Shown here in pieces: positions 1-64,000 of a DNA stretch of 64,000 nucleotides. Numbering within the stretch: position 1 is the first letter of the stretch; the number at the start of each line of letters is the position of its first letter. This DNA is from Asterias amurensis (Eukaryota; Echinodermata; Asteroidea; Forcipulatida; Asteriidae). The DNA lies in the NCBI RefSeq assembly GCF_032118995.1, contig NC_092651.1, positions 7,976,785 to 8,040,784 on the forward strand, in the 5' to 3' direction. The position numbers and the translations under genes were made by a program. Under the pieces are notes generated by a model that did no database searches, had not been told where the DNA came from, and saw nothing but the letters and a program-made list of their open reading frames with translations.

Positions 1-505
1 TTGAGAAACGGCTCCCCTTGAAGTAATGTAGTTTTCGAGAAAGAAGTAGTTTTCCACGAATTTTATTTCGAGACCTCAGAATTAGATTTTGAGGTCTCGA
101 AATCAAGAATCTGAAAGCACACAACTTTGTGTGACAAGGGTGTTTTTTTCTTTTTGGTAATTACTTTCTGTGACAAATACCAATAGTGTCCAGAGTATTC
201 AAAGACACTGGACACTATTGGTATTTGTCAAAGACCAGTATTCTCACTTGGTGTATCTCAACATAATATGCACAAAATAAAAAAAACTGTGAAAATGTTA
301 ACTCATTGATCGTCGAAGTTGCAAGATAACAATGGAATAAAAAACAACCTTGTCACACGAAGTTGTGTGATTTCAGTAGCTTGATTTCGAGACCTCAAAT
401 TCTAAATCTGAGGTCTCGAAATCAAATTCAAATATTTTAGTGGAAACTTACTTCTTTCTCGGAAAACTATGTTATTTCAGAGGGGTCCGTATGTGAACAA
501 GTTTG
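1..505. mobile_element. Two copies of an abundant GGACACTATTGGTAATT MITE, inverted, unit 1
   Basis: A forward copy (cut by the window start, to about 195) and a reverse copy (205-505) share the GAGACCTCA/TGAGGTCTC internal hairpin and the CACACAACTT...GTGTGACAAGG block. Confidence 0.7.
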
Positions 506-520
506 CACCTTTAAAAGTTA

Positions 521-889
521 TATGTGACCCGCTCCGTGAAAATGAGTCACATGTATGCAATTTTAAGAATTGAGTTATGCATGGCTGGAAAGAACACATC
601 AGCAGCAGTAATTCGGTATTTGTCTAAGCTTTGGGGTGTATCGCGTTGCTGAGTTACTCCCGTTTGAAATTAGCCACTACACCATTTTTTGTGAAAAACG
701 AATTCTAACAAAGTGATATTTTAGCTACCATTTCGTGCAAAAGGATACAAATTACATGTAGACAAAGTATGACCACAAAACTTTTTATTTTTTTTTTATT
801 TTTTTTTTACAATTTCCACAGTAAACTGTCCATAATTTAATAATGCATTGGGCGACATGTGACTCATTTTCACAGAGTGGGTCACATAT
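521..889. mobile_element. MITE with ATGTGACCCGCTCCGTG ends, unit 1
   Basis: Inverted ends TATGTGACCCGCTCCGTGAA and the complement at 860-889. The third unit copy has the empty site near 17,716. Confidence 0.75.
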
Positions 890-1448
890 ACGTCTGTTAT
901 GTCGGATGTCCCTTCAAAGCCACCATCGTTTATTTAATGTTTGGATTTAGTTCGGAGAGTGCTCTGTTATGAAAACAAGCATTTTATTTCCACAAACCTT
1001 CATTTGTCTACCTCGTCTTTATCCACACTGTAGTCCAGTTCGTTAGAAGTAGGCCTACTGGCAGTAGGTGATGTCAGTTATTCTAGTCACTGCAGTAATT
1101 CACACGACAGCAATTTATCTGGGGTCCCTTGCTTTAATTTTAGCATGGTTGTAATATGTAGCCGCTATTTGCAAGAGATCTTGGACAGTGGACAAAATTG
1201 TTGTCCTTTTCACATGAGGTACATATTGTACAAAAACCATACTACAATTTAGCAAGGGACACTTGCTAAATTGCTCTCGTGTGAAGGGGCTTCCCATCAT
1301 ATAATGTGTATGGATGGAATTTCTACAGAATCCGATTTTGTTTGCAGGACCTACTATAATACCCCAAAATAACAAACACTTCTGCCAAAGTTTTGTATAT
1401 ATACACCCTTAAGTTTACTGCTGAAAAGTTTGTTACTGACGGTTTCAT

Positions 1449-1617
1449 GGTCCATGGCTGACTTTCCAGTAAAACGACGTCATGGTTTTTGTACACTATG
1501 GTTATTGTATGTTAAATATGAACTTCTGACTTCCGATGATCCCTTCATTACATTAAACAACCACACGCAGTGTTCTAAACCATGACGTCATTGTCTGGAA
1601 TGTCACCCGTGTGGATC
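1449..1617. mobile_element. MITE with CCATGGCTGACTTTCCAG ends, unit 1
   Basis: Imperfect inverted arms TTTCCAGTAAAACGACGTCA and TGACGTCATTGTCTGGAATG. Further copies lie at about 18,328-18,497, 49,384-49,555 and, more diverged, 19,779-19,940. Confidence 0.6.
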
Positions 1618-2069
1618 GTTATTTGTTCTTCAAATTGTTTGGTTTAAAAGATTGCTTATAAACAAATGACCAGCAATATCAAACAAGCAACTTGACAACC
1701 TTGGAGGGTGTATAGGCTCAAGCCCCCCCCCCCCCCAAAAAAAAAAAAAAAAAAAAAAAAACACACCGGTACATTGCAATGCTGTATTGACAATGGTCTC
1801 AGTGTATCCATTTTTAAATGTCTGCCAAGTTCATTACCAAGTTCTCTGAATCTGTCGTATCAGAAACAACGCTAAGCAGTTTAGACAGTTGCGAGTGTAA
1901 TATGCGTCTTCACATCTGTAAACATTATACACTTATATATAATTATCTTTTGATGACTTTAGACGTATCAGATTCAACTACCTCCTGTTGTGTTCAAAAC
2001 CATGACCGATCATTTTTCTTGAAAGTCACCCGTGTGTATCGTTCATTATTCATACAGTCAGGGGAGAGG

Positions 2070-3815
2070 TTTCAATTCAATTCAATTCAATTCAATTTAT
2101 TTATTTCATCACAAATTACAAGTAAAAAGTGAAAATTGTTTTCCCTGTGTGCACTAAAAAGATTCAAGTTAGATACTTATAGAAAGACAAACAAACATTA
2201 CATTTTAAAAATACAGAAATTAATTACAAAAATTTAGTTAAGCAATAAATAGGCTATTTCAAATTTTAAAAAGAGAGAAACGTTATCAAAAACTCACCAT
2301 CACTGATTAAAATGGAAAGCAACAACTAAAGTTACCTTATAAAAAATGAGTTAAAAAGATGAATAGCACTGGGTAAAAAAGATAGTCTGAACCGGTTTGT
2401 GCGAGTAGAGAGAGAACGGTACCTTCCTGATGGGAGAATGTGAATGAATGAGTGAAGTGGGTGAGTTTGCCTGGGTTATAACTTTCAGTTTATTTAAATA
2501 CTGTTTGTCTAGGATTTCTCTCATGGGTTTTACTTCGAAACCTATTATCTTGCTGGCAACCTTGGTGATACGATCAATTTTCTTCTGATTTTTCACAGTT
2601 AGATTATTATACCAAACAATACAGCTAAAAGTAATGACTGACTGAATAATACTCTGGTAAAACAGGTGTAAAATTGAATCACGGACATTGAAAGATCGTA
2701 ATTTCCTTAGAAAATAAAGCCTCTGATTTGCCTTGGCACACATTTTTTGAGTATTTTTGTTCCAATCCAATTTGTTATCTATAATTGTTCCAAGATATTT
2801 ATATTCACTGACGATTTCTACTTCGTCATTCTTTATACAAACCGTATGAATACCTTGACGGATCTTACGAAAATCAAAAAAAAGTTCTTTGGTTTGGGTT
2901 ATATTCAAAGTGAGAAAGTTGTCATCACACCACTGGACAAAGCGCTCTATTTCAAGCCTATAATTAGTCTCATTGTTTTTGAGGATCAGACCAGTCAAGG
3001 AAGTGTCATCGGTGTACTTTACAAGAGAGCAAGATTCACTGTTACTATTAAAGTCACTGGTGTACAAAGTAAAGAGGACTGGTGGTAGTACACAACCTGT
3101 GGCGCTCCAGTATTTGTGAAGATCAAGTCAGAGAAAGAAGTTCTGATCTTTACACGTTGGGGTCTAGCTCTCATGAAGTCACTGATCCACAGGCACAAGT
3201 GTGGATTGACGTGCATTTTCTGTAGCTTCTGAACCAACTTATGCGGTTGTAGTGTATTGAAGGCAGATGAGAAATAAAAAAATAGTGTTCTAACGTAAGT
3301 TTTAGGTTGATCAAGATGACACTGGATATAGTGTTGTTACAGTGTCATCCACCCCTCGCTTTGTACAATATGCAAACTGGCAAGGATCGGCAAAGATCTT
3401 GGTATGTGTCAGGAGAAGTTCTTTCACAATGCTCTCAAAACACTTCATTACAATGGCGGTAAGAGCTACTGGCCGATACTCATTCCAGGCTGAAGGTTTG
3501 GCTATTTTTGGAATGGGGACAACATTTGACGATTTCCATAGTTTGGGAACGTGGTGAGCATCAAGTGATCATTGAAACATTTCTCGAAAAACAGGTGACA
3601 GTTCTTTGTTGCACATTTTTAGAGTCTTTCCCGAGATCCCATCCGGGCCCTTTGCTTTGTTGGCTTTAAATTTCTTTAATGCGTTCTCAACGGTTTGCAA
3701 GCTGAGTTGGATTGCGTTTTCTGTGCTTGCATTGGATTCCAAAGTTCTGCAGATGTCAGTATTTAAATCGCTAAATTCAGCAACATCAAAGCGACCGAAG
3801 AAAACATTCAGCTGA
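2070..3815 (-). mobile_element. LINE fragment, CR1 group (Rex1/Babar-like), unit 1
   Basis: A 5'-truncated non-LTR retrotransposon on the minus strand. The reverse transcriptase pieces read NKAKGPDGISGKTLK, then SLVKYTDDTSLTGLI (the YADD box, here YTDD), then WCDDNFLTLNITQTKE and YKYLGTIIDN, as in Rex1/Babar elements. The 3' end is a short repeat of TTGAA, seen as TTCAA at 2070-2095. The frame is broken in several places. The third unit copy lacks it, so it inserted after that copy split off. Confidence 0.85.
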
Positions 3816-4043
3816 CCCCCCCCCCCCATATAGTTCACTTGTAATCCATCCCATATAAAATAGAGTCCTTTTTGAGAAATTCAGTAATATTTACAAGTCT
3901 CTATTCTCAGATAAACTTGTCTCAAATGCCACTATAGACCTCTATGATGGTCTAGCCATCTTGAATTTTCCCCATTGATATCAATCTTACCAAACCGAGG
4001 CTGGAAGATCCCCGGGCGAGCTTTACAACATGGTGACGTCGTT

Positions 4044-4344
4044 TTTAAAGGAACACGTTGCCTTGGATCGGTCGAGTTGGTCTTTGAAAAGCGTTCTGTA
4101 ACCGTTTGTTTTAAAATCGGTATGGTTAGAAAGATGTTGTGAAAGTAGAATACAGAGAATTGTTTTGACTCCAATAAATGGCCGACCGTGTTATTCGACG
4201 AGGTAAAACAAAAACCGTACAATGTTTAGTGATACTTGTGTGGATCACTTTTAAAACATCTTTCTAACCATATGCATTTCATAACAAACGCCTCAAACGC
4301 TTTTTGAAGACCAACTCGTCCGATCCAAGGCAGTGTTCCTTTAA
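4044..4344. mobile_element. Palindromic TTTAAAGGAACACGTTGCC MITE, unit 1
   Basis: Inverted arms begin TTTAAAGGAACACGTTGCCT and end CAGTGTTCCTTTAA. It has cut an older MITE (3,925-4,043). Confidence 0.75.
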
Positions 4345-4599
4345 GCGAAAAAAAGGAGCAAGTCTCAAAGTATTACGAATCGGTCATGTCAATAACAATT
4401 AATGAGCAAATACTAAAACCGCCCAGTCCCTTTGATATGAAGGGACTGTGTCAATGACTGATATGTGAGAGTCTTAAATGGCATAAGTGAATAACAAGTG
4501 TGCAGGGGGAAATCTGTCCGCCGGGGATTTCGCCCCCAGCCCCCATGTGGGAACATGGGCTGGAGGAGGAGGGTTCAAAAGAGGGCGCTAACAGAGCGC

Positions 4600-4856
4600 T
4601 AACAATGGAATAAAAAACACCCCTGGCACACAAACTTGTGTGCTTTCAGATGCTTGATTTCGGGACCTCGAAATCTAAATTTGGGGTCTCGAAATCAAAT
4701 TCGTGGAAAATTCCTTCTATTCGAAAACTATGTTCCTTCAGAGGGAGCAGTTTTTCACAATGTTGTTTACCATCAACAGCTCTCCATTGCATGTTACCAA
4801 GTAAGTTTTTATGCTAACAATTAGTTTAAGTGATACCAATAGTGTCCAGTGCCCTT
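4600..4856 (-). mobile_element. GGACACTATTGGTAATT-family MITE, partial, unit 1
   Basis: Reverse orientation, ending in ACCAATAGTGTCCAGTGCCC; the distal end is missing. Confidence 0.65.
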
Positions 4857-5222
4857 GAACATGATGGGCCTGTGGTATGTTCTTGTGGGGTATGGTGGGG
4901 TGGGGCGGGGCGGTCATCTACTTGAAACAATACAACAACACGACAACATTTTCAATTTAAAGGATACAATTCATGCAGTACTTGTTTTAATAGCAACAAC
5001 ACATAATAACAGCACAGCACATAATACGATCATTATATAGGCCGAAAGTCAGCACAATGGATTGCCATACAAAGTCGTGACTACAACAAATTACATTGTA
5101 CAATTACCGAGATAGATGATACTCTCATGGGGTGTTTTGAATTTGACTCAAATTTGATCAAATTGTCTGGATCTGGGCCAATTTGACCCAGATGTTTTTA
5201 GAGTGTAGTGATGTGTGATACT

Positions 5223-5595
5223 TAAAGGATTCGGGTACTTTTTGTAACACAAAACAGAATGTCCACAGATTTACATTAAACTTCCACCATTTGAAGATAA
5301 TGACAGTAGAAAGCGTACCTTGAAATATTACTTGTTGAGGTGCTGTAGTTTTGGGGAAATTAGTAAAACAATGTCACGAAAACGTTTATTTCATGCTAAA
5401 ATAATTTTCGTCTCATGATCACTGAGACGAAAATTATGTTCATGACCCTGTTTTACTCACTTTTAAAAACTACAGCCCCTCAGCACGTAGTATTTTCAGG
5501 GAAGCTTTCTACTATCATTATTTTCAAACCGTGTGAGTTCAAATCTGTGACATTGGTTTTTTTTTTTGTCCTACAAAAGTTACTGGACCCTTTAA
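5223..5595. mobile_element. Palindromic TTAAAGGATTCGGGTAC MITE, unit 1
   Basis: Ends TTAAAGGATTCGGGTACTTT and AAAGTTACTGGACCCTTTAA; the centre is a hairpin around ATTTTCGTCTCATGATCACT. Confidence 0.75.
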
Positions 5596-6803
5596 TCCAG
5601 GATCACTCACATTAACTATAAATGTTATATAAACTCCATTGAATGTTCAGATCATCGGTTTATTTTATTATCTTTCAGCAATTAGCAAAGCTCACTAGAA
5701 CTACAATATTTTGATGTTAACGTCCTCTGCACAGCACTATAGAAAATTCAACATCTGAAACTGCTACTCATCATAGACTTTGTTTGCCTGCTGGTCATAA
5801 TAAACCTGAGTTTCCTAAATGGAAATTAGAGCTGCAAATTGTTTGTCAATTTTTCGAGTTTTTGCATGATAATAACGCTCAAAACTTTGAGGCATTCATA
5901 GACCTTTCTAATGCAACGTCACAGCTCGAGTTTTTGCAATCAATACAAAGCCATCAATGCAAAACAAATCCAGTTTGTTTACAAAGTAATAACAACATGT
6001 TGGAAACAAAACAAAACAACCAGTTATGGAATGTGTTTTAATTGACTTGGAAGCTTACAGAAAATGTTGGATTTGGTTTAATGGTATGCAGTCGTCCTTG
6101 CCAACCAGCGCGTTTTGTTTATGGAAAGTTGAACTCCACCTGCAGTTGAACTGTTTCTGTTTCCAAGTTGGAGATCAGTGGTGATGCTGTGTAAAGAGAA
6201 AAGAAATACAACATTCTGCTTTTTAACAATTGAATAAATAACCATTGGTTCCAGTTATAAGGGCCCTTGGCTACTATTAAACACCATGGTGATCGATTCT
6301 TTGAACAGTGTTAAATGCAATGGAAATGGAAGGGGGTACATTAGCAATGGGAGACCTTGGAACGCTACGTGGCAGCAGACTTACACGGTAAATTTTCACT
6401 GTTGTAGTTCTGAGCATGCGCACGTTAAAGGAAACAACGGATTTACATGGTAAGTCTGCTGCCACCTAGCGTCCTAAAATGGTTTTAAAAGTACACGACG
6501 TGCTTCCCCAGAGAGTTTTATCCTTGCGAATAAAGACAGGTACCTGCTACCATGCTGCTAGGTCCAGTGTTTTCATTGGATAATATGACCATTCGATAAA
6601 TGCAGTGACCAAAAGCTACCGCACCTTGGTTGGTTTTGATTGGGTCTGAGGTTACCTCGGACGACCAATCGAAACACAGAAATGGAAAGGTTACTTTCGG
6701 TCGTCTGCATGTGTGTCCACGTATGTGTATTGTACACAGTACATGCATGTGCATGTACTTGCAATATTGTAAAGTTTGTGCAGAATTTGATCAAAGATAT
6801 TTG

Positions 6804-6952
6804 GGTGCGTTCGTTTAGCTTCCCCGGGTCGACCCCGGTGTGTGGCGTTTTCTTTTTCCAGGACGAACGTGTGCAGATAATTACCCACGTTTGTCCTGGA
6901 AAAAACCCGCCACACATGGGGGTCGACCTAGGGAAGCTAAACGAACGCACCC
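6804..6952. mobile_element. Foldback MITE, GGGTGCGTTCGTTTAGCTTCC ends, unit 1
   Basis: A near-perfect hairpin of about 150 bp with GGGTGCGTTCGTTTAGC at one end and GCTAAACGAACGCACCC at the other. It is missing from the truncated unit (about 44,240). Confidence 0.8.
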
Positions 6953-7287
6953 TTTATGTGAAATGAATTTAGGTCAAAGGTGAATGTACAGACGCACGCC
7001 GGCTGGAGGCCGGCCGGTCTCTGGCGTTATTCACGAGCCTCGAAGTGTGACGTCAGATGTTCAGGCTACAGAGAGGTTTCTTTTGTGAGTCCTTTAGTAG
7101 GAGGGGTGATGGGTTCAGACTTTTACTTTCGTAAGGTCTTTAGATTGCAAGACTATATTGGACAAGTTTTTTTTCCATTATAAGGGCCTTTATGAATTGG
7201 TCATCTCCTCCCTAGATAGTTATTTTCTGATTATGCTCAGTTTATAAAAAAGAATGAAAACTAACCTTAGCAGTGGTGATGTCCAAG

Positions 7288-7727
7288 CTAACCTCGGCAG
7301 TTTGTATTTTCAACACAGCTTGTCAAGAGTTCCCCGTACAGCGGAGAGATGAAGACCAGGGAATAATATACGTTCCGTTCCTTTTTGGGGTTGATGAACT
7401 GGGCACAGATGAATTTAGCATCTTGACAGGTATGGCCGGTCAAGTCAAAGCCATAGCTGACGTCGTTGAAGACGACTTTACCCTCCATTTCCGAAGAAGG
7501 CCGTTCTCTTTCAGGCAAAGCTTTCTGCATGACGGTGCCAGACAGCTCGTTCTGCCCGTTTTCACTGCTAGACATCCACACCCTCACTGTCCACACCCCT
7601 CGATCGTGTTTATACCATGGAATTGCCTCCGAATACTTCACTTTCAGCTGCAGAGCAATCTCATTTGCTTTGCCTTGTTTTATGGAAGCTTGTGGCACCT
7701 CTGGATTAATCTCATTCACACTAACAT
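7288..7727 (-). CDS. Gene A exon 4: C-terminal domain and stop
   Basis: The terminal exon of 440 bp enters in phase 1 (acceptor CCATACAG) and ends at a TAG. It encodes about 146 residues with no family I can name: a Trp/Val-rich stretch (GVWTVRVWMSSSENG), then TGHTCQDAKFICAQF, and a tail with two more cysteines (LLTSC and NTNC). Four cysteines and alternating hydrophobic residues fit a small extracellular beta domain, which is inference. I saw no clear AATAAA signal shortly after the stop. Confidence 0.8.
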
Positions 7728-10700
7728 CTGTATGGTATTAGGAATGTAAATTATGTTTTAGTTCCTCTTCTCAACACTCTTAAAAACACACGGGTCAGAT
7801 TACTGATCCACTTCTGGGTCTGGTTAACCAAGAAACTGGTTTAAATAAAGACTACAGGATTATGCATCATTTTGACCCACTTTTAATGGCTTTTTATATA
7901 AAATAAAAAACTCGGGTCAGAAGAGATTATTTTGAGGTCAGACTGACAGGAAACTGGTAAAAAAGAAGAGATTCTGACTAATATTCTGCGTAATTTTGAT
8001 TCACTTGTTGGGACCCGGTTAGGGTTAATTGATCTGGCAGCTGCCTCGATGCATTTGTTGCTTTTTTTAAAAGTTCCGTTTTGGGGCGGAAATTTTTCTT
8101 TTTGTTAAAAAGAAATTAAAAGAATCCGGGGCATCCGTCCTCCCCCACCCCGCCCCAAGGTTACAAAAACGACAACGATCACGACGCAAAGAGAATACAT
8201 TCTATTGGTTGAATGAGCGTGGGCGTAGTCTGCGTGGAGTAATTCAACCAATAGAATGCGTTCTCTGTCTGGTGTGTTCGTTATCGTTTTCGTTATCACT
8301 GCAGTGTAGCGTTCCAAAGCATTCAATTGTAAGCACGGCCATTCTTTGTATAGTAAAGAATGTCATTAGATAAAGCGCCTTTTTAAGGAACATTACAGAA
8401 TTGGTTTTGCTAACAAAACTTTGAGATCGATCGGCCATCTGGGTCACGAGAAAATAGTGAAAACCGATTACACACTTTGCATGACATTGGTAAAAAAAAT
8501 GAATAAAACGTTCACTGAGCGATAAACTTCAAACGCAAGGTTCAACTATTTATTTCTCATCGAATTATTATGACATTTCAGGCAGAAATATCTCAACGGA
8601 TGTTTTCAACTATCATCATCATTAGTAGACCGTGTAAGTTTGATGTTAATCTGCTTAAATGTTAGAGATGACTTACTGTAGCCGCAAATCTTGCAGCATT
8701 CCCCTTCAATTCTGATTCTTTGTCTGCAACCAAGTGGTGGACATGTAAGATACTGACAACTCAAAGTGGAATTATCACAGTCGCAGTACGAACAGTCATT
8801 CAGCGCCACCTTTCGCTCACCATGACGTATAATTTGGTCATCGTACATACAGGAAAGCTCACGTGGGACCACATCTACAAAAGAAAGGTTAAACGAAAAA
8901 CTCAATTCAACAAAGCTTTGTACTACTATGAGGTTGTTTTTGAGGTGTCAACAGTTTGTTTATAAAAATACACTCTGAAAACTAAGACATACATGGTAAT
9001 TCATCATTGGACATCCCCATCGGTTTGTACAGCGAATGTCAACTTTGCTATTTCGATATTGGACATTCAATATGATTTTGTGCAGCAAATGTCAACTTTT
9101 TCGATGTTGGACATTCAATATGAGTTTGTACAGCAAATGTCAACTTTCCTATTTCGATATTGGACATTCAATATGATTTTGTGCAGCAAATGTCAACTTT
9201 GCTATTTCGATGTTGGACATTCAATATGAGTTTGTACAGCAAATGTCAACTTTGCTATTTCGATATTGGACATTCAATATGATTTTGTGCAGCAAATGTC
9301 AACTTTGCTATTTCGATATTGGACATTCAATATGAGTTTGTACAGCAAATGTCAACTTTGCTATTTCGATATTGGACATTCAATATGAGTTTGTTCAGCA
9401 AATATCAACTTTGCTATTTCGATATTGGACATTCAATATGAGTTTGTACAGCAAATGTCAACTTTGCTATTTCGATATTGGACATCCCCATCGGTTTGTA
9501 CAGCGAATGTCAACTTTGCTATTTCGATGTTGGTCAACTTTGCTATTTCGATGTTGGACATTCAATATAAGTTTGTACAGCAAATGTCAACTTTCGATAT
9601 TGGACATTCAATATGTATTTGTGCAGCAAATGTCAACTTTGCTATTTCGATGTTGTACATTCAATATAAGTTTGTACAGCAAATGTCAACTTTGCTATTT
9701 CGATGTTGGACATTCAATATGATTTTGTGCAGCAAATGTCAACTTTGCTATTTCGATATTGGACATTCAATATGAGTTTGTACAGCAAATGTCAACTTTG
9801 CTATTTCGATATTGGACAATCAATATGATTTTCTGCAGCAAATGTCAACTTTGCTATTTCGTTATTGGACATTCAATGTGATTTTCTGCAGCAAATGTCA
9901 ACTTTGCTATTTCGTTATTGGACATTCAATATGAGTTTGTACAGCAAATGTCAACTTTGCTATTTCGATATTGGACATTCAATATGATTTTCTGCAGCAA
10001 ATGTAAACTTTGCTATTTCGTTATTGGACATTCAATATGAGTTTGTACAGCAAATGTCAACTTTGCTATTTCGATATTGGACATTCAATATGGTTTTCAG
10101 CAGCAAATGTCAACTTTGCTATTTCGTTATTGGATATTCAATATGAGTTTGTACAGCAAATGTCAACTTTGCTATTTCGTTATTGGACATTCAATATGAG
10201 TTTGTACAGCAAATGTCAACTTTGCTATTTCGATATTGGACATTCAATATGATTTTCTGCAGCAAATGTAAACTTTGCTATTTCGTTATTGGACATTCAA
10301 TATGAGTTTGTACAGCAAATGTCAACTTTGCTATTTCGATATTGGACATTCAATATGGTTTTCAGCAGCAAATGTCAACTTTGCTATTTCGTTATTGGAT
10401 ATTCAATATGAGTTTGTACAGCAAATGTCAACTTTGCTATTTCGTTATTGGACATTCAATATGAGTTTGTACAGCAAATGTCAACTTTGCTATTTCGTTA
10501 TTAGACATTCGATATGAGTCTGACAGCAAATGGCAACTTTCCTATTTCGACATTGGACATCCAATGTGAGTTTGTACAGTGCTTTCAATACCATCCAGCC
10601 ACATCTGCTTATTACAACATTAATTACAACATTAATTATAACTTAAATGTCAATCCTACAATATCCCATGGATCTATATCTTTCTGTTAAATCGATGCCA

Positions 10701-13700
10701 GCAGGTCAAAATTAACTCCACCATTTCATCCATTCAGTACACCAATACGGGAGGCGTACTTTTTTCCTAGGACATACGTTGGCAATTAACATAAAATGGG
10801 TGTGTTTTTGCCCGAAAAACACTCTCGCGCATGCACGAGCTTTAGTGGTGACCGCAAGGGACCTTGGGCCACTGGTGGTGGTATGTGGAATGAAAATAGT
10901 TGTGGTAAATAAAGGGGAACCACACAACCTGCTTTTCTTCTACTACTACGCTTCACACAATGGTGTACAGGTTGTGATGAACCAGTCTACCTCCTCCTCC
11001 ATTGTCTCACCATGGAGATATATGGTCTATTTTTAAACTGGGCACATTTGGTAAATATTGTTGAAGACCAGTATTTTCACTTGATTTGGTAATTATTGTC
11101 GAGGACAGTTTTTTCACTTGATGTATCCCAACTTGCATAAGATAACAAACCTTTGAAAAAAACACACTATTGTGGTTGCATATTGTGTGTGCTCCAGATG
11201 CATACGTGCTGTTTGTAATGCAGTGTACTATTAAATTTCATTAAAAAAAAAAATTAGCGACCACAACCGTTCATTATGACCGTCTGTCTATTTTCATAAT
11301 TACCCTCCCTCCCCCTCCCAACCATATCCAAACGTATTTTATCGGGCAATCAAGACTTGGCAGTGAAAGCAAGCGCGACGCATTTTATGGACAAAAGGTA
11401 GAGTTGTACAAATACGCAGTTTTACATGGTACATGGTACTAAATATGATGTACATTGTACATGTAACATGAACGCGTGTATGCGTGTATGTGTACATGTT
11501 TAATAATATGCATGAGTGTATTTCCACAACTATTATTACGTCGAAGTACGCATGTGCATGGGAAAATGTATAGTACGCTCATTTATGTAAATTGCCCACG
11601 TTCGTCCTAGGAAAAAAAATACGCATACGGGAGCCCCCCAGGGGTGTGTCATGTCACCTCTTTTGTACTAAATACCATATGATTTCATAAAATATGCAGA
11701 TGATACAACCGCTGTGGGCTTTATGGATAGCAAACGTGATTTTAAAGGAACACGTTACCTTGGATCGTTCGAGTTGGTCTTTGAAAAGCGTTTGTAACCG
11801 TTTGTTGTGAAATGCAAATGGTTCGGATTTAAAGGAACACGTTGCCTTGGATCAGTCGAGTTGGTCTTTGAAAAGCATTTGTAACCGTTTGTTATAAAAT
11901 ATATATGGTTAGAAAGATGTTTAAAAAGTATAGAATACAATGATCCACACACATTTGCCTCGAAATTGCGTGGTTTTCCTTTTACTTTGCGAACTAACAC
12001 AGTCGGCCATTTATGGGAGTCAACATTTTGACTCCCATAAATGGCCGACCGTGTTTGTCGACGAGATAAAAGGAAAACAACGCAATTTAGAGTGATACTT
12101 GTGTGGATCATTATATTCTACTTTTAAAATATCTCTCTAATCATATGCATTCTATAACAATTGATTACATACGCTTTTCAAAGACCAACTCGACCGATCC
12201 AAGGCAACGTGTTCCTTTAAAGTAGAATATGATCCACACAAACATGCCTCGAAATTGCACGGTTTTCCTTTCATGTCGCGAAGAAACAAGGTCGGTTATT
12301 TTATGGAGTCAAAATTTTGGCTTCACAAAATGACAAACGGTTTCACACACTTTTGATCAAAGACCAAATCGACCGATCCAAAGCAACGTGTTCCTAAAAC
12401 AAGCTACAACAACGCTTATTTTACTCTCTAAATAGTGATCGTGCTATTTTACAATATTGTACTACAAATCTGTACACCAAAGTTCTGTTTAACTTGTGTT
12501 AATGGGAACATGAGGGCTCAAGATAATGTTTAATTGGGTAGAGTATTCAAACATGCCAACAAAGTTATCGGTATTCAGCAGGCTGTACCGGGTGATTTAT
12601 ATAAATCTCTCCTTTTAAATAAAATCACATTTATTAGTTACGACAGCTCTCACCCACTTCACTTGAAATTCCAGAAAAAGCCTTAGAAGCAATCGTTTTC
12701 TTCAAAGAGCCATCAAAACCCGATAGCGTTCATTTGTTCCGTCTACCATTTCCCGGGAAATGGCTCCGTAGTGGGAAAAGGGCTTTCGAAACTAGGCTAT
12801 TAACATTGACTTACTTTTAGGACACGTCTTGCAGCATTCCCCATCAAGTTTCGTTCTACTGCTGGGATCGCAGGGTAGTTCTTGTGGACATGACTCAATC
12901 TGGCAACTCAAAGTGGAATTATCGCAGGTGCAGACTGTGCAGTCATTTGGCCTCAAAAAATCACCATGTATGTAAATTTCGTAAGAGCGGTCACCAGGGA
13001 GCTTTGCAAAACATGGAAGATAATTAAGGACACCTACAAAAATGTTAAGAAAAGATACATACAAAGACTATTCATCAAAGCTTCGAGGTGGTTTTGTTGT
13101 GTCAAAAGTTTTATCATTACACCACGAATAAAAATTATTCAAACAAAATCCCTAATTCAGGGTCTCTGCTTTAACCCGTAGTTGGCAAATGGAAACAATA
13201 TAAAGATGTTTGAAGCTTTGCATGGTGTAAAATAGAGAAGAATTAGCTATAAATATGAGTAAAACTGCTGGTACAACCATGTAAGCTTGAGGGAGTGTTG
13301 GCTCTGAATAGAGCCGATTTTGGTCTCGACGTTTCGAACAGTTTACTCTGCTCGTCTTCGGAAGAAAAATTCTCTTTTCTTCTGAAGACGAGCCCAGTAT
13401 GCTTTATTCTTAAAAAATGAAGTTGTCTACAAGGCAAAGTGTTTCTTTAAAGGCAGTGGACACTGTTGGTAATTCCGAAAAATAGTTATTAGCATAAAAC
13501 CCTACTTGGTAACGAGTAATGGGGAGAGGTTGGTAGTATAAAACATTGTGAGAAACGGCTCCCTCTAAAGTGGAGTAGTTTTCAAGAAAGAAGTAATTTC
13601 CACGAATTTGTTTTCGAGACCTCAGATTTGGAGTTTGAGGTCTCGAAATCAAGCATCGGAAAGCACACAACTTCGTGTGACAAGGGTGTTTTTTCCTTTC

Positions 13701-14801
13701 ATTGTTATCTCGCAACTTTGACGACCGATTGAGTTACCAATAGAGCCCAGTGTCTTTAAAATAATGTATATTAATATTCAACAAACTAACATTTGAAAAT
13801 TTCAAAACGTGGTCGCGCCGAAAATCTGGAATAGGAATATATCAGAATCTGAGAAAAATTTCCGCGTAGGAACGCTTCTCAGATTCAAATGTTAGGGTGG
13901 TTAGGGTTAGGGTTAGGGTTAAAACTGACCACATTACTTCAAAGTGAAATGTTTCTCAAATTGGTTTATACTATCGAAAGCTGCTGTAGATTTCTAACTA
14001 ATAAGTTCTTATTGCAATTAATATTAAGAGTGATTATCAAATGTATACCTTCCCTTCAATGAAGTCATAGTTCTCATAACAACCACACATTGTCCTATAC
14101 AAATCAGTTTTAAAAGTATATTCATAAAATAAGTATAATAAAATAAGTATTGTGTTAATATCTCACTTTGAAGTATTTTTACTTATGTAAAGTACTCGTA
14201 TTATACAGTACTTGCTATTCGGCATTCGGTTATTTGATTAGTTTGTACCTGGAAACTTTAATCGTTATCAAAGAATGAAGTATGTTCTTGGCTACTGTAC
14301 CAGTTGGACACTCTGGTAGTCGGCAGTAGCCTTTTTTTTAAATAAGATGTCAGAATATCGGGCCCAACGAAAACCGAACCGCTGAAAACATTTCCCGACC
14401 TTTGCCGACGTCATGTTGCCCCTATACGTTGTGACCCAAAGGGGTAGGGCCTAAAACGTCATATAGACCTTTATCACGGTGTGGCCATCTTAATTTTACA
14501 TCATTCCAAATAATTGTATACCAAACTGAGGCTGGACAAAATAATAGTCTGGTGCTATGTTTACCCAATGGAGCATTCATTACTGGGAACATGACCAAGA
14601 TGGTGACAGCGTGATAAATAGTACTATGGTGTTATCTTATCTTTATGCTAGATTCATAACACAATTATGACGTTTACCTGTATACGATAACGATGACGAT
14701 GACGAGTATGATTCGTCTTCTGCCAATCCTTCAGCAGCCAAACAGCAAGCTACAGCAATAGATAAGACCAAGAGGCCTCGACATCCTACAAAAACAAACA
14801 T
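7288..14801 (-). CDS. Secreted two-VWC-module protein, gene A (four exons)
   Basis: Four minus-strand exons, 14801-14678, 13033-12815, 8874-8677 and 7727-7288, join in frame with phase-1 introns throughout and end at a TAG. The product is about 326 residues: a signal peptide, a short Ser-rich linker, two VWC modules of ten cysteines each, and a C-terminal domain of about 146 residues that I do not recognise. VWC modules are extracellular and in many families bind BMP/TGF-beta ligands or matrix proteins; whether this one does is unknown. There is no transmembrane segment, so secretion is inferred. Intron 2 holds a 53-bp minisatellite and several foldback MITEs; intron 1 holds a MITE and telomere-like repeats. 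A near copy (gene C) and a fragment (gene B) lie further along the window. Confidence 0.85.
8163..8297. mobile_element. Foldback element in gene A intron 3
   Basis: Left arm ATTCTATTGGTTGAAT pairs exactly with ATTCAACCAATAGAAT; outer arms carry CGACAACGATCACGACG and CGTTATCGTTTTCG. The truncated unit has lost one arm; unit 2 keeps it at about 56,073-56,208. Confidence 0.65.
8677..8874 (-). CDS. Gene A exon 3: second VWC module (type A)
   Basis: This is a phase 1-1 exon of 198 bp with acceptor TTTTGTAG and donor CTACA|GTAAGT. It encodes ten cysteines with CSYCDC, DNSTLSCQ and CCKIC. It is nearly unchanged between the three copies in the window, unlike exon 2. The shared DNSTLSCQ block is also alike at the DNA level in exon 2, which suggests one VWC exon arose from the other. 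Confidence 0.9.
9003..10579 (+). repeat. 53-bp minisatellite, gene A intron 2
   Basis: About 30 units of 53 bp built on TTTGCTATTTCGATATTGGA, then CATTCAATATGAG and TTTGTACAGCAAATGTCAAC. Variants (TGATTTTGTG, TAAGTTTGT, TGGTTTTCAG, CCCCATCGG) recur in blocks. As 53 is not a multiple of three, all frames are used in turn and long open frames appear by accident. Confidence 0.9.
10745..11635. mobile_element. Inverted-repeat element in gene A intron 2
   Basis: Arms TTCCTAGGACATACGTTGGC and GCCCACGTTCGTCCTAGGAA (reverse complements with differences) bound about 880 bp. There is no coding region. The matching copy lies at about 58,803-59,694. Confidence 0.45.
11741..12395. mobile_element. Nested TTTAAAGGAACACGTTGCC MITEs, gene A intron 2
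   Basis: A half copy (11,741-11,827), a complete palindrome (11,828-12,222) centred on GGGAGTCAACATTTTGACTC, and a trailing half (12,223-12,395). The layout suggests one copy inserted into another. Confidence 0.75.
12745..12785. mobile_element. Solo end of the 1.85-kb element family
   Basis: The sequence CATTTCCCGGGAAATGGCTC followed by GTAGTGGGAAAAGGGCT is one terminus of the family at 15,474, standing alone 30 bp from exon 2 of gene A. Confidence 0.6.
12815..13033 (-). CDS. Gene A exon 2: first VWC module (type B)
   Basis: This is a phase 1-1 exon of 219 bp, with acceptor TTTGTAG and donor AAAA|GTAAGT. It has ten cysteines in VWC order, with CTVCTC in the middle, DNSTLSCQ, and CCKTC at the end. 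The N-terminal half (about LNYLPCFAKLPG to FLRPNDC) differs strongly from the matching exon of gene C, while the C-terminal half is almost the same. Confidence 0.88.
13200..13412 (+). mobile_element. Penelope-like terminal fragment, unit 1
   Basis: Has GCTGGTACAACCATGTAA, GGCTCTGAATAGAGCC, CTCGACGTTTCGAACAG and CTGCTCGTCTTCGG, the same layout as the 20-kb cluster. It is longer at its left end than the unit 2 copy. Confidence 0.5.
13446..13760 (+). mobile_element. GGACACTATTGGTAATT-family MITE, gene A intron 1
   Basis: Starts TTTAAAGGCAGTGGACACTG and ends CCCAGTGTCTTTAAA; about 80 bp of the 3' part is missing compared with the copy at 37,018. Confidence 0.7.
13892..13921 (+). repeat. Interstitial telomere-like repeat, unit 1
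   Basis: GTTAGGGTGGTTAGGGTTAG with two further TTAGGG copies, in gene A intron 1. The matching site in unit 2 (about 61,790-61,820) has one unit changed to TTAGAG. Confidence 0.7.
14464..14620. mobile_element. Short MITE, TAGACCTTTATCACGGTGTGG ends, near gene A exon 1
   Basis: Ends TAGACCTTTATCACGGTGTG and ACCAAGATGGTGACAGCGTG with GATAAAT are imperfect inverted repeats around GGCCATCTTG. Confidence 0.6.
14678..14801 (-). CDS. Gene A exon 1: start and signal peptide
   Basis: The exon encodes 41 codons plus one base. It starts MFVFVGCRGLLVLSIAVACC, a hydrophobic stretch ending near LAAEGLA, which is a good signal peptidase context, followed by EDES and a run of serines. The donor reads CAG|GTAAAC, leaving phase 1. 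The ATG was chosen because it starts the only frame with a signal peptide and the phase matches the next exon; a second ATG nearby opens a frame that stops early. Confidence 0.85.
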
Positions 14802-14884
14802 GACAATAACACCCAATACTTCTTAGTTACTTATTGGAAGAACAACACCACTCAGTCAGGCAAACTTGTTCCAGCACCAGGCTC

Positions 14885-14951
14885 ACTGAATCAGTAACTT
14901 GTTGCAGCTTGCTTATATAGCTTTGGTGTCAGCATTGAAATAACCAATAGG
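14885..14951 (-). promoter_or_regulatory. Gene A core promoter: TATA and CCAAT boxes
   Basis: On the minus strand a CTATATAAGC box lies at 14920-14911, about 110 bp upstream of the ATG, so transcription probably starts near 14885. An inverted CCAAT box (ATTGG) lies at 14948-14944, about 30 bp further upstream. Both are kept in unit 2. The start site itself is inferred from TATA spacing. Confidence 0.6.
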
Positions 14952-15129
14952 GTACCTCCAATAAGTAACTACATTCCCGCATGGAGGACTGTTAGCGCAT
15001 CGGGTGAGTGGAACCTGATATTATGCTGACACTTGCTAAAAGTTTCAAGCGACGTGACACAGCACAACAGTTTCTAGGAACCTGTTTTTATGTTCTGATG
15101 ACTGTAGCAGACCGTCGGTTCGATGATCT

Positions 15130-15372
15130 GGGCCCAATTTCATAAAGCTGCTAAGCACAAAAACTTGCTTAGCATGAAATTTCTTTCTTGATTAAAACAG
15201 GATTTCCAACCAAATTTCCCATTGTTGCATAATTGCTTGTTACTGGTATTCAGCTGTTGTTGTTTGCTTTTAACCTGAAAATCACGTGAAAATTTAGTTG
15301 GTAAATTTTATCAAGGAAGAAATTTCATGCCAAGCAAATTGTTGTGCTAAGCAGCTTTATGAAATTGGGCCC
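15130..15372. mobile_element. GGGCCCAATTTCATA palindromic MITE, unit 1
   Basis: Inverted ends GGGCCCAATTTCATAAAGCT and AGCTTTATGAAATTGGGCCC, with an inner TTGCTTAGCATGAAATTTC arm. Confidence 0.8.
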
Positions 15373-15473
15373 AGTTGGGGTGGGTTGGACAGACATTGTT
15401 TTGCATGAAGAAGAGAAAACAGTGAGAGAAGCAAAGGGAACTGATGAAACAAACATTCAAACATAACATAATA

Positions 15474-17325
15474 GCCCTTTTCACACTACAGAGCCATTTC
15501 CCGGGAAATAAACTCCCGGGAAACAACCCCACCGCCACCCCAGCAACCGTTCTCACTATCCCAATTTGGTAACTCCCGGGAGTACTTTTCCCCAGGAATA
15601 TGCACGGTCGTTTCACACTTACGATCAAACCCCAGGAAATGTGGTAAACAGGTCAGCCCATGCGGAAGTTACCAATGTTTGTTGACGGAGGTCCGTTCCC
15701 ACAATGCCACACGGCCGGCTGCAAAATCCTTGCCACATGCGACCCAAAATGGCTGCACGTGTGTATTTGCGTGTTGTTATACCAATATTTATGTGATTAC
15801 GGCGGAGAAGAAGTCTTGCAGTTCGGGGAAGACGTCGCTGACGGCATGTCAGGAGAAGACGATTGCTGTGACAGTGTTTTAAAGACATCGGTATAACAAT
15901 CGGATGGAATTTGTCGTGCGGTTGACGGGTTTCGTGGCACTTGCTGGAAGTATTGGTCAAAGGTCAATCTGGTCTACCAAGAAGAGCGGCCACTGGTGGG
16001 AGCAAGTTGCTATTAGAAAATGCGAAAGGGAGCTCTCTACTCTGCGAAAGCTTTTTTTCTTATGAGAACTGTAATTGAATGGACGTTTGTGTCCGTGTTT
16101 TACCCAGAGGTTTTGTGTTGGCATTCATCTAAATTTTTGCCTGTTCACACTATAGTTATTTCCCGGGAAATGACGTTTTCCCGGGAAATAATCAACCCTG
16201 CTCAGGGGCAGGGTTAAGGGAATCAACCCTGGGGTAAGGCCTAGTAATTTTCTGAATGGCATTTTCGAAGATTGCATAATAATGTCCATGATGTTAGGGT
16301 CAAGGTAATTAAAGGTTTTATAGAAAAAATACCGCATGGTCGATTTTGCACAATCTGACAATAGCAGTAGAAAGAAAAAGAAGCAATCTTCCCTTCCCAA
16401 CATCAACAGTGCTGTTTTCCCTTTGTACAGAGAAAGAACACTGAATAGGCTTTAACCCTATATTGGCTAGCATTTTTTCATGGCTTCATAAAGACTTTTA
16501 CATGTATAAAAAAAATGTTTTTGTTTTCGAAAACTTTTAGGCTCTGAAAAACAAAACTATTAGCCTACCGACCTATAGTCTTTTTTCCCAAGGTTTTCAG
16601 TTTTTATCTGCAATGGGCAGGGGTCCGTTCATATCCAGCTTCACGCAGGCAGTCATCAGCCAATTTTGAGAAAACTTTCCCGTTTCTTGTAGGCAACTAG
16701 TTTCAAAGTGTTATCATCACTCCATCGGTCACTTCTACCCATCGTAAGAAATTGAGCAACAAATTGAACTAAAATATTTACTGTCAGGTGGAAGACAGCA
16801 ATGTCGATCGAAGAACTCTGGACAACAAAAGTCCACCAACGGCCAAGTACATGTAAATAAGATATACCATACACACATGGCGTGTGTACGAAAAGGAAGC
16901 TTGTTCACGCCAACTATTTACTGTATTCCTATTCCATTCACGTGGTCAATTTTTTAAATTAATATATTAATTTGTAAATTACAGATGTAATTCACTTTTA
17001 TTTTCGTACCTAAACGTAAACACTTTCAGAAGGAGAAAACAAAAAAAAGGGCTATTGTTACCACACGAATTATTTGGCGCGCTATTTTTGACGTCTGTGA
17101 CCTTTCGAGGTTAACGACGTCTCAACACAGTGGAAGTAAAAGGTGGGGTAAGTTAAACCCGCTTTCGTTCTCACTAGCTGCTTTTCCCGGGAAAAACGTT
17201 TTTCCCCGGGGTTAACTCCTTTAACCCTACCCCTTAACTGGGTAAATTATTTCCCGGGAAAATGTTATTAGTGTGAACAGATCGACTAACATTTCCCGGG
17301 AAATACCTGTAGTGTGAAAAGGGCT
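15474..17325. mobile_element. 1.85-kb inverted-repeat transposon, non-autonomous
   Basis: Ends in matching inverted repeats (GCCCTTTTCACACTACAG and its reverse complement) flanked by ATA on both sides. Unit 2 has the empty site at about 63,405. The interior carries several TTTCCCGGGAAA palindromes, including a pair near 16,160-16,190. A 3-bp target repeat fits PIF/Harbinger-type elements, but no transposase is visible, so the class is inferred. Confidence 0.75.
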
Positions 17326-17430
17326 ATAGATGCACCCCGTTGTGCAAATTGTTCACATTCACCGCTGCAAGAACCCACCTATATCTAATGTCATTTCGGG
17401 CATAGCTAAGCGATTGTATGGGGTCCATGT

Positions 17431-19065
17431 CTGTTTGAATTAGAGTTTAGAATGTATTTGAATATATATCGGATCACAGACAACTCTAAACAGTTGAGAC
17501 AGTTGCAAGAATAATGTTTCTTTACATCCGGAAAAGAGAAGTGTACAAGTGTATAATGTTTCTAGATGACATGGAAACATTATACATTTGTATATTTTCT
17601 ATTTTGATGACTGTTGATGTTTTTAATGAAGACAGGTTGACGTTAGTATGGAAACTTACAAAACGACGTTACTTCAGAGGGATCCGTTACTGTGAACAAG
17701 TTTGCACCATTATAAAAGTATGTTTTGTCTGATGTCCCTTCAAAGCCACCATCGTTTTTTAACGTTTGGATTTAGTCATTTTGGAGAGTGCTCTGTTATG
17801 AAAACAAGCATTTTATTTCCACAAACCTTAACTTTCTTTAAGTACACCATGCATCTGGTCTACCTCGTGGTTATTCACACTGTAGTCCAGTTCGTGAGAA
17901 GTACTGGCAGTTGGTGATATCAGTTAATAGTCTAGTCATTGACAGTAATTCAAACGACAGCAATTTATATAGGGTCCCTTGCTACATTTTAGCATGGTTG
18001 TAAAATGTAGCAATGTTTGCAATGTTACAAGATTTTGCAAGAGAACTTGGACGGTAGCAGAAATTGTTGTCCTTTCACTTGAGATACATTTTGTAATTTG
18101 TATAACCATGCTACAATTTAGCAAGGGACACTTGCTAAATTGCTCTCGTGTGAAGGGGCTTAGGATTACATCCCACAATATAATATGTATGGATGGAATT
18201 TCTACAGAATCCGAATTTGTTTGAGGACCTACTATAATACCCCAAAATAACAAACACTTCTGCCAAAGTTTTGTATATACACACCCTCAAGTTTACTGCT
18301 GAAAAGTTTGTTACTGACGGTTTCATGGTCCATGGCTGACTTTCCAGTAAAACGACGTCATGGTTTTTGTACACTATGGTTATTGTATGTTAAATATGAA
18401 CTTCTGACTTCCGATGATCCCTTCATTACATTAAACAACCGCACGCAGTGTTCTAAACCATGACGTCATTGTCTGGAATGTCACCCGTGTGGATCGTTAT
18501 TTGTTCTTCAAATTGTTTCGTTTAAAAGATTGCTTATAAACAAATGACCAGCAATATCAAACAAACAACTTGGCAACCTTGGAGGGTGTATAGGCTCAAG
18601 CCCCCCCCCCCCCAAAAAAAAAAAAAAAAAAAAAAAAAAACACCGGTACATTGCAATGCTGTATTGACAATGGTCTCAGTGTATCCATTTTTAAATGCCT
18701 GCTAAGTTCATTACCAAGTTCTCTGAATCTATAGTATCACAAACAACGCTAAGCAGTTTAGACAGTTGCAAGTGTAATGCGTCTTCACAGCTGGAAACAT
18801 TATACACTTATATATAATTATCTTTTGATGACTTTAGACGTATCAGATTCAACTACCTCCTGTTGTGTTCAAAACCATGACCGATCATTTTTCTTAAAAG
18901 TCACTCGTGTGCATCGTTCAAATATTCAAACAGTCGGGAGAAGAGCCTTCAATGACTAGTTCACTGTCTTGTGTGATCCATCCAATTTACAAAAGAGTCT
19001 TTTTTGAAAAATTGGGAAATATTAACAAGTCTCTATTCTCAGATAAACTGGTCTCAAATGCCACT
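17431..19065. repeat. Start of a further array unit (third copy, 5' part)
   Basis: Follows unit 1 directly. 17,560-17,670 matches 47,720-47,800, and 17,700-18,960 matches 890-2,060. It is more divergent than unit 2, lacks the LINE at 2,070 and the MITE at 521, and ends near 19,065 where non-unit DNA begins. There is no coding sequence. Confidence 0.85.
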
Positions 19066-19229
19066 ATAGACATTTATCACGGTGCGGCCATCTTGAATTT
19101 CTCCCATCTTATCAAACCGAGGCTGGAAAAACAAAATAGTCTGGTTCATATTTGCAAAATGATTATTAGCATTCCTTATTGTTATTCGATACGAGAAACA
19201 AGACCAAGATGGAGGCAGCATGAAAGAGA
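19066..19229. mobile_element. Short MITE, TAGACATTTATCACGGTG family
   Basis: Third member of the family, at the right edge of the partial third unit. Confidence 0.6.
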
Positions 19230-19393
19230 TTGATACAAATCAGATCAAAGTGTGTGGCAAAAAAAAACCTTCGATGACATCGAATCCAACAAAATATTAT
19301 GTTTTGTATTTATTCGTAAATATTGATGTTCTTCAACTAAAATGGCAATAGATTTTGACCTTTTGACTAGCTCAAAACTTTCTCTTTGGAATG

Positions 19394-19585
19394 TGTGAAG
19401 ACACCCATTTCTCCAGAAGACGATCAGAGCATGCTGATCGAACCGTCGGGTTTGAAAAAAACCCGGTTCTTTTCAGGACCACCCAACTCATGTTAGAGAT
19501 TATCATTATGCCCTACATGATGTTACCGCAAATCTTACTATTTCTACATCCTTAATATTGGAACCATGCAAAGTTTCAAATCCTT
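19394..19585 (-). mobile_element. Diverged Penelope-like terminal fragment
   Basis: An older relative of the 20,007 element in reverse orientation: CCAGAAGACGATCAGAGCAT, then a copy of the Thr/Pro-like GGTTCTTTTCAG segment, ending in AACCATGCAAAGTTTCAAAT. Confidence 0.5.
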
Positions 19586-20006
19586 CCAGTACCCATTCGT
19601 TCAAGGACGTTTTTTTTCTTCTTCAAATTTTGCTTGAAAATTGTATCAAGTAAACTACTTTTACAGCATGTCAACGTGAGACTAGAAACCCTACTTTCAG
19701 AACTGTATTTATCATGCAGTTAGTTCATCATAAAAGTAAACTCAACATGGAAGACCCTTGCCTGGCTGCAGTAATCCACGGGTGACTTCCCAGATGAATT
19801 ATGTCATGGATTTGAACACAGCGGGAGGCTGTTGAATGTGATGCATGGATCATGTCACTAAGGTCAGAACTTAAACAACAACTACCAAGTGTACAAAACC
19901 ATACGGCATATTACTGGGAAAGTCACCCATGGGCCATGGACCTCTGTTAGTAAGAACATATAATAAGACCTAGAGGGCGCACTCGGCTGTATGCTGTTCC
20001 GACAAG

Positions 20007-20451
20007 TAGGATTTGAAACTTTGCATGGTGGAGATAAGATATAGAAGAGTTTGCGGTAACACCATGTAATAACAATCTCTAAATGAGTTGGGGTGGTTCT
20101 GAAAAGAACCGTTGGGTTAACTCGACGTTTCGATCAGTATGCTCTGATCGTCTTCTGGAGAACACCATGTAATAACAATCTCTAAATGAGTTGGGGTGGT
20201 TCTGAAAAGAACCGTTGGGTTAACTCGACGTTTCGATCAGTATGCTCTGATCGTCTTCTGGAGATGAAAAGAACCGTTGGGTTAACTCGACGTTTCGATC
20301 AGTATGCTCTGATCGTCTTCTGGAGAATGCTCCAGAAGACGATCAGAGCATACTGATCGAAACGTCGAGTTAACCCAACGGTTCTTTTCAGAACCACCCC
20401 AACTCATTTAGAGATTGTTATTACATGGTGTTACCGCAAACTCTTCTATAT
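20007..20451. mobile_element. Penelope-like terminal repeats in inverted arrangement, with target repeat
   Basis: Two nearly full and one partial forward copies of a block of about 105 bp (20,011-20,328) face one inverted copy (20,329-20,451). Each block contains GACGTTTCGATCAG and CGTCTTCTGGAG, the kind of motif found in Penelope-like terminal repeats. The 13-bp sequence CTGTTCCGACAAG lies on both sides (19,994-20,006 and 20,452-20,464), which fits a target-site duplication. There is no coding region. Confidence 0.6.
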
Positions 20452-20604
20452 CTGTTCCGACAAGGACGTCGCGTCGACATTTGGAAACCGGGCATAAAAT
20501 TCAATCGCGTGTGTTTTGCCCGTATCTGTTGTGCATGTAAACCATTGATTGAACGTAGGAAAGCCACTAATTTTTCCCGCACAGTCTAACAAATCGTTAG
20601 TAAA

Positions 20605-22738
20605 ATGCCTGAAAGTTGTGCAGCTTATGACTGCACCAACCGTCGAGTCATGGGAGGTGTTCTCTCATTTAATAAGTGAGTATTTCAAGGTACTTTTCAC
20701 ACTAATTTATTTTAATAAGAACAAAATATGAACGTTTTTTTTCCCGTTTCCGAAAACTGGACAGAATTGCCGTAATGAAAATGTACTAGGCCTATCATGA
20801 CTTTATGTAACTTTCTTGTTGAGAAAGTTCGCGGATGATGGGTCCTTCCTCCATGGTTAAATATGACATATTTTCACTAGAGTTATAAACTATGTGGTGC
20901 ATTCTTAACGTTTTGGGCTAAGTTTAATTGTTGATGGCAAGCAGTGGCAAGTTCTATTCAAATCGATTCTGAAGTGCTGAACAATGTTGTAGGCTACAGA
21001 AACAGATAAACATGTACACTGTAGATCCTTCGCACGGAAATCATGGCCATGCATGCATATGGGGAGGACTAAAGACAAATTATGTTGACAAATCCTGCCT
21101 TGGTTGGTTGTTTTTATTTATCCGAGTTCATATACTCATCATACAAATAAAATAAAACAAGAAAGCTCTCCTGAGAGTACTGTTACTGTTGAAAAAGGAT
21201 TTTGTCAAATTTAATTGAATAGCGTTTTCTAGACCAAAAACCTATCTGCAATCTCAGGATCTGACTGGGTGCTACTTTTCGTGAATGTTGTCTCCAACTT
21301 CCAAGTTAAGTAAAATTGGGTCTTGCCAGGTGGGTATACACGTGACGTCAACATTACATGTGACGTCAACAATGGGTAAAATTATTCCATTTCATCAATG
21401 ACAACTAGTTTTTTAGCACAAAATTTGTATGTCCAATCACAAAAGGGGTTTATGGAATTCATGCCTGCAGTAAGAGGCAATCTATCCCAGGATTATAAGT
21501 TGCCTTCATTAAAACATGGTTAATTTATTATGGGATTTTCTTTTTAATTCAGATTTCCTCTTGGAAAGCAGGCTATACTCACTAAAGTGGGTGACGGCAA
21601 TCAGGTTGTGCAGTGAGCACTTCAAGAAGGATGACTACATGAGAGGTTTGTATTTACTTGTACTTATTTAATTTACAGGGTCATTCCTTGTCAACTTAAC
21701 ATGCTTTGGAATCTGACTATCCCCAAACTAAAATATTACAATGAAAAAGAACACATGTTACAATTGTGGTTTTGTTTTAACAAATGAAGGCTATTTCAAG
21801 AGCTTTAAAATTATGTTTAAAAGCAGTGTACACTATAGGTAATAGTACTCAAATTATATATTAGCATAAAACCTTTCTTGATTACGAGTAATGGGGAGAA
21901 TTGATAGTATAAAACATTGTGAGAAACAGCTCCCCCTAAAGTGACGTAGTTTTCGAGACAGAAGTAATTTTCCACCAATTCCACGAATTTGATTTTGAGA
22001 CCTCAGATTTTGAATTTGAGGTATAGAAATCAAGCATATGAAAGCACACAACTTCGTGTGACCAGGGTGCTACAAGGGTGTTTTTTTCTTTTCATTAATA
22101 TCTCGCAACTTCGTCGACCGATTGAGCTCAAATTTTCACAGGTTGCTATTTTATGCATACGTTGAGATACACCAAGTGTGAAGACTAGTCTTTATAGTGT
22201 CCAGTGTCTTTAAGTGTATATCTGATTTGCTTTCGGAGATATGGACGTTCGAATGCGGCAGGTCATGCTGGTTAGTCAAAAGTTCTTGGAGTTTCTTTAG
22301 GGAGTCCAAGATCCACATCAGAATGTTGATCAGGTTACAAAGCGTGATTTGACGGTCATGTTACAAAGGTTGAATTGACTCGGAATGACCCTGCAGAAGT
22401 GTTGTTGGCCATTCCTACTGTGATTTACAAAAATAAATCAATTGAAAGCAAGAATTTGCTATATTTTTTCAAAACCTATAAAATATGTTATAAACAACCA
22501 AGTTTACATTTACAGGTAATCATCCCAGAGATGACCAAGAAAATATTCAACATGGAATCAGGAGTCTGCTGTACCCTCCATCTTTCCAGCTTACCCACCA
22601 CATAAACAACAGAAGCAAGCGAGTAAGAGGCCTCCACCTAAAAGAAAAATGATGACAGCGGATCCTGGCTCACAACCTCCTCCGTTAAAAACTGTTAATG
22701 TTGCAGAAGAGCACATGTATGCAAAGATCAAAAAATGA
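20605..22738 (+). pseudogene. Decayed THAP zinc-finger gene
   Basis: Three exon-like pieces match the THAP DNA-binding domain. Piece 1 (20605-20675) reads MPESCAAYDCTNRRVMGG with the Cys-x4-Cys pair, then donor GTGAGT. Piece 2 (21553-21645) has an AG acceptor, KFP, WVTAIR and LCSEHFKKDDY. Piece 3 (from about 22516) has the closing AVPSIFP motif and a Pro/Lys-rich tail to a TGA at 22736-22738. Frame changes within pieces 2 and 3, and a gap of about ten residues before LCSEHF, mean it cannot be read through. THAP domains occur in host transcription factors and in P-like and Kolobok-like transposases; I see no transposase core, so the origin is open. Confidence 0.55.
21815..22214 (+). mobile_element. 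GGACACTATTGGTAATT-family MITE in the THAP relic
   Basis: A nearly full copy, about 400 bp, between the second and third THAP pieces; its ends are TTTAAAAGCAGTG and CCAGTGTCTTTAA. Confidence 0.7.
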
Positions 22739-23813
22739 TAAACCAGGGACAGTTGAAGGTGTTGAAGCTGAACTTCGGATCGAATACTTTCACGCTGATT
22801 GAAAATGAGCTGAAGTCAATGGAGAAAGACAAACATGGTCTCTGAGGAAATCAAGCAGTTCACGTCACACTACATGTCTATAGTGCCCAGGGTATGGTTT
22901 TGTTAGACAGTATTTACATCTCCCTCAAGGATGTCATTATGACATCATCACCTGTCCTGTGACATCATCTTAAAGGTGTTTTATTTTAAATATTTGAAAA
23001 TCTGTAACAAATCAGCCACAAGAGACCGTAGGTTTTTGTTTGCAGGATTGGGTAGGGATAAATTAGGTCTTCATTTTATTTTGTGTGCGTGACCTCTCAT
23101 CTAAAAATGGCAAAAGTTATGAAGTGACTTTCAACGATGTTAGTGCCTGGCAAGGGTGAGCAGTTAAAAACAAATATCAATGACGTCACAAAGTGCAACT
23201 CTAGCGACAGGTTGAAAACTCAGTGGCGAAGTTTTGTGTAATCACCTCAAAATGTACACACGTTGATTGCTGGCAGTCATTATGTGTGAAGTTTCAGATC
23301 GATGACGTCACCAGAGGTCACATGATGTCGTTACCAGAGGTCACAAGACGTGGCATTAAAGGTGCATTTTTTGAAAACGTATATCTTCCGAAGAAATTAT
23401 GCGATTAATTTGAAACTTGGTGGAATGTTAGATACATGGCAAGTTCTTGTAAATTCTCTATTTGTGCACAAATGACATTGTGTGTAGTTTGTCATTATTA
23501 TCATAATTATTATTATTATTATTATTTTTTTTTTGGGGGGGGGGCAGGAATACTCTTTTTTTTCTTTGGGTCAGGCTTTCAATGGTTGATGTAGATCTGT
23601 ACAATATATTATCTGCAAACACATTGAATTATTTCAAATTTTTAGTTGAATGCAGGGACCAGTCTTCAGATTTGAAAAAGTGGAAAGTTTGTGTTGCATG
23701 TTGTTGATTTACATATAAGAACAGGTTTTTTTCTGTTGGATTTACCAAGTTTTATTTTAATAACTTTCATATAACATTTTGTATATGTTTGAATAAGGTT
23801 TTTTGTTTAACCT

Positions 23814-23819
23814 AATAAA
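23814..23819 (+). promoter_or_regulatory. Possible AATAAA polyadenylation signal
   Basis: AATAAA lies in an AT-rich stretch about 1.1 kb after the THAP reading frame ends. It is the first clear signal on this strand, but the motif is common by chance in such sequence. Confidence 0.25.
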
Positions 23820-24227
23820 ATAATTGGAAATATAAATTCCATAGCGTTTGTTGTGTTATGCTTTCGTTTTCCTGCAATATCAAGTCCCTTCAACGGAATG
23901 TCAGGGTGCTAATTGATAAGCCCAAAGGATGTACATGTTTACCACCGGGTAGGTAAGATTGAAAGTCTCTTCAAGAAAGTTCACAAAATTTGACTTTTAC
24001 ATGTAGGCCTAAACAAAAAGTTATGGAGTTGTGGTTATCACATTCCCGTACATGTAGTTTTTTCTTCTAACCCTACAACCAATATTTTCGTCGCCAAAGT
24101 TCATTTGGATTGTGGTAGAGCAAAATGTTATTGGATGCATTCAGTCCTAGATTTCGTATCCTTAAGCCCTCTCTTGTGACCCTGTTGCCACACGTTTTCT
24201 GTTTGTAACTTTCAAGTTTGATCCTAA

Positions 24228-24519
24228 AAATTCCAAAATGGGTACGACACTACAAAGGCTAAACGCCGAAACAATGTAGAAGAGCATTTCCAAGACCTGA
24301 CAGAGGAAGACGATCACGGCACACAACTTGTCAAGAAAATCAGTGGCTTGCCGCTGTTCATAAGAACTGTCCTGCATCATCGTGACAATGGAATACTGTT
24401 TACCGAGCGGTTAGAGACATCGACTTACAAAAAACATCTTGTTTTTAGGCCAGTAACTGGACTTTCCCTGATCAACCTCTTCAATCTGTTCTGTGGATTA
24501 TCTATTCCTCTTCACAAAG
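24228..24519 (+). other. Exon-like open frame, unrecognised
   Basis: The 97-codon open frame begins just after a TAA and ends at a possible donor AAAG|GTATTG. The peptide has mixed, protein-like composition (KAKRRNNVEEHFQDLTEEDD, then SGLPLFIRTVLHH and FTERLETSTYKKHLVFRPV). An overlapping upstream frame (VTFKFDPKNSKMGTTLQRL) also looks coding-like, which would fit an old coding sequence with a shifted frame. I cannot name a family. Confidence 0.3.
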
Positions 24520-24857
24520 GTATTGTAAATATCCTTTCAGTAAAAGCCTGGTCAAAAACTATTAACTTTCCGTTCAGAATCAATCGCACAGATCGGGAAC
24601 TTCGCCCGTCAATTTGTTTTGTTTACGTTTTGTGTATACCTAGCGTTATAACATCCGGGTACTTTCCGCGCTGTTTGCCCGGTCTCACCATGCCCGACGG
24701 TGCTCCGTGTGCGCACAGCGGTAAAGCGTTGCTGCCAATGGCCAGTGCGCCCTCTAGTTCTTTTATATAGCTCTTATATAGCTCTATGGTAAGAACTACA
24801 TCATCAATCAACTTGTGGGCGTACAATCATGTTTGTTAAACCACGGTATTAAACAGT

Positions 24858-25095
24858 GCCCAACTTCATAGCGCTGCTAAGCACAAATATTTGCTTAGTA
24901 TGAAATGTTTGCCATGATAAAAACAGGATTACCAACAAAATGTCCTCGTGATTTCAGGATAAGCAAACAACAGCTGAATACCAGTAACAATCAATATGCA
25001 ACAGATGGAAATTTGGTTGGTAATCATTTTTTTATCAAGGAAGAAATTTCATACTGGCAAATTGTTGTGCTTAGCAGCTCTATGAAGTTGGGCCC
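24858..25095. mobile_element. GGGCCCAATTTCATA-family MITE
   Basis: Ends GCCCAACTTCATAGCGCTGC and CTCTATGAAGTTGGGCCC; same family as the copy at 15,130. Confidence 0.75.
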
Positions 25096-25514
25096 AGGTT
25101 GTAACGTTGTTACCAATCACGTGATGTGATATAAAGCCGCTTGTTATGCCTTGGTACCAAATTGTGGAGTTTTATTGGTCGAGAACCAATCACATGGTAC
25201 GATACAAAGACGCAAGTGACATGGCTAAGGATGCGCACTACGCTATGACGCATAGCGCAGAGGGTAACATGAGTTTTGTTTACCGGTATATCGTTCCCAC
25301 CGCTCGGGTAGACTTCCAGAGCTTTACGCGATTAGAAACAGTCTGGGTTCTGAGAAGTGTTTTTAATGTGAACACCTGTTCCTCTGCTTTATAATAAATG
25401 TAGAAACAGTCTGGGAACATGTGAATAGTTTTTTTTTTTTTTAATTCAACACCTGTTCTTACACTCAAAGAACATAATTTCATTTCATTGAAGTAAGCGT
25501 ATCTGATCGAAACA

Positions 25515-25538
25515 AACATACATACATACATACATATA
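25515..25538 (+). repeat. (CATA)n microsatellite
   Basis: Five to six CATA units ahead of a stretch (25,540-25,870) that looks like the 3' end of an unidentified retroelement. Confidence 0.6.
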
Positions 25539-26159
25539 GGGCATTTGTATAGCGCCACTACGCCAAGAACGCAGCGCATTAGATAGGATACAGATAATGT
25601 TTGATACACTTCTTAAATAATCGAAGAGAGTCAGATTTCCTGATTGAGGTGGTGAGTGTATATTCAAGGTGTGTGGAGCAAAATGAGAGAAAGTGCGACT
25701 TGAAGCCGACTTAAGAAGCTTGATTGAGTTAGGTTGCATGAGGCGAGTAGTGTCGGATGCTGAGCGTAGACTTGAGCGGCCAGGCCGATGGAGAGACAGG
25801 CAAGAGGTTAACTAGCCAGGTGCTGTGTTATTGAGGCATTTATACACATTCGGCAGCCAGTGAAACCACGAGTTGAAACCAACTGATCCAGAACCACCCC
25901 AACTCATTAATACAGAAAACATACATGTGGCACATATGAAAGAGACAAAAAGTAGCACCCTGATGGATTTTTAAAAGGCAAACTAAATTACTACCGAGTT
26001 AATCTCCTGATGCATCAATTTAAGAAACAAACCATATAAAATAATGTGGCGCTGGGACTAAGGAGAGGAGAGAAAGTTGGTGTTTATTGCCCCACCATTC
26101 ACTAAAGAGCAGAGTCAGCAAAACTCTCAAAAGGTTTACTCAATTAAAGAGGGCGCTAT

Positions 26160-26420
26160 CACACCAATTTTATTGATCTCTTCGCTCGTCCCCAGCGCCT
26201 TGCTTTAACCAAAGGCGCTGGGATGGGCAAACGTATCATGCACTGTCATTGGTTTAATAATGCGCAGTCCCATCATGCATCACACTCACACTGCGCCATA
26301 TTTCTATGCACTGTACGCATGACGTACTTCCTGAACAAGAATCTGTGCGAGCGATTAGCCCATCCCAGCGGGCCTGGATAGACTGGCCGCTGGGGCCGAG
26401 CGAAAATGATCTCTAGCTTG
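26160..26420. repeat. Imperfect palindrome with CCCCAGCGCC arms
   Basis: TTCGCTCGTCCCCAGCGCCT near 26,182 pairs loosely with CCGCTGGGGCCGAGCGAA near 26,384; a second short hairpin AGCGCCTTG/CAAAGGCGCT lies inside. Likely an old DNA element. Confidence 0.4.
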
Positions 26421-26839
26421 AACATCTGACGTCACACTTCAAGGCACGTGAATGGCGACAGAGACTGGCCTCCTAGCCCATGTATCTTCACCTTCCACCT
26501 ACATTCATTTTCACATAGAGATACGCAGCCAAATTCTACACCAACTTTACATACAAGTACATCCATGCATGAAGTATGTATGCATATACACAATACACAC
26601 GTGTGGAGCACACAGACGACTGCCATATCTGCGGTTTGATTGGTCCGAGCTTAGCTGCACAAACATAACCTCGGGCCAATCAAGACACAGATACGGAAGC
26701 TTTTAGTCACTGCATTAATCCAATGATATCGTTGTGTCCCATGGAATCTCTGGCCCTGAAGTAGGCCTACCTGTATAAAGACGGGGGCCCATTCTATTCT
26801 CAACAGACCTTCGCAAATTCTCATTGCGAACGCACGCTG

Positions 26840-26928
26840 TTGGTGCGTTCGATTAGCTTCCATGTGTCGACCTCGCGGTGCTCACTCGGGATCGAGCCCA
26901 TGACGAGCTAATCGAACGATCACTCACC
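26840..26928. mobile_element. Diverged GGGTGCGTTCG foldback MITE
   Basis: Ends TGGTGCGTTCGATTAGCTTC and GAGCTAATCGAACGATCACT enclose a short hairpin. Confidence 0.55.
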
Positions 26929-27443
26929 TTCTCGTGGTGACGTCATGCACTTCGGCCCCTTGGGCCAGCCCCAAGTGACCCGTTCCACAAGCAAGGCACC
27001 ATAGACCGATCCAGGCGCGCAACGCAAATGCTGGGGTGTCTTTTCCTTTTCACTTTTTATGGGAATTGAATGTCTTCCTCGACAATCTTTGAAATTTCCT
27101 TGATGTGGCTGCTTGATATAACAACGTACTACATTCTTGATAAATTTTTAAAGTTAAGCAGAAAGTAAAATACTGAAATTCTGACAAAATACCTTGCCGA
27201 TGTAATGCATTTTTACCGACTATTATGCAGTTTCCGCGTCTTTGACCCCTAACTCGCCTAAGACAAGCACCTTTTTCAAGATGATCCAGCTTCTATTTTG
27301 TTGCAAATATTTGTGGTCAGTTATCTACATTGGTATATCATGATGTCCTGTTAAGGAAATTGTGTTATTCGTTGAGGAGAGCATTTTATTTCCATAAAGA
27401 GTGAAAAGGAACATGATTTCCTCATGTCTTTGTGCACAAAACT

Positions 27444-27625
27444 AGGCACATAGACCTTATCGCAAATACCAATGCGCAAGCGCAAATACCAATGCGCAAG
27501 CGCAGACTGTTGAATGAGGTGCATTGTGGGATAGATATGCATCAAACTTTGCTACCAGCTAGACCACAATGCACCTAATTCCAAGCTTTACGCGCGCGCC
27601 CCGGTATTTGCGATAACGTCTATGT
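27444..27625. mobile_element. MITE with CATAGACCTTATCGCAAATACC ends
   Basis: Inverted ends CATAGACCTTATCGCAAATA and GGTATTTGCGATAACGTCTA; an inner hairpin pairs GGTGCATTGTGG with CCACAATGCACC. Confidence 0.65.
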
Positions 27626-28003
27626 ACACCTCAGCAATGGCGCGCGGTGCTTAACACTAACTTGTGCGCCCGGTGCGCGTCGGATCAGTCTTTAATACTC
27701 AAGACGTGATTTTTCTGCAAAATACAAATTGCCTTGCCCTCTCAAAGAGTAAATTGCTTGCCTTTTTATGATACATTGCACTATAAAGCTTCATGACAAT
27801 TGAGCAGTGGAAGCTGTTTTACTTGCAACACCCTGTCTGATGTCCTGCACAGTTGTATTGCCACCATTCATTTATATTACATGTATAGCACTTTTTCCTT
27901 CAGACCCTTTTGTTAGCCTGGAGGCACTTGTATTCCTACTGCTTGAGCACCAATCAATCACCCTTAGCTTTACGTCAAAACTTGTGGATTCTGCTGAGTA
28001 AAC

Positions 28004-28027
28004 CAACGTAAACGTAAACGTAAACGT
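28004..28027 (+). repeat. (AACGTA)n microsatellite
   Basis: Four AACGTA hexamers followed by degraded units such as GTAGCTGTAGCCGTAATCGT. Confidence 0.7.
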
Positions 28028-29159
28028 AGCTGTAGCCGTAATCGTAGCCGCCAATTTGGATTCGGCCTAAGCTTGGAATGTCTAGTAACGTGGAGTACGC
28101 AAACGAAGAAGCCATTTTGCCACTAACATAATACGCTTGACTAACACGGAATTCCCTGCTTCCGTAAGCGCTGATTCTTTGCTTACGGTAAGCAGAACCA
28201 TAAATTGGGCCCTGCTAAAGGCAGTTGTAGCGGAACAGACTCGGGGAGCTAGCGTTGGTCCATACTTACCGCCTCTTATAGGGTGCGCCAGACCAATAAA
28301 CTGATATGCAGCCAAGGGTAACTGCTGAATATATTGAAAAATACTTAAAATAGGCCTACGTTTCAAAATTCTCATGCCTATTGAAATCCGATCAAACGTT
28401 GTCTGACTACACCCTTCAGATTTCTTTTTATTTCTTGGCAGGTCAGCCATTTTGGAATTTTGTGTAATTCTTATATGTAAAATCACGCCCGAAATGTGTT
28501 TTTTCCCCTCAAAATCGAATTCCAGGTTTCATGAATAAATGTTTCACTCCCTCAGCCAAATAGTAAGCCTTACTACTTGTAGGCATTAAAACAAAAAAAC
28601 AAGTCATCTGTGACTACAATGATCAATCTGCCGTAAAACCGTGTAATGTGTATACACGCCATGCGTGGCTTGTAACATAGACTGGTCCCCTGACAACTGA
28701 TACGTAATAACCCAACGCGTTAACTCAAGGAACACTGCAGCGCCATTTTTGTGTGCAGTTTTCAAGAAGGTCGCAAGGAACACGTGTGTCTGTGCTAAAG
28801 ACTTCTCAAAATAAGGTACGTACTTCTTGTTTATAACTTATGGACAGACTGGATCCTTATGCTGCGTCGTAGTAAAACGTTGCTATAAACAAAGCACCAG
28901 TCTACTTACAACATTGTGCGACAATGTCACGAAGATTTGACAGTTGCAACGGCTGAAAACACGTACACACTGGCCTTTTGCCGCTTTTGTGTTTTTTAAT
29001 CATTTTTCGCTAACTACGTGACATTTTGATGATTTTATTTTACAGCAACCATCTATAAAAACATTATTGATGATTCTACAGCCCTAAATTGCGTAAACGG
29101 TGAACCGGTGTGTCCCTTTTAAGGTTTTCATTATGTTCTGTACTATTTCCTCCCCGTCG

Positions 29160-32100
29160 CTTGCTAGCTAAAATTCACGGCAAATTCAGTGTTTTTAAGT
29201 TCTGTAGGGAAACATAAAAACGCGGGACAAAGTTGTTGTTGTAAGTAAGTAGCATAGCGTCCCCATGCGTTGTAAAAAGGCCAGTCTCGTGTATTGTCGT
29301 CTGCGGGCAAGTTTGTTGTTGTTGAGACACCACGATTTCGTCATTATCAAAATGCAGAATATAATAGAAATACAGAATAGAATTACATGTTTTCCTTTTT
29401 CTCAACTAAAAATAGGCATGCCATCTCATGTGGTGAACTAACTTGTGCAATGATTTTCAAGTACAAAACCCATACAGTGTCAAAGTCTCCTACCTGTAGC
29501 TTACTTTGCTCCATGGAACAAGTGTCGAACTCAGTTGTATTCATATGTGCCCCCCCCCCCCCCGCCCAAAAATATGAATGATTTTTGCAATGTAAAACAA
29601 AACCGACCGACGAAAAATAAGCAACACAGCTCATTTCTGCTGCGTGTGCGCCACCATTGTAAATAAATTCCCATAGTAACAAATGCTAAAATGTTAATTA
29701 TTAAAAAGTACTAAAACAAATAATGTTATGTCTTTCAGTCTCTTGATACCCATCAGAAATATTGTCAGACAACTTCACTTCAGATTTCTTTTCAATTTTT
29801 GGTAGGTCCGTAATTTTTTTTTTTTTTTTTGCTCTCCCCGGCTTTTGTTTCAAACCGACTCGCTGCCAGATTCTCTCATTCTTTTTCTTCTTTTTTTAAA
29901 AACGTATTTTTGGGGCTGTTCAGTTTTTAATTGCTAAGGTTCCCTGGTTTTGGGTTTTCTTTTTGTAGGGGGTGGGGTGGGGCTGGTTTATTCCATAGTT
30001 GGGTGTCAATGTAAAAGATTGTTCCCACAACACCCCGTGCATTTTTTTAGTGTCTTTTAGTGGTTTTTCAAATCTTCTATTCTATTCATTGTCATTTTGT
30101 TTTAATGTACCTATGTGACCCGTAGTTGTGCAATTTTATGTCTTTTTTTTTCTGTGTAAATTTTTATCAACATTTTTACCCTGTAATATCACATTATTCA
30201 GCTTTGTGCTGCAAGTTATTTTTGTTTATTAAAACTTGCCTAAATTTATCAAATCTCCTCACAAGTTGAAGCACAGAGCCACAGGTTGATAAACTTTTGT
30301 AACTCCTCAATCTATTAAATGCATGACCACAAAACGTTCTTGTTCAAAATATTGTGAGGGCCTAACTGATGATAATCACCTTGGCGCATGACTGTTGACC
30401 TATAGCTAGGTAAACTAGGTAAACACGTATTGGGGGGGGGGGGAGGGGGGCACGACACGAAATATCCCGGGTGAGGGGGGGGGGGGGGGGCTCCTCACTC
30501 GTAATGTATAGCTCCCAGATGACATTATCTTAATAAGGTCTAACATTATTTTAGTCACACAAATAATAGACCAAAGACACAAAGGTTGTATGGTTTTTAT
30601 AATATTTGTATTAACAGATTTATTTTAACATAAAGAACGTGATAAGTTAGGCTTGATGTGTGGAAACATCCTTACAATATCAAAGCTTCGGACAACATGA
30701 TGAGAGGTACAAAAGAACATATTTGTGTACATCGATACCAAAGGCTTACCGAGTACTTTTTATAAAATAAGTAGCCATGATTTATATAAAACACTGGTAT
30801 AAAAACAATTTGTTTTGATTTTGAATTGTGATTTTGAACGTTGTCCGAATTTTGCAATCCTATTGTATGAACCTGCTGGACTCGATTTCACAAAATCTGA
30901 GATTCACCTGAAGACGAATTTGTAAATAATTATTGCTACATTTTGTCATTTTGAAGGCCTTTAGTGACATCACACTATGAACAAATAAAGGCACTGAACA
31001 CTTTTTTTTAAAGACCAGTATTTTCACTTGGTGTATCTGAACGTGCATAAAATTAAAAACCTGTGAAAATTTAGACTCAATTGGTTATTAGAGTTGCAAG
31101 AGAATGATGAAAGAAAAATTGTTTGCTGTGAGAAGCCTAATAAAATACTTCAGGCCTGAAATCTTTTATTATTTTCGTGCGAAATTACCCTTTTCTCAAA
31201 AACTACTTCACTTTAGAGGGAGCCCTTTCTCACAATGTTTTTGACCCGTATAAGTATTTTTGAGTATAATTACCAATGGTGTCCTGCGCCTTTAATGCAG
31301 GTAATATTCATAGGCTGTTCAGATAAATCTTAGCTCTCTTTCTGGAATCGAGCCTAGGGTTCGGACTTAGTGAGATTCATCATAAAATGAGTTGTTAATA
31401 TGCACACAGAGAGGTTTTTGTTGTGGCACCACACTTAGCTGCATAGCAGTTAAGATTGATGCTCATTTAAAAATCAACTCCTTGTGAATCCACTACCTTC
31501 TAAAAAATAGATATGCCCCATCGGTTTCGTACAAAAGTAGTCAACCAACGAATCATTTATTGTACATAAATATATCAAAGACATTCTTCACATGAATTCC
31601 TATTGAAACTGCATAGTTGTAATGCCAAAACGGCAGTGACTGGTGAGTAATGAATCAGAGTGACGTCATGGCTGGTGAGCTCTGTGATTGGTTGATACAA
31701 TGCGTCGAAAGTAGCTAAAGAGAATTAATTGTGATAACAAAAGATTTTTTCGACCGCTCCGAAAAAAATGTTTACTTTGTCGTAGTAGAATTGACTTACA
31801 AAGGTTATTGTTGCACTCGTTACTGATTTAAGTTCTCAATAGTCTACATCTTCGACATTTTGCAAAGTTTGTGATTTTTTTTCCCAACTACAAAATTTTG
31901 TTCGCTCCAAACATCAAGTTTACCTAGTTAGAGTTGAATTGACTTATAATGTTAATTGTTGCCAGTAGTAGCCAGTAACGCACAAGCAAGGCCAACAACT
32001 CACCAGAAATGTTGCGACCCGTGCCGTGGTTTTGTGCCATTTAAACCAACAAGCTTTTAGCTAAAGATGTTGTAAAGAGCACACAAATAACTTCTCTAAA

Positions 32101-32400
32101 GATGATGAGATCAGAATTGCATGAATTTTTTGTAATGAAAATAATGTAAGGTAGACTTGGAAACCGATGATAACAGAACAAGAAGTCATCAAGGGACTAG
32201 GCCTACCGAACCTTCATCTATAAATAGACCAATGTAACTGGTATGAGAAACATCAGAATGATAACTTATGACATTTAAGACAAAGAAGTGCAGTAGTTAT
32301 GAGGAATCTATTGATTGTGTTTCTGTACGATAACTGTCAGAACTCACCCGTGAAAACCTCGGGAGCTCAGGTGGCATGAACTGTAATATAATAATGTATA
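29160..32400. repeat. Second segmental duplication, left copy
   Basis: Colinear with 39,400-43,490 with many small differences, so older than the 16-kb unit copies. Contains G-runs (30,432-30,492), a MITE and no convincing gene. After 32,400 an inverted SINE pair interrupts the match. Confidence 0.8.
30985..31294 (-). mobile_element. GGACACTATTGGTAATT-family MITE, left duplication
   Basis: A diverged reverse copy with the GTATCTGAACGTGCATAAAA and TTTCTCAAAAACTAC blocks. Confidence 0.6.
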
Positions 32401-32723
32401 ATAAATTGGGGGTTAAATCATCAGTTCTCGCAACTAAGAGCTGAATTGTGAAGGACGTGGCTACAACGTGTTCGAGAAGCAGGCATGCAAGGGCGCCTTT
32501 GGCAGCCAGCCTCATCAACCCATCCATGACCACGGAGCACAGCCAGAGATCGAATGTGTTTGACTTTTCGCGAGGAAGGAGACGCGGACGGTCTAGAAAT
32601 CCCCCATGGCACAGTAGAGAACCAACGCACAACTTAACTTACATATGACGCTGGCCGGGTTTCGAACCAGGGTCACCTTGGTGAGAGCTGAGCGCTTTAA
32701 TCACAAGCCAACCATGCCACCCT
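32398..32723 (-). mobile_element. tRNA-derived SINE, minus copy
   Basis: Read on the minus strand it starts with a tRNA-like head: an A-box-like TGGCTTGTGATTAAAGCG and the B box GGTTCGAAACC. A body of about 250 bp and an AT-rich tail follow. Its partner at 32,856 has the opposite orientation. Confidence 0.75.
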
Positions 32724-32855
32724 TAATGATAGGAGGACATCGGGGGGCGGGGGCATAAGAACTATGTTTTATGACTTTGGGAACTAAGTCAGTATGAACT
32801 TTATTCTTTGGACCTATAAGGGGACCTTTATGACCGATAAGTTACATCAAGACTT

Positions 32856-33186
32856 GGCATGGTTGGCTTGTTGTGTAAAGCGCTCAGCTCTCACCAAGGT
32901 GACCCTGGTTCGATACCCGGCCAGGGCCACAAGTGAGTTGAGTTGTGCGTTGGCTCTTTGCTGTGCCACGAGGGTTTTCCAGACCAACTGGTTTTCCTCC
33001 TTTGGGATAATCAAACACTTTCGATCTCTGGCTGTGCTCCGTGGTCATGGATGGGTTGATGTGGCTGGCTGCCAAAGGCGCCCTTGCATGCCTGCTTCTC
33101 GTACACGTTGTAGCCACGTTCTTCGCAATTCAGCTCTTAGCTGCGAGTAAGGATGATTAGCCCCCCAAATTATTATTATTATTGTA
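32856..33186 (+). mobile_element. tRNA-derived SINE, plus copy
   Basis: Same family as the minus copy: TGGCTTG head, B box GGTTCGATACC, same body, and an (ATT)n tail at 33,170-33,184. It sits head-to-head with the other copy across about 130 bp. Confidence 0.75.
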
Positions 33187-33669
33187 AAACAGTTCATGCT
33201 ACCTGTGAGCACCCGAAGTTGTCACGGATGAGTTATGACAGTTGTCGTACACAAACACAAGCAATAGATTCCTCATAACTACTGCATTTCTTACTGCCTC
33301 CCAAATTATTCTGGAGCTAAGGATAGTAGGAAAAGTATTCTATACTATATTCTGTTGACTTCGACCTCCTGGAGTACGGTAAAGTGTTCCTATATGACCG
33401 TTCTCTTTAACTATAGTGGATTGGCCTTCACGAAGTATAGATTGGAAAAGTTCCAAAAGAGGAACCAATGAAGAAGAAAAAGAAAAAGCACAAAAATACT
33501 TCCACTGTCGTATCAACATATTTGCCATTTACCCCCGCTGTGGTTGATGCATGTTTAAACGATCGTAGCGCAACATTGGTGCAAGCATGGAGGAAACAAG
33601 ACCTCTATGGTGTCAGCGATGGCATTTCTTATAATCAAAATCCTCTAAACCAATGTCAAATTTAACATT

Positions 33670-33905
33670 TTGATATGATACGCGGCGTGGTATAATTCAA
33701 CTTCGCACGACAAAAAAAAGTTCCATAAACCGAGCGTGTCCAAAATTATTAGTTGATTTTGACAAAAACTATTCCGAATTTTTTCAACACTTGATGATAC
33801 GCGGCGTGATGTAATCGACGTTCGCACGACCGAAAAAAGGTTCCTTAAACCGAGCCTTTCCAAAATTATTTCTTTGATCTTGGCAAAAATATTCCGATTA
33901 AGCAC
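33670..33905 (+). repeat. Two tandem copies of a 119-bp unit
   Basis: TGATACGCGGCGTG occurs at 33,676 and again 119 bp later, with GTTCC, AAACCGAGC and TCCAAAATTATT following in order in both copies. Confidence 0.75.
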
Positions 33906-34073
33906 TTTCGTCGCATTGGATCAATCATCACAGAATGCAGTTTTTCCTTGTTTGTTTTTCCTTTCATTTTTATATTAATTTGTTGACATTATTTGTAAGG
34001 CCTCGACCTAATTATAAAAAATATTTTTGTTTTGTTTGGAGGGAGTCCCCCGGTGTTGACAACATAATTGCTA

Positions 34074-34261
34074 TCAATCTAATGGCTGCACACAGCAGCA
34101 GGTGAACATAATTCCTGCCATCTTGGAATGCTTCTTCGTTTTGATATCCTGCTCTACTGCGACCTTCTTCATCTTTCTGTCTCTCTTACTTTGGCGTCTG
34201 CCGAAGATTCTAGACCAGAATCCTCTTCTGGAAGTTGAACCCACCTCTGTGAGCCCTTGAC
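34074..34261 (-). CDS. Gene D exon 7 and stop
   Basis: The 188-bp terminal exon (acceptor TATCTTCAG) encodes a basic tail with two Lys/Arg clusters that could act as a nuclear or membrane-surface signal. It ends in a cysteine triplet, FTCCCVQPLD, before TGA. The cysteines could be lipid-modified, but no known motif is met. Confidence 0.7.
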
Positions 34262-37200
34262 CTGAAGATAACGAAATGGAATCTTGATCAAAACTCAAAA
34301 ATTACTTTTATTGTTTTAATTTAATTTAATTTTTTGTTTTCAGGGGGATGGGGGAGTAGTATCACTTTCCACCAGGTATACACTTATAGCGTTCTAATTT
34401 AAAGAATAGGCAAAATTAAATAATCACAGTACAACATGTCTTGAATGCTACACTGAACATCATGCCCGGGCCAGTGGTTTTAGTGGCGGGCCAGTAAACT
34501 ATTGACCAAACAAGTATGGCAGTCTTATGTTTTACAATTGAATATCAATACGTCACTGTGCAAATCTTGACAGGAAATAAACTTTCAAATTCTGATCTTG
34601 AGTCTGGAAAATATCTTTCATTTCTGTTGCGTAATAAAGTATATTTATTCAGCTTCATACCAGAAAAAGCCAGATGAGATCAACCTAAACAGTTAAATGC
34701 ATTTTAATAAACTGTTTCAGGCTCTGTTTTTCACATTTTGATTCTGTGTTGTTCAACAAATTCTGGTTCAGTAAAAGTGTAGAGCTATAAAAAAAACGTA
34801 GTCTTGTGGAGTTTTCTCCTAAACTCGAGCCTTGTACAATGTTGTTTTTTCTGAATACCTTTTGAACAAATCGATATCAGGTCAGTCTGATCATCAGCTG
34901 ACTGAAGTGCAGTATCGTCTCCATCAAGGATGAATATCTTCGAGGTAATAGAGGTCGCATCTTTGATTTCATCTGTGGAATTAAGATAAGACAACTTTCT
35001 TTTTATTCTGTTTCACAAAATTAATTGCTGGCGTCGTCAAAGAAATTCAACAGTTCATGCCGTATAGAATAAAAACAAAGTTATATCTTTATCTTTATCT
35101 TTGTATTCTGGATGTTTGATTTTTTCCTTCTAAATAAGAAGATGTCTTTGTTTATAGATCCTCCCTTACCCCCAATGTCACCATTGACGTAATCATCCCA
35201 CACTTCATCACCTATCTCATCGGCAGTAAACTCCCCATCGTCCTCACCAGACATGCTGATAATTTCCCCGAATGACAATGAAGAGATGCTCGTGAGCAAT
35301 GAGACCGTATCCAGGTCACTAATGCTCGACCAAGACGTCAACTCTGAAGAATCAACAATCGTCAAGTTTAATCTCAACAAGAAATGTCTTTGAAACATTC
35401 TACAGTTCGTAAGACACTGCTGTTGAGTTGCAAAGTTCTCGGTTCGAACCAACCCCATCCGAGTAATGTGCTTGTGTGTGTTTTTCACAGAGCTCGGGAA
35501 AGTACTGAGTGTACAGTGCTTACATACATCGGTTCGAATCCCACTGGAGCATCTTATTAATGTCACGGGTGCGATGCGACCCCCCACGTTTGTTTTTATG
35601 TTACGTAATCATTTGCTTTACTTGCATGGCTAGCGCCCTCTGCGGGCTGCTTTCCGGTTCAAGATCATTCTGTTTTGGGCCGAAGACCTTAACTGACGTC
35701 TTTGCGTGTCTTCACCCAACAGGTAAAGATCTTGTTATATTTTGCATTTAAATGTTTTCCTAATTAATACTTAGATTAAATAGTGTGTAATAAGGACTAT
35801 CCTCAAGTCTCATTTTTGTTTATAGAATGTTGTTGACTTTAGTGGATATCTGGTTGCTTTTGCAACATCACGCTAGCTATTTATTGACTTGCGGTGTTTA
35901 GATATATTTATTACCTCTAGAGCCTTTCCTAATAATCTTAGCAGTGTTACTGAATGTAACATTTTGGAGATCCTTTAGTTTATTTTATCATTGCTTCTGG
36001 GATTGGAAATTACCTGTTTATATTGCATTCCACCGTTAATTTGCCTTAAATCCAAGATGGCGGTCGCGTCCTTAATTTTGGCGCGAACCGCGGTAATTGT
36101 TTTATTGTTACATTGTTCATTCTTTTAAAGTTTAGTTTATGTAATTATTATTGTATATTTTGTATGATCATTCTGTTTTGGGCCGAAGACCTTAACTGAC
36201 GTCTTTGCGTGTCTTCACCCAACAGATTCACCGTTTACAGATCTCAATAAAACTAAAGAGCTACTATATGATCAGACTTGCCGTTTCATGCCCGTACTTA
36301 TTCCAAGGGTCACATTAACAAAGATCACGTGTATAATGGCTTTCTTTAAAACTTAAAAAGCTTACGAGAGTGATGCTGGTCGATGATCTACTTTGATTTG
36401 TTTTTCTCATTTTGTTTACTTATTCAGAGTAACATGTTCTTGGAATTTCCAACATTAATTTATCTAGACTTTAATTACTTGAACCTTACCTTCTTCATCT
36501 TCTTCTTGCTCCAGAATCTCTCCTTCCTCGGTTGCCCAGTTCGCCGCAGCATCCCCATCTCCCATTGGTTGATTCTTGAACTTCATTTCCACAACTACCT
36601 CATCTTTCCTCTGGTCCTCTATATTCCATTCTTCCTTCATCGTCACCCCCTCAACCGGTTCGTTGTGTCCAACCTCCTCTTTCACCCTTGACCCCACCTC
36701 ACCCATCTCCCCTATTTCTCCATCCCTTCTCTTCACTACTTCGGACTTGATTTCATTTGTATTTGCCTCTTGGACTGGCTCTCCGATCTTCTTTGGAGCA
36801 ACCTGTTCTTCTCCTTTTGAATTATCCCCCATCCCTTCAACCTCGCTGTCATTTGCCTCTCCTAGCTCAGCCCTGGTTTCCTCAGTCCTCATCTCCTCAA
36901 CTCGATCTGTCATCTCCTGAGGATTATAAATTAATTGTGTTATTGTTTTTATTTCAACATCTTTATACATGATACACATATCAGCACAACGGCTGTTTTA
37001 CATTATGGTCATGTGTCTTAAAGGCAGTGGACACTATTGGTAATTACTCAAAATAATTATTAACATAAAACCTTCCTTGGTATTCGAGTAATGGAGAGAG
37101 GTTGGTAGTTTAAAACATTGTGAGAAACGGCTCCCTCTGAAGTGGAGTAGTTTTCGAGAAAGAAGTAATTTTCCACGAATTTGATTTCGAGACCTCAGAT

Positions 37201-38861
37201 TTAGAATTTGAGGTCTCGAAATCAAGCATCTAAAAGCACACAACTTCGTGTGACAAGGGTGTTTTTTCTTTCATTATTATCTCGTAACTTCGATGACCAT
37301 TTGAGCTCAAATTTTCACAGGTTTGTTATTTTATGCATTATGTTGAGATACAGCAAGTGAGAAGCCTGATCTTTGACAATAACCAATAGTGTCCACTTCC
37401 TTTAAAAATGAGAATAAGGAAACACATTTTTTTAAATTATACTTTAAAATATACTTACATGATCTACCTTTGCTTCCTCCTTAAACTGATACATCATCTT
37501 TAGCTCCCCCTCCTCGCCCTTTACCATCTCTACCTTGGCACAACTTTCCTCTTTCTGTTCCTTCTGTTGCAAGTATTCTTCAACAATGCTCTCCACCTCT
37601 ACAACTTTCTCGATCTTTATCACATTTATCTTCATTCCTTTATCTATCTCTCCCTCTGTCTTCACCTCCTCTTGTCCGTTTGTTTTCTTCCTCTCGCCGA
37701 CTTTGGTTGTTTCTAGGTGACGAGGTACGCTGACTATCGGCCTTGGCTCATCGGAATCCAGTTCGGATGGCTCTTCCCCTACCTGTCGTATTAAAAGTAT
37801 CGGGAGTAAAATTCAGTAACTTATCACGACTCATAATCTAGGTTGTCGCTCTCCTCGATATATTTTAGCCAGTATTTAAAAAAAACTCTTTAGTATTCTG
37901 CCGTTGACTATGCAGTTTGAAACATCGTAACCAACCAGCTTTTATTTAGTAGGGGCAATAATTTGGCAGTTTCGTGCACTCTGTGGTAAAAGCTGGAATC
38001 TTGTTTTACCAAAACATAAACAATTAGTGTCATCTTTAAAATGACCTGTTTATCATGACCTTTCCAATGTCAAAGTGGAAATACTCCTTTGGTAAAATGT
38101 TAATGTGATTTACAATTTCGAATGAATGTTTCACTTTTGTGAAATACAAATCAATATAATTAAATAAAAGTCACCTGTGAGGCTTCCCTCTTCTGCGCAT
38201 GACCTCTACCACCGTCTTCCTTGTTATCAGTCACCATGGTAACGCATCCATCCTCATGACACGTGTAGATACTTGCATGTTTCTCATGATCTACACCGGA
38301 CGGTACATCCACTTCCCCGGCCTTCATGATCCTGGAGGCGATGGAATTAGCGATGACGACCTGCTCTTCCGGGGTGTGCATTTCATTACCATTGCAATTC
38401 TTTCAGCTAAACACTCATATTTTGGATCGGTCTCATTGGAATGTGGCGGATCATAATTCCGGATCAGTTCATTGATCCGTTGTGCTATAATGTGTGAGAT
38501 ACAATTAAATGTTCTTAATGATGTTGGAAGCATGGTGTGAATAATAAGAATAAACTTTAAATACATCGGTAACTTGCGGGTACAACCATGTATTGATCTC
38601 TGTAGTTAGTGTTTGCGCTAAAAAGAGCCGGTTTTGGTAGTATACTCTGTTCGTCTTTTGAAGATATGCCAATTTGGAAATAATGTTTTGTTTATTGAAT
38701 TGAAATGAGTTGAACCATAAACATGAAAAACCAAACACTGGTAAAATTTCTCTGCCCGAGTCCAACCAAAAGCAGATATGAATTTATGTTTCTTGAAAGC
38801 AATAACTGTACTAATTATTGTAGTAGACAAGTGTCTTACCTCCTGGGTTTACGTCACTCAT
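34074..38861 (-). CDS. Gene D: seven-exon acidic protein, unrecognised
   Basis: Seven minus-strand exons, 38861-38840, 38484-38175, 37782-37459, 36916-36490, 35343-35170, 34972-34859 and 34261-34074, have good GT/AG sites and matching phases (1,0,0,1,1,1). The product is about 518 residues. It starts MSDVNPG, has a long Glu/Lys-rich low-complexity middle with likely coiled coil, a Ser- and Asp-rich part (SWSSISDLDTVSLLTS), and a basic tail (FWSRIFGRRQSKRDRK) that ends in FTCCCVQPLD. There is no signal peptide or membrane segment, so it is likely intracellular. I do not recognise a family. Exon 2 needs one more base to stay in frame. A MITE sits in intron 3 and a 60-bp direct repeat in intron 4. 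Confidence 0.7.
34859..34972 (-). CDS. Gene D exon 6
   Basis: The 114-bp phase 1-1 exon reads DEIKDATSITSKIFILDGDD and then a Gln/Asp-rich part ending ISICSK. The acceptor is TTCCACAG and the donor AAAAG|GTATTC. Confidence 0.7.
35170..35343 (-). CDS. Gene D exon 5
   Basis: The 174-bp phase 1-1 exon reads ELTSWSSISDLDTVSLLTSI, then an acidic stretch ending DEVWDDYVNGDIG. The acceptor is ATTCTTCAG and the donor GGGG|GTAAGG. Confidence 0.7.
35397..35565 (+). mobile_element. Possible degenerate tRNA-derived SINE
   Basis: Two B-box-like motifs, GGTTCGAACC and GGTTCGAATCC, flank a block reading CGGGAAAGTACTGAGTGTAC. From memory the block resembles a conserved core found in some deuterostome SINEs; this is unchecked. 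Confidence 0.3.
35663..35722 (+). repeat. 60-bp direct repeat, copy 1 (gene D intron 4)
   Basis: The 60 bp from GATCATTCTG to TTCACCCAACAG is identical to 36,166-36,225. Here it is followed by GTAAAG, a plausible splice donor on the plus strand. Confidence 0.85.
36166..36225 (+). repeat. 60-bp direct repeat, copy 2 (gene D intron 4)
   Basis: Identical to copy 1. Here it is followed by ATTCACCG and, 20 bp on, an AATAAA. Its own end TTCACCCAACAG looks like a splice acceptor. Confidence 0.85.
36490..36916 (-). CDS. Gene D exon 4: Glu-rich region
   Basis: The 427-bp exon is phase 0 in and phase 1 out, with acceptor AATCCTCAG and donor GAAG|GTAAGG. It encodes about 142 residues, over a quarter of them Glu, and reads as disordered acidic sequence. 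The plus-strand open frames here are shadows of this bias. Confidence 0.7.
37018..37405 (+). mobile_element. GGACACTATTGGTAATT-family MITE, gene D intron 3
   Basis: The most complete copy in the window: TTAAAGGCAGTGGACACTAT at the left and ACCAATAGTGTCCACTTCC at the right, about 388 bp. Confidence 0.75.
37459..37782 (-). CDS. Gene D exon 3: charged region
   Basis: The 324-bp phase 0-0 exon encodes 108 residues rich in Glu, Lys and Val (VGEEPSELDSDEPRPIVS to FKEEAKVDH). Spacing of Val/Ile/Leu in the middle suggests a coiled coil. The acceptor is ACGACAG and the donor CAT|GTAAGT. Confidence 0.7.
38175..38484 (-). CDS. Gene D exon 2 (frame changes inside)
   Basis: The acceptor ACATTATAG opens AQRINELIRNYDPP and continues to AERIAMVM. 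The other half (MHTPEEQVVIANSIASRIMK to KREASQ) is in a different frame and leads to a phase-0 donor CACAG|GTGACT. The exon is 310 bp and one extra base near 38,380 would join the halves. This may be a sequencing error, a real frameshift, or a missed short exon. Confidence 0.55.
38573..38666 (+). mobile_element. Short Penelope-like terminal fragment in gene D intron 1
   Basis: Reads GCGGGTACAACCATGTATTG, AAGAGCCGGTTTTGG and ACTCTGTTCGTCTTTTGAAG; a degenerate copy of the same family. Confidence 0.4.
38840..38861 (-). CDS. Gene D exon 1 (coding part)
   Basis: The exon encodes MSDVNPG plus one base. The ATG context is AAAATGAG and the donor is GGAG|GTAAGAC. The single leftover G joins CA of the next exon to give Ala. 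Confidence 0.6.
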
Positions 38862-41682
38862 TTTCGGTCCGTTTTTATCTTGCTGATAAGATGCAGAACT
38901 GTCAAACTTTGAAACTTTGAAAAGCTGCAAATCGTATATAAATCTTGCACTAGCAACAGCAAATTGAAATATGAAGCATGTTCTGTTTATTTTCCTGCAT
39001 ATGTACCCATTGGTAACGTATGCGTACAAACCGCGCCTCCAGACGCGGATGCGCGCGTTTAGAGATTAATGTTCTCTTCTGGAACATTTACTAGTTATAC
39101 AGTGCCACACTTTCCACCAATGGAAACCCTGCATTTTAGGTGACGTAAAAAAAACGTAAACAGCGCCCTCTTCAGGGTCAAAGAAAGACTTTTCATTGGT
39201 TAAGAGTTGGGCGTGTTGCGCACTCACGACGTGCTTTGTATACGCAAGGCCGTTTGTTGGGACATGGGATGGGTATGGGATGGGTGTAGGCCTAATATTT
39301 ATTTGTTTTCTACAAGTATAACATCCCAAGTTGATTTTTTTTCAATAATTAATAATGACCCATCACGATTAAGTAGAATTCATTCAGCCATATGAGAACC
39401 ACGGCAAAATCCGTGTTTTTAAATCTGTAGGGAAACATAAAAACGCGGGACAAAGTTGTTGTTGTAAGCGAGTAGCATAGCGTCCTCATGCGTTGTAAAA
39501 AGGCCAGTCTCGTGTATTGTCGTCTGCGGGCAAGTTTGTTGTTGTTGAGACACCACGTTGCGGTAGACAACATTATTTCTATTACTTCCTACAAAGTTAT
39601 CATTTCGGCATTATCAAAATTCAGAACATATTATAAATACAGAATAGAATTACATGTTTTCCGTTTTCTCAATTAAAAATGGGCATGCCATCTCATTGTG
39701 GTGAATTAACTTGTGTAATGATTTTCAAGTACAAAACCCATACAGTGTTAGCTTGTAGCTTTAGCTTGTACTTGTAGCTTACTTTGCTCCATGAAACAAG
39801 TGTCGAACTCATGTTGTTTTCATGTGTGCCCCCCTCCTCGCCTTCACTTTACCAGTATCGTCTCGTGCCTTAGTGCACGAAACACTTCATGATGGAATAT
39901 CCACAACCCCTATACTCCTTTTCATATAGCCTGTTGATATTTTTTCTCTACTTCTATTACCGACCAACCAGTATATTATGTTGACTCTTGTTTTCGTTGA
40001 ATATGAATGACAGCCTCATATTGGATAGGTATTGAAAAGGGGTCAAATACTCGTCACAGTCTTACAGTAAAAACAAACCCAACAAATCAATCATTGAACG
40101 TTGAATTATTCTGCCAATAAATCATATTGTATACTAGTTAATAACACGAACTGTTAACAGCCAAAATTTTGAATGATTTTTTCAATGTAAAACAAAAACG
40201 ACTGACAAAAAATAACCCACCAGCTCATTTCTGCGTCGTTTTCAATTTGGGGAAAAAACCAACCAACCAAACATTAAGCTGCGTGTGCGCCACCATTGTA
40301 AATAAATTCCCATAGTAACAAATGCTAAAATGTTAATTATTAAAAAGTACTAAAACAAATAATGTTATGTCTTTCAGTCTCTTGATACCCATCAGAAATA
40401 TTGTCAGACAACTTCACTTCAGATTTCTTTTCAATTTTTGGTAGGTCCGTAATTTGGAATTATTTGCTAATTACCCCCCCCCCCAAAAAAAAAAAAACAT
40501 CCTCTCCCCGGTTTTTGTTTTAAACCGACTCGCTGCCAGATTCTCTCACTTTTTTTTTTAACTTTTTTTAAAACGTATTTTGGGGGCTGTTCAGTTTTTA
40601 ATTGCTAGGGTTCCCTGTTTTTAGGGGGGTGGGGTGGGGCTGATTTATTCCATAGTTGGGTGTCAATGTAAAAGATTGTTCCCACAACATCCCGTGCACT
40701 TTTGTAGTGTCTTGTAGTGGTTTTTCAAATCTTCTATTCTATTCATAGTCATTTTGTTTTAATGAACCTATGTGGCCCCGTAGTGGTGCAATTTTATGTA
40801 TTTTTTTCTGTGTAAATTGTTATCAACATTTTTACCCTGTAATATCACATTATTCAGCTTTGAGCTGCAAGTTATTTTTGTTTATTACAAATAAATGAAT
40901 AAATGCATTCCTCCCATCTCAAGCCAATTAGTATTAACTTGCCTAAATTTATCAAATCTCCTCACAAGTTGAAGCACAGAGCCCCAGGTTGATAAACTTT
41001 TGTAATTCCTCAATCTATTAAATGCATGACCACAAAACGTTCTTGTTCAAAATATTGTGAGGGCGTAACTGATGATAATCACCTTGGCGCATGACTTTTG
41101 ACCTATAGTTAGGTAAACACGTATGGGGGGGGGGGCGGGGGCACGACACAAAATCTCCCGGTGGGGGGGGGGGGGCTCCTCACTCGTATTGTATAGCTCC
41201 CGGATGACATTATCTTAATAAGGTCTAACATTATTTTAGTTACACAAATAATATACCAAATACACAAAGGTTGTATGGTTTTTATGATATTTGTATTAAA
41301 TGATTTATTTTAACATAAAGAACGTGATAAGTTAGGCTTGATGTGTGGAAACATCCTTACAATATCAAAGCTTCGGACAACATGATGAGAGATATAAAAA
41401 AAAACATATTTGTGTACATCGATACCAAAGGCTTACCGAGTACTTTTTATAAAATAAGTAGCCATGATTTATAAAAAACACTGGTATAAAAACAATTTGT
41501 CTTGGAATTTAGAATTTTGATTTTGAACTTGAACGTTGTCAGAAATTTGCAATCCTATATAAATGTGAACCTGCTAGACTCGATTTCACAAAACACTGAA
41601 CTTCACCTGAAAACGATTTCGTCCATATTGCCAATTTGTTCGTGATTTGAAAGCCTTATGTGACATCACACTATGAACAAAT

Positions 41683-42000
41683 AAAGGCACTGGACACTTG
41701 TGTAAAAATACCAGTCTTCACACTTGGTGTATCTTCACATGTGCATAAAATAACAAACCTGTGAAAGTTTGGACTCAATTGGTCGTTTGAGTTGCAAGGG
41801 AATGATGGAAGAAAACAATTCGTGCTTTGAGAAGACTAATAAAAGACTTCAGGCCTGAAGTATTTTATTATTTGAGTGCAAAATTAACTCTTTCTCAAAA
41901 ACCACGTTCTTTCAGAAGGAGCCGTTTCCCACAATGTTTTGGAGTTTGGACTCGTATAAGTAATTTTGAGTAGTCGCCAATAGTGTCCAGTACCTATAAA
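41683..42000 (-). mobile_element. GGACACTATTGGTAATT-family MITE, right duplication
   Basis: Counterpart of the copy at 30,985. Confidence 0.6.
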
Positions 42001-42128
42001 GCAGGTAATATTGATAGGTAGTTCAGATCAAATTTTACTCTTTGTGAAATCGAGTCTAGGTTCAGACTTAGTGATATTTATCATAAGATGAGTGGTTAAT
42101 ATGCCCACAGAGAGATTTGTTTTCACTG

Positions 42129-42252
42129 TCAAAATATATTAGTAAAAACAACGCTAATTAGTCATATGAGACATGATTTTGATGTAAGTTAGTCAAAACC
42201 ATGTCTCGTACGACTAATTAGTGTTGTTTTGACTAATATAGTTTTAGAGTGT
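42129..42252. mobile_element. Palindromic MITE, CACTGTCAAAATATATTAG ends
   Basis: Arms CACTGTCAAAATATATTAGT and ACTAATATAGTTTTAGAGTG form a hairpin. The left duplication has the empty site at about 31,425. Confidence 0.7.
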
Positions 42253-43499
42253 TTTGGCACCACACTTAGCTGCATAGCAGTTAAGATTGATGCACATTTT
42301 AAAATCAACTTTCTTCTTTATGAATTCACTACCTTTTCTAAAAATAGATATGCCCCACCGGTTTCGTACAAAAGTAGTCAATTCACGAAACACTGATTGT
42401 GTGTGAATATATCACAAAATAATATTAACATGAATTCCTATTGAAACTGCATAGTTGTAATGACAAAACGGCAGTGACTGGTGAGTAATGAATCAGAGTG
42501 ACGTAATGGTTGGTGAGCTCTGTGATTGGTTGATACAATGAGTCTAAAGTAGCTTACGAGAATTAATTGTGATAACAAAAGGTTTGTTCGACCGCTCCGA
42601 AAAAAATGTTTACTTTATGTTGCACTCGCTACAGCTATATTAGTCTTCAATAGTTTGCATCTTCGACATTTTTCAAATTTTGTGAAAGAAATCCCGAAAC
42701 TACAAAATTTGTTTAATAAATAATAAGTAAATGAGTGTTTTTTTAAAAGAGGCAAACCGTTCAAGCACTCTTACAATCAACCACAGCGGGTCTCGATCAT
42801 CAACATGAACCCAAAGAACTTTAACCAAATGAATGGAAGCACAAAGATACTTGTTTACCTGCAAGTGTTGAAGTTTTACAAGTATACCAAATCAAAGTAG
42901 TAGCCAGTAACGCACAAGCAAGGCAAACAACCCACCAGAAATGTTGCCACCCGTGCCGTGGTTTTGTGACACACAAAGGACTTCACCAAAGATAGTTTGA
43001 TTTGTAGACAGGAAACAAGACGAAAGATAATGTGACAGAATTGGATGAAATTATGGTATTTAAATGAAAGATAGACTTAAAACCTTGTAGGAATTGAACT
43101 CTTGCAAGTATACCAGTGATTGCGACCCGTGCCGTGGTTTTGTGCCATTTAAACCAACACGCTCAGCTAAAGATGCTGCAAAGAGCACACAAAGGACTTC
43201 ACTAAAGATGATGAGATCGGTAGATAGGAAAAAAGACGAAATATAATGTGATCAGAATTGGTTGAAAATGTGGTAATGAAATGTATAGGGGTAGACTTGA
43301 AACCCATGATAACAGAGCAAGAAGTGTACACAGATATTCCATCAAGGGAAAAGCAACAGACCAATGTAACTGGTATGAAAAACATCAGAATGGTAACTGA
43401 TGATATCTAAGACAAAGAAATGCAGTAGCTGTGATGAGAAATATATTGCTTGTGTTTTTGTACGATAAATATCAGAGTTCACACGTGAAAGTGTTCAGT

Positions 43500-43800
43500 T
43501 TTGGTCTATTGTCATTATCTTGCCATAATGTGCCATAATGTTTGTGCCAGCTCGGTGTTTCATGATTTCAATTTGCTGTAGTGTTTTGTACTTTTATATG
43601 TTATTATCTATATTTTTAAAATTCATGCTTTTATTTTCTGTATTTTTATAAACATGTATGTTATTGTTGGAGGGGTCTGGGAGGGCACATCGCTTTGATG
43701 ACAGTTTGTAAAACTTTTGCCTTACCCTGGACGGCCCCTGCCAACAAAGAATTATGTCCGAAGATTTAAAATAAAATAATAAAATAAAACTTCGGGAGTG
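43500..43800 (+). other. AT-rich stretch ending in an AATAAA-rich tail
   Basis: Ends AAAATAAAATAATAAAATAA after a GGGGTCTGGGAGGGC block; it looks like the 3' end of a retroelement, but no coding part is present. Confidence 0.3.
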
Positions 43801-43842
43801 ACGTCAGTGCACCTCGGGCCAGCCCCAAGTGACCCAATCCAC

Positions 43843-43921
43843 AAGTGGTGCCCACGTTCGTCCTGGAAAAAAAATAATACGCAACATCGGGGTCGACCCA
43901 GGGAAGCTAAACGAACGCACC
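43843..43921. mobile_element. Half of a GGGTGCGTTCG foldback MITE at the truncated unit's edge
   Basis: Only the right arm (to GCTAAACGAACGCACCC) is present, exactly where the match to unit 1 begins. Confidence 0.65.
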
Positions 43922-44393
43922 CACTGTTGTAGTTCTGAGCATGCGCACGTTACAGAAAACAACGGATTTACATGGTAGGTCTGCTGCCACACAGCGTCCT
44001 AAAAGGTTTAACAAGTACACAACGTGCTTCCCCAGATAAAGACAGGTACCTGCTACCATATGCTGCTTGATCCAGTGTTTCCATTGTATAACCATGACCA
44101 TTGGATAAATGTAGTGACTAAAAGCTACCGCACCTTGGTTTGTTTTGATTGGGTCTGAGGTTACCTCGGACAACCAATCAAAACACAGATATTGAAAGGT
44201 TACTTGCAATATTGTAATGTTGGTGCAGAATTTGACTACGTATCTTTATGTGAAATGAATTTAGGTCAAAGGTGAATGTACAGACGCACGCCGGCTGGAG
44301 GCCGGCCGGTCTCTGGCGTTATTCACGAGCCTCGAAGTGTGACGTCAGATGTTCAGGCTACAGAGAGGTTTCTTTTGTGAGTCCTTTAGTAGA

Positions 44394-46191
44394 AGGTCCT
44401 TTAGTGTATTTTTTATATTTCCCTCATTTATTTTATTGGTCAAGAGTTTAGAGATGCAATGAATATTCATTTAGTTCTGTGATGCAGTCAGTGAACTACA
44501 GTTGAGTGAACAAGTCCTTATTTGGGAAGACATGAGTGGGCTGATGTAGGGTGTATGTGTGTGCATTGAGAGGTGACTATTGTTCTGTAGAGTGGGTGCC
44601 ATGGTTGGGTGAGCTTAAGAATTCCTTGCAGCCTTAGATTAGGGTGTGGTTGGTCATTCCAAGATCTGCTATCAGGGAGGTCAGACATATTGCAGGACCT
44701 TCATGCAGAATTTTGTTTGATAAATTGTATCATTGCGACAAATTGAAGATTTTGCTGTTTCAACAGAAAGCTATAACAGGCAGACACCGTTTAAGTTTAA
44801 AGGGAACTCCTAACCGTAAGTTGTGAATTATTTTGTGAACAAATATTGCTTTGAAATTCATTCTAAGTTTAGTACGAAAATGTACAGTTTGATAGTTTAT
44901 GATTATAGTGCAAACCAAGTGTAGAAACTATTTGATTATAAGCATTTCCAGACAGAACTGTTCAATTATCATTATGGTATCGGTATGGTTGGTATTGATT
45001 TTGTAGATGGCACTGGTTCCGGGTTAAACAGTTTGCGACAGACATTAATCGGGATACTCCATCTTCCTACCACCCTACACTGGATGAACCATGATTGAGC
45101 TAACCATTTGAACTGATGTGGAATTTTGTCAAGAATGAAGACTGGGTATAGCTTCAAGCTTTTTATCCTCTGAACGGATTCCGTCGAAAGAACAGCTAGC
45201 CCGATAATTTTGGAACACTGGTTCTGTATGTAAAAACTCTATGCTTGTATATATATATATATTTATCATCGGAAGATGGGAGCAATTTATTAAGTAATTT
45301 TTGTCTTCCATGAGAGTAAAGACACTTTTTGTAGATAGTCAGTAAAAGCCAGGTTGGATTGCAATTTTGTATTTGCTGACATTATACATTTAACATTTAG
45401 GAGAATAATTTTCTTCTTCTATAGCCATACATTTTGGGAAGAAGTTTTGCTATTGAGATTAAGGGAGTTGTTTTTATTCTCCAGTTGTGAAAAGAAGTTG
45501 GAAAGAAATTTTGCTATTGAGATTAAGGGAGTTGTTTTATTCTCCAGTTGTGAAAAAGAAGTTGGAAAGAAATTTTGCTATTGAGATTAAGGGAGTTGTT
45601 TTTATTCTCCAGTTGTGAAAAGAAGTTGGAAAGAATTAAGGGAGTTGTTTTATTCTCCAGTTGTGAAAAGAAGTTGGAAAGAAATAATTGTTATTTGAGA
45701 TTAAGGGAGTTGTTTTACACTCCAGTTGTGAGCAGAAGTTGGATTAAGAAGTTTTTCTAAGACGTAATTTAGATTTGAAGTTAAGTGGAGGGTTCTACTA
45801 GCCCAAGTTATTATATTGACATTTAAAGAAGTTTGTGGAGTTTGAGAACAGAGTATAGTTTTTCTTTATTGATTTTCATTGAAGATAGTAAGTGAAGTGA
45901 AGTTCAGAACGTTTTTGAGGTTTGAAGTTTTGATTTAGGTGAAGTAAGGATAGATAAATTATTTTGGTTTAATTTTGGAGGAGATTTTATTTGAATCAAG
46001 GAATTGTAATTAGAGCCAAAGAATATTGGACATGTTGATTGATAGTGTTCGATGAGGAATTTCATAATTAAATACTGATGTATATAGTAAATTAGAAGTG
46101 CTTCTTTCACTGTTCATTTATTTCATGAGTGCATGGCTTGTTCGTCTTTCTTACATTTGTTGGTTGGAGCCACATCCCGTGGTTATGTGAC
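44394..46191. other. 1.8 kb of foreign DNA replacing part of the truncated unit
   Basis: Absent from units 1 and 2, where 7,101-7,397 or its equivalent stands instead. It is AT-rich and holds the 64-bp tandem repeat and no convincing coding region. It supplies the chimeric tail of gene B. I could not assign it to a known element class. Confidence 0.6.
45440..45750 (+). repeat. 64-bp tandem repeat, about 4.5 units
   Basis: Unit parts are TTTTGCTATTGAGATTAAGG, GAGTTGTTTTTATTCTCCAG and TTGTGAAAAGAAGTTGGAAA. Some units have internal deletions. Confidence 0.8.
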
Positions 46192-46521
46192 ACTGGGCAC
46201 AGATGAATTTAGCATCTTGACAGGTATGGCCGGTCAAGTCAAAGCCATAGCTGACGTCGTTGAAGACGACTTTACCCTCCATTTCCGAAGAAGGCCGTTC
46301 TCTTTCAGGCAAAGCTTTCTGCATGACGGTGCCAGACAGCTCGTTCTGCCCGTTTTCACTGCTAGACATCCACACCCTCACTGTCCATATTCCTCGATGG
46401 TGCTGTGTCCATGGAACTGCCTCCGAATACTTCACTTTCAGCTGCAGAGCAATCTCATTTGCTTTGCCTTGTTTTATGGAAGCTTGTGGCACCTCTGGAT
46501 TAATCTCATTCACACTAACAT
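46151..46521 (-). pseudogene. Gene B chimeric C-terminal exon
   Basis: The exon shares the acceptor and about 110 residues with the other two copies (IPW is VPW here and KHDRGVW is QHHRGIW). It then runs into unrelated DNA and ends CHITTGCGSNQQM. Two of the four domain cysteines and the normal tail are lost. Confidence 0.7.
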
Positions 46522-47150
46522 CTGTATGGTATTAGGAATGTAAATTATGTTTTAGTTCCTCTTCTCAACACTCTTAAAAACACACGGGTCAGATTACTGA
46601 TCCACTTCTGGGTCTGGTTAACCAAGAAACTGGTTTAAATAAAGACTATAGGATTATGCATCATTTTGACCCACTTTTAATGGCTTTTTATATAAAATAA
46701 AAAACTCGGGTCAGAAGAGATTATTTTGAGGTCAGACTGACAGGAAACTGGTAAAAAAGAAGAGATTCTGACTAATATTCTGCGTAATTTTGATTCACTT
46801 GTTGGGACCCGGTTAGGGTTAATTGATCCGGCAGCTGCCTCGATGCATTTGTTGCCTTTTTTAAACGTTCCGTTTTTGGGCGGAAATTTGTCTTTTTGTT
46901 AAAAAGAAATAAAAAAATCCGGGGCATCCGTCCTCCCCCACCCCACCCCAAGGTTATAAAAACGACAACGATCACGACGCAAAGAGACTACTTCAATGGA
47001 TGTTTTCAGCTATCATCATCATTAGACCGTGTAAGTTTGATGTTAATCTGTGATCTTCACCATTTTGTTTTCTTACCAATTTTTTAACGTTCCGTTAAAC
47101 TTATGTAGTGAAAAACACTTTTGAAAGCTTAAATGTTAGAGATGACTTAC

Positions 47151-47345
47151 TGTAGCCGCAAATCTTGCAGCATTCCCCTTCAATTTCAATTCTTTGTCTG
47201 CAATCAAGTGGTGGACATGTAAGATACTGACAACTCAAAGTGGAATTATCACAGTCGCAGTACGAACAGTCATTCAGCGCCTTTCGCTCACCATGACGTA
47301 TAATTTGGTCATCGTACATACAGGAAAGCTCACGTGGGACCACAT
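47151..47345 (-). pseudogene. Gene B type A VWC exon
   Basis: The 195-bp phase 1-1 exon lacks one Val codon found in genes A and C (KALND for KVALND) and has Asp for Gly and Glu for Arg near CRQRI. All ten cysteines and both splice sites remain. Confidence 0.75.
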
Positions 47346-47467
47346 CTACAAAGGAAAGGTTAAACGAAAAACTCAATTCAACAAAGCTTTGTACTACTAT
47401 GAGGTTGTTTTTGAGGTGTCAACAGTTTGTTTATAAAAATACACTCTGAAAACTAAGACATACATGG

Positions 47468-47552
47468 TAATTCGACATTGGGCATCCCCATCGGTTTGTA
47501 CAGCGAATGTCAACTTTGCTATTTCGATGTTGGTCAACTTTGCTATTTCTGA
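47468..47552 (+). repeat. Minisatellite remnant at array junction
   Basis: One and a half units of the 53-bp repeat, cut at GCTATTT and joined to CTGAAGCCCC, the start of unit 2. Confidence 0.85.
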
Positions 47553-47850
47553 AGCCCCTCCCCCTCCACATTAAACTGTCTGTAGGTTATAATGATAACT
47601 TGTGTGTGTTTACGGAGGGTCACTTCATTGAACTGCATTTCTAGGGAATTCAGTTTATTGGTATCGAAATATATTTTTTGAGTCAAATCACAACCAGAAT
47701 CAGCAGTATACAGGTGTATCATGTTTCCAAATGATATGGATATATCATCTTGTCTTTTGATGACTGTAGGTATTTCAACTGAAGACAGGTTGACGTTATT
47801 ATGGTATCCATTCAAGTATGTCAATAACTATAATCAACTGAAACTGGGTA

Positions 47851-48470
47851 TTAACGGCACTGGACACTATTGGTAATTACTCAAAATAATGATTAGCTTG
47901 AACCTTATTTGGTAACGAGCAATGAGCAGAGGTCGATAGTAATAAAACATTTTGAGAAACGGCTCCCCTTGAAGTAATGTAGTTTTCGAGAAAGAAGTAG
48001 TTTTCCACGAATTTTATTTCGAGACCTCAGAATTAGATTTTGAGGTCTCGAAATCAAGAATCTGAAAGCACACAACTTTGTGTGACAAGGGTGTTTTTTT
48101 CTTTTTGGTAATTACTTTCTGTGACAAATGCCAATAGTGTCCAGAGTATCCAAATGCACTGGACACTATTGGTATTTGTCAAAGACTAGTATTCTCACTT
48201 GGTGTATCTCAACATAATATGCACAAAATAAAAAAAACTGTGAAAATTTTAACTCAATTGATCGTCGAAGTTGCAAGATAACAATGGAATAAAAAACAAC
48301 CTTGTCACACGAAGTTGTGTGATTTCAGTAGCTTGATTTCGAGACCTCAAATTCTAAATCTGAGGTCTCGAAATCAAATTCAAATATTTTAGTGGAAACT
48401 TACTTCTTTCTCGGAAAACTATGTTATTTCAGAGGGGTCCGTATGTGAACAAGTTTGCACCTTTAAAAGT
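47851..48470. mobile_element. Two inverted copies of the GGACACTATTGGTAATT MITE, unit 2
   Basis: Full counterpart of 1-505: forward copy 47,851-48,146, reverse copy 48,155-48,470. Confidence 0.7.
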
Positions 48471-48472
48471 TA

Positions 48473-48825
48473 TATGTGACCCGCTCCGTGAAAATGAGTC
48501 ACATGTATGCAATTTTAAGAATTGAGTTATGCATGGCTGGAAAGAACACATCAGCAGCAGTAATTCGGTATTTGTCTAAGCTTTGGGGTGTATCGCGTTG
48601 CTGAGTTACTCCCGTTTGAAATTAGCCACTACACCATTTTTTGTGAAAAACGAATTCTAATAAAGTGATATTTTAGCTACCATTTCGTGCAAAAGGATAC
48701 AAAGACAAAGTATGACCACAAAACTTTTTTTTTTTTTTTTTATACAATTTCCACAGTAAACTGTCCATAATTTAATAATGCATTGGGCGACATGTGACTC
48801 ATTTTCACACAGTGGGTCACATATA
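48473..48825. mobile_element. MITE with ATGTGACCCGCTCCGTG ends, unit 2
   Basis: Counterpart of the MITE at 521, shorter in its internal T-run. Confidence 0.75.
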
Positions 48826-49999
48826 CGTCTGTTATGTCGGATGTCCCTTCAAAGCCACCATCGTTTATTTAATGTTGTGATTTAGTTCGGAGAGTGCTCT
48901 GTTATGAAAACAAGCATTTTATTTCCACAAACCTTCATTTTGTCTACCTCGTCTTTATCCACACTGTAGTCCAGTTCGTTAGAAGTAGGCCTACTGGCAG
49001 TAGGTGATGTCAGTTATTCTAGTCGCTGCAGTAATTCACACGACAGCAATTTATCTGGGGTCCCTTGCTTTAATTTTAGCATGGTTGTAATATGTAGCCG
49101 CTATTTGCAAGAGATCTTGGACAGTGGACAAAATTGTTGTCCTTTTCACATGAGGTACATATTGTACAAAAACCATACTACAATTTAGCAAGGGACACTT
49201 GCTAAATTGCTCTCGTGTGAAGGGGCTTCCCATCATATAATGTGTATGGATGGAATTTCTACAGAATCCGATTTTGTTTGCAGGACCTACTATAATACCC
49301 CAAAATAACAAACACTTCTGCCAAAGTTTTGTATATATACACCCTTAAGTTTACTGCTGAAAAGTTTGTTACTGACGGTTTCATGGTCCATGGCTGACTT
49401 TCCAGTAAAACGACGTCATGGTTTTTGTACACTATGGTTATTGTATGTTAAATATGAACTTCTGACTTCCGATGATCCCTTCATTACATTAAACAACCAC
49501 ACGCAGTGTTCTAAACCATGACGTCATTGTCTGGAATGTCACCCGTGTGGATCGTTATTTGTTCTTCAAATTGTTTGGTTTAAAAGATTGCTTATAAACA
49601 AATGACCAGCAATATCAAACAAGCAACTTGACAACCTTGGAGGGTGTATAGGCTCAAGCCCCCCCCCCAAAAAAAAAAAAAAAACAACAACAACACCGGT
49701 ACATTGCAATGCTGTATTGACAATGGTCTCAGTGTATCCATTTTTAAATATCTGCCAAGTTCATTACCAAGTTCTCTGAATCTGTCGTATCAGAAACAAC
49801 GCTAAGCAGTTTAGACAGTTGCAAGTGTAATATGCGTCTTCACATCTGGAAACATTATACACTTATATATAATTATCTTTTGATGACTTTAGACGTATCA
49901 GATTCAACTACCTCCTGTTGTGTTCAAAACCATGACCGATCATTTTTCTTGAAAGTCACCCGTGTGTATCGTTCATTATTCATACAGTCAGGGGAGAGG

Positions 50000-51754
50000 T
50001 TTCAATTCAATTCAATTCAATTCAATTTATTTATTTCATCACAAATTACAAGTAAAAAGTGAAAATTGTTTTCCCTGTGTGCACTAAAAAGATTCAAGTT
50101 AGATACTTATAGAAAGACAAACAAACATTACATTTTAAAAATACAGAAATTAATTACAAAAATTTAGTTAAGCAATAAATAGCCTATTTCAAATTTTAAA
50201 AAGAGAGAAACGTTATCAAAAACTCACCATCACTGATTAAAATGGAAAGCAACAACTAAAGTTACCTTATAAAAAATGAGTTAAAAAGATGAATAGCACT
50301 GGGTAAAAAAATAGTCTGAACCGGTTTGTGCGAGTAGAGAGAGAACGGTACCTTCCTGATGGGAGAATGTGAATGAATGAGTGAAGTGGGTGAGTTTGCC
50401 TGGGTTATAACTTTCAGTTTATTTAAATACTGTTTGTCTAGGATTTCTCTCATGGGTTTTACTTCGAAACCTATTATCTTGCTGGCAACCTTGGTGATAC
50501 GATCAATTTTCTTCTGATTTTTCACAGTTAGATTATAATACCAAACAATACAGCTAAAAGTAATGACTGACTGAATAATACTCTGGTAAAACAGGTGTAA
50601 AATTGAATCACGGACATTGAAAGATCGTAATTTCCTTAGAAAATAAAGCCTCTGATTTGCCTTGGCACACATTTTTTGAGTATTTTTGTTCCAATCCAGT
50701 TAGTTATCTATAATTGTTCCAAGATATTTATATTCACTGACGATTTCTACTTCGTCATTCTTTATACAAACCGTATGAATACCTTGACGGATCTTACGAA
50801 AATCAAAAACAAGTTCTTTGGTTTGGGTTATATTCAAAGTGAGAAAGTTGTCATCACACCACTGGACAAAGCGCTCTATTTCAAGCCTATAATTAGTCTC
50901 ATTGTTTTTGAGGATCAGACCAGTCAAGGAAGTGTCATCGGCGTACTTAACAAGAGAGCAAGATTCACTGTTACTATTAAAGTCACTGGTGTATAAAGTA
51001 AAGAGGACTGGTGATAGTACACAACCCTGTGGCGCTCCAGTATTTGTGAAGATCAAGTCAGAGAAAGAAGTTCTGATCTTTACACGTTGGGGTCTAGCTC
51101 TCATGAAGTCACTGATCCACAGGCACAAGTGTGGATTGACGTGCATGTTCTGTAGCTTCTGAACCAACTTATGCGGTTGTAGTGTATTGAAGGCAGATGA
51201 GAAATAAAAAAAAAGTGTTCTAACGTAAGTTTTAGGTTGATCAAGATGACACTGGATATTGTGTAATAGTGTTGTTACAGCGTCATCCACCCCTCGCTTT
51301 GTACAATATGCAAACTGGCAAGGATCGGCAAAGATCTTGGTATGTGTCAGGAGAAGTTCTTTCACAATGCTCTCAAAACATTTCATTACAATGGCGGTAA
51401 GAGCTACTGGCCGATACTCATTCCAGGCTGAAGGTTTGGCTATTTTTGGAATGGGGACAACATTTGACGATTTCCATAGTTTGGGAACGTGGTGAGCATC
51501 AAGTGATCATTGAAACATTTCTCGAAAAACAGGTGACAGTTCTTTGTAGCACATTTTTAGAGTCTTTCCCGAGATCCCATCCGGGCCCTTTGCTTTGTTG
51601 GCTTTAAATTTCTTTAATGCGTTCTCAACGGTTTGCAAGCTGAGTTGGATTGCGTTTTCTGTGCTTGCATTGGATTCCAAAGTTCTGCAGATGTCAGTAT
51701 TTAAATCGCTAAATTCAGCAACATCAAAGCGACCGAAGAAAACATTCAGCTGAC
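50000..51754 (-). mobile_element. LINE fragment, CR1 group (Rex1/Babar-like), unit 2
   Basis: The same insertion as at 2,070, duplicated with the unit. The longest frame (228 codons, 51386-50700) keeps GAPQGCVLSPVLFTLYTSDF and the YADD catalytic box; a stop then separates it from a 136-codon 3' frame. It is a dead fragment lacking the endonuclease region. Confidence 0.85.
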
Positions 51755-51972
51755 CCCCCATAGTTCACTGTTATCCATCCCATATAAAATAGAGTCCTTT
51801 TTGAGAAATTCAGTAATATTTACAAGTCTCTATTCTCAGATAAACTTGTCTCAAATGCCACTATAGACCTCTATGATGGTCTAGCCATCTTGAATTTTCC
51901 CCATTGATATCAATCTTACCAAACCGAGGCTGGAAGATCCCCGGGCGAGCTTTACAACATGGTGACGTCGTT

Positions 51973-52273
51973 TTTAAAGGAACACGTTGCCTTGGATCGG
52001 TCGAGTTGGTCTTTGAAAAGCGTTCTGTAACCGTTTGTTTTAAAATCGGTATGGTTAGAAAGATGTTGTGAAAGTAGAATACAGAGAATTGTTTTGACTC
52101 CAATAAATGGCCGACCGTGTTATTCGACGAGGTAAAACAAAAACCGTACAATGTTTAGTGATACTTGTGTGGATCACTTTTAAAACATCTTTCTAACCAT
52201 ATGCATTTCATAACAAACGCCTCAAACGCTTTTTGAAGACCAACTCGTCCGATCCAAGGCAGTGTTCCTTTAA
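51973..52273. mobile_element. Palindromic TTTAAAGGAACACGTTGCC MITE, unit 2
   Basis: Counterpart of the copy at 4,044. Confidence 0.75.
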
Positions 52274-52530
52274 GCGAAAAAAAGGAGCAAGTCTCAAAGT
52301 ATTACGAATCGGTCATGTCAATAACAATTAATGAGCAAATACTAAAACCGCCCAGTCTCTTTGATATGAAGGGACTGTGTCAATGACTGATATGTGAGAG
52401 TCTTAAATGGCATAAGTGAATAACAAGTGTGCAGGGGGAAATCTGTCCGCCGGGGATTTCGCCCCCAGCCCCCATGTGGGAACATGGGCTGGAGGAGGAG
52501 GGTTCAAAAGAGGGCGCTAACAGAGCGCTA

Positions 52531-52786
52531 ACAATGGAATAAAAAACACCCCTGGCACACAAACTTGTGTGCTTTCAGATGCTTGATTTCGGGACCTCGA
52601 AATCTAAATTTGGGGTCTCGAAATCAAATTCGTGGAAAATTCCTTCTATTCGAAAACTATGTTCCTTCAGAGGGAGCAGTTTTTCACAATGTTGTTTACC
52701 ATCAACAGCTCTCCATTGCATGTTACCAAGTAAGTTTTTATGCTAACAATTTGTTTAAGTGATACCAATAGCGTCCAGTGCCCTTG
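52531..52786 (-). mobile_element. GGACACTATTGGTAATT-family MITE, partial, unit 2
   Basis: Counterpart of the copy at 4,600. Confidence 0.65.
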
Positions 52787-53150
52787 AACATGATGGGCCT
52801 GTGGTATGTTCTTGTGGGGTATGGTGGGGTGGGGCGGGGCGGTCATCTACTTGAAACAATACAACAACACGACAACATTTTCAATTTAAAGGATACAATT
52901 CATGCAGTACTTGTTTTAATAGCAACAACACATAATAACAGCACAGCACATAATACGATCATTATATAGGCCGAAAGTCAGCACAATGGATTGCCATACA
53001 AAGTCGTGACTACAACAAATTACATTGTACAATTACCGAGATAGATGATACTCTCATGGGGTGTTTTGAATTTGACTCAAATTTGATCAAATTGTCTGGA
53101 TCTGGGCCAATTTGACCCAGATGTTTTTAGAGTGTAGTGATGTGTGATAC

Positions 53151-53520
53151 TTAAAGGATTCGGGTACTTTTTGTAACACAAAACAGAATGTCCACAGATT
53201 TACATTAAACTTCCACCATTTGAAGATAATGACAGTAGAAAGCGTACCTTGAAATATTACTTGCTGAGGTGGTGTAGTTTGGGGGAAATTAGTAAAACAA
53301 TGTCACGAAAACGTTTATTTCATGCTAAAATAATTTTCGTCTCATGATCACTGAGACGAAAATTATGTTCATGACCCTGTTTTACTCACTTTTAAAAACT
53401 ACAGCCCCTCAGCACGTAGTATTTTCAGGGAAGCTTTCTACTATCATTATTTTCAAACCGTGTGAGTTCAAATCTGTGACATTGGTTTTTTTGTCCTACA
53501 AAAGTTACTGGACCCTTTAA
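53151..53520. mobile_element. Palindromic TTAAAGGATTCGGGTAC MITE, unit 2
   Basis: Counterpart of the copy at 5,223. Confidence 0.75.
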
Positions 53521-54727
53521 TCCAGGATCACTCACATTAACTATAAATGTTATATAAACTCCATTGAATGTTCAGGTCATCGGTTTATTTTATTATCTTT
53601 CAGCAATTAGCAAAGCTCACTAGAACTACAATATTTTGATGTTAACGTCCTCTGCACAGCACTATAGAAAATTCAACATCTGAAACTGCTACTCATCATA
53701 GACTTTGTTTGCCTGCTGGTCATAATAAACCTGAGTTTCCTAAATGGAAATTAGAGCTGCAAATTGTTTGTCAATTTTTCGAGTTTTTGCATGATAATAA
53801 CGCTCAAAACTTTGAGGCATTCATAGACCTTTCTAATGCAACGTCACAGCTCGAGTTTTTGCAATCAATACAAAGCCATCAATGCAAAACAAATCCAGTT
53901 TGTTTACAAAGTAATAACAACATGTTGGAAACAAAACAAAACAACCAGTTATGGAATGTATTTTTATTTACTTGGAAGCTTACAGAAAATGTTGGATTTG
54001 GTTTAATGGTATGCAGTCGTCCTTCCCAACCAGCTCGGTTTGTTTATGGAAAGTTGAACTCCACCTGCAGTTGAACTGTTTCTGTTTCCAAGTTGGAGAT
54101 CAGTGGTGATGCTGTGTAAAGAGAAAAGAAATACAACATTCTGCTTTTTAACAAATTGAATAAATAACCATTGGTTCCAGTTATAAGGGCCCTTGGCTAC
54201 TATTAAACACCATGGTGATCGATTCTTTGAACAGTGTTAAATGCAATGGAAATGGAAGGGGGTACATTAGCAATGGGAGACCTTGGAACGCTACGTGGCA
54301 GCAGACTTACACGGTAAATTTTCATTGTTGTAGTTCTGAGCATGCGCACGTTAAAGGAAACAACGGATTTACATGGTAAGTCTGCTGCCACCTAGCGTCC
54401 TAAAATGGTTTAAAAAGTACACGACGTGCTTCCCCAGAGAGTTTTATCCTTGCGGATAAAGACAGGTACCTGCTACCATGCTGCTAGGTCCAGTGTTTTC
54501 ATTGGATAATATGACCATTAGATAAATGCAGTGAACAAAAGCTACCGCACCTTGGTTGGTTTTGATTGGGTCTGAGCTTACCTCGGACGACCAATCGAAA
54601 CACAGAAATGGAAAGGTTACTTTCGGTCGTCTGCATCTGTGTCCACGTATGTGTATTGTACACAGTATATGCATGTGCATGTACTTGCAATATTGTAAAG
54701 TTTGTGCAGAATTTGACCAAAGATATT

Positions 54728-54862
54728 TGGGTGCGTTCGTTTAGCTTCCCCGTGGCGTTTTCTTTTTCCAGGACGAACGTGTGCAGATAATTACCCACGT
54801 TTGTCCTGGAAAAAACCCGCCACACATGGGGGTCGACCTAGGGAAGCTAAACGAACGCACCC
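54728..54862. mobile_element. Foldback MITE, GGGTGCGTTCGTTTAGC ends, unit 2
   Basis: Same element as at 6,804, with a short deletion in its left arm. Confidence 0.8.
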
Positions 54863-55197
54863 TTTATGTGAAATGAATTTAGGTCAAAGGTGAATGTACA
54901 GACGCACGCCGGCTGGAGGCCGGCCGGTCTCTGGCGTTATTCACGAGCCTCGAAGTGTGACGTCAGATGTTCAGGCTACAGAGAGGTTTCTTTTGTGAGT
55001 CCTTTAGTAGGAGGGGTGATGGGTTCAGACTTTTACTTTCGTAAGGTCTTTAGATTGCAAGACTATATTGGACAAGTTTTTTTTCCATTATAAGGGCCTT
55101 TATGAATTGGTCATCTCTTCCCTAGATAGCTATTTTCTGATTATGCTCAGTTTATAAAAAAGAATGAAAACTAACCTTAGCAGTGGTGATGTCCAAG

Positions 55198-55637
55198 CTA
55201 ACCTCGGCAGTTTGTATTTTCAACACAGCTTGTCAAGAGTTCCCCGTACAGCGGAGAGATGAAGACCAGGGAATAATATACGTTCCGTTCCTTTTTGGGG
55301 TTGATGAACTGGGCACAGATGAATTTAGCATCTTGACAGGTATGGCCGGTCAAGTCAAAACCATAGCTGACGTCGTTGAAGACGACTTTACCCTCCATTT
55401 CCGAAGAAGGCCGTTCTCTTTCATGCAAAGCTTTCTGCATGACGGTGCCAGACAGCTCGTTCTGCCCGTTTTCACTGCTAGACATCCACACCCTCACTGT
55501 CCACACCCCTCGATCGTGTTTATTCCATGGAATTGCCTCCGAATACTTCACTTTCAGCTGCAGAGCAATCTCATTTGCTTTGCCTTGTTTTATGGAAGCT
55601 TGTGGCACCTCTGGATTAATCTCATTCACACTAACAT
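55198..55637 (-). CDS. Gene C exon 4: C-terminal domain and stop
   Basis: The 440-bp terminal exon matches gene A exon 4 with a few substitutions (for example Tyr to Asn after AIPW, and Pro to His before ERERPSS). It has the same four cysteines and the same TAG stop. Confidence 0.8.
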
Positions 55638-58600
55638 CTGTATGGTATTAGGAATGTAAATTATGTTTTAGTTCCTCTTCTCAACACTCTTAAAAACACA
55701 CGGGTCAGATTACTGATCCACTTCTGGGTCTGGTTAACCAAGAAACTGGTTTAAATAAAGACTACAGGATTATGCATCATTTTGACCCACTTTTAATGGC
55801 TTTTTATATAAAATAAAAAACTCGGGTCAGAAGAGATTATTTTGAGGTCAGACTGACAGGTAGACTGGTAAAAAAGAAGAGAGTCTGACTAATATTCTGC
55901 GTAATTTTGATTCACTTGTTGGGACCCGGTTAGGGTTAATTGATCCGGCAGCTGCCTCAATGCATTTGTTGCCTTTTTTAAACGTTCCGTTTTTGGGCGG
56001 AAATTTTTCTTTTTGTTAAAAAGAAATAAAAAAAATCCGGGGCATCCGTCCTCCCCCACCCCGCCCCAAGGTTACAAAAACGACAACGATCACGACGCAA
56101 AGAGAATACATTCTATTGGTTGAATGAGCGTGGGCGTAGTCTGCGTGGAGTAATTCAACCAATAGAATGCGTTCTCTGTCTGGTGTGTTCGTTATCGTTT
56201 TCGTTATCACTGCAGTGTAGCGTTCCAAAGCATTCAATTGTAAGCACGGCCATTCTTTGTATAGTAAAGAATGTCATTAGATAAAGCGCCTTTTTAAGGA
56301 ACATTACAGAATTGGTTTTGCTAACAAAACTTTGAGATCGATCGGCCATCTGGGTCACGAGAAAATAGTGAAAACCGATTACACACTTTGCATGACATTG
56401 GTAAAAAAAAATGAATAAAACGTTCACTGAGCGATAAACTTCAAACGCAAGGTTCAACTATTTATTTCTCATCGAATTATTATGACATTTCAGGCAGAAA
56501 TATCTCAACGGATGTTTTCAACTATCATCATCATTAGTAGACCGTGTAAGTTTGATGTTAATCTGCTTAAATGTTAGAGATGACTTACTGTAGCCGCAAA
56601 TCTTGCAGCATTCCCCTTCAATTCTGATTCTTTGTCTGCAACCAAGTGGTGGACATGTAAGATACTGACAACTCAAAGTGGAATTATCACAGTCGCAGTA
56701 CGAACAGTCATTCAGTGCCACCTTTCGCTCACCATGACGTATAATTTGGTCATCGTACATACAGGAAAGCTCACGTGGGACCACATCTACAAAGGAAAGG
56801 TTAAACGAAAAACTCAATTCAACAAAGCTTTGTACTACTATGAGGTTGTTTTTGAGGTGTCAACAGTTTGTTTATAAAAATACACTCTGAAAACTAAGAC
56901 ATACATGGTAATTCATCATTGGACATCCCCATCGGTTTGTACAGCGAATGTCAACTTTGCTGTTTCGACATTGGGCATCCCCATCGGTTTGTACAGCGAA
57001 TGTCAACTTTGCTGTTTCGATGTTGGACATCTCCATCGGTTTGTACAGCGAATGTCAACTTTGCTATTTCGATGTTGGTCAACTTTGCTATTTCGATGTT
57101 GGTCAACTTTGCTATTTCGATGTTGGACATTCAATATAAGTTTGTACAGCAAATGTCAACTTTGCTATTTCGATATTGGACATTCAATATGATTTTGTGC
57201 AGCAAATGTCAACTTTTTCGATGTTGGACATTCAATATAAGTTTGTACAGCAAATGTCAACTTTGCTATTTCGATATTGGACATTCAATATGAGTTTGTA
57301 CAGCAAATGTCAACTTTTCTATTTCGATATTGGACATCCACATCGGTTTGTACAGCGAATGTCAACTTTGCTATTTCGATATTGGACATTCAATATGATT
57401 TTGTGCAGCAAATGTCAACTTTTTCGATGTTGGACATTCAATATGAGTTTGTACAGCAAATGTCAACTTTCCTATTTCGATATTGGACATTCAATATGAT
57501 TTTGTGCAGCAAATGTCAACTTTGCTATTTCGATGTTGGACATTCAATATGAGTTTGTACAGCAAATGTCAACTTTGCTATTTCGATATTGGACATTCAA
57601 TATGATTTTGTGCAGCAAATGTCAACTTTGCTATTTCGATATTGGACATTCAATATGAGTTTGTACAGCAAATGTCAACTTTGCTATTTCGATATTGGAC
57701 ATTCAATACGAGTTTGTTCAGCAAATATCAACTTTGCTATTTCGATATTGGACATTCAATATGAGTTTGTACAGCAAATGTCAACTTTGCTATTTCGATA
57801 TTGGACATCCCCATCGGTTTGTACAGCGAATGTCAACTTTGCTATTTCGATGTTGGTCAACTTTGCTATTTCGATGTTGGACATTCAATATAAGTTTGTA
57901 CAGCAAATGTCAACTTTCGATATTGGACATTCAATATGTATTTGTGCAGCAAATGTCAACTTTGCTATTTCGATGTTGTACATTCAATATAAGTTTGTAC
58001 AGCAAATGTCAACTTTGCTATTTCGATGTTGGACATTCAATATGATTTTGTGCAGCAAATGTCAACTTTGCTATTTCGATATTGGACATTCAATATGAGT
58101 TTGTACAGCAAATGTCAACTTTGCTATTTCGATATTGGACAATCAATATGATTTTCTGCAGCAAATGTCAACTTTGCTATTTCGTTATTGGACATTTAAT
58201 GTGATTTTCTGCAGCAAATGTCAACTTTGCTATTTCGTTATTGGACATTCAATATGAGTTTGTACAGCAAATGTCAACTTTGCTATTTCGATATTGGACA
58301 TTCAATATGATTTTCTGCAGCAAATGTAAACTTTGCTATTTCGTTATTGGACATTCAATATGAGTTTGTACAGCAAATGTCAACTTTGCTATTTCGATAT
58401 TGGACATTCAATATGGTTTTCAGCAGCAAATGTCAACTTTGCTATTTCGTTATTGGATATTCAATATGAGTTTGTACAGCAAATGTCAACTTTGCTATTT
58501 CGTTATTGGACATTCAATATGAGTTTGTACAGCAAATGTCAACTTTGCTATTTCGTTATTAGACATTCGATATGAGTCTGACAGCAAATGGCAACTTTCC

Positions 58601-61600
58601 TATTTCGACATTGGACATCCAATGTGAGTTTGTACAGTGCTTTCAATACCATCCAGCCACATCTGCTTATTACAACATTAATTACAACATTAATTATAAC
58701 TTAAATGTCAATCCTACAATATCCCATGGATCTATATCTTTCTGTTAAATCGATGCCAGCAGGTCAAAATTAACTCCACCATTTCATCCATTCAGTACAC
58801 CAATACGGGAGGCGTACTTTTTTCCTAGGACATACGTTGGCAATTAACATAAAATGGGTGTGTTTTTGCCCGAAAAACACTCTCGCGCATGCACGAGCTT
58901 TAGTGGTGACCGCAAGGGACCTTGGGCCACTGGTGGTGGTATGTGGAATGAAAATAGTTGTGGTAAATAAAGGGGAACCACACAACCTGCTTTTCTTCTA
59001 CTACTACGCTTCACACAATGGTGTACAGGTTGTGATGAACCAGTCTACCTCCTCCTCCATTGTCTCACCATGGAGATATATGGTCTATTTTTAAACTGGG
59101 CACATTTGGTAATTATTGTTGAAGACCAGTATTTTCACTTGATTTGGTAATTATTGTTGAGGACAGTTTTTTCACTTGATGTATCCCAACTTGCATAAGA
59201 TAACAAACCTTTGAAAAAAACACACTATTGTGGTTGCATAATTGTGTGTGCTCCAGATGCATATGTGCTGTTTGTAATGCAGTGTACTATTAAATTTCAT
59301 TAAAAAAAAAAAATTAGCGACCACAACCGTTCATTATGACCGTCTGTCTATTTTCATAATTACCCTCCCTCCCCCTCCCAACCATATCCAAACGTATTTT
59401 ATCGGGCAATCAAGACTTGGCAGTGAAAGCAAGCGCGACGCATTTTATGGACAAAAGGTAGAGTTGTACAAATACGCAGTTTTACATGGTACATGGTACT
59501 AAATATGATGTACATTGTACATGTAACATGAACACGTGTATGCGTGTATGTGTACATGTTTAATAATATGCATGAGTGTATTTCCACAACTATTATTACG
59601 TCGAAGTACGCATGTGCATGGGAAAATGTATAGTACGCTCATTTATGTAAATTGCCCACGTTCGTCCTAGGAAAAAAAAATACGCATACGGGAGCCCCCC
59701 AGGGGTGTGTCATGTCACCTCTTTTGTACTAAATACCATATGATTTCATAAAATATGCAGATGATACAACCGCTGTGGGCTTTATGGATAGCAAACGTGA
59801 CTTTAAAGGAACACGTTACCTTGGATCGTTCGAGTTGGTCTTTGAAAAGCGTTTGTAACCGTTTGTTGTGAAATGCAAATGGTTCGGATTTAAAGGAACA
59901 CGTTGCCTTGGATCGGTCGAGTTGGTCTTTGAAAAGCATTTGTAACCGTTTGTTATAAAATATATATGGTTAGAAAGATGTTTAAAAAGTATAGAATACA
60001 ATGATCCACACACATTTGCCTCGAAATTGCGTGGTTTTCCTTTTACTTTGCGAACTAACACAGTCGGCCATTTATGGGAGTCAACATTTTGACTCCCATA
60101 AATGGCCGACCGTGTTTGTCGACGAGATAAAAGGAAAACCACGCAATTTAGAGTGATACTTGTGTGGATCATTATATTCTACTTTTAAAATATCTCTCTA
60201 ATCATATGCATTCTATAACAATTGGTTACATACGCTTTTCAAAGACCAACTCGACCGATCCAAGGCAACGTGTTCCTTTAAAGTAGAATATGATCCACAC
60301 AAACATGCCTCGAAATTGCACGGTTTTCCTTTCATGTCGCGAAGAAACAAGGTCGGTTATTTTATGGAGTCAAAATTTTGGCTTCACGAAATGACAAACG
60401 GTTTCACACGCTTTTGTTTAAAGACCAAATCGACCGATCCAAGGCAACGTGTTCCTAAAACAAGCTACAACAACGCTTATTTTACTCTCTAAATTTTGAT
60501 CGTGCTATTTTACAATATTGTACTACAAATCTGTACACCAAAGTTCTGTTTAACTTGTATTAATGGGAACATGAGGGCTCAAGATAATGTTTAATTGGGT
60601 AGAGTATTCAAACATGCCAACAAAGTTATCGGAATTCAGCAGGCTGTACCGGGTGATTTATATAAATCTCTCCTTTTAAATAAAATCACATTTATTAGTT
60701 ACGACAGCTCTCACCCACTTCACTTGAAATTCCAGAAAAAGCCTTAGAAGCAATCGTTTTCTTCAAAGAGCCAAACCCGATAGCGTTCATTTGTTCCGGC
60801 TACCATTTCCCGGGAAATGGCTCCGTAGTGGGAAAAGGGCTTTCGAAACTAGGCTATTAACATTGACTTACTTTTAGGACACGTCTTGCAGCATTCACCA
60901 TCAAGTTTCGTTCTACTGCTGGGACCGCAGGGTAGTTCTTGTGGACATGACTCTATCTGGCAACTCAAAGTGGAATTATCGCAGGTGCAGACTTTGCAGT
61001 CATTTAGCCTCATAAATGCACCATGGAGGTACATTCGGTAAGAGCGGTCACCAGGTCCAATACATGGAAGATCATTAGAGACACCTACAGAAATGTTAAG
61101 AAGAGATACATACAAAGACTATTCATTTGCTTTGAGGTGGTTTTTATTAGTAAAGTTGCTGGTACAACCATGTAATAGTTATCTTTTGAAGGAGTGTTGG
61201 CTCTGAATAGAGCCGATTTTGGTCTCGACGTTTCGAACAGTATACTCTGCTCGTCTTCGGAAGAAAAATTCTCTTTTCTTCTGAAGACGAGCCCAGTATG
61301 CTTTATTCTTAAAAAATGAAGTTGTCTACAAGGCAAAGTGTTTCTTTAAAGGCAGTGGACACTGTTGGTAATTCCGAAAAATAGTTATTAGCATAAAACC
61401 CTACTTGGTAACGAGTAATGGGGAGAGGTTGGTAGTATAAAACATTGCGAGAAACGGCTCCCTCTAAACTGGAGTAGTTTTCGAGAAAGAAGTAATTTTC
61501 AAGAATTTGTTTTCGAGACCTCAGATTTGGAGTTTGAGGTCTCGAAATCAAGCATCGGAAAGCACACAACTTCGTGTGACAAGGGTGTTTTTTTCCTTTC

Positions 61601-62730
61601 ATTGTTATCTCGCAACTTCGACGACCGATTGAGTTACCAATAGAGCCCAGTGTCTTTAAAATAAAGTATATTAATATTCAACAAACTAACATTTGAAAAT
61701 TTCAAAACGTGGTCGCGCCGAAAATCTGGAATAGGAATATATCAGAATCTGAGAAAAATTTCCGCGTAGGAACGCTTCTCAGATTCAAATGTTAGGGTGG
61801 TTAGAGTTAGGGTTAGGGTTAAAATTGACCACATTACTTCAAAGTGATGTTTCTCAAATTGCTTTATACTATCGAAAGCTGCTGTAGATTTCTAACTAAT
61901 AAGTTCTTATTGCAATTCATTTTAAGAGTGATTATCAAATGTATACCTTCTCTTCAATGAAGTCATAGTTCTCATAACAACTACACATTGTCCTATACAA
62001 ATCAGTTTCAGAAATATATTTATGTAGGCCCTATAGGCCTATATTAAAATAAGTATTCAAATGTGTTAATATCTCACTTTGGAGTATTTTTACTTTATAA
62101 AGTACTCGTATTACAGAGAACTTGCTATTCGGCATTCGGTTATCAGAATAGTTTGTACTTGGGCACTTTAATCGTTATCAAAGACTAAAGTATAATGTTC
62201 TTGGCTATACGGGACCAGTTGGCCACTCTAGTAGTCGGCAGTATTGTCTTTTTAATAAGATGTCAGAATATCGGCCCAGCTAACGTTGAGCCACTCGTTG
62301 AAAAACGACCTGCTGAAAACATTTCCCTACGTCATGTTGCCCCTATCGATGTGACCCAAAAATGAGTAGGCAGTCATATAGACTTTTATCACAGTGTGGC
62401 CATCTTGATTTTACTTCATTCCAAATTGTAACCAAACGGAGGCTGGACGAAACCATAGTCTGGTGCCATGTTTTGCGCAATGAATGTTAGCATTAATTAC
62501 TGTTATGGAAACAGGAAAAATGACCAAGATGGTGACAGCGTGATAAATAGTACTATGGTGTTATCTTATCTTTATGCTAGATTCATAACACAATTATGAC
62601 GTTTACCTGTATACGCTGACGATGACGATGACGAGTATGATTCGTCTTCTGCCAATCCTTCAGCAGCCAAACAGCAAGCTACAGCAATAGATAAGACCAA
62701 GAGGCCTCGACATCCTACAAAAACAAACAT
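55198..62730 (-). CDS. Secreted two-VWC-module protein, gene C (copy of gene A)
   Basis: Four minus-strand exons, 62730-62607, 61084-60872, 56786-56589 and 55637-55198, have the same phases and splice sites as gene A and no interruption. The product is about 324 residues: signal peptide, VWC type B, VWC type A and the unrecognised C-terminal domain. Exon 2 is 6 bp shorter than in gene A and has many replacement changes in its first half; exons 1, 3 and 4 differ by only a few residues. The minisatellite in intron 2 is longer than in unit 1. Both copies look intact, so both may be expressed. Confidence 0.85.
56589..56786 (-). CDS. Gene C exon 3: second VWC module (type A)
   Basis: The 198-bp phase 1-1 exon has the same length and encoded protein as gene A exon 3; the difference I noticed is silent. 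Acceptor and donor are conserved. Confidence 0.9.
56909..58637 (+). repeat. 53-bp minisatellite, gene C intron 2
   Basis: Same family as at 9,003 with about three more units, different at its left end (extra CCCCATCGG-type units and three tandem TTGGTCAACTTTGCTATTTC short units). Confidence 0.9.
58803..59694. mobile_element. Inverted-repeat element in gene C intron 2
   Basis: Counterpart of the element at 10,745. Confidence 0.45.
59802..60460. mobile_element. Nested TTTAAAGGAACACGTTGCC MITEs, gene C intron 2
   Basis: Same nested arrangement as at 11,741; the inner palindrome is 59,889-60,283. Confidence 0.75.
60802..60843. mobile_element. Solo end of the 1.85-kb element family, unit 2
   Basis: Counterpart of the solo end at 12,745, next to exon 2 of gene C. 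Confidence 0.6.
60872..61084 (-). CDS. Gene C exon 2: first VWC module (type B, divergent)
   Basis: The 213-bp phase 1-1 exon keeps all ten VWC cysteines. Compared with gene A, the first half reads SNDLPCIGPGDRSYRMYLHG, with changes at most non-cysteine positions and two residues missing. Most base changes in the exon alter the amino acid. Confidence 0.88.
61143..61315 (+). mobile_element. Penelope-like terminal fragment, unit 2
   Basis: Counterpart of the fragment at 13,200, with about 160 bp less of the flank that lies between it and exon 2 in unit 1. Confidence 0.5.
61346..61660 (+). mobile_element. GGACACTATTGGTAATT-family MITE, gene C intron 1
   Basis: Counterpart of the copy at 13,446. 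Confidence 0.7.
62379..62549. mobile_element. Short MITE, TAGACTTTTATCACAGTGTGG ends, near gene C exon 1
   Basis: Counterpart of the copy at 14,464. Confidence 0.6.
62607..62730 (-). CDS. Gene C exon 1: signal peptide
   Basis: The 124-bp exon has the same signal peptide as gene A and a slightly changed Ser-rich end (a Ser-Ala pair where gene A has Leu-Ser). The donor is again GTAAAC in phase 1. Confidence 0.85.
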
Positions 62731-62841
62731 GACAATAACACCCAATACTTCTTAGTTACTTATTGGAAGAACAACACCACTCAGTCAGGCAAACTTGTTC
62801 CAGCACCAGGCTCACTGAATCAGTAACTTGTTGCAGCTTGC

Positions 62842-62880
62842 TTATATAGCTTTGGTGTCAGCATTGAAATAACCAATAGG
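62842..62880 (-). promoter_or_regulatory. Gene C core promoter: TATA and CCAAT boxes
   Basis: TATATAA is read on the minus strand at 62848-62842 and an inverted CCAAT box at 62877-62873. Spacing is the same as upstream of gene A. Confidence 0.6.
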
Positions 62881-63058
62881 GTACCTCCAATAAGTAACTA
62901 CATTCCCGCATGGGGGACTATTAGCGCATCGGGTGAGTGGAACCTGATATTATGCTGACACTTGCTAAAAGTTTCAAGCTACATGACACACCACACCAAT
63001 TTCTCGGAACCTGTTTTTATGTTCTGATGACTGTAGCAGACCGTCGGTTCGATGATCT

Positions 63059-63306
63059 GGGCCCAATTTCATAGAGCTGCTATGAGCACAACAATTTGCT
63101 TAGCACGAAATTTCTTCCTTGATGAAAACAGGATTTCCAACCATATTTCCATTTGTCGCATAAATTGCTTGTTATTGGTATTCAGCTGTTGTTGTTTGCT
63201 GAACCTTAAAATCAACTGGAATTTTGGTTGGTAATCCTGTTTTATCAAGGAAGAAATTGCAGGCTAAGCAAATTTCTTTGCTAAGCAGCTCTATGAATTT
63301 GGGCCC
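63059..63306. mobile_element. GGGCCCAATTTCATA palindromic MITE, unit 2
   Basis: Counterpart of the copy at 15,130. Confidence 0.8.
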
Positions 63307-63750
63307 AGTTGGGGTGGGTTGGACAGACATTGTTTTGCATGAAGAAGAGAAAACAGTGAGAGAAGCAAAGGGAACTGATGAAACAAACATTCAAACATAA
63401 CATAATGATGCACCCCGTTGTGCAAATTGTTTACATTCAGCGCTGCAAGAACCCACCTATAGCTAATGTCATTTCACATAGCTAAGCGATTTGATGGTGT
63501 CGGCAGTGTAGCCATTCAGGGGCAGCATCTTTTCAATATTATGAGAAAATATAAATGTGCACCATTTTATTTTCCATAAAATGAAAGAGATGTGAAAGCC
63601 TAAATGCCTATATGCATTAAAAATGTTGCCTTTTATAATAATCAATCTGAAACCATAAAGAGAAGTTGAACCAGCGCACTTTGTACTTCAATACCCTTTG
63701 CCCGTTCTCCATCCTTGCCCCGTGCCTCGTGCAAACCCTCCTCCCCAATG

Positions 63751-64000
63751 TCTGAAGCCCCTCCCCCTCCACATTGTCTGTAGGTTATAACGATAACTTG
63801 CGTGTGTTTACGGAGGGTCACTTCATTGAACTGCATTTCTAGGGAATTCAGTTTGTTGGTATCGAAGTATATTTTTTGAGTCAAATCACAACTAGAATCA
63901 ACAGCAGGTGTATCATGTTTCCAAATGATATGGACATATCATCTTGTCTTTTGATGACTGTAGATGTTTCTAATGAAGACAGGTTGACGTTATTATGGTA
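63751..64000. repeat. Start of next array unit (cut by window end)
   Basis: Nearly identical to 47,553-47,805, so the array continues beyond the window. Confidence 0.85.

Follow-up and report, generated by a model that had tools for sequence, protein, structure and literature searches.

Near-identical tandem genes of the sea star Asterias amurensis differ in the predicted Clip/subdomain-1 half of their first VWC domain

Peaks of divergence in duplicated genes that are otherwise kept alike by gene conversion have been treated as a sign of selection, the red and green opsins being an example, and the same source warns that gene-conversion patterns are open to misreading as positive selection (PMC3924837). 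A similar divergence peak in converted duplicates has been described from a copepod (PMC3728101). As regards the VWC domain, the closest described system is Crossveinless-2 (CV2), in whose VWC1 the N-terminal Clip and subdomain 1 (SD1), which starts from the first cysteine, are reported to bind BMP-2 whilst subdomain 2 (SD2) makes no contact (PMC6270503). Deletion of Clip and SD1 abolished BMP2 binding and left chordin binding in place, deletion of SD2 had the opposite effect, BMP2 binding being kept and chordin binding lost, and the substitution I21R in SD1 lowered the affinity for BMP2 40-fold (PMC2944808). In sea stars, a kielin/chordin-like protein of Acanthaster has been listed, with others, as most highly expressed in several places, the mouth and sensory tentacles included, and Sfp6, a footprint protein, has been described as similar to kielin/chordin-like proteins. 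A search of the literature, mostly of the non-subscription kind and covering broad topics in part, yielded no published description of a VWC family such as the one considered here.

The window, that is the whole stretch of 64,000 nucleotides that was analysed (G000:C4:7976785-8040784), belongs to a genome assembly of 491,506,623 bases in 23 contigs. There are four intact copies of the gene on this contig (C4), designated Z, A, C and D, of which A and C lie inside the window. There are also two fragments: Y lies outside the window and B, probably a pseudogene, inside it, and exon 1 and exon 2 were found for neither. A search of the genome with the C-terminal exon yielded at least 43 matches with E up to 1, of which six fall on C4. 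All four intact genes are open from start to stop and encode 317-326 aa. Gene C, on the minus strand, is made up of four exons bounded by canonical splice sites (Table 1), and its protein consists of a signal peptide, two VWC domains (VWC1 and VWC2) and a C-terminal region of ~146 aa. Two versions of one long unit, ~48 kb apart (1-15472 and 47952-63406), make up much of the window. Y and B are 98.4-99.6% alike across their four longest stretches, and A and C are 91-97% alike across three main stretches. As B and C lie ~48-50 kb beyond Y and A and are their counterparts, it was considered whether A and C might be alleles placed in tandem by haplotype mis-assembly, but this is disfavoured since the 220-kb stretch is without any N. 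Intron 2 contains a minisatellite with a unit of ~53 bp (8993-10633 in A, 56906-58640 in C) that also aligns in D and Z and varies in length among copies; it was masked in the divergence and window comparisons, in C over 56930-58640. In intron 1, ~158 bp directly upstream of exon 2 (13096-13253) are present in A and D and absent from C and Z.

Table 1. Features of genes A and C and of copy B, in positions of the window
Feature	Position	Strand	Remarks
Gene C exon 1, signal peptide and mature N-terminus	62607..62730	-	open frame, canonical donor
Gene C codons 23-41, variable between copies	62607-62664	-	mature part of exon 1
Gene C exon 2, whole (VWC1)	60872-61084	-	213 nt, canonical splice sites
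Gene C exon 2 first half, variable part of VWC1 (predicted Clip/subdomain 1)	60993..61084	-	island of divergence
Gene C exon 2 second half, remainder of VWC1	60872..60992	-	near-constant
Gene C exon 3 (VWC2)	56589..56786	-	near-invariant; best Pfam VWC stretch
Gene C exon 4, C-terminal region	55198..55637	-	near-invariant; stop codon at end
Gene C intron 1, first part	~61964..62541	-	non-coding pocket, ~13% off A, not homogenised
Gene A exon 1	14678..14801	-	
Gene A exon 2 (VWC1)	12815..13033	-	219 nt; variable half 12936-13033
Gene A exon 3 (VWC2)	8677..8874	-	
Gene A exon 4	7288..7727	-	
Copy B	46193..47346	-	exon 3-like 47152-47346; truncated exon 4-like 46193-46522

The assignment of the two domains rests on a Pfam search of the gene C protein (with a query lacking one exon 1 serine), in which VWC (PF00093) scored 56.2 bits vs a gathering cut-off of 27.6 over two stretches, the better being VWC2. 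It was the only family above its cut-off, Amnionless and CFC remaining below theirs. CV2 carries VWD/TIL domains besides VWC, and chordin carries CHRD; in the Pfam search no extra domain of the chordin or CV2 type appeared above cut-off beside VWC. There was no Pfam family above cut-off for the C-terminal region, no NCBIfam profile passed its cut-off either, and a PDB search with just the VWC1 exon had no match below E 0.13. Fold models were too poor for use, with a mean pLDDT of 41.8 for exon 4 and 39.7 for VWC1. Several copies of the C-terminal region, with identity down to ~25-30%, occur within loci L037 and L043-L050 on another chromosome (C5), which makes the region look, from its sequence, like an undescribed repeat domain.

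A preliminary description of the window had put the number of differences between exon 2 of C and that of A at about 20, nearly all in the first half and nearly all changing the amino acid, and had stated that the cysteines were kept. The count is in fact 18 base differences and a 6-base in-frame indel, and 15 of the 18, together with the indel, fall within the first 92 bases of exon 2 of C, as against 3 in the remaining 121 aligned bases. The first part has 11 replacement codons and no synonymous one, and the second part has 1 replacement and 2 synonymous codons. A VWC domain has ten cysteines, and all ten of VWC1, with VWC spacing, are retained in the four intact copies as read from their translations. 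Exons 3 and 4 are near-identical between A and C, as had been claimed, with 1 base difference (synonymous) and 3 base differences (2 replacement, 1 synonymous) respectively. The further claim that most introns differ very little holds for the introns taken together (123/4779) but not for the first part of intron 1 of C, where 70 of 523 aligned bases differ from A (six table rows summed). The variable stretch extends into exon 1, as the mature residues directly after the signal peptide differ too, and the V region was defined as alignment codons 23-74, comprising the mature N-terminus and the first half of VWC1. For A and C it differs at 17/150 bases vs 123/4779 in introns (Fisher p = 8.3e-7). 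In terms of 100-site windows, however, the exon 2 island is merely joint third for this pair (16 differences vs 20, 17 and 16), because intron 1 of C holds equally divergent non-coding pockets. Runs of 304-472 bp that are identical in A and C adjoin diverged stretches, the longest, of 472 bp, ending at the minisatellite mask.

Comparison of all four intact copies revealed that the V region is 4-21% divergent in 6/6 pairs vs 0.4-2.6% in introns, an excess for which Fisher p values range from 6.5e-5 (A-D) to 6.2e-22 (D-Z), although the pairs are not independent. The signal-peptide part of exon 1 has 0/66 differences in all six pairs and the mature part has 2-5; the second half of exon 2 of C differs at 3/121 bases from A, 3/121 from D and 6/121 from Z; exon 3 differs at 1-2 per 198 bases in each pair and exon 4 at 0-4 per 440 bases. 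Among the 100-site windows of the gene body, the exon 2 island ranks first in three of the six pairs, namely Z vs A, D and C, with 22, 24 and 24 differences and next-best windows of 8, 8 and 20. For D-C it is second, below the pocket in intron 1 of C, and for A-D the highest window lies at the end of exon 1 instead of in exon 2. The introns of A and D are only 0.4% apart (20/4963), and their V regions differ at 6/144 bases, a ten-fold excess; all six differences are replacements in the DNA alignment, which also contains a 12-nt in-frame deletion, at the edge of which the codon alignment adds one silent change. In exon 2 the A-D replacements fall on codons 61, 63 and 66, at which A and C are also unlike. 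D has codon 23 in common with Z, and thus the A-D differences are not all new mutations. Comparisons with Z give pS of 0.21-0.27 and pN of 0.24-0.30 in the first half. Near the Z indel the alignment is uncertain. The pockets in intron 1 of C are themselves divergent, and therefore unhomogenised divergence survives outside coding sequence too.

Estimates of dN/dS on C4 gave omega in the V region of 2.6-9.5 with p 0.027-0.096 over four uncorrected tests, on data from one genome with only ~15-22 synonymous sites per half-exon. For A, D and C omega was 3.85 (p 0.038) and for the four copies 2.84 (p 0.027), with corresponding values outside V of 0.42 and 0.60 that are not significantly below 1. The changed codons in V between A and C comprise 13 replacement and 0 synonymous (p 0.016), and codon counts alone are not significant for A-D (p 0.46), A-Z (0.42) or D-Z (0.43). 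The comparison of ratios by exon that had been suggested at the outset therefore places exon 2 above exons 3 and 4 on C4, but at modest significance. Positive selection as the sole cause was rejected as too strong in view of the codon counts and of the omega on C5.

The second array, on C5, has 16 VWC exons matching exon 2, of which 13 are of 195 nt and 10 of these are distinct; the codon comparison was made without the 3 shorter exons, and the means and omega tests without the distant exon L042. Over 36 pairs of nine distinct exons the mean pN and pS were 0.153 and 0.235 in the first half and 0.029 and 0.037 in the second. First-half omega was 2.73 for six exons (p 0.14) and 1.02 for nine (p 0.97); second-half omega was 1.48 and 1.65 respectively, not different from 1, and thus no stronger constraint is seen on the second half. 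The introns of L052, L053 and L055 are barely alignable to those of L027, save for ~50 bases before the exon and ~ten after it. Yet the second half of each of these three is set apart from that of L027 by only 0-1 replacement and 1 silent change, and in the first half of this class synonymous divergence, too, is raised. The C5 array thus shows the mosaic again, with first halves retained and second halves homogenised, but not the excess of replacements. Locus L041 (C5:9819051-9819506) has an in-frame TAG in its C-terminal exon, and there is a further cluster of VWC-like exons at G000 C3:4.08-4.14 Mb.

The island spans the mature N-terminus and the first cysteine and ends just beyond the second cysteine, codon 73, which we take to be Cys26 of CV2. 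Counting back from that cysteine, I21 of CV2 falls at the variable codon 68, which is S in Z, L in A, L in D and M in C, the correspondence being one of homology by cysteines and not by structure. By homology with CV2 VWC1, the island would be Clip and the first part of SD1, the predicted ligand-contact tip, and alignment codons 23-74 are likely to be the specificity-determining tip of an uncharacterised secreted protein family.

The explanation that we consider somewhat more probable than all others together is that gene conversion homogenises the arrays whilst selection keeps the Clip/subdomain-1 part of VWC1 different between copies. The tandem array of four intact secreted-protein genes would be undergoing concerted evolution, with gene conversion, or possibly recent duplication, keeping most introns, the signal peptide, VWC2, the second half of VWC1 and the C-terminus near-identical, and one coding island, the mature N-terminus plus the Clip/subdomain-1 half of VWC1, would resist. 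Within that island the copies differ by replacements and in-frame indels, the ten cysteines and the frame being kept, and most likely selection holds the paralogues apart at the tip, so that they would bind different partners via a common scaffold. Diversifying selection on a binding surface had been proposed in the preliminary description, and it gains from the location of the changes on the CV2-like ligand segment, from omega above 1 there and from the A-D replacements, but as an acceleration of replacement alone it has been weakened. Synonymous divergence is raised in Z and in L052, L053 and L055, and intron 1 of C is divergent, and therefore a large part of the signal resembles old divergence left unhomogenised.

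An alternative is a neutral mosaic, in which patchy conversion missed the first half of exon 2 by chance, or because diverged tracts convert poorly, and replacements accumulated under relaxed constraint. Such a history would account for the similarly divergent non-coding pockets that escaped conversion in intron 1 of C, for pN being close to pS in the island of Z and for the C5 omega near unity over nine exons; it sits badly with an island that recurs in one and the same half-exon of Z, of C and of the C5 array on a different chromosome, with the ten-fold A-D excess despite such similar introns, with the intact cysteines and reading frame of all four copies and with omega above 1 in the set of A, D and C, and we regard it as somewhat unlikely. 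The abrupt change in divergence at the island, above all in Z vs A, could also have arisen if an unseen donor (an array member, another haplotype or a lost copy) had given a ready-made divergent half to C and Z, which share a few states (codons 63 and 87) and both lack the ~158-bp intron insertion. However, a search of the 491.5-Mb assembly in which only the best candidates were scored found no donor for the divergent half of C, the four matches being that half itself and the three other C4 copies, the best of these at 82%, so that the earlier suggestion of conversion from another array member is not supported within the assembly; the three A-D replacements in exon 2 are, moreover, separate point changes that are absent from C and Z and form no tract. 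An unseen donor is thus very unlikely.

More doubtful still is a classical arms race, in gamete recognition or immunity, with ongoing rapid replacement of the tip as the main force. The exclusively replacement changes in V between A and C, the repeated changes at codons 61, 63 and 66 and the secreted, cysteine-rich and tandem nature of the family are all what such a race would produce, but the significance of dN/dS is weak on C4 and absent on C5, and the literature, in which broad topics were covered in part, yielded no link of sea-star VWC proteins to gametes or immunity. A broader proposal, speculative and in our view unlikely, is that sea stars carry, in two or more tandem arrays, a germline-encoded VWC recognition repertoire, with a secreted scaffold made uniform by conversion and a selected hypervariable tip, serving pathogen or gamete recognition; the tip would then differ between copies and perhaps also between individuals.

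If conversion and selection do act together as preferred here, the arrays offer a natural test of how selection separates paralogues while gene conversion homogenises their surroundings. Published work includes the resequencing of whole genomes from 40 females and 40 males of Asterias amurensis (PMC11757944), and thus the question of paralogue differences is directly testable. Evolutionary patterns of this kind are already known, and what appears to be new is that in tandem sea-star arrays the variable tip is subdomain 1 of a VWC domain. Sea-star kielin/chordin-like proteins (Acanthaster oki.258.16 and Sfp6) are likewise secreted asteroid VWC proteins, a likeness of name and domain only, and the accessible parts of their descriptions mention no hypervariable segment. 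The proteins described here resemble CV2 (BMPER) in having a VWC domain whose variable stretch corresponds to the BMP-binding Clip and subdomain 1 of CV2 VWC1, but CV2 has five N-terminal VWC domains and further domains whereas the sea-star proteins combine two VWC domains with an unnamed C-terminal region and, unlike CV2, form a tandem family without a known ligand. With the primate L/M opsin pair the array shares near-identical tandem duplicates and an island of coding divergence at a functional site, which in the opsins is exon 5 and in the sea star is a predicted one. Judged by an opsin-type peak, V stands above introns in 6/6 pairs and the island is highest in 3/6, the intron pockets of C being higher in A-C and D-C. 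The sea-star array differs from the opsins in these pockets, in having three clearly different versions and a near-copy, D, in its in-frame indels and in the parallel second array, and its conversion and function are deduced from pattern.
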